Of a DNA stretch of 23,446 nucleotides, positions 1-23,446 are shown one piece after another. Each line of letters opens with the position of its first letter. The stretch's first letter is position 1. The DNA comes from a virus. A model generated the notes under the pieces. That model saw only the letters and a list, made by a program, of their open reading frames with translations, searched no databases and had not been told where the DNA came from. Both the position numbers and the translations under genes were made by a program. Location: IMG/VR virus record IMGVR_UViG_3300020420_000062, positions 1 to 23,446 of that record; one strand, 5' to 3'.

Positions 1-305
1 TGATAACGAACATCAAAGAAACTTTTAGAATATCCGTCTGTCTTATCAAATAAAGGAAGAACTCTTTTGACACCAACAATCGCATCGTTAAGTTCGATGT
101 ATCCGTTTGTGATATTATCCTGAGTGACTTGATGTTTCAGATAAACCTTTTCTACCGCATCATAGTGATAGTCGCGATAGTGTTCGAATGCATCATCAAC
201 ACGATCATCGACTTGTTCGTCGGCTATGTTTATCTGGATTACTGGTTTGCCTAATTTTCTGAGACAGTATTCTTTGAATTCGCTTCTGCTGGTTATTGCA
301 GACAT
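1..305 (-). CDS. Probable T4-like neck protein (gp13-like), partial, N-terminal 101 residues
   Basis: This reading frame begins at an ATG at 305-303 and stays open to the left edge, so the C-terminal part lies outside the window. The start is supported by an AGGAGT Shine-Dalgarno at 317-312 with a 6-nt spacer and by a late promoter just upstream. The visible protein begins MSAITSRSEFKEYCL and contains RKLGKPVIQINI, then DDRVDDAFEHYRDYHYDA and KHQVT. From memory, this helical pattern (short basic N-terminus, an YCLRKLG segment, an acidic DDRxDDA helix and a DYHxD motif) occurs in neck or structural proteins of T4-like phages. Position supports a neck role: in T4, gene 13 follows the baseplate and fibre genes, and here it follows a fibre array. 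The gp13 name is an inference; another small virion connector protein is possible. Confidence 0.6.
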   Translation of the reverse strand, partial: MSAITSRSEFKEYCLRKLGKPVIQINIADEQVDDRVDDAFEHYRDYHYDAVEKVYLKHQVTQDNITNGYIELNDAIVGVKRVLPLFDKTDGYSKSFFDVRY

Positions 306-329
306 ACTAATACTCCTATTCTATAAGAG

Positions 330-337
330 TATTTATA
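330..337 (-). promoter_or_regulatory. T4-type late promoter upstream of the neck-like gene
   Basis: The minus strand reads TATAAATA, the T4 late-promoter consensus recognised by the gp55 sigma factor with the gp45 clamp. With the box at about -13 to -6, transcription would begin near 324. That gives a leader of about 19 nt containing the AGGAGT ribosome site. The box lies in the 35-nt gap between two genes. Confidence 0.75.
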
Positions 338-340
338 TTT

Positions 341-1360
341 TTAGGATTTCCTTCTTTTTCTTGGTTTGTAAAAAGGAAACTTAATAACCTCAGAGTCTAG
401 GTTTATTTGATGTTTTTCGAAGGTTTCTTCGTTTAGATCTATCTTCTCTATACGAGCATTGACAGGAAATTCCTCCATAGGGAACTCTTTCATTCTTTGG
501 AAAAACATACCTTCAATATTAAACTCAAGATCTGGATCCTCTTCAAATAGTATATTTTGTCTCTCAGAAAAATACGATACATTATTACCAAGGCACACCG
601 GATAGAATCGTTGGTTCTTATAATTAGAAGAGTATGTATAATGATCTAACTTGGTATACTTAGAGCTTTGATTGTCGTATAGGAATATCTCGTTATTTGA
701 GTTGATAGATACTTCATAATCTCCAAAGAAGAATTTCTTATCTTTGAATGCAAATCTGGGGATAGACACATCAAAGATACACACGCCGAGATTAGTATTG
801 ATAACCAAAGATATCTTATTTTCTTCTTTGGTTCCTATCTCTACATTCTTGATGATTTTGTTTCTTAATTTAATCTTTCTTGCGGATTGGAAATTATTAG
901 AAACAATTATGATTTCACTTTGAGTGATAAAGAAGTTGTAATAACTCTTTCCAAAGATCGCAGTCTTTGATTCTACCAGAGAATCTATTTTAAGGCTGGA
1001 AGAATTAATCCATGCTTTCTTTCTTGCGTGACTATAGTTGAGAAGTGATATAGTATTATTGAATACTATCGGAAAAGTATTTGTCTTTTGTTTCTCTTGA
1101 AAAAAAGTTCCAAATGTGTTAGTATTGCGAGTTCTGTATTTGTACTCTATCTTGTCATTTGGAGAATAGAAAAAAAGAGATTCTTTTTTGTTTCCAATAC
1201 AGAATCCCCCTTTGTTATCATAGTTGAGGGAGAATGCGAAATTATTATCAACCTTGATGGGAAAGTTACATTCATATTTCGATGTTAACTTTTCGCCATC
1301 AAGATTGTAATAATCGTCCAAGTAGTTTATTGAGTCTTCACTCAGCGTCAATTCTTTCAT
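341..1360 (-). CDS. Orphan Lys/Asn-rich phage protein of unknown function (339 aa)
   Basis: I do not recognise this protein. It is rich in Lys, Asn, Phe, Ile and Tyr, mostly short alternating beta-type segments, and ends in a strongly basic tail (KPRKRRKS). I see no signal peptide, membrane segment, coiled coil or catalytic motif. It lacks the N-terminal helical module shared by the six genes upstream, and its DNA looks more AT-rich than theirs, which could mean separate ancestry. The ATG at 1360 has no Shine-Dalgarno; directly upstream is a late promoter box only six bases from the start codon. It lies between the fibre/adhesin array and the probable neck gene. A virion-associated or late accessory role is an inference from its promoter and position only. 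Confidence 0.75.
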   Translation of the reverse strand: MKELTLSEDSINYLDDYYNLDGEKLTSKYECNFPIKVDNNFAFSLNYDNKGGFCIGNKKESLFFYSPNDKIEYKYRTRNTNTFGTFFQEKQKTNTFPIVFNNTISLLNYSHARKKAWINSSSLKIDSLVESKTAIFGKSYYNFFITQSEIIIVSNNFQSARKIKLRNKIIKNVEIGTKEENKISLVINTNLGVCIFDVSIPRFAFKDKKFFFGDYEVSINSNNEIFLYDNQSSKYTKLDHYTYSSNYKNQRFYPVCLGNNVSYFSERQNILFEEDPDLEFNIEGMFFQRMKEFPMEEFPVNARIEKIDLNEETFEKHQINLDSEVIKFPFYKPRKRRKS

Positions 1361-1366
1361 AAAGAA

Positions 1367-1374
1367 TATTTATA
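1367..1374 (-). promoter_or_regulatory. T4-type late promoter almost touching the start codon
   Basis: The minus strand reads TATAAATA followed by TTCTTT and then the ATG at 1360. If initiation is about six bases past the box, as in T4, the mRNA would start at or within a base or two of the ATG and be leaderless. The box is intergenic and a perfect consensus match. Confidence 0.65.
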
Positions 1375-1386
1375 TTGTATTATTAA

Positions 1387-3561
1387 CTATACTTTCCAGA
1401 CTCGTACTTTTCCAGCATTAGAATCTTCAGAATAAGCCGATACAACAACAGTATTTCCACTTAGTACTGCTTGGTCAGCATAACTCTGGCCACTGGTTCC
1501 ATTTATAATCACACCCTTTTTACTTCCGTCAGTGACATCAAAAATGTATGCAGCCCCTTCATTTCCATTGACATAGGGAGAACTGGCCAGAAGATGAACT
1601 CCATCAGTAGATAGATTATATCCCAGTCTATCATCTGCCCTATTATTTTGCCACGACAAAGTATTAGAAATATCTTTGTTTTCTATCGTCCATTCTGGAA
1701 TATGAGAAAAAGTATTTCCGACTAATGAATATTTGAATATTCTTCCACCCAAACTAGCAGAAGGATAGTCAGCGTATGTAGTCTGATACATTGGAGATGT
1801 CCCTACATATAACATTCCGTCTTTTAATGCAAGACCATGACCAAACTTGTCATGTTGTTGACGATCTTGCCACGGCGCATGAAGAATGACTGCATCACTT
1901 TGAGTTGTGCTGTCGCCATTTTTTAGATCATAATAAGCAACACCGTTGTAACCGCGATTATGTCCTGCAGCTGCAGCGTTTCCAGTGATACCGACATCTT
2001 GAGTTACACTAAAATCTCTGTCAGTCAAAAATGATTGTGTAGAAATTCTCCAAATAGCAACCGAGCCTATACTGCTTTCTTGACCACCGTTAGCGGTTAA
2101 TCTAGAATTCCACCACGCAGAGTCTGGACTTCCGATTGCAATATAATCTCCGTCAATTGCAACTCTTTCTCCAAACCATCCCATATCATATTGACTGGTT
2201 GATAGATTCGGCGGATGATTAATTGTGTGCAAAAGGTTTCCAGTAGTAAGATCGAAGACATAAGCACTTCTTGATGCATTGGCTCCTACTACTGCGTAAT
2301 TTCCAGATGCTGCAACACTCTGGCGATTTGTCCCAAAATTTCGATCTGCGCCTATAGGGTTATCTAATGTGTGAAGAAGATTGCCGGATGATGCACTATA
2401 CACAAGAATGTGGCCGACGTTATGGTTGCCACCAACCCTACCAAGAACATAGTCTCCTGTTGCTGCAATATTTACAAAATTATATTTATTTGAATAATCT
2501 GAGTCCGGAGAATAATACTTTATGTGATTGGTTGTTCCAGTAGTTGCGTCAATTATATGTAGAGCTCCTGAGTTTACTGCAAAATCAGTCGCTGGCCCTG
2601 CATCGTAAGGGGCCGAGGCAACTATTGTGTTTCCAGAAATAGCCAACCCTCTTCCAAATTGAGGATTGGCAGGATTATATCCGGATTGTCCAATTCTTGA
2701 ATTCGTAATAGCCAGTGTGGGATTATTCCGACTAACCCCAGAAAAATCAATAACAAACACAAGACTAAAACTAGAAACTGCAGTTGCAACATTCACAGAG
2801 TCATCTGCAGAAAATGTCAATTCAAATGTTGTCTCGTTGGATGCGTGTGGAGTAATTGTAAACACATTATCTGTCTGATCTACTGTAGTTCCATTTAATG
2901 CACCGGCAGTCACTGAATGTGAGAATGATACAGGATCATTCTCTGGATCAACTGCAGTCATTGTGATGACTGTAGGTGTTCCATCTGTTGCAAGAGTATA
3001 TGATGCATCGTTTCCTGATACTGTCGGTGCAGTATTAATCAACGCAGTTGCATACCAGCCATCTGCAGTTCTAATATACAATTTATTATTAGACTGAACT
3101 ACTGCTTGATCGCCGGGACTTGCACCAGTAGGAAGATCTCCAACTGTTGCAACTACTTGAAGTGCAGAAGAAGTTGGCGCAGTGTAGGAAACAACACCAC
3201 TGTCATACGACAAATCTCCAGAGACACTTATTGCTGGTTGAACATTTGCTGCTTTAAGAAACTTATTGCCACCTTCCGTTAAGTTATCTGCATTGCTGAC
3301 TCTACCCATATCGGCAGCACCAGTTCTCAACTCTTTAAGTCCTTCTGACATTTCTACAAGATCATCGACGGATGCAGCAGGAATTGCAGCAGCCATCTGA
3401 GTATCAATATCAGTTTCTACTTCAGCATCGTCTGTGAGTCCCACAAATCTAGCGGACTTCGCAAGTCTACCTAAGTCTCTTGGTGTTTGACCAGCTTGGA
3501 CTCGGTTTCGAATACGAGTCTTCATATTATTTTTAGCGTTTTCTAAATTAGTATTAGGCAT
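1387..3561 (-). CDS. Modular tail-fibre/adhesin protein: shared anchor module, cadherin-like domain, beta-propeller (724 aa)
   Basis: Residues 1-80 are the helical module shared by the six-gene array. Residues 114-129 carry the linker SGDLSYDSGVVSYTAP, and 140-176 the small domain with NNKLYIRTADGWY. Residues 177-272 look like a cadherin-like or bacterial Ig-like domain, with AVDPENDPVSFS resembling a calcium-binding DPxxDP turn. From about 285 to the end are roughly eight FG-GAP-like blades. Examples are FGRGLAISGNTIVASAP, SGNLLHTLDNP and TTGNLLHTINHP, each blade pairing an 'xxGNxxVVGA' strand with a 'GxxxVYDxxTG' strand. There is no signal peptide, as expected for a virion component assembled in the cytoplasm. 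The start has an AGGAA site at 3572-3568 with 6-nt spacing. It is the last gene of the array, 19 nt after its neighbour. The likely role is host-surface recognition or capsid/tail decoration. Confidence 0.85.
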   Translation of the reverse strand: MPNTNLENAKNNMKTRIRNRVQAGQTPRDLGRLAKSARFVGLTDDAEVETDIDTQMAAAIPAASVDDLVEMSEGLKELRTGAADMGRVSNADNLTEGGNKFLKAANVQPAISVSGDLSYDSGVVSYTAPTSSALQVVATVGDLPTGASPGDQAVVQSNNKLYIRTADGWYATALINTAPTVSGNDASYTLATDGTPTVITMTAVDPENDPVSFSHSVTAGALNGTTVDQTDNVFTITPHASNETTFELTFSADDSVNVATAVSSFSLVFVIDFSGVSRNNPTLAITNSRIGQSGYNPANPQFGRGLAISGNTIVASAPYDAGPATDFAVNSGALHIIDATTGTTNHIKYYSPDSDYSNKYNFVNIAATGDYVLGRVGGNHNVGHILVYSASSGNLLHTLDNPIGADRNFGTNRQSVAASGNYAVVGANASRSAYVFDLTTGNLLHTINHPPNLSTSQYDMGWFGERVAIDGDYIAIGSPDSAWWNSRLTANGGQESSIGSVAIWRISTQSFLTDRDFSVTQDVGITGNAAAAGHNRGYNGVAYYDLKNGDSTTQSDAVILHAPWQDRQQHDKFGHGLALKDGMLYVGTSPMYQTTYADYPSASLGGRIFKYSLVGNTFSHIPEWTIENKDISNTLSWQNNRADDRLGYNLSTDGVHLLASSPYVNGNEGAAYIFDVTDGSKKGVIINGTSGQSYADQAVLSGNTVVVSAYSEDSNAGKVRVWKV

Positions 3562-3580
3562 TATTGTTTCCTATTTTAAA

Positions 3581-5878
3581 TTATGCTTCGAAGATGTACC
3601 CAGTTCCAGATTCATCATATGGTGATAATCCTTCATTATAACTTGTAATTAAAACTTTATTATCGTGAGTTGCAATTCCTCCACCAAAAGTATTTCCACC
3701 ATTCACCCCGTCATTCGGGAAGCCTATAGATGTTACTAAACTACCATCTGAGACACTTAATACTTTTACTGACATCATGTTCGCCTGTCCGCCACTTGCC
3801 GCTCGCCCAGAAACGAATAACACACTTCCATCATCACTAAACACCATGTTCATACCAAACTGGGTATCATTTGCAGTACTATATGTATTTTCTACTGTCC
3901 AAAGAAGATTTCCAGTGGATATTTCAAACATATAGACTGCCCCGGCATCAAATCTAAATCCACCAGAACCATTTGGAACAGTCTGTCCAAATGACGCGAT
4001 AGCAATTTTATCTCCGTGTATTTTTATATTTCTTCCAAAATAATCTTGAGCGTGCCAACTGTTGGACATATATACCGAATGACTAGGATCAGAAAAAACA
4101 GAACTTCTTGGATTTGGATTAGTAATTGTTCTAACATGAGTTTTGCTACTATCTGCAGTCACAATAACAACTTCACCGCCCGGATGTTGTTGTGCTCCTG
4201 TGTATCCAGATCTTGTACTATAATCTGCATACCAATAACCCATCTCATCTAAACATTGTTGTTTAGTCCAAAAATGATACTTTCTTAAACCTCCATTTGC
4301 AGAACCTTGCGAGATGCCTCTAGAATTATATTCACTGAAATCTACTCCATCTGCCCAGAACGCGATATAGTCATCAGATGCGTCTAATTCACAACCGATT
4401 CCGCCGTAGTTTGATTTAGCTGCCTCTGGGTGTGCGTCAATAGTCCATCTATGAACTCCATCCGAACATCGATAAACATGGATCTCTCCAAGACTCCCTC
4501 TCGTATTCTGTTCTCCGATTGCAACATGATCTGTTCCTTCATATTGAAAGAGTGCGAGACTAGAACCAAATGCACCATACGCATCACCAGTTCCTATACC
4601 TTCACCTATACTTCCGTCTATAAAATGAAGAACACTTCCATCTGTTGGATCTAAGATAAGAGCAGTTCCTATCGGATCTCTTCTTCCAGTTAAATGTCGA
4701 GATCGTATTGAACTTATTACGAGATAATTATCATTCGCCACAACTCTTTGACCGACATCAGAATTTCCTGAGTTATAGTAATCATGTTTTCCTTTCACCC
4801 ATAAAAGATTTCCACTATGATCAAATGCTGAAATTGTGCCGGATTCATCTCCTACTGTAGTATACTGTTTGGGTTGACCTAAAAATACTGCATTAGAATT
4901 CATTGCAAACATTTTATCAGCGGAAGTTCCATGCATATCGTCATGCTGATTACCCCATCGGCCACCGCCAGCATATCCGCTGGGAGTTCCTTGATTTGAC
5001 CAAGTTTTATCATACCAAGGATTTCCGAATGAAACAGTCTTGGAAACAGTTGACCAATCTGGCCCAAAGTTAACTGTGAACTCTGATACTGCATCTGCAA
5101 TATTTGTTCCGTCACTGACTCTGAATGTTATTGAGAAAGAAGCAGTATCTGCAGTATTAGAACTTCCTGTTATTGTAAATACGTTGTCTGCTTGTGCAAC
5201 AGAAGAACCTCCTAGTGCTCCAGAAGAAACGATATATGACCATGTTAGTGCGTCTCCTTGAGGATCTGTTGCAGTAAGAGTGATGACTGTATCTGCGCCA
5301 GGCGATAGTGTATAAGATCCATCTGGATTTGTTGTCATAACTGGTTTCTGGTCTACAAGGCCTACATTGAGCCAAGAAGATCCTGAGTTAATATAAAGTT
5401 TCTTATTTTCTTCAACTATTCCCTTTGCACCAGCATTAGTATTCTCTGGTAAGGGTAAATCTGCAACTGTCGCATAAACTGTTAACGCATCAGGAAGTGC
5501 AGTATAAGATAAAACACCAGTTCCGGAATCGTATGATAAATCTCCAGATGCACTGAAAGAACTTCTAACTCTTGAATCCGTTACATAAAGATTACTAGAA
5601 CCTTCTGGAACCATACTGGAAACTGGATCTGTCGCAGTCGCCGCAGTTCTTAATTTTTTGACACCAAACGCAAGTTTCTCTATATCTCCTGTAGAAGCAG
5701 TGGTCGCCATCGCAGATACTTTTGTATCCAATGCAGTTTCTAAATCTGCATCATCGTCTAGGTTTGCCTTTTCTATTGTTCTGGATAACTTGACAATTTG
5801 ATCCGCATTGGTAGCACTACCTAATGCAGCCAGCAGTTTTGTCTTAAGTGTATCTCTTGCGGTAAACGTATTAGCCAT
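3581..5878 (-). CDS. Modular tail-fibre/adhesin protein: shared anchor module, cadherin-like domain, seven-bladed propeller (765 aa)
   Basis: The architecture matches the next gene downstream. The shared helical module spans residues 1-77 (VKLSRTIEKA and IEKLAFGVKKL are its two half-repeats). A linker at 96-126 reads NLYVTDSRVRSSFSASGD then LSYDSGTGVLSYT, a pattern I recall from marine myovirus tail proteins. The small NKKLYINSGSSWL domain spans about 135-175. A cadherin-like domain at 178-272 has TATDPQGDALTWS. About seven FG-GAP-like blades follow from about 300 to 765 (for example FGRNIKIHGDKIAIASFG and STGNLLWTVEN). One blade near 480-570 is enlarged by an insertion. The start lies four bases after the upstream stop, and its GGAG ribosome site sits inside the last codons of that gene, so the two are probably translationally coupled. 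The likely role is receptor binding. The glycan or protein target is unknown. Confidence 0.85.
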   Translation of the reverse strand: MANTFTARDTLKTKLLAALGSATNADQIVKLSRTIEKANLDDDADLETALDTKVSAMATTASTGDIEKLAFGVKKLRTAATATDPVSSMVPEGSSNLYVTDSRVRSSFSASGDLSYDSGTGVLSYTALPDALTVYATVADLPLPENTNAGAKGIVEENKKLYINSGSSWLNVGLVDQKPVMTTNPDGSYTLSPGADTVITLTATDPQGDALTWSYIVSSGALGGSSVAQADNVFTITGSSNTADTASFSITFRVSDGTNIADAVSEFTVNFGPDWSTVSKTVSFGNPWYDKTWSNQGTPSGYAGGGRWGNQHDDMHGTSADKMFAMNSNAVFLGQPKQYTTVGDESGTISAFDHSGNLLWVKGKHDYYNSGNSDVGQRVVANDNYLVISSIRSRHLTGRRDPIGTALILDPTDGSVLHFIDGSIGEGIGTGDAYGAFGSSLALFQYEGTDHVAIGEQNTRGSLGEIHVYRCSDGVHRWTIDAHPEAAKSNYGGIGCELDASDDYIAFWADGVDFSEYNSRGISQGSANGGLRKYHFWTKQQCLDEMGYWYADYSTRSGYTGAQQHPGGEVVIVTADSSKTHVRTITNPNPRSSVFSDPSHSVYMSNSWHAQDYFGRNIKIHGDKIAIASFGQTVPNGSGGFRFDAGAVYMFEISTGNLLWTVENTYSTANDTQFGMNMVFSDDGSVLFVSGRAASGGQANMMSVKVLSVSDGSLVTSIGFPNDGVNGGNTFGGGIATHDNKVLITSYNEGLSPYDESGTGYIFEA

Positions 5879-5882
5879 TTAA

Positions 5883-8800
5883 TTATTCTCCTTTGAATAC
5901 ATAGAGTGCGCCGACATTATCTTGATCTGCATGATCTTCTCCTTTCGCGGAGACTGCAAAGTAATTTCCTGCTATTGCAACTTCTGAACCAAATCTGTCA
6001 TCAGTTCCACTTGCAGAATATAAGTCTGGATCTTCGATGGTGTGCAATAGATTTCCTGATACTACATCATAGAGGTAGCACTTACCAGCATCAGCACCGG
6101 CAGTTCCAGTTTCATACCATGCACTGACTAATGCAGTTTGTCCGTCAACTGCAACTGACCATCCCATGTAATCTACATCAGTTCCACTGTCCGGATTTGG
6201 GTTGTCAATCGTGTGTAAGAGTGTTCCTGTCGCGACATTGTAGAAGTATGCCTTACCAGAACCAGACCCTACAGCAGCGTCAGATTCTCCGAAAGCGCCC
6301 ACTACGAGATAGTTCCCGTCGAGCGCACAGTCAATTCCGAAGTTGTCCAAAGCACTTGTTCCGTGTGCGTTTGGATTGACAAATGTATGGAGTAAACTAC
6401 CAGCATCTACAGTATAAACATATGCGACACCTGAGTTACTTCCATCTGCAGCATCTTCTTCTACAGTAGAAACTACCATGAAGTTTCCAGAAATATCAAC
6501 TACCTGACCGAATTGATCCGGAGTAGATCCGTATACATTTGGATTTGTCAATGTATGTAGAACCGCACCTGTTGATGTGGAACAGATATATGCCTTGTCT
6601 TGATTGTATCCACCGACTGCGATATAGTCTCCATCAATCTTAACAGAGTGACCGAACTGTGCTCCTGCATCTGGGCCACTAATAGTTCTTAAGAGTGTTC
6701 CTGATATATCGTAGACATATACTTCATCTTGATCTCTGTTGCCAACAACAACATGAGTACCATCTGTACCGACAGAGTTTCTTCTTGCGAAGCTTCCTGC
6801 TGTTACTGGATTGGGATTATTTACAGACCACTGAACAACACCTGTAGAATTATCTATAAGTTTGATAGCGCCGTATCCACTGTATGCCTTATCGATTCCA
6901 ACAACTGTGTGTGTTTCTGACATATCTACTGCGAGATCTGATTCTCCTGTAGTTCCGCCAGCATTGGTAAGTTTAACAGACATACTGTCAACTGTACAGG
7001 ATGCTTCAGATAATCTAGCAATACCAATACCATCTGCAGAATTTCCTAATTTATCTTGTCCAGTATATGTAAAGTTAAATGTATATGTGCCGGGCGATGA
7101 AATAGTTAATCCATACCCCTGAGTAGTATTACCATGAATGAATCTTCCGTTATCTGTCCCAGCCAAATCCCATTTCATAGTTCCAGTTACCGCACTTACA
7201 ACTATTGTTGCAGTATAACTTTCTCCAACTTGCATACCAATATTGCTTTGATAGAGAGGGCGATAAGAATTACTTGTAGGCATAGTGGCCTGGCCTCCAG
7301 ATATTACCCAAAGATCTGGATACCCTTGACCTGTCCAAGTTTTATACCAATCACTATCTGTATCAAAACTTGGATTTGTTAACAATTCTGGAGCAGTACC
7401 TGTCAAATTGTATACACTACTAGCAACAGTAGTACTAATTGTGAGCGGACTCCAATCTACTGGTGTGGATGAACTAGAAGAACTTGCAGATGCAAAACTA
7501 GGAGCATCTGCTGATGCCGTTGGAGCAGGATCTGATAGAGTGATCGTTTTTCCTGTTGCTTCACTCACTGGATTATCTGCCGTATTACAACACAAAAGAG
7601 CAGTTCCAGCAACTTCTGTTAATGCTTCTGTTGGGGGAGTGAAATCTGATGTATAAACCGCTGTTCCTTTTACTATTCTGAAATTAGAAATAAGTCCATC
7701 AAAACCTCTTTTTACTGGAGTTGCGCCAGGCAGTATCTGAATTCCTATATTTAAATTTCTGGCCAAGGCATCTGTGTAATTATGACCAAAACCTATTGAC
7801 CCAACTGAAGTTCCGTCAGCATATATTGTAGTACCACTGCTAGAGCCAGTTATTGCAATATGATGCCATGTATCTGCAGTTATAAATGAAGAAGTTGTTA
7901 TTCTCTCGGCTGCTGCGAAACCAAAAACTAAATAGTCGTGTTGATGATGGAGTGTCATCCATGCTCCACTAGCACTAGAAGTGTCTGCGTAACCATAATC
8001 AAAAAGGCACGCCCGGCCGTCAAGTTGACTAGAAGTATCAGTAGAAGTCGCTTTTATCCACATCTCTATAGTAAAATCACCAGTTCCAAATTTAAGTTCC
8101 CCTGATGGATCTTGTACTGATAAATAATCATCTCCGCCGGTAAAAGAAACAGATCCGACAGCAGCTGCAGATTCTCCAGAACTTTCTCCAGAACCACTGG
8201 ATGCACTTAATCCTGTTTCTCCGAATTTAATCGCAGCACCGAACATATGGTTATCCGCAGCATTACTTGCGGTGATCTTGACTTCATTAGTTCCGTCTAA
8301 GTCATAAATATAAACTGCCCCTGCATTACTTCCGGCTTGATCATTTGCCAATGCACCTATCATAATTTTATCATCAGAAAGTGCAACATCTCTACCGAAA
8401 TTATCATTCGCCGCCCCGTCACTTGCAGTTATTTTAATTTCATTAGATCCATCTAAATCGTAAATATACGCTGCACCACGATAACTATCTGCCCCATTGG
8501 CCCCTGCAAGTACTTTAGTGCTAGTAATTGCTACATCATGACCGAATTGATCGCCTGCTGCCTTATCACTCGCGGTTATTTTAACTTCATTAGTTCCATC
8601 TACGTCGAAAATATAAATTGCGCCAGCGTTATCCAAGCCGCCGGCGTGTTCCACATAAGAACTTATTACAACTTTACCATTCGCGGAATTAATTTTCCAA
8701 CCGAATCTAGCCATATGTTCACGCACTGCTGGAGTTATCATATTTTGATAATTTCCAGCCATATCATACACATAAACCGCGCCATAGACAGTTTGATTGC

Positions 8801-9893
8801 TAGTCTGGGCTGCATATGCTCCAACAAAAATCTTGTCATAACCTTCAGCAATTGCAATCATGTGTGCATCCGCAAATTGTTCGTAGTTAGAATTGGGGGC
8901 ATTTACTTTAATCTCATTAGTTCCGTCTAAGTTATAAATATAAATTGAACCATTGCCACCAGATCTAGAACCGACAACAATTTTGTCGTTTCCTATCGCA
9001 AGCGACATACCAAACAAATCCATTTCTGCAGCATCACTTGGAGTTATTATTATTTCGTTAGTTCCATCAGCATCATAAACCCAGACCCTTCCAGCAATAG
9101 CGTCTATATCTGCGTTAGTTGCATATTGACCACCAACAGCAATTTTCCCATTTCCGATTGCAACAATATCGTCAGTATTGCCTTGATAGTTGCCGGATTG
9201 AGTTCCAGTCGGTGTAATTATTTGTTCATTGGTTCCGTCCGAATCATATAGATAAAATGATGGAGAATATCTGCGTGTTCCTATTACAATCCTATGAGTG
9301 CTTACAGAACCACTGGATGCAACAACCGCTGCAACTTTCCATTCTGATCCGTCCCAGTATTTGAGTTGAGATGACTGAACATCAAAAACAACTTCCCCAG
9401 CATTTGCTGATGCTGGTAGATTTTGTGTTAGTGAGTATTGTGGAATATCAAATGCTCTTGAAGAGTTTTCGAATTTACCGCTGACACTATTGTATACAAG
9501 TGTCTGATCGTTCTCTATAGTGGACAATTGAACCTGTTGAAGACCACCCATAGTGACTCCACCCCAGTTCTTTGAAGTTCCATTCGTAGAAAAGAATTTT
9601 CCTGCATGATTAGTTTGAGAACCAATAAACTCTCCCGATACAGAAGTAGTTTGCGGTTCTAACATATTTCCGATTGCCTTTCCAATCTTTTTCAAGTCAG
9701 CCGCAGTCGCAGTTCCAGCAATTGCTGCTGCTCTGGTGTTGACTGCAACTTCTAATGCTGCGTTTTCTGATTGTTCAAGACTTGGAGCAACTCTGGATAT
9801 TTTTTGTAATTCATCCGCAGAGGCCGTTTGTGCGACCTCTGATGCTCTTTCGCTAATTGATGTTATCGACGTTGATAGTTGTGCGTCAGCCAT
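5883..9893 (-). CDS. Giant modular adhesin: anchor module, propeller, LamG-type domain, CBM-like domain, second propeller (1336 aa)
   Basis: The shared helical module occupies 1-80. A linker with FFSTNGTSKNWGG and DQTLVYNSVSGKF follows to about 145, then the small domain ending QLKYWDGSEWKV (about 155-190). Propeller 1 (200-560) has exactly seven outer-strand motifs of the type VYIYDLDGTNE, with FGAAIKFG near the end and HRIVIGTRR at the start able to close the ring. Residues 580-770 are a LamG/concanavalin-like domain (GDFTIEMWIKA, DTWHHIAIT, FDGLISNFRIVKGTAVY). After a Ser-rich linker, 836-976 resemble a carbohydrate-binding sandwich (ELLTNPSFDTDSDW ... CTVDSMSVKLT). Propeller 2 (985-1336) has seven blades of a different type (TGTLLHTIDNPNP). 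The ribosome site GGGAG at 9905-9901 has 7-nt spacing. This is probably a fibre tip or decoration protein that contacts host glycans. Binding specificity is not visible. Confidence 0.87.
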   Translation of the reverse strand: MADAQLSTSITSISERASEVAQTASADELQKISRVAPSLEQSENAALEVAVNTRAAAIAGTATAADLKKIGKAIGNMLEPQTTSVSGEFIGSQTNHAGKFFSTNGTSKNWGGVTMGGLQQVQLSTIENDQTLVYNSVSGKFENSSRAFDIPQYSLTQNLPASANAGEVVFDVQSSQLKYWDGSEWKVAAVVASSGSVSTHRIVIGTRRYSPSFYLYDSDGTNEQIITPTGTQSGNYQGNTDDIVAIGNGKIAVGGQYATNADIDAIAGRVWVYDADGTNEIIITPSDAAEMDLFGMSLAIGNDKIVVGSRSGGNGSIYIYNLDGTNEIKVNAPNSNYEQFADAHMIAIAEGYDKIFVGAYAAQTSNQTVYGAVYVYDMAGNYQNMITPAVREHMARFGWKINSANGKVVISSYVEHAGGLDNAGAIYIFDVDGTNEVKITASDKAAGDQFGHDVAITSTKVLAGANGADSYRGAAYIYDLDGSNEIKITASDGAANDNFGRDVALSDDKIMIGALANDQAGSNAGAVYIYDLDGTNEVKITASNAADNHMFGAAIKFGETGLSASSGSGESSGESAAAVGSVSFTGGDDYLSVQDPSGELKFGTGDFTIEMWIKATSTDTSSQLDGRACLFDYGYADTSSASGAWMTLHHQHDYLVFGFAAAERITTSSFITADTWHHIAITGSSSGTTIYADGTSVGSIGFGHNYTDALARNLNIGIQILPGATPVKRGFDGLISNFRIVKGTAVYTSDFTPPTEALTEVAGTALLCCNTADNPVSEATGKTITLSDPAPTASADAPSFASASSSSSSTPVDWSPLTISTTVASSVYNLTGTAPELLTNPSFDTDSDWYKTWTGQGYPDLWVISGGQATMPTSNSYRPLYQSNIGMQVGESYTATIVVSAVTGTMKWDLAGTDNGRFIHGNTTQGYGLTISSPGTYTFNFTYTGQDKLGNSADGIGIARLSEASCTVDSMSVKLTNAGGTTGESDLAVDMSETHTVVGIDKAYSGYGAIKLIDNSTGVVQWSVNNPNPVTAGSFARRNSVGTDGTHVVVGNRDQDEVYVYDISGTLLRTISGPDAGAQFGHSVKIDGDYIAVGGYNQDKAYICSTSTGAVLHTLTNPNVYGSTPDQFGQVVDISGNFMVVSTVEEDAADGSNSGVAYVYTVDAGSLLHTFVNPNAHGTSALDNFGIDCALDGNYLVVGAFGESDAAVGSGSGKAYFYNVATGTLLHTIDNPNPDSGTDVDYMGWSVAVDGQTALVSAWYETGTAGADAGKCYLYDVVSGNLLHTIEDPDLYSASGTDDRFGSEVAIAGNYFAVSAKGEDHADQDNVGALYVFKGE
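5886..6941 (-). repeat. Seven-blade propeller repeats (LLHTI/NPNP type) in the giant adhesin
   Basis: Seven in-frame repeat units of about 45-55 codons encode residues 985-1336. Each has an FG-like start (FGHSV, FGQVV, FGIDC, MGWSV, FGSEV), a 'dGNYxxVGA' strand, a 'AYxYxxxTG' strand and usually an LLHTIxNPN end. The last unit stops at LYVFKGE, so the ring would close with the first strand. Confidence 0.75.
7584..8156 (-). other. LamG/concanavalin-like lectin domain inside the giant adhesin
   Basis: This stretch encodes residues 580-770. It has the typical order of a Laminin_G_3-like fold: SFTGGDDYLSV, then GDFTIEMWIKA, then DTWHHIAIT with a short TTIYADGTSVG hairpin, then FDGLISNFRIVKGTAVY and FTPPTEAL. 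Domains of this kind are frequent in marine phage tail proteins and usually bind glycans or act as structural sandwiches. Confidence 0.8.
8214..9296 (-). repeat. Seven-blade propeller repeats (YDLDGTNE type) in the giant adhesin
   Basis: Seven in-frame repeats encode residues 200-560. Outer strands read FYLYDSDG, VWVYDADG, IYIYNLDG, VYVYDMAG, IYIFDVDG, AYIYDLDG and VYIYDLDG, mostly followed by TNE and an 'IKITASD' strand. Neighbouring copies also look similar at the nucleotide level (for example around 8282-8330 and 8440-8475), so this block could recombine or slip. Confidence 0.8.
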
Positions 9894-9948
9894 TCGGCAA
9901 CTCCCTTAAATTACTTTGTTATTGACAGTATAAGGAACCAACCAAATA

Positions 9949-10488
9949 TTAAGATACTGGTACGCTATACCATCCTGATCCTGTGAAGATGTACAGTCTG
10001 TTGGTAGAAGTAACGAGTGCCTGATCTCCTGCGTTATTTCCACTCAAAGGTAATTCTGATGAATTAGTATAAACTGTCAAACCACCCGCTGGGGCAGTGA
10101 AAGAAAATTCACCAGTTACTGAATTATAACTTACGTCTCCACTAGATTGAACTAGTGCTCTTGCTCCACCTTGAGAAAAGTATTGGTTCGTTGAACCAGC
10201 AGGAACATCATCAGAACTATTAATCTGGACTCCACCTGTATCTACATCTCTTGTGATAAGTTTCTTAATTCCTCTACTTAACTTGTCTACTTCGCCTGCA
10301 GTAGCAGTTGTGGATAGAGACAATGCTCGAATGTTGAAATCTCCCTCAACATCTCCGTCTGTATCCAAACCTGTATTCTTTGCAGCCCTAGACAACTTTA
10401 ATACATTATCTACATCCGCACCACCGACTTCTGCACGAATTTTTGTTTTCATCGCGCCGATTGCGTTTTGTAAATTTGAATCTGCCAT
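9949..10488 (-). CDS. Headless member of the adhesin family: anchor module, linker and small terminal domain only (179 aa)
   Basis: Residues 1-80 are the shared helical module with both half-repeats (VLKLSRAAKN and VDKLSRGIKKL). Residues 93-132 form the linker (AGSTNQYFSQGGARAL, SSGDVSYNSVTGEFSF). Residues 136-179 form the small domain ending NRLYIFTGSGWYSVPVS. The protein stops at the point where the two larger B-linker paralogues (1387-3561 and 3581-5878) begin their cadherin-like and propeller heads. The frame is clean, with a GAGGG ribosome site at 10502-10498 and a normal stop, so it does not look like a broken gene. It sits between the giant adhesin gene (55 nt downstream) and another short paralogue (28 nt upstream). 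It could be a structural spacer, a competitor for the same attachment site, or an acceptor for new heads. These roles are inference. Confidence 0.82.
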   Translation of the reverse strand: MADSNLQNAIGAMKTKIRAEVGGADVDNVLKLSRAAKNTGLDTDGDVEGDFNIRALSLSTTATAGEVDKLSRGIKKLITRDVDTGGVQINSSDDVPAGSTNQYFSQGGARALVQSSGDVSYNSVTGEFSFTAPAGGLTVYTNSSELPLSGNNAGDQALVTSTNRLYIFTGSGWYSVPVS

Positions 10489-10516
10489 GTCTTTTATCCC
10501 TCGTTATTTTGTCTTA

Positions 10517-11107
10517 TTAGGAAGCTACAAATGAACCAAATGCAGTCCACGCAGTTCCATTCCAATAATAAATGTTACTGTTCTCTAGAACATATGCAAA
10601 GTCACCGTTGCTTGCACTTGCGGGCAAACCAGCGACTGAGTTATATTCTGCAGCAACAGTTTTGTTTACTAAAGTTTCTCCGGTAAAACCAGAACCAGTA
10701 TAAACTGGAACTTCGCCGTCAGAAACACTGGTTAAATCAGAAACATCTGATAGTGATGGTGTTCCCCAAGAGACGTTTGTTCCGTCTGTTGTAAGATACT
10801 TACCACCATTACCGGATTGTGTAGGAAGTTCTCTTCCTGATTCTGTATTAGGTTGAACCAAGTCCAATACCTTTGACAAACTGTCAGAAAGATCTAAGAG
10901 AGTATCGACATCATCTTCTGTAGCAAGAAGAGACTCCAATCTTGCGTTGATTAATGTTTCGATTGTTACATTATCAGTTTCTCTTAGATTCTTGACCATT
11001 CTTGCATATTTCAAGAGTTCGTCTTTGTTTGCGGTAGAGACTTGTGCTTCGATGTCAGCAACCATTGTAAGTCTTGCTGCGTCTAATGCGCTATCTAAAT
11101 ATGACAT
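10517..11107 (-). CDS. Headless member of the adhesin family, type-A linker (196 aa)
   Basis: Residues 1-82 are a diverged copy of the shared helical module (ELLKYARMVKNL and LLDLSDSLSKVL are the two half-repeats). Residues 100-142 hold the linker KYLTTDGTNVSWG and SLSDVSDLTSVSDGE, a pattern also seen in the 291-aa and 1336-aa paralogues. Residues 155-196 are the small domain ending IYYWNGTAWTAFGSFVAS. No head domain follows. The start has a GGAGA site at 11118-11114 with a 6-nt spacer, and the gene is 23 nt after its upstream neighbour, so the two are very likely co-transcribed. A small virion fibre or decoration protein is likely; its partner is not identifiable. Confidence 0.82.
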   Translation of the reverse strand: MSYLDSALDAARLTMVADIEAQVSTANKDELLKYARMVKNLRETDNVTIETLINARLESLLATEDDVDTLLDLSDSLSKVLDLVQPNTESGRELPTQSGNGGKYLTTDGTNVSWGTPSLSDVSDLTSVSDGEVPVYTGSGFTGETLVNKTVAAEYNSVAGLPASASNGDFAYVLENSNIYYWNGTAWTAFGSFVAS

Positions 11108-11130
11108 TCGTTTTCTCCGTTATAATTCTT

Positions 11131-12006
11131 TTAGTTTGCAGCCGTTACTGCGACCCAAGGACTGTATACTGAAATAGTCCCTACCATTGCTGAGTGATTT
11201 CCACACTGATAATATAAAGTTTCTGGAGCGTCTAAAGGAACTGTGATTGTTACACTTCCTGATGTTGCTCTAGAATTTGTTACTCCACTTGTGTATTCAC
11301 CAGCAAAACTTCCCGCATTGCTTGTCGCAAAATAGAAAGGATGATTTGAAGTTGAAGTTCCATCAAGTGCAAATGTGTATGTGCTTCCTCTGTAGAAAGT
11401 CAATGCAGGATTATTCTCTGAATTGATAACATATGCGCCAGTTACTGCAGTTACGTTATGAGTTACATTCTTTACACAATAGAATTTGAAATCTGATCCA
11501 CAAAGAACCAACTCACCTTTCTCTCCGTCAGCGGGGAGACTTGCTTCGTCTGCATAATATCGAATCTTTGCAGCATCAGCAGGAGTAGAAACAAATGCAG
11601 ATGAATTATTGTCGTAAACTAGAATATCTCCAGCTTGTGGAGTTCCAGATAGAGCATTCATATCAGACAAAGATACTTTTGCCCACTGAGTAGACATACC
11701 ATTTGTCTTTAGAATTCTATCAGACAACCCAGTGTCATCTGGAAATTGAATACCGTCTACAAATTTTGTTTCCAACATATTTGCGACAGCTCTAGATAGT
11801 TTAAGTTTTTCATCAATCGTTGCAGTAGAGTACAACGAACTTACTCTTGCATTGACAGCAGTTTCTGCTGTTGCGTCATCAGTCTTTTTGATTTTTTTAA
11901 GTGCTTCGGTGATGTCAGCAAGTTCTGATGCGGTTGCACTTGAAATAAGTGATTGACCTCTAGAAAGTACTGCAGCAATCGAAGTGCTTAGATTTGAATC
12001 CGCCAT
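11131..12006 (-). CDS. Adhesin-family protein with a C-terminal cupredoxin-like domain (291 aa)
   Basis: The shared helical module spans 1-80 (ELADITEALKKIKK and KLKLSRAVANML). A type-A linker follows (RILKTNGMSTQWAK, SLSDMNALSGTPQAGD, 97-135), then the small domain (SLPADGEKGELVLCG, to about 180). Residues 188-281 look like a cupredoxin/plastocyanin-type beta-barrel: ALTFYRGSTYTFAL, NHPFYFATS, then YYQCGNHSAMVGTISVY. His222, Cys268, His271 and Met274 are candidate type-1 copper ligands. The Cys-to-Met loop is two residues shorter than in plastocyanin, so metal binding is not assured. The start has AAGGAGA at 12020-12014 with 7-nt spacing and is the first gene of the six-gene array. The domain may stabilise the fibre or bind a ligand rather than carry electrons. 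Confidence 0.85.
   Translation of the reverse strand: MADSNLSTSIAAVLSRGQSLISSATASELADITEALKKIKKTDDATAETAVNARVSSLYSTATIDEKLKLSRAVANMLETKFVDGIQFPDDTGLSDRILKTNGMSTQWAKVSLSDMNALSGTPQAGDILVYDNNSSAFVSTPADAAKIRYYADEASLPADGEKGELVLCGSDFKFYCVKNVTHNVTAVTGAYVINSENNPALTFYRGSTYTFALDGTSTSNHPFYFATSNAGSFAGEYTSGVTNSRATSGSVTITVPLDAPETLYYQCGNHSAMVGTISVYSPWVAVTAAN
11164..11445 (-). other. Cupredoxin-like domain within the 291-aa fibre protein
   Basis: Encodes residues 188-281. The order of strands and the spaced His...Cys-x2-His-x2-Met set match the layout of blue-copper domains. The His is in an NHPFYF context and the Cys/His/Met in YYQCGNHSAMVG. Similar domains appear, from memory, in marine phage and bacterial surface proteins. 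Copper loading is unproven. Confidence 0.6.
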
Positions 12007-12067
12007 TTATGATTCTCCTTTGCGTAAATTAGAATTAATTTAATCTCATCAAGTAATTGTATGTCTA

Positions 12068-12075
12068 TATTTATG
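12068..12075 (-). promoter_or_regulatory. Possible weak late promoter for the six-gene adhesin array
   Basis: The minus strand reads CATAAATA, one base off the T4 late consensus, in the 119-nt gap upstream of the first array gene. Initiation near 12062 would give a leader of about 56 nt. It is the only candidate I found in front of the array. Otherwise the array would depend on read-through from the promoter at 12582. Confidence 0.4.
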
Positions 12076-12125
12076 GATTTATTTCTCTCAAGAACATCAA
12101 AATTAGAAATATTTTTAAAATAATT

Positions 12126-12347
12126 CTAACTTTTTACTTCCCTTACCTCTTGAGATGTACCAACAAAATATAAACTACCAGCCAAAACTCTTTCTGCGAT
12201 ATCAAAAAGTTCTCTTTGATATCGGATATATGCCATTTTATCTTCCTTGGAAGAATTTACATCATAAAAATTAAAGTCTTCTAGGTTCTTTTCTATCTTA
12301 CTTATAAATGTAAGAAGTTGAGGCCCATGTACAGTTCTTTTACTCAT
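12126..12347 (-). CDS. Small predicted helical protein of unknown function (73 aa), translationally coupled
   Basis: This short protein appears largely alpha-helical and charged (LLTFISKIEKNLEDF, SSKEDKMAYIRYQREL), with no membrane segment or motif I recognise. Its ATG overlaps the end of the preceding gene in an 8-nt ATGAGTAA arrangement, and it has only a weak ribosome site of its own (TGGA), which points to translational coupling. The pair lies between the long repetitive fibre gene and the adhesin array and is transcribed from a late promoter. Small helical proteins in such positions can be fibre-assembly chaperones, as T4 gp57A and gp38 are. I see no clear sequence similarity to those, so this is only a hypothesis. 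Confidence 0.72.
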   Translation of the reverse strand: MSKRTVHGPQLLTFISKIEKNLEDFNFYDVNSSKEDKMAYIRYQRELFDIAERVLAGSLYFVGTSQEVREVKS

Positions 12348-12546
12348 CGTCCAGCATTAACTCCAATATAGTTAAGTAGTTTTTTACCAATCGTAGGTGT
12401 TCAGAATATGTCTCTCTGGTATCATCTTCATTAAAATCTGCGAGAATGCAGTTCTGTTTAAGAATACTAACTGCCTCTCCAATAGCCTCTCTCACTCTTT
12501 CCGGACTCTTCATTGTCTGGATATTATATAGTTTCATTGGAACCAT
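12340..12546 (-). CDS. Small acidic predicted helical protein of unknown function (68 aa)
   Basis: The protein reads as two or three helices (SPERVREAIGEAVSIL, then YSEHLRLVKNYLTILELML) with an acidic end (DDE). No family is recognised. The start at 12546 is chosen over the second Met (12537) because an AAGGAA site at 12558-12553 gives a 6-nt spacer. A perfect late promoter lies about 30 bases upstream, and the gene follows the terminator of the fibre gene, so it opens a new transcription unit. Its stop overlaps the next start by 8 nt. A fibre-assembly or late regulatory role is possible from context only. Confidence 0.72.
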   Translation of the reverse strand: MVPMKLYNIQTMKSPERVREAIGEAVSILKQNCILADFNEDDTRETYSEHLRLVKNYLTILELMLDDE

Positions 12547-12574
12547 TTAACTTTCCTTTTGAATGTTCACTTAC

Positions 12575-12582
12575 TATTTATA
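12575..12582 (-). promoter_or_regulatory. T4-type late promoter for the small helical gene pair
   Basis: A perfect TATAAATA on the minus strand. Predicted initiation near 12569 leaves a leader of about 23 nt carrying the AAGGAA ribosome site. It stands between the terminator at 12605-12631 and the 68-aa gene, so it restarts transcription after termination. Confidence 0.78.
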
Positions 12583-12604
12583 ATATATTTTTTAAAGAAC
12601 ATAA

Positions 12605-12631
12605 AAAAAGGGGAGCAATGCTCCCCTTTTT
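12605..12631 (-). terminator. Strong palindromic intrinsic terminator after the repetitive tail fibre gene
   Basis: GGGGAGC (12610-12616), a three-base loop, and GCTCCCC (12620-12626) form a perfect 7-bp GC-rich stem. Flanking A and T runs extend pairing to 12 bp and supply a U tract of about seven on the minus strand. The stop codon of the 857-aa fibre gene lies 18 bases upstream. Because of the flanking A/T symmetry it could also work for plus-strand transcripts. It is the only intrinsic terminator I found in the window. Confidence 0.92.
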
Positions 12632-12648
12632 ATCACTATAGATATGTA

Positions 12649-15222
12649 TTAGATATCTGACATTGACATTACAGATACTCTAACGTGTCTTGCTTCTGTT
12701 AAGTAGCAAGTAAGAGTATTTGCGTCAGTCTCTTCTACAGGTACGAGATCGTTGGCGTACAATCCGTCATCACCCAGTACCATAACTTGTACAACCAAGA
12801 AGTTGGAGTTCAAGTTGTGAGAAACTGTGTGAGTCGTAGCTGTTGATGTAGACTGGAAGGTAAACTTCGTAGAGTTTACAGCAGATCTGATCGCACTGTC
12901 ACCAGAAATTCTAGCAGCAGTTTCTGTTGCGAGGTCTCCCTCAACATCAGAGATCAATGAGTCTAACTCAGCAGTACTAGATGCAAGTTGTGAATCTAGT
13001 GCAGCGTCTACTTCCTTCATCGTTGTCGCAGAATCAAGATAGTTTGTTCCACTGTGAGCAGAGAACGTACCATCTGTATTCAGACCAGCAGCGGCTTCTA
13101 CATTGTCAACTTCTGTTTGAAGACCAGAAATACCAGTTGTTACTGAACCGGCAACTGAGTCTGCAACAGACTTGATTTGTGCATCAAGAGCTTCATCAGC
13201 AGAAACCAATGATGTAGCAGAACCAAGGTAGTTGGTAGAACCATTCGCTGTGTATGAACCATCAGCACCAAGACCAGCACCTGTCTGAGTAGCATCCAAT
13301 TCAGATTGGAGACTAGTAGCATCAGATTGAAGTGTGGAGATGTCAGTGATTACTGAAGAAGCAACTCTAACACCGGACGCTGATTTTGTAAGAGTGGCAC
13401 CGTCCAACTTCAACTGCAGCGTAGCAGCAGTATCTGTTGAAGCATTGGATCCATCTACAGACAACATCATACCAGAATCAGACGCGAGGTCTAGACCGAT
13501 TTCGTCAGAAGGTAGTTCTACAACACCAGCACCAAATGATAAGAACAGTTCATTACCATTCTTCTTGATACCGGCACCAGCTTCGATTTGTCCAGCTCCT
13601 GAGAACTGTTCAAATACCATTGCAGTTGAACCGACACTTACTGGATCAGCATTAACAAGGACATAACCATTGTTTGCCTGTGAAGAACCTTCTTCAACAA
13701 ATGTGAATGCACCAGAACTAACTTCGTCATCAGTATCAAAGTCTGCTGCCCTAGTAGGTTGTCCTGAGGCCTCAACAACAAAGATACCATTTTGTGCGCC
13801 GTTTGTCTGATCTTTAATAAGAATTCTATCACCAGTTGCAATCGCAACACCGTCAATTGTTTGACCGTTAGCAAAACCAGTGTTGAAGTCTAGGTTTGCC
13901 GTTGTGGCAACTCGTACTGATGCCTTAACATCAAGACCAGAAGCAGTTGCGTCTACATAACCCTTAGTCGCAGCATCCGCATCGTCAGAAGGAGAAGGCA
14001 AGTTAGTGATTCTGTTGCTACTCATGTTCAGAGTACCACCCATTGTATCACCAGCTTTCTCTACTGCAGCGTCAGCGACATCAGAAACTGCCTTAATCGC
14101 ACTATCAAGTGCTACGTCAGCGGTTGTCATAGATGTTGTTGAGTCAAGATAGTTAGTACCACTGTATGATACAAATGTACCATCAGCAGCAAGACCTACT
14201 GCATTTTCTATAGCATCAACTTCTGATTGCAATCCAGAAATACCAGTTGTTACTGAACCGGCAACTGAATCAGCAACAGACTTAATCTGTGCATCAAGAG
14301 CTTCGTCAGCAGATACTAATGAAGTCGCAGAAGCAAGATAGTTCGTAGAACCATTTGCAGTGTAAGCACCGCCTGCTCCAAGACCAGCACCAGTTTGTGT
14401 CGCATCTAATTCAGATTGAACTGAAGCAACGGCGCTATCTAATGCTTCGTCGGCAGAAACCAATGAAGTTGCACCTGTAAGGTAAGTAGTAGCACCATTA
14501 GCACTATACGCACCACCAGCACCAAGTCCAGCACCTGTTTGAGTTGCATCCAACTCAGATTGTACATTACCAATAGACGTTGCATTTGCGCTGTCTGCAG
14601 AAGCTCTTGAAGAGGCTTCAGCAGTAATCGCGTCAGCATTTGTCTTGATCTGGGCATCCAATAAAGAATCAGCATTCTTTAATGAGGTTGCACCAGTAAT
14701 ATAGTTTGACGAACCATCAGCGGTATAAGTACCGTCTGTGTTTAACCCTGTGCCAGATTGGCTAGTGTTGATTTCGTCTGATACTGCTTTAATCGCAGCA
14801 TCCAACAATGCGTCAGTCCCTTTAAGGGTTGTTGCACTGTCAATATAGTTTGTTCCACTGTGAGCGGTTAATGAACCGTCAGCAGCAAGACCAGCACCAG
14901 TTTGTGTGGCGTCTAGTTCAGATTGAATCGCCGCATCAGCAGACTGCCTCGCGGATTCTTCAGCATTAACATCTGCAACTCTCGCAGCTGTTTCTACTGC
15001 AATTGCCGATGTCATCTCTTGAAGAGATACCGCTTGACGTACTACGACTTGATCGCTTCCGTCTAAACTAGAGAACTTAAATACTTTATCAGTAGTATTA
15101 TACCACAAACGACCAGCGGCCGCTGGTGTGGGATCGGCAGCGACTTGCTCAATTCGTAAACTTTCGATTACTGAATTATCTGCAAGCTTAATGCCATGAA
15201 ATTTAATATACTTATTAGACAT
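12649..15222 (-). CDS. Repetitive tail fibre protein with seven ~48-aa repeats (857 aa)
   Basis: The N-terminus (1-70) has GRLWYNTTDKVFKF, a common phage fibre attachment-type domain. A coiled-coil-like stretch (70-98) precedes five repeats at 99-385 and two more at 638-750. The unit is QSELDATQTGAGLGADG ... NYLxSATSLVSADEALDAQI. Between the groups, residues 390-425 hold the phage fibre repeat AGDTMGGTLNM ... ATKGYVDA. Residues 430-565 form a domain seen in many tail fibres (TGDRILIKDQTNGAQNGIF, AMVFEQFSGAG). The C-terminal 795-857 (HTVSHNLNSNFLVVQVMV ... RVSVMSM) form a small beta domain that also ends the 144-aa gene at 15320-15754. The ribosome site AGAGG at 15233-15229 has 6-nt spacing. 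It is flanked by a late promoter and a terminator, so it can form a monocistronic unit. It is probably a trimeric long-fibre shaft protein. Confidence 0.88.
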   Translation of the reverse strand: MSNKYIKFHGIKLADNSVIESLRIEQVAADPTPAAAGRLWYNTTDKVFKFSSLDGSDQVVVRQAVSLQEMTSAIAVETAARVADVNAEESARQSADAAIQSELDATQTGAGLAADGSLTAHSGTNYIDSATTLKGTDALLDAAIKAVSDEINTSQSGTGLNTDGTYTADGSSNYITGATSLKNADSLLDAQIKTNADAITAEASSRASADSANATSIGNVQSELDATQTGAGLGAGGAYSANGATTYLTGATSLVSADEALDSAVASVQSELDATQTGAGLGAGGAYTANGSTNYLASATSLVSADEALDAQIKSVADSVAGSVTTGISGLQSEVDAIENAVGLAADGTFVSYSGTNYLDSTTSMTTADVALDSAIKAVSDVADAAVEKAGDTMGGTLNMSSNRITNLPSPSDDADAATKGYVDATASGLDVKASVRVATTANLDFNTGFANGQTIDGVAIATGDRILIKDQTNGAQNGIFVVEASGQPTRAADFDTDDEVSSGAFTFVEEGSSQANNGYVLVNADPVSVGSTAMVFEQFSGAGQIEAGAGIKKNGNELFLSFGAGVVELPSDEIGLDLASDSGMMLSVDGSNASTDTAATLQLKLDGATLTKSASGVRVASSVITDISTLQSDATSLQSELDATQTGAGLGADGSYTANGSTNYLGSATSLVSADEALDAQIKSVADSVAGSVTTGISGLQTEVDNVEAAAGLNTDGTFSAHSGTNYLDSATTMKEVDAALDSQLASSTAELDSLISDVEGDLATETAARISGDSAIRSAVNSTKFTFQSTSTATTHTVSHNLNSNFLVVQVMVLGDDGLYANDLVPVEETDANTLTCYLTEARHVRVSVMSMSDI
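12973..13311 (-). repeat. Distal group of two fibre repeats (units 6 and 7)
   Basis: Encodes residues 638-750. Unit 6 (13123-13311) is nearly identical in protein to unit 4 (14233-14421): 63 residues differ at only a few positions. The DNA has drifted mostly at third codon positions. A copy-and-insert event that carried a repeat across the central fibre domain would explain this. Confidence 0.75.
14068..14928 (-). repeat. Proximal group of five fibre repeats (units 1-5)
   Basis: Encodes residues 99-385 in units of about 48-63 residues sharing QSELDATQTGAGL, a TNYL core and a SATSLVSADEALD end. Units 3 and 4 are the most alike; units 2 and 5 are more diverged and carry longer tails. The pattern suggests a regular trimeric shaft whose length could change by unequal recombination. 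Confidence 0.8.
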
Positions 15223-15294
15223 TTTTTTCCTCTCTGTTAAAAAGATTTAGTTTTGCAAAATTAAATGATCCGGTAACTCGAATCGACAGTGTTC

Positions 15295-15302
15295 TATTTA
15301 TA
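15295..15302 (-). promoter_or_regulatory. T4-type late promoter for the repetitive tail fibre gene
   Basis: A perfect TATAAATA on the minus strand, 17 bases after the stop of the 144-aa gene. Initiation near 15289 would leave a leader of about 67 nt ending in the AGAGG site of the fibre gene. Confidence 0.78.
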
Positions 15303-15319
15303 AAAAGAAAGGAGTTTAA

Positions 15320-15754
15320 CTATGGTGTTTCTGGTAATAATTCAACATTGTCGAAAATTACATCAACATAACCAGTAATTGTTTCGGAAAGATGTACTTT
15401 AAAACTATTAGAATCTATTACTTCCACATACGCAAGGAATGGTGTTCCGTCAGTTTCAAAAAGCTTTTCATGAAAAGAAGTAGTTCCCTTATCATGTTGG
15501 ATGACCCACTGATTTGCAGCACTGTTAATAACATATCTAAATGTTCTTAAAACAGGTTTATTGATTAGATCTACATAATCTGAAGTTGTAGCGATATTGG
15601 CAAGTTCTAGATTAGTTCTCGCTTCTGCGGCATTAGATCCTCCAGTGCCACCATGCTCAAGACCAATGTGCTCGCCGGTTTGGAATTCAGCGAGCCCCTC
15701 GGTATTTCCTGTGCCATCCTTATTAACTCTAATTGGGATAGTAGAGTTAGACAT
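15320..15754 (-). CDS. Small tail-fibre-like protein (144 aa)
   Basis: Residues 25-52 contain FQTGEHIGLEHGGTGGSN and AEARTNLEL, the 'GGTGA..AxARxNLGL' signature common in phage tail-fibre and collar proteins. It is followed by YVDLINKPVLRTF. Residues 80-140 (QWVIQHDKGTTSFHEKLFE, then SFKVHLSETITGYVDVIFD) resemble the C-terminal domain of the 857-aa fibre encoded just downstream. The start has AGGAGT at 15765-15760, immediately after the stop of the giant upstream gene, with a 13-nt gap, so the two are co-transcribed. It is probably a short fibre or adaptor protein, perhaps assembling with or competing with the longer fibre. Confidence 0.82.
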   Translation of the reverse strand: MSNSTIPIRVNKDGTGNTEGLAEFQTGEHIGLEHGGTGGSNAAEARTNLELANIATTSDYVDLINKPVLRTFRYVINSAANQWVIQHDKGTTSFHEKLFETDGTPFLAYVEVIDSNSFKVHLSETITGYVDVIFDNVELLPETP

Positions 15755-15767
15755 ATGTTACTCCTAC

Positions 15768-18700
15768 TTACGATGATAGGAGCCGTGTATCCGCCTGTGA
15801 TGATGTGATTCCATATCCAGCGACCATTGCCAAAACTCTCATACCATTGCCAAAAGGTTTCGTTGACATAAGTGCTTTATACAGTCTTCTCTTATCTGTT
15901 GTACCAGTAGTACTGAATCGATCACTTGTTATCAAAGTATCCTGACCTACGGCACCTCCATCAGAAAACGCAATCAAATCCAATTCTTTTCCTGTAAAGA
16001 AGTATCTCTGTGATCCCAATCTATTTGGGAACTGGATTACTAATTGTCCGTCTTCATTCAATGCAAGTTGTTCTAATATATTTAGTACCGCATGAGAGTC
16101 CGTCTCAGATATACCGGCGAAAACGTGTCTATCCCAAGGTTTCAGTACGTCTTTCTCGCGAACTACGAATCTTCTGAATCGTCCTTGGTTCTCAATATCA
16201 AAGGCTTTCAATTCTTGTTCTACGAATTCATCAACTCTAAAGTCAAAAATTCTAGATCCAAATTGATTTGTCAAACCTTCTACAAAGACAGAAGTTGTTC
16301 TATCCGTAGTTTCTCCAGTAGATTCGTCTACAGAGAAGAAAGGAGTTAGATCAGAGTACAACAATGGTGGCTCCGAAGTTTGGTATACACAGTGTACTGG
16401 TTGTGACAATGAATCATAATCTGGAACACCAGTTGTAGAGTCAACGTGTCTCTGGATAACAAACCATGCATAATCATCTGCTTGTGCGCTTGCTGCTTGA
16501 TCTCTCAGATAGAAAACAATACCGTGGTCTGCGACAGTCAATGTATAACTCATTGGATATGTTAGTGCAACACTTCTTTCTTGCTTCCCAGTTCTCCTAA
16601 AGAATCCTTTTTGCATTCTCAGAGTGCCGGTATTGAATGGAGTATCATAAACCAGTTCTGTACTAGAACCTCTCAGATACTTATCTTCATATCTAAATTC
16701 TGCCTTCGTTGTTTCTGTTCCGTCAGAAGTTCCTCCACCAAGAATTCTTTCATCTTCTGTACCAGCCGCCACTTTACTATAATCTTTAAACCCTACAATA
16801 CCGGCAGAGGGATTAAGTCCACTAGTTCTGATTGCCTTAAGTGATTGTACTTCTAAATAATCAGTAACCTCTGGAGATATCAAATGAGTTCTTGCTCGGA
16901 CGTATCCGGAATATTGAGGTCTAACACCACCAAGAAATCCTGGCTCTCTAAACTCGCCCTTTTCAAGTCCATCTGCACTTTGTATAGAAGTTACAGTTCC
17001 ATCACCTTTAATTTGATATTCTGTTGCAACGTGTACTTTCAGATATTCAAACTCTGTATTTCCTTTACTTCCCCCAACACCCTGATAGTTTTGAGTGGCA
17101 ATAAATGGAGAGGCATCTGTTACTTCATAACCTCTGCTGACTTCGAAACGTATTCTCCAAGGTTGATCCCCAGCGACACCGCCCAAGTTTGATTGGTCAT
17201 TTGTTTCAAGAACAACGGGCCCAATTGAGTGATCTGCGATAACCTCAAAACTTTCTAATTCTAAACCACACTCATGGTATGGGAAAGAAGAATAGTGTGC
17301 GTAGTTATCAGACACAGAAACTTCTGGATGATATCCTCTTAAATCTGGATCAAATGATGTCTCTGGGCCTTTTCTATCTCCTTGAGATATAAATCCTTTC
17401 GAAGAATATGTAGTACCAGCTTCAGAGACAAACTTTGGCCCTGCCGCGCCAATAACGTGTTGTTTGTAAGAAGTAAAGTACTTAGTATTTCCTCCCAAAG
17501 TTGAAGGATGAGTCGTGGCATCTGCAGTAGATATAGATAAATTATTATAACTTGCCCCAACAGCATCTGACAAGTGAGTAATTGGATCCGCAAATGTTCC
17601 AAAATCTCTGGCAAATGGGAACTTAATTTTAACTTTTTGTCTTACTAAAGAAGAAGGTAATTGAGATCTTACAAAACCAATTGTTTGTAAAGGCCCCAAT
17701 CCTCCAGTATCATCGTCAGTAAAATCATACTGAGTCATCGGTGTGACTGTAAATTGACCAGTAAACACTGCTTCTGATGGTAGATCGCTTACATACATTG
17801 TATTGTTTATGTATTGCGTACCGTCCCAGACTTCCATATCATATAAAGATACATTAGTAGGAATATCTGTATATCCATTTGATGTCATTTCATTTAGAAT
17901 TACTAAGAATGAATCGTCTGCTAATCCTGTCGCTGCAGTAATTACAGAACTAAATGGATCTGAATCAGCTGACCCTGCAGTATAAACTGTTGAGTACTTA
18001 GAAGAATTTTCATTCATCAATCCGTATGCACCAGTTTGGTTATGTATAGATGTCTTATCTAAATATGCCCATGAGTCCGGAGTATATTCAAACTTAATTA
18101 GGTTTGATTCTAGACTTACTTTCATAAACTTAGATATATAAGAATTAGTTATAACTGAATTCTTAATAGCAGCACCTAATGCAGCAGAACTGTTAAATCT
18201 TCTATCTGCAACATACTCCAAAGTTAGATCAAAAGTTGAAGGAGTGGTATAAGTTTCTGAAATAGAACTCTGAGATATTAATCCTGATAATGTAAATTCA
18301 AATTTATCACCATAGTAAGCCTCACTTGGGAGAGCAAAGTCTACTTTGTGTCGATATCCGCCCAAATAATAATTTCCAGTTGCATCAGAACTATCCTTTA
18401 CAGCAACTCCGAAAGAACCATTAATTGCAGTTACTCCAACAGGAGCAGAAGAAGCATTTCTAGTACTCGTATCAACCGCACTCATGCCAAAGTTGGCTCT
18501 ATCAGATTCTACTCTAACTGGTTCTAAACTCTCAGAATAATTCGCTGAATTATAACCAACAGATAAATCAAAACCTACTTCATTAGACCTAAACAATATA
18601 TTAGATGTATTTTCAGAATCTATTTCAAAACTATATTCTGGTAGATTATCATTCAACTCGTTCGCTAATTCTAATGCAAAGGCAGAAATAGAAGTAGACT

Positions 18701-21700
18701 CCACAGTAATCTGAACAGTTACCGGATCGCCAAATAATACGTCACTAGAAGTTCCAGTATATCTTCCTTTAATTCTTTGTAGAGTAAAAGTATAAACATC
18801 TCCTAACTGCATACCTGTTACGGACAATGGAGTTGGGGAACTATTGTCTTCTGTTTTCATGGATAAAGTCATAGATCCCAGAAGAGGTTTCGGTTCTATT
18901 TGATCTGAAGTAAAGAATGTTTCTGATTTATCTAACGCAATCCAGAAATGGTGTTTATTCCCTTGAACTAGTTCTTCTTCTTTATATTGAACTAAACTTG
19001 CTTCAGTAGAAGTAGACAGTCCAGTAGTAACATCTTCCGGAGAAAACTTAACACCTCTCGCAGAGTTGATCAAACATCTCTTGACTTTATTATATTCATT
19101 TTCGTAAATGAGTTTTGCAACTGTTCCGATTCCTACATATCCAGTAGAATATCCAGTTCCAGAAATTACTCCACCTTGGGGATCTTTCTTTAGGAATGTT
19201 TTACCTTCTCCAGAATTGACAATAAATTCATTGGACTCTTCTGGTTGTACCATATCAAGAGTTACATAACTCATTCTTTCTGTAGGAGATGCACCTCTTC
19301 CATCATACTCATTTTGTTCGTCAAAAGTCCTTCTATCATTCGGCATCCGACCAGTATATTTTGTCCACCCAATTACTAGTGCAGGGAAGTATTGCGTTGT
19401 TGCTGCTTGTGCAATTTCATCAGATGACCAAGTTGAAACAGTTACACTATCTCCTACTTGATGAGAAGTTCCAAGTGCATCGTTTACTAAGTTTACAACT
19501 ACCGGATTGTCAAAATCAAACGCTGTGCTCAAATTCGAGCTTGAAACTGGGTTAAGAAGAGTCTTTTCCCGCTCATATTCTATCCTAAACGATAAACTGT
19601 CTGCAATACCGTGGCCTTGGCTGGTTACGGCCACGTTGTTATTCGTATTTTTATCGGAGACATTTGTTAATTCTGTTTGAGCGCTAAACCTACTTAGTTT
19701 TGAAAATGTGAGTGCGCCGAAGTCTCCTGTTCTATCTCCCTTTTCTCCAAGAGTCTTAATTCCACTATTAGAAAATCCTGTAGACTGTGGGGGAATTCTA
19801 GAGAGAGTAGTATAATTTGCTTCTTTAGATGATACGGTTATTATAACTTGAGCATTATAAAGTTGATTACTCTGAGACTGCTGACTTGATTCATACGCAT
19901 TAGATCGGCCAACACTACCTTGAACCCAATAAGCATAACCGCCGGAAGGAACTTGAATTTGACTCTGAGCAAATGCTCCATTTGAGAGCCTTATACCACT
20001 CTGAGAAGTTAAAGTTGCTCCAGTAAGAGCAAATTCGTCTTCAATCGAAGGTTCTACAGTAGATGATGCTCCAGTACCAACCAATCTATAAGGTCTTACT
20101 ACTACATTTACCTCATGATCTTGAGCATTAAAAGTTCCATTGATAGCAAAAGTAGTTCCTGAGTATGCTGCCTCAAAATCTTTAGTGAGTACTGTCGAAG
20201 CAGACCATCCGGTCGATTCCGCAGTAGCAACATCATCATCCCCGAAAGGATTTTCTGAAAATATTTTTTCGCCGGGAAAGAAATCTTTAGACAATGCTTC
20301 TACTACGAGTTGTCTTCCCTCTGTTTGTTCTACCCATTCATCTATAAAAACAGTTTTTCTTTGTAGATTTCCGTATGGTTTCTTTTCAACATTAATTCTT
20401 GTGTTTACTTTTGCATAAGTAGAATCATCAGAATCAGGTAAGTCATTTTCTGGAACATAGTTTCCACCATAGACCATTCCGGAACTTGGAAGTCTGCTCT
20501 TTAGCATCTTTGGCCCATAGGAAATTGTTACAGTCAACCCATTTCCTACGGAAACTGGTTGTCCGGCAGAATCTAGAAATGTAATTCCAGTTCCGTCTAC
20601 AGAATACTCTGGTGTGAGTCCAGTTGAGGTTAATTTCGTTACAACATCAGAAGAATCGGTTGTAGTTACTGTATATACTTGGTCTACAGTTTCATCAAAA
20701 TCTGCAACATTAAATCCACCAGCACCAGCAAAATCTATAACGCTCTTAGTTCCATCAGAAATGTGTGTTGCAGTTTGACCTCTGACTCTTGCAAGTAACT
20801 CTGGGTCGTACATCATATTCTTTTCGAATATATTTTTACCTACTACACAAGGATCTCCGTTTGCATCTATAAATTCTGTTACAACACCGATTGCTCCTGA
20901 TTGTTCACCAATAACTCGTTGGCCAACTCTAAACTGAGCAACTTCAGTAAATCTTGCTGCAGCAGGATAGATTTCTTTTCCGAGAGGGAAGTTATCATCT
21001 CCATTTCCGTCACTGTCTCCAGTAAGAGATCCAGTTTGACTAGAAATACTAATTGCATCTTCGCCCTGATTTGATCCCAAGAAAACTCCAGAACCCTGTT
21101 CGCCGACAGTATCTAGTTGATTAAATACTCTCTCGTACTTATCTGCACCAATGTTAAAAATAATTTTCTTAACTCGACTCTGATGATTTACAACACCAGA
21201 AGGCAAAGTTTGACTAGTTTCATTAGTCATCATATTTGATGGGTGTGGATTTAAATACGCAAACAATTCAGAGTTCGGCCCAAGGTAAGAGGCGGCCGAA
21301 GTAGATCCTGATATTTGTTCTAATGTAGGAAATTCTGACCATCTTTTATTCCATCGTTCTGAATCGGCGTATGCTTGGTGAATATATTTGAATCTTTGAC
21401 CTGTCGGATTTTCTCCATTTCCTAGAGGCAAGTCATAAACGAATTTATTATGATCATGTTCATTGACCGCAGGCACTGTATAATTTGGTATTTTTGTGGG
21501 GTCTTCATATGCATTACCAAATGCTCCGCCTCCAACCGTAGAAGGATCAGAGTCGTAGTGGTATACAATAAATTTATCGATAAACGAGGTCAACTCGCTG
21601 TCAGAGATTGTGAGTTTAATAACTTCTGGGCCAACGTCTGTAAATCCGTTCGCCAATAGATCGTCTGTTAGCTGACTAAGAAGTGGTTTATCGTCATCTT

Positions 21701-21764
21701 TTTCTTTATCCCAATGATATCCGTCAAGATGTATGACATTATTTCGTTCAAGATTGACGCCCAT
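15768..21764 (-). CDS. Giant virion structural protein (1998 aa), baseplate or tail-fibre associated
   Basis: This is the largest protein in the window and I cannot name its family with certainty. It starts MGVNLERNNVIHLDG and is predicted mainly beta, with many short sandwich-like segments and no signal peptide or membrane helix. VAQFRVGQRVIGEQSGAIG (near residue 280) resembles small domains seen in phage structural proteins. The last 170 residues, with RFVVREKDVLKPWDRHVFAG, NRLGSQRYFFTGKELDLIAF and NGMRVLAMV, recall virion proteins of cyanophage-like myoviruses from memory. Its start is set by AAAGGAG at 21777-21771 with a 6-nt spacer and a late promoter upstream. Position before the fibre genes fits a baseplate or proximal fibre component. 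A proteinaceous scaffold for the fibre array is an alternative. Confidence 0.8.
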   Translation of the reverse strand: MGVNLERNNVIHLDGYHWDKEKDDDKPLLSQLTDDLLANGFTDVGPEVIKLTISDSELTSFIDKFIVYHYDSDPSTVGGGAFGNAYEDPTKIPNYTVPAVNEHDHNKFVYDLPLGNGENPTGQRFKYIHQAYADSERWNKRWSEFPTLEQISGSTSAASYLGPNSELFAYLNPHPSNMMTNETSQTLPSGVVNHQSRVKKIIFNIGADKYERVFNQLDTVGEQGSGVFLGSNQGEDAISISSQTGSLTGDSDGNGDDNFPLGKEIYPAAARFTEVAQFRVGQRVIGEQSGAIGVVTEFIDANGDPCVVGKNIFEKNMMYDPELLARVRGQTATHISDGTKSVIDFAGAGGFNVADFDETVDQVYTVTTTDSSDVVTKLTSTGLTPEYSVDGTGITFLDSAGQPVSVGNGLTVTISYGPKMLKSRLPSSGMVYGGNYVPENDLPDSDDSTYAKVNTRINVEKKPYGNLQRKTVFIDEWVEQTEGRQLVVEALSKDFFPGEKIFSENPFGDDDVATAESTGWSASTVLTKDFEAAYSGTTFAINGTFNAQDHEVNVVVRPYRLVGTGASSTVEPSIEDEFALTGATLTSQSGIRLSNGAFAQSQIQVPSGGYAYWVQGSVGRSNAYESSQQSQSNQLYNAQVIITVSSKEANYTTLSRIPPQSTGFSNSGIKTLGEKGDRTGDFGALTFSKLSRFSAQTELTNVSDKNTNNNVAVTSQGHGIADSLSFRIEYEREKTLLNPVSSSNLSTAFDFDNPVVVNLVNDALGTSHQVGDSVTVSTWSSDEIAQAATTQYFPALVIGWTKYTGRMPNDRRTFDEQNEYDGRGASPTERMSYVTLDMVQPEESNEFIVNSGEGKTFLKKDPQGGVISGTGYSTGYVGIGTVAKLIYENEYNKVKRCLINSARGVKFSPEDVTTGLSTSTEASLVQYKEEELVQGNKHHFWIALDKSETFFTSDQIEPKPLLGSMTLSMKTEDNSSPTPLSVTGMQLGDVYTFTLQRIKGRYTGTSSDVLFGDPVTVQITVESTSISAFALELANELNDNLPEYSFEIDSENTSNILFRSNEVGFDLSVGYNSANYSESLEPVRVESDRANFGMSAVDTSTRNASSAPVGVTAINGSFGVAVKDSSDATGNYYLGGYRHKVDFALPSEAYYGDKFEFTLSGLISQSSISETYTTPSTFDLTLEYVADRRFNSSAALGAAIKNSVITNSYISKFMKVSLESNLIKFEYTPDSWAYLDKTSIHNQTGAYGLMNENSSKYSTVYTAGSADSDPFSSVITAATGLADDSFLVILNEMTSNGYTDIPTNVSLYDMEVWDGTQYINNTMYVSDLPSEAVFTGQFTVTPMTQYDFTDDDTGGLGPLQTIGFVRSQLPSSLVRQKVKIKFPFARDFGTFADPITHLSDAVGASYNNLSISTADATTHPSTLGGNTKYFTSYKQHVIGAAGPKFVSEAGTTYSSKGFISQGDRKGPETSFDPDLRGYHPEVSVSDNYAHYSSFPYHECGLELESFEVIADHSIGPVVLETNDQSNLGGVAGDQPWRIRFEVSRGYEVTDASPFIATQNYQGVGGSKGNTEFEYLKVHVATEYQIKGDGTVTSIQSADGLEKGEFREPGFLGGVRPQYSGYVRARTHLISPEVTDYLEVQSLKAIRTSGLNPSAGIVGFKDYSKVAAGTEDERILGGGTSDGTETTKAEFRYEDKYLRGSSTELVYDTPFNTGTLRMQKGFFRRTGKQERSVALTYPMSYTLTVADHGIVFYLRDQAASAQADDYAWFVIQRHVDSTTGVPDYDSLSQPVHCVYQTSEPPLLYSDLTPFFSVDESTGETTDRTTSVFVEGLTNQFGSRIFDFRVDEFVEQELKAFDIENQGRFRRFVVREKDVLKPWDRHVFAGISETDSHAVLNILEQLALNEDGQLVIQFPNRLGSQRYFFTGKELDLIAFSDGGAVGQDTLITSDRFSTTGTTDKRRLYKALMSTKPFGNGMRVLAMVAGYGITSSQADTRLLSS

Positions 21765-21816
21765 ATGGAGCTCCTTTGCGCTTAGGTTAATACTATATTT
21801 AGTTTGATTGTGTTAG

Positions 21817-21824
21817 TATTTATA
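21817..21824 (-). promoter_or_regulatory. T4-type late promoter for the giant structural gene
   Basis: A perfect TATAAATA on the minus strand in the 76-nt gap after the 304-aa gene. Initiation near 21811 gives a leader of about 47 nt that ends with the AAAGGAG ribosome site. Confidence 0.78.
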
Positions 21825-21840
21825 ATTATTTTTCATTCTA

Positions 21841-22755
21841 TTACGGAGTGGATCCAGATATTAACAAATCAATATCGTCTCTATTTCCGTCTGCTAAAGT
21901 AAATCTCAATAGACCACTTATCAATTCCTGACCATCAAATGTAGTCAATAAAGGAACTTGTTCTTCTGTTCCATCGTTTAATAGGAGTGGTAAGAAAGGA
22001 ACACTACTGCTACTAGTCCCACCACCGGATGTGGTAGATATTGTAGAAGGTATAAACTTACCACTCGTATCATCATATACAATACCTACAGGTTCTCCGC
22101 CCGCAACCAGAGTATCTATTTCTGACTGTGTGTGTCCGGAATATTCGAAGTTATTTAGTGCGTTCTGAACATTCTGTATATTATTTACAAGAGACTGTAT
22201 GTCTGCGCCAACCGAACCACCGCCAACTCCAAAGTCTCCAACATATCTCGCACCGGATATGTAGATTACATTTCCGTTGATTCCGTTTGGAAGATTGTTT
22301 CCAATAAAATGAAGAATACCACTTTGATAATCAAAGAACCATTCGTCATTGTTTCCAGAACCAGCTGCAAATATTTGACTTCCAGTAGATTGGGGGGTTG
22401 ACTCTCCGGAAGATTCGATGTATACTTTGACCTGATATGTAGAACCAAACTCCGGCGGAATCCAATCTGTCAATCCTGTGATCCATGTCCTATTCGCAGA
22501 AGCGGTCAAATCCTTTGTACATTCCACCGTACTGGTTTGGGAATCCAAATAAACACTAACATAGGTGTTAGAGGATGAAGGCATTACAGAGGGAATCTGT
22601 GCGGAATCTGACCACAATTTATCCCCTCTTATTAATAAAGGACTAGGAATGCTTTCGTTTGTCGCACCTTTGATTGAATTGATATCTGTCTTGGAAGCAC
22701 CATAACCGAGCTTCTTCCATAGATAGTCAATTTTTTGATCGTCGGAGATTGCCAT
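21841..22755 (-). CDS. Virion structural protein of T4-like marine phages (304 aa)
   Basis: The N-terminus MAISDDQKIDYLWKKLGYG, followed by SPLLIRGDKLWSDSAQIP, is a pattern I recall from virion structural proteins of cyanophage-type myoviruses. The middle has WITGLTDWIPPEFG and a WFFDYQSGILHFIG segment, typical of small baseplate/fibre beta domains. Residues about 180-210 form a short helical stretch (IQSLVNNIQNVQNAL) that could trimerise. The C-terminal part includes a Gly/Ser-rich linker and a beta end. The start at 22755 has a GAGG ribosome site, and the gene follows its upstream neighbour after 8 nt, so the two share a transcript. It is probably a baseplate or short-fibre component. Confidence 0.82.
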   Translation of the reverse strand: MAISDDQKIDYLWKKLGYGASKTDINSIKGATNESIPSPLLIRGDKLWSDSAQIPSVMPSSSNTYVSVYLDSQTSTVECTKDLTASANRTWITGLTDWIPPEFGSTYQVKVYIESSGESTPQSTGSQIFAAGSGNNDEWFFDYQSGILHFIGNNLPNGINGNVIYISGARYVGDFGVGGGSVGADIQSLVNNIQNVQNALNNFEYSGHTQSEIDTLVAGGEPVGIVYDDTSGKFIPSTISTTSGGGTSSSSVPFLPLLLNDGTEEQVPLLTTFDGQELISGLLRFTLADGNRDDIDLLISGSTP

Positions 22756-22763
22756 TATTGCCT

Positions 22764-23446
22764 CTATGTGATACTAATAGAATTGACTGACTGACCAGTG
22801 TTCAATGCAATTCTAACCAATGCAACATTTCCTGTTGCGTTTGTCAAGTTCTCTGTTCCCAATGTCATTCTATACGCACCACTCAATGTGGTGTTTGATT
22901 GTATTCTATCTGAACCTGTAGACGCACAACCATTACTTCCGTTTCCTCCAGCAGCAGTATCCTCGCCAGGCACACCAGCACCAGCATACTGAACCGAACA
23001 ATCCAACCATCCGTTGATCGTACTGGAGTTGTCTATTGTAGTGCCGGGCGCTGCAATCCAAATACCACTGATACCTCCAGAGGATATATTGATATTGAAG
23101 TTTGCGGTCACTGTTCTTCTGAACGCAAAAGTAAAATATTGAATTCCCGTGTCTCCACTTCTATCAGGCCCTACTGGAAGATATCCAGAAGTATAATCTG
23201 CGACACTATGAGTCAATCTTCCTAACCTTACTGTTGCTTCTTGTGTTCCCACTACGCCCGGATCTGATGACTCTGTGTAAAGACTATTTGTATAGTAATT
23301 TGTTGAGTCACTTATAGAAGGATTATCTGTAGTATCTGAAGCAAAGTCGAATATCCTCACTCCGTTGTCGTTAAAACCATCTCCAAGAGATGAACTTACA
23401 GGTATGGATGTTTCGTTGATACCTGTCTGATTTGCGGTATGAACTT
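22764..23446 (-). CDS. Virion structural protein, 5'-truncated by the window edge
   Basis: The frame is open through the right edge. A GTG at 23360 could be read as a start, but coding continues in frame upstream of it (NETSIPVSSSLGDGFND, directly before GVRIFDF), so the true N-terminus lies outside. At least 227 residues are visible. The C-terminal part has FTFAFRRTVTANFNI, ISGIWIAAPGTTIDNSS and GWLDCSVQYAGAGVPGED, a set I recall from structural proteins of marine T4-like phages. It is beta-rich with Gly/Ser/Thr/Asn loops and has three Cys, two of them in the DC and GC(A) contexts. It lies 8 nt upstream of the 304-aa structural gene and is probably a baseplate or fibre component. Confidence 0.8.
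   Translation of the reverse strand, partial: VHTANQTGINETSIPVSSSLGDGFNDNGVRIFDFASDTTDNPSISDSTNYYTNSLYTESSDPGVVGTQEATVRLGRLTHSVADYTSGYLPVGPDRSGDTGIQYFTFAFRRTVTANFNINISSGGISGIWIAAPGTTIDNSSTINGWLDCSVQYAGAGVPGEDTAAGGNGSNGCASTGSDRIQSNTTLSGAYRMTLGTENLTNATGNVALVRIALNTGQSVNSISIT

Follow-up and report, generated by a model that had tools for sequence, protein, structure and literature searches.

Two small overlapping genes, A and B, lie directly behind a fibre gene in a marine T4-like virus of bacteria, and we tentatively propose that they encode a late-expressed, two-protein helper for assembly within the host-recognition cluster. Its client would most likely be the upstream fibre, and possibly a 339-aa protein encoded before the neck gene gp13. 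The genes were found in a stretch of 23,446 nucleotides that was analysed at its full length (positions 1 to 23,446 of IMG/VR record IMGVR_UViG_3300020420_000062; hereafter, the window). Its relevant features are as follows.

12340..12546, minus strand: gene A, 68 aa, predicted helical hairpin (ORF call; orthologue on at least 11 contigs; predicted fold)
12126..12347, minus strand: gene B, 73 aa, predicted helical hairpin and C-terminal β-hairpin with FVGTxQ (ORF call; model; alignment)
12340..12347, minus strand: overlap of A and B, ATGAGTAA, 8 nt (8 nt in 10 of 11 contigs)
12575..12582, minus strand: TATAAATA, T4-type late promoter box, 36 nt before A (motif match)
12605..12631, minus strand: intrinsic-terminator-like hairpin behind the fibre gene, 12 pairs, 6 of them G-C, with a T tail, -17.0 kcal/mol (hairpin scan)
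12649..15222, minus strand: 857-aa fibre, next gene upstream of A, with conserved N-terminus and C-terminal knob (sequence comparison)
12068..12075, minus strand: CATAAATA, possible weaker late promoter of the next gene (motif; compare NATAAATA of S-PM2)
11131..12006, minus strand: 291-aa protein, first of an array with a common N-terminal domain, downstream neighbour of B (comparison)
341..1360, minus strand: 339-aa protein before gp13, possible alternative client (absent together with A and B from contig L051)

Both genes were present, in the same order, on at least 11 viral contigs in scans of viral contigs (L001, L004, L006-L012, L130 and L140). L130 was recovered by a scan with the fibre C-terminus and the other ten via A or B. 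A scan of genome contigs gave one match, to the same contig as that of L009; this contig is also filed as L023 (PAPS01000031.1) in the MAG Saprospirales bacterium SP157, either a binning artefact or a hint of the host. A is 68 aa long in 12/12 sequences and B is 71-78 aa, with identities to the window over the whole length of 35-96% for A and 40-99% for B. Between the window and L010, dN was 0.05 and dS 0.54 for gene A, and 0.02 and 0.52 for gene B; the values for L011 and L012 were saturated or misaligned and were left out. Since the pair and its order recur on at least 11 viral contigs, the length of A is constant and dN between close relatives is much lower than dS, the sequence comparisons indicate that A and B are real, conserved genes. 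The original prediction of a small gene pair on the minus strand at 12126-12546 with an 8-nt overlap was thus confirmed. Gene overlaps of this kind are ordinary in phages; here the exception among the 11 contigs is L130, where the overlap is 11 nt. AAGGA stands in front of gene A, and the overlap may couple the translation of A and B.

A and B are single-copy and occur together wherever they were found: profile searches of 123, then 140 sequences matched these contigs only, with all other matches at E of 0.3 or worse. The A and B profiles matched none of 11 records of cultured marine T4-like phages. In 50,697 phage records, tblastn found nothing for window A, window B, L012 B (E up to 1) or L130 A (E up to 10), and L140 B gave two matches at E of 3 and 4. 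A gp23-type capsid gene was detected in two of five records tested, and the gp23-type capsid of a 200-kb relative is 60.5% identical to that of a cyanophage and 58.9% to that of a pelagiphage. psbA, which is present in cyanophage S-SCSM1, was not found in the records of L008 and L010.

The pair lies directly behind the same fibre in all 10 contigs that show the upstream side, nine of which were found via A or B and L130 via the fibre; L004 begins 8 bases before A. In L130, a 33-aa ORF stands between the promoter box and A, and so between fibre and pair. The association with fibre genes had been anticipated, and among the matches listed for viral and genome contigs no homologue of A or B was found away from the fibre. 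Between lineages, identity is 31-51% for A compared to 57-80% for the fibre knob. On its other side the pair is followed by a six-protein array, ahead of gp13, an assignment made by eye because the protein resembles P-SSM2 gp13. The region before the neck genes is described as a hypervariable host-recognition cluster in pelagimyophages and cyanomyophages (PMC7029224).

The array (window 1387-12006, minus strand) comprises proteins of 291, 196, 179, 1336, 765 and 724 aa that have a common N-terminal domain of ~100 aa and are divergent behind it, as in a tandem array of paralogous, adhesin-like proteins. Two further neighbours were noted upstream. The C-terminal part of a 1998-aa protein (15768-21764, minus strand) matches a PHROG named tail sheath (E 1.5e-38), a label that is odd beside fibres and may be wrong as a family name. 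Residues 1-150 of a 304-aa protein (21841-22755, minus strand) resemble tail proteins of Caulobacter/Brevundimonas phages (36-39%).

The proposed terminator and fresh promoter between the fibre gene and the pair are both present, as hairpin 12631-12605 and box 12582-12575. The hairpin ranks first of 14 terminator-like sites in the region 8-16 kb, where shuffles expect 4.8. TATAAATA occurs six times on the two strands of the window compared to 1.64 expected, and 0/100 shuffles reached 6. All five minus-strand copies fall outside the 14 called genes, with 570 of the 23,020 bases from the first to the last gene being intergenic; because the spacers are AT-rich, odds calculated from this share would be too strong. 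The sixth copy is on the plus strand, within the 1336-aa gene. TATAAATA is the T4 late promoter, and marine phage S-PM2 has NATAAATA (PMC2984593). When the contigs were tested for a T4-type late unit, TATAAATA was found in the window and in 9/10 contigs with upstream sequence, with promoter activity predicted. Its distance to A is 27-37 nt across contigs and 120 nt in L130. The fibre-A spacer holds both the hairpin and TATAAATA in 9/10 contigs; L012 has neither, and there A begins 9 nt behind the fibre. The predicted late-type promoter of the pair is therefore present as a T4-type box, which probably drives late expression of A and B. The hairpin scan found no terminator-like site between B and the next gene, where only CATAAATA stands, so transcripts may run on past B. 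The pair is set apart on the upstream side only.

AlphaFold2 models were built from 10 sequences, a set without L130 and L140. The model of A consists of two helices (pLDDT 85.1), and that of B of two helices and a C-terminal β-hairpin (pLDDT 84.7). The description of the pair as helical thus holds for the hairpin helices predicted in both proteins, and has to be extended for B by the modelled β-hairpin. Across seven representatives, 11 residues of A are invariant (M1, Y7, E24, L29, K30, N32, F38, Y47, Y57, T59 and E62), as are 15 residues of B (H7, Q10, K17, E19, K20, N21, F25, K37, Q44, G57, F61, V62, G63, T64 and Q66).

Searches of Pfam, PHROGs, PADLOC and PDB sequences gave no credible match for A or B. 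The tail-fibre assembly families of Pfam and PHROGs were unmatched, the best E being 0.02, to families of other or unknown function, and PADLOC returned no match for six A/B proteins. Among PDB sequences, B matched a designed protein over 18 residues (E 3e-4), which was taken as chance; PDB sequence matches were otherwise at E of 0.67 or worse, the sole match of A having an E of 0.92. The best Foldseek E was 0.83 for A and 2.9 for B, and the best VIA-align Z was 6.9 and 5.9, respectively. These Z scores are within the range of unrelated helical models, and the fold comparisons gave generic helical hairpins only. YscE, ESAT-6-type and IcmR hairpins appeared among the fold matches and were not accepted as relatives. 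T4 Vs.4/Acb2, a cyclic-nucleotide sponge and likewise a small helical protein, was among the structural matches of A and was dropped (Foldseek E 3.0; Z 5.9 at 5.5 Å over 59 residues; ties with unrelated hairpins). PF24729 (Acb2/Tad1) was absent from the Pfam matches of the window, L011 and L012 proteins, and matched 0/10 records, in a search where 10 of the 14 controls yielded matches below the cut-off only. A common origin of A and B was also rejected: hhalign placed them in a similar register, insignificantly, with a probability of 3.2, then 0.23 with more sequences. Nor did comparison with the N-terminal domain of the array proteins point to a shared origin.

T4 gp57A (phrog_1002), a general tail-fibre chaperone that fibre proteins require for trimerisation and that does not stay in the particle, resembles the pair in being small (80 aa in the T4 record), in belonging to a T4-type phage and in being helical by repute. 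None of the eight A and B proteins tested (E up to 1) matched the phrog_1002 profile, whereas the control, T4 gp57A itself, gave 9.3e-28. The gene for gp57A lies between 57B and gene 1, away from fibre genes, whereas A and B adjoin the fibre. Each of the eight proteins tested has 4-10 aromatic residues; in contrast, T4 gp57A is described as having no aromatics, Cys or Pro (PMC3004832). Both profile and composition show that the pair is not gp57A.

In T4 (gp38), Mu, R-pyocins and V22, the gene directly downstream of the fibre codes for its chaperone (PMC7289586), and PMC9608196 provides a further precedent. The pair is placed like T4 gp38, Mu Tfa, V22 gp27 and Pam3 gp25, directly downstream of the fibre in the 10 evaluable contigs. 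The known downstream chaperones are given as ~20-22 kDa (PMC7289586) and are single chains, whereas A and B are two hairpins of 8-9 kDa and gave no profile match. Pam3 gp25 has 162 residues, with a β-sandwich and a helical domain (PMC9608196). It and Mu Tfa combine a fibre-binding β domain with a helical trimerisation domain; the single-chain models of A and B are hairpins, with a small β-hairpin in B. In size and predicted single-chain fold, the pair appears unlike Tfa-type chaperones. The original prediction had cited gp57A and gp38 as precedents for function and not for sequence. A and B have no sequence or profile similarity to gp57A, and share with gp38 the place behind the fibre and no profile match. 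A limited search of the literature on gp57A/tail fiber chaperones, marine T4-like fibre chaperones and pelagimyophage tail fibres found no description of the pair.

One relative has the fibre without the pair. L051, a 22,561-base contig, was reached via a 144-aa gene upstream of the fibre that is 75% identical to that of L012. Its fibre is homologous, with 53% identity to that of L012 and 37% to that of the window. It keeps the array genes, a gp13-like gene and a relative (34% identical) of the L012 gene next downstream of B. A and B were not found in its 22,561 bases by the same profiles that detected L012 and L130. Only a 66-aa hydrophobic ORF (6961-7161; mean hydropathy 2.2 over 19 residues) stands between its fibre and the next gene, and the 33-aa ORF of L130 (5331-5432), also hydrophobic-looking, occupies the same slot. 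The L051 fibre without A and B suggests that fibres of this type do not generally need the pair, unless something else takes its place or it is encoded elsewhere; L051 is a 22.6-kb fragment, and the pair could lie on the missing part of that genome. In a comparison of the fibre's two ends, L051 clusters with the pair-bearing L012 at a support of 0.90, the one deep branch that is resolved. Loss of the pair is thus likelier than primary absence.

A profile search showed that the 339-aa gene before gp13 is likewise missing from L051. Members of its family occur in the window and in 6/7 tested contigs with the pair (L008, L009, L010, L012, L130 and L140); the seventh, L011, ends before that place. 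The short contigs L001, L004, L006 and L007 gave no match, and all end earlier. Because the window, L008, L012 and L130 supplied the sequences for the profile, the matches in L009, L010 and L140 are the independent ones. None of 11 cultured phages has the family. On the evidence of one loss, the pair appears to track the 339-aa gene no less closely than it tracks the fibre. This raises the possibility that A and B are specific assembly partners of the 339-aa protein and not of the fibre. The shared presence and joint absence favour such a client, but the loss is a single one and the gene is ~11 kb away with its own TATAAATA at 1374-1367, and we regard this as improbable.

In the assembly-helper reading, A and B would be produced in the late phase of infection by a coupled unit of two genes and would be subunits of one small complex. 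This complex would assist in the folding or assembly of a protein from the host-recognition cluster, most likely the fibre just upstream and possibly the 339-aa protein missing together with the pair in L051, and would be dispensable for some fibres of this type. By analogy, a chaperone is plausible given the position behind the fibre and the precedent of downstream chaperones. The pair and its order in 11/11 contigs, the length of A, the overlap, the invariant residues and the late-type box count for an assembly helper. Counting against it are the absence of a match to any known chaperone family, the small hairpins compared to larger known chaperones, the terminator and promoter between fibre and pair in 9/10 contigs, and the faster divergence of A and B than of the fibre knob. 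The pair had been named as a candidate for fibre trimerisation chaperones. The constant fibre upstream, the late-type promoter and the 9-nt spacing in L012 are in line with this, and the L051 fibre without the pair is not. It seems doubtful that A and B make up an obligate two-chain factor for fibre assembly, a kind of phage chaperone without sequence relationship to gp57A, gp38 or Tfa, specific to one marine T4-like lineage and with clients that may include the 339-aa protein.

Alternatively, A and B could be minor structural parts of the virion, such as a joint or anchor between the fibre, the array proteins and the baseplate. They sit within a structural block that runs from fibre to array, have the promoter type of structural genes, and show constant length and clustered invariant residues. 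However, L051 keeps the fibre, the array and the gp13-like gene without them, and virion protein families were unmatched; we consider a virion part rather unlikely. Accessory late genes unrelated to the fibre, acting in host takeover, counter-defence or lysis timing from a tolerant slot of the variable cluster, are a similarly unlikely explanation. The varying slot content in L051 and L130, the hypervariability reported for this cluster in pelagimyophages and cyanomyophages (PMC7029224) and the weak structural match of A to T4 Vs.4 agree with it. It is harder to reconcile with one slot behind one fibre across lineages 35-50% identical, with no copy elsewhere among the matches listed, and with the null results of PADLOC for the six proteins and of PF24729.

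In marine T4-like phages, tail-fibre and host-recognition proteins are described as poorly recognised (PMC2984593, PMC7029224). Should the pair be an assembly factor, it would aid the laboratory production of such fibres and the reading of these clusters; if it is not, it would serve as a warning against naming chaperones from position alone.
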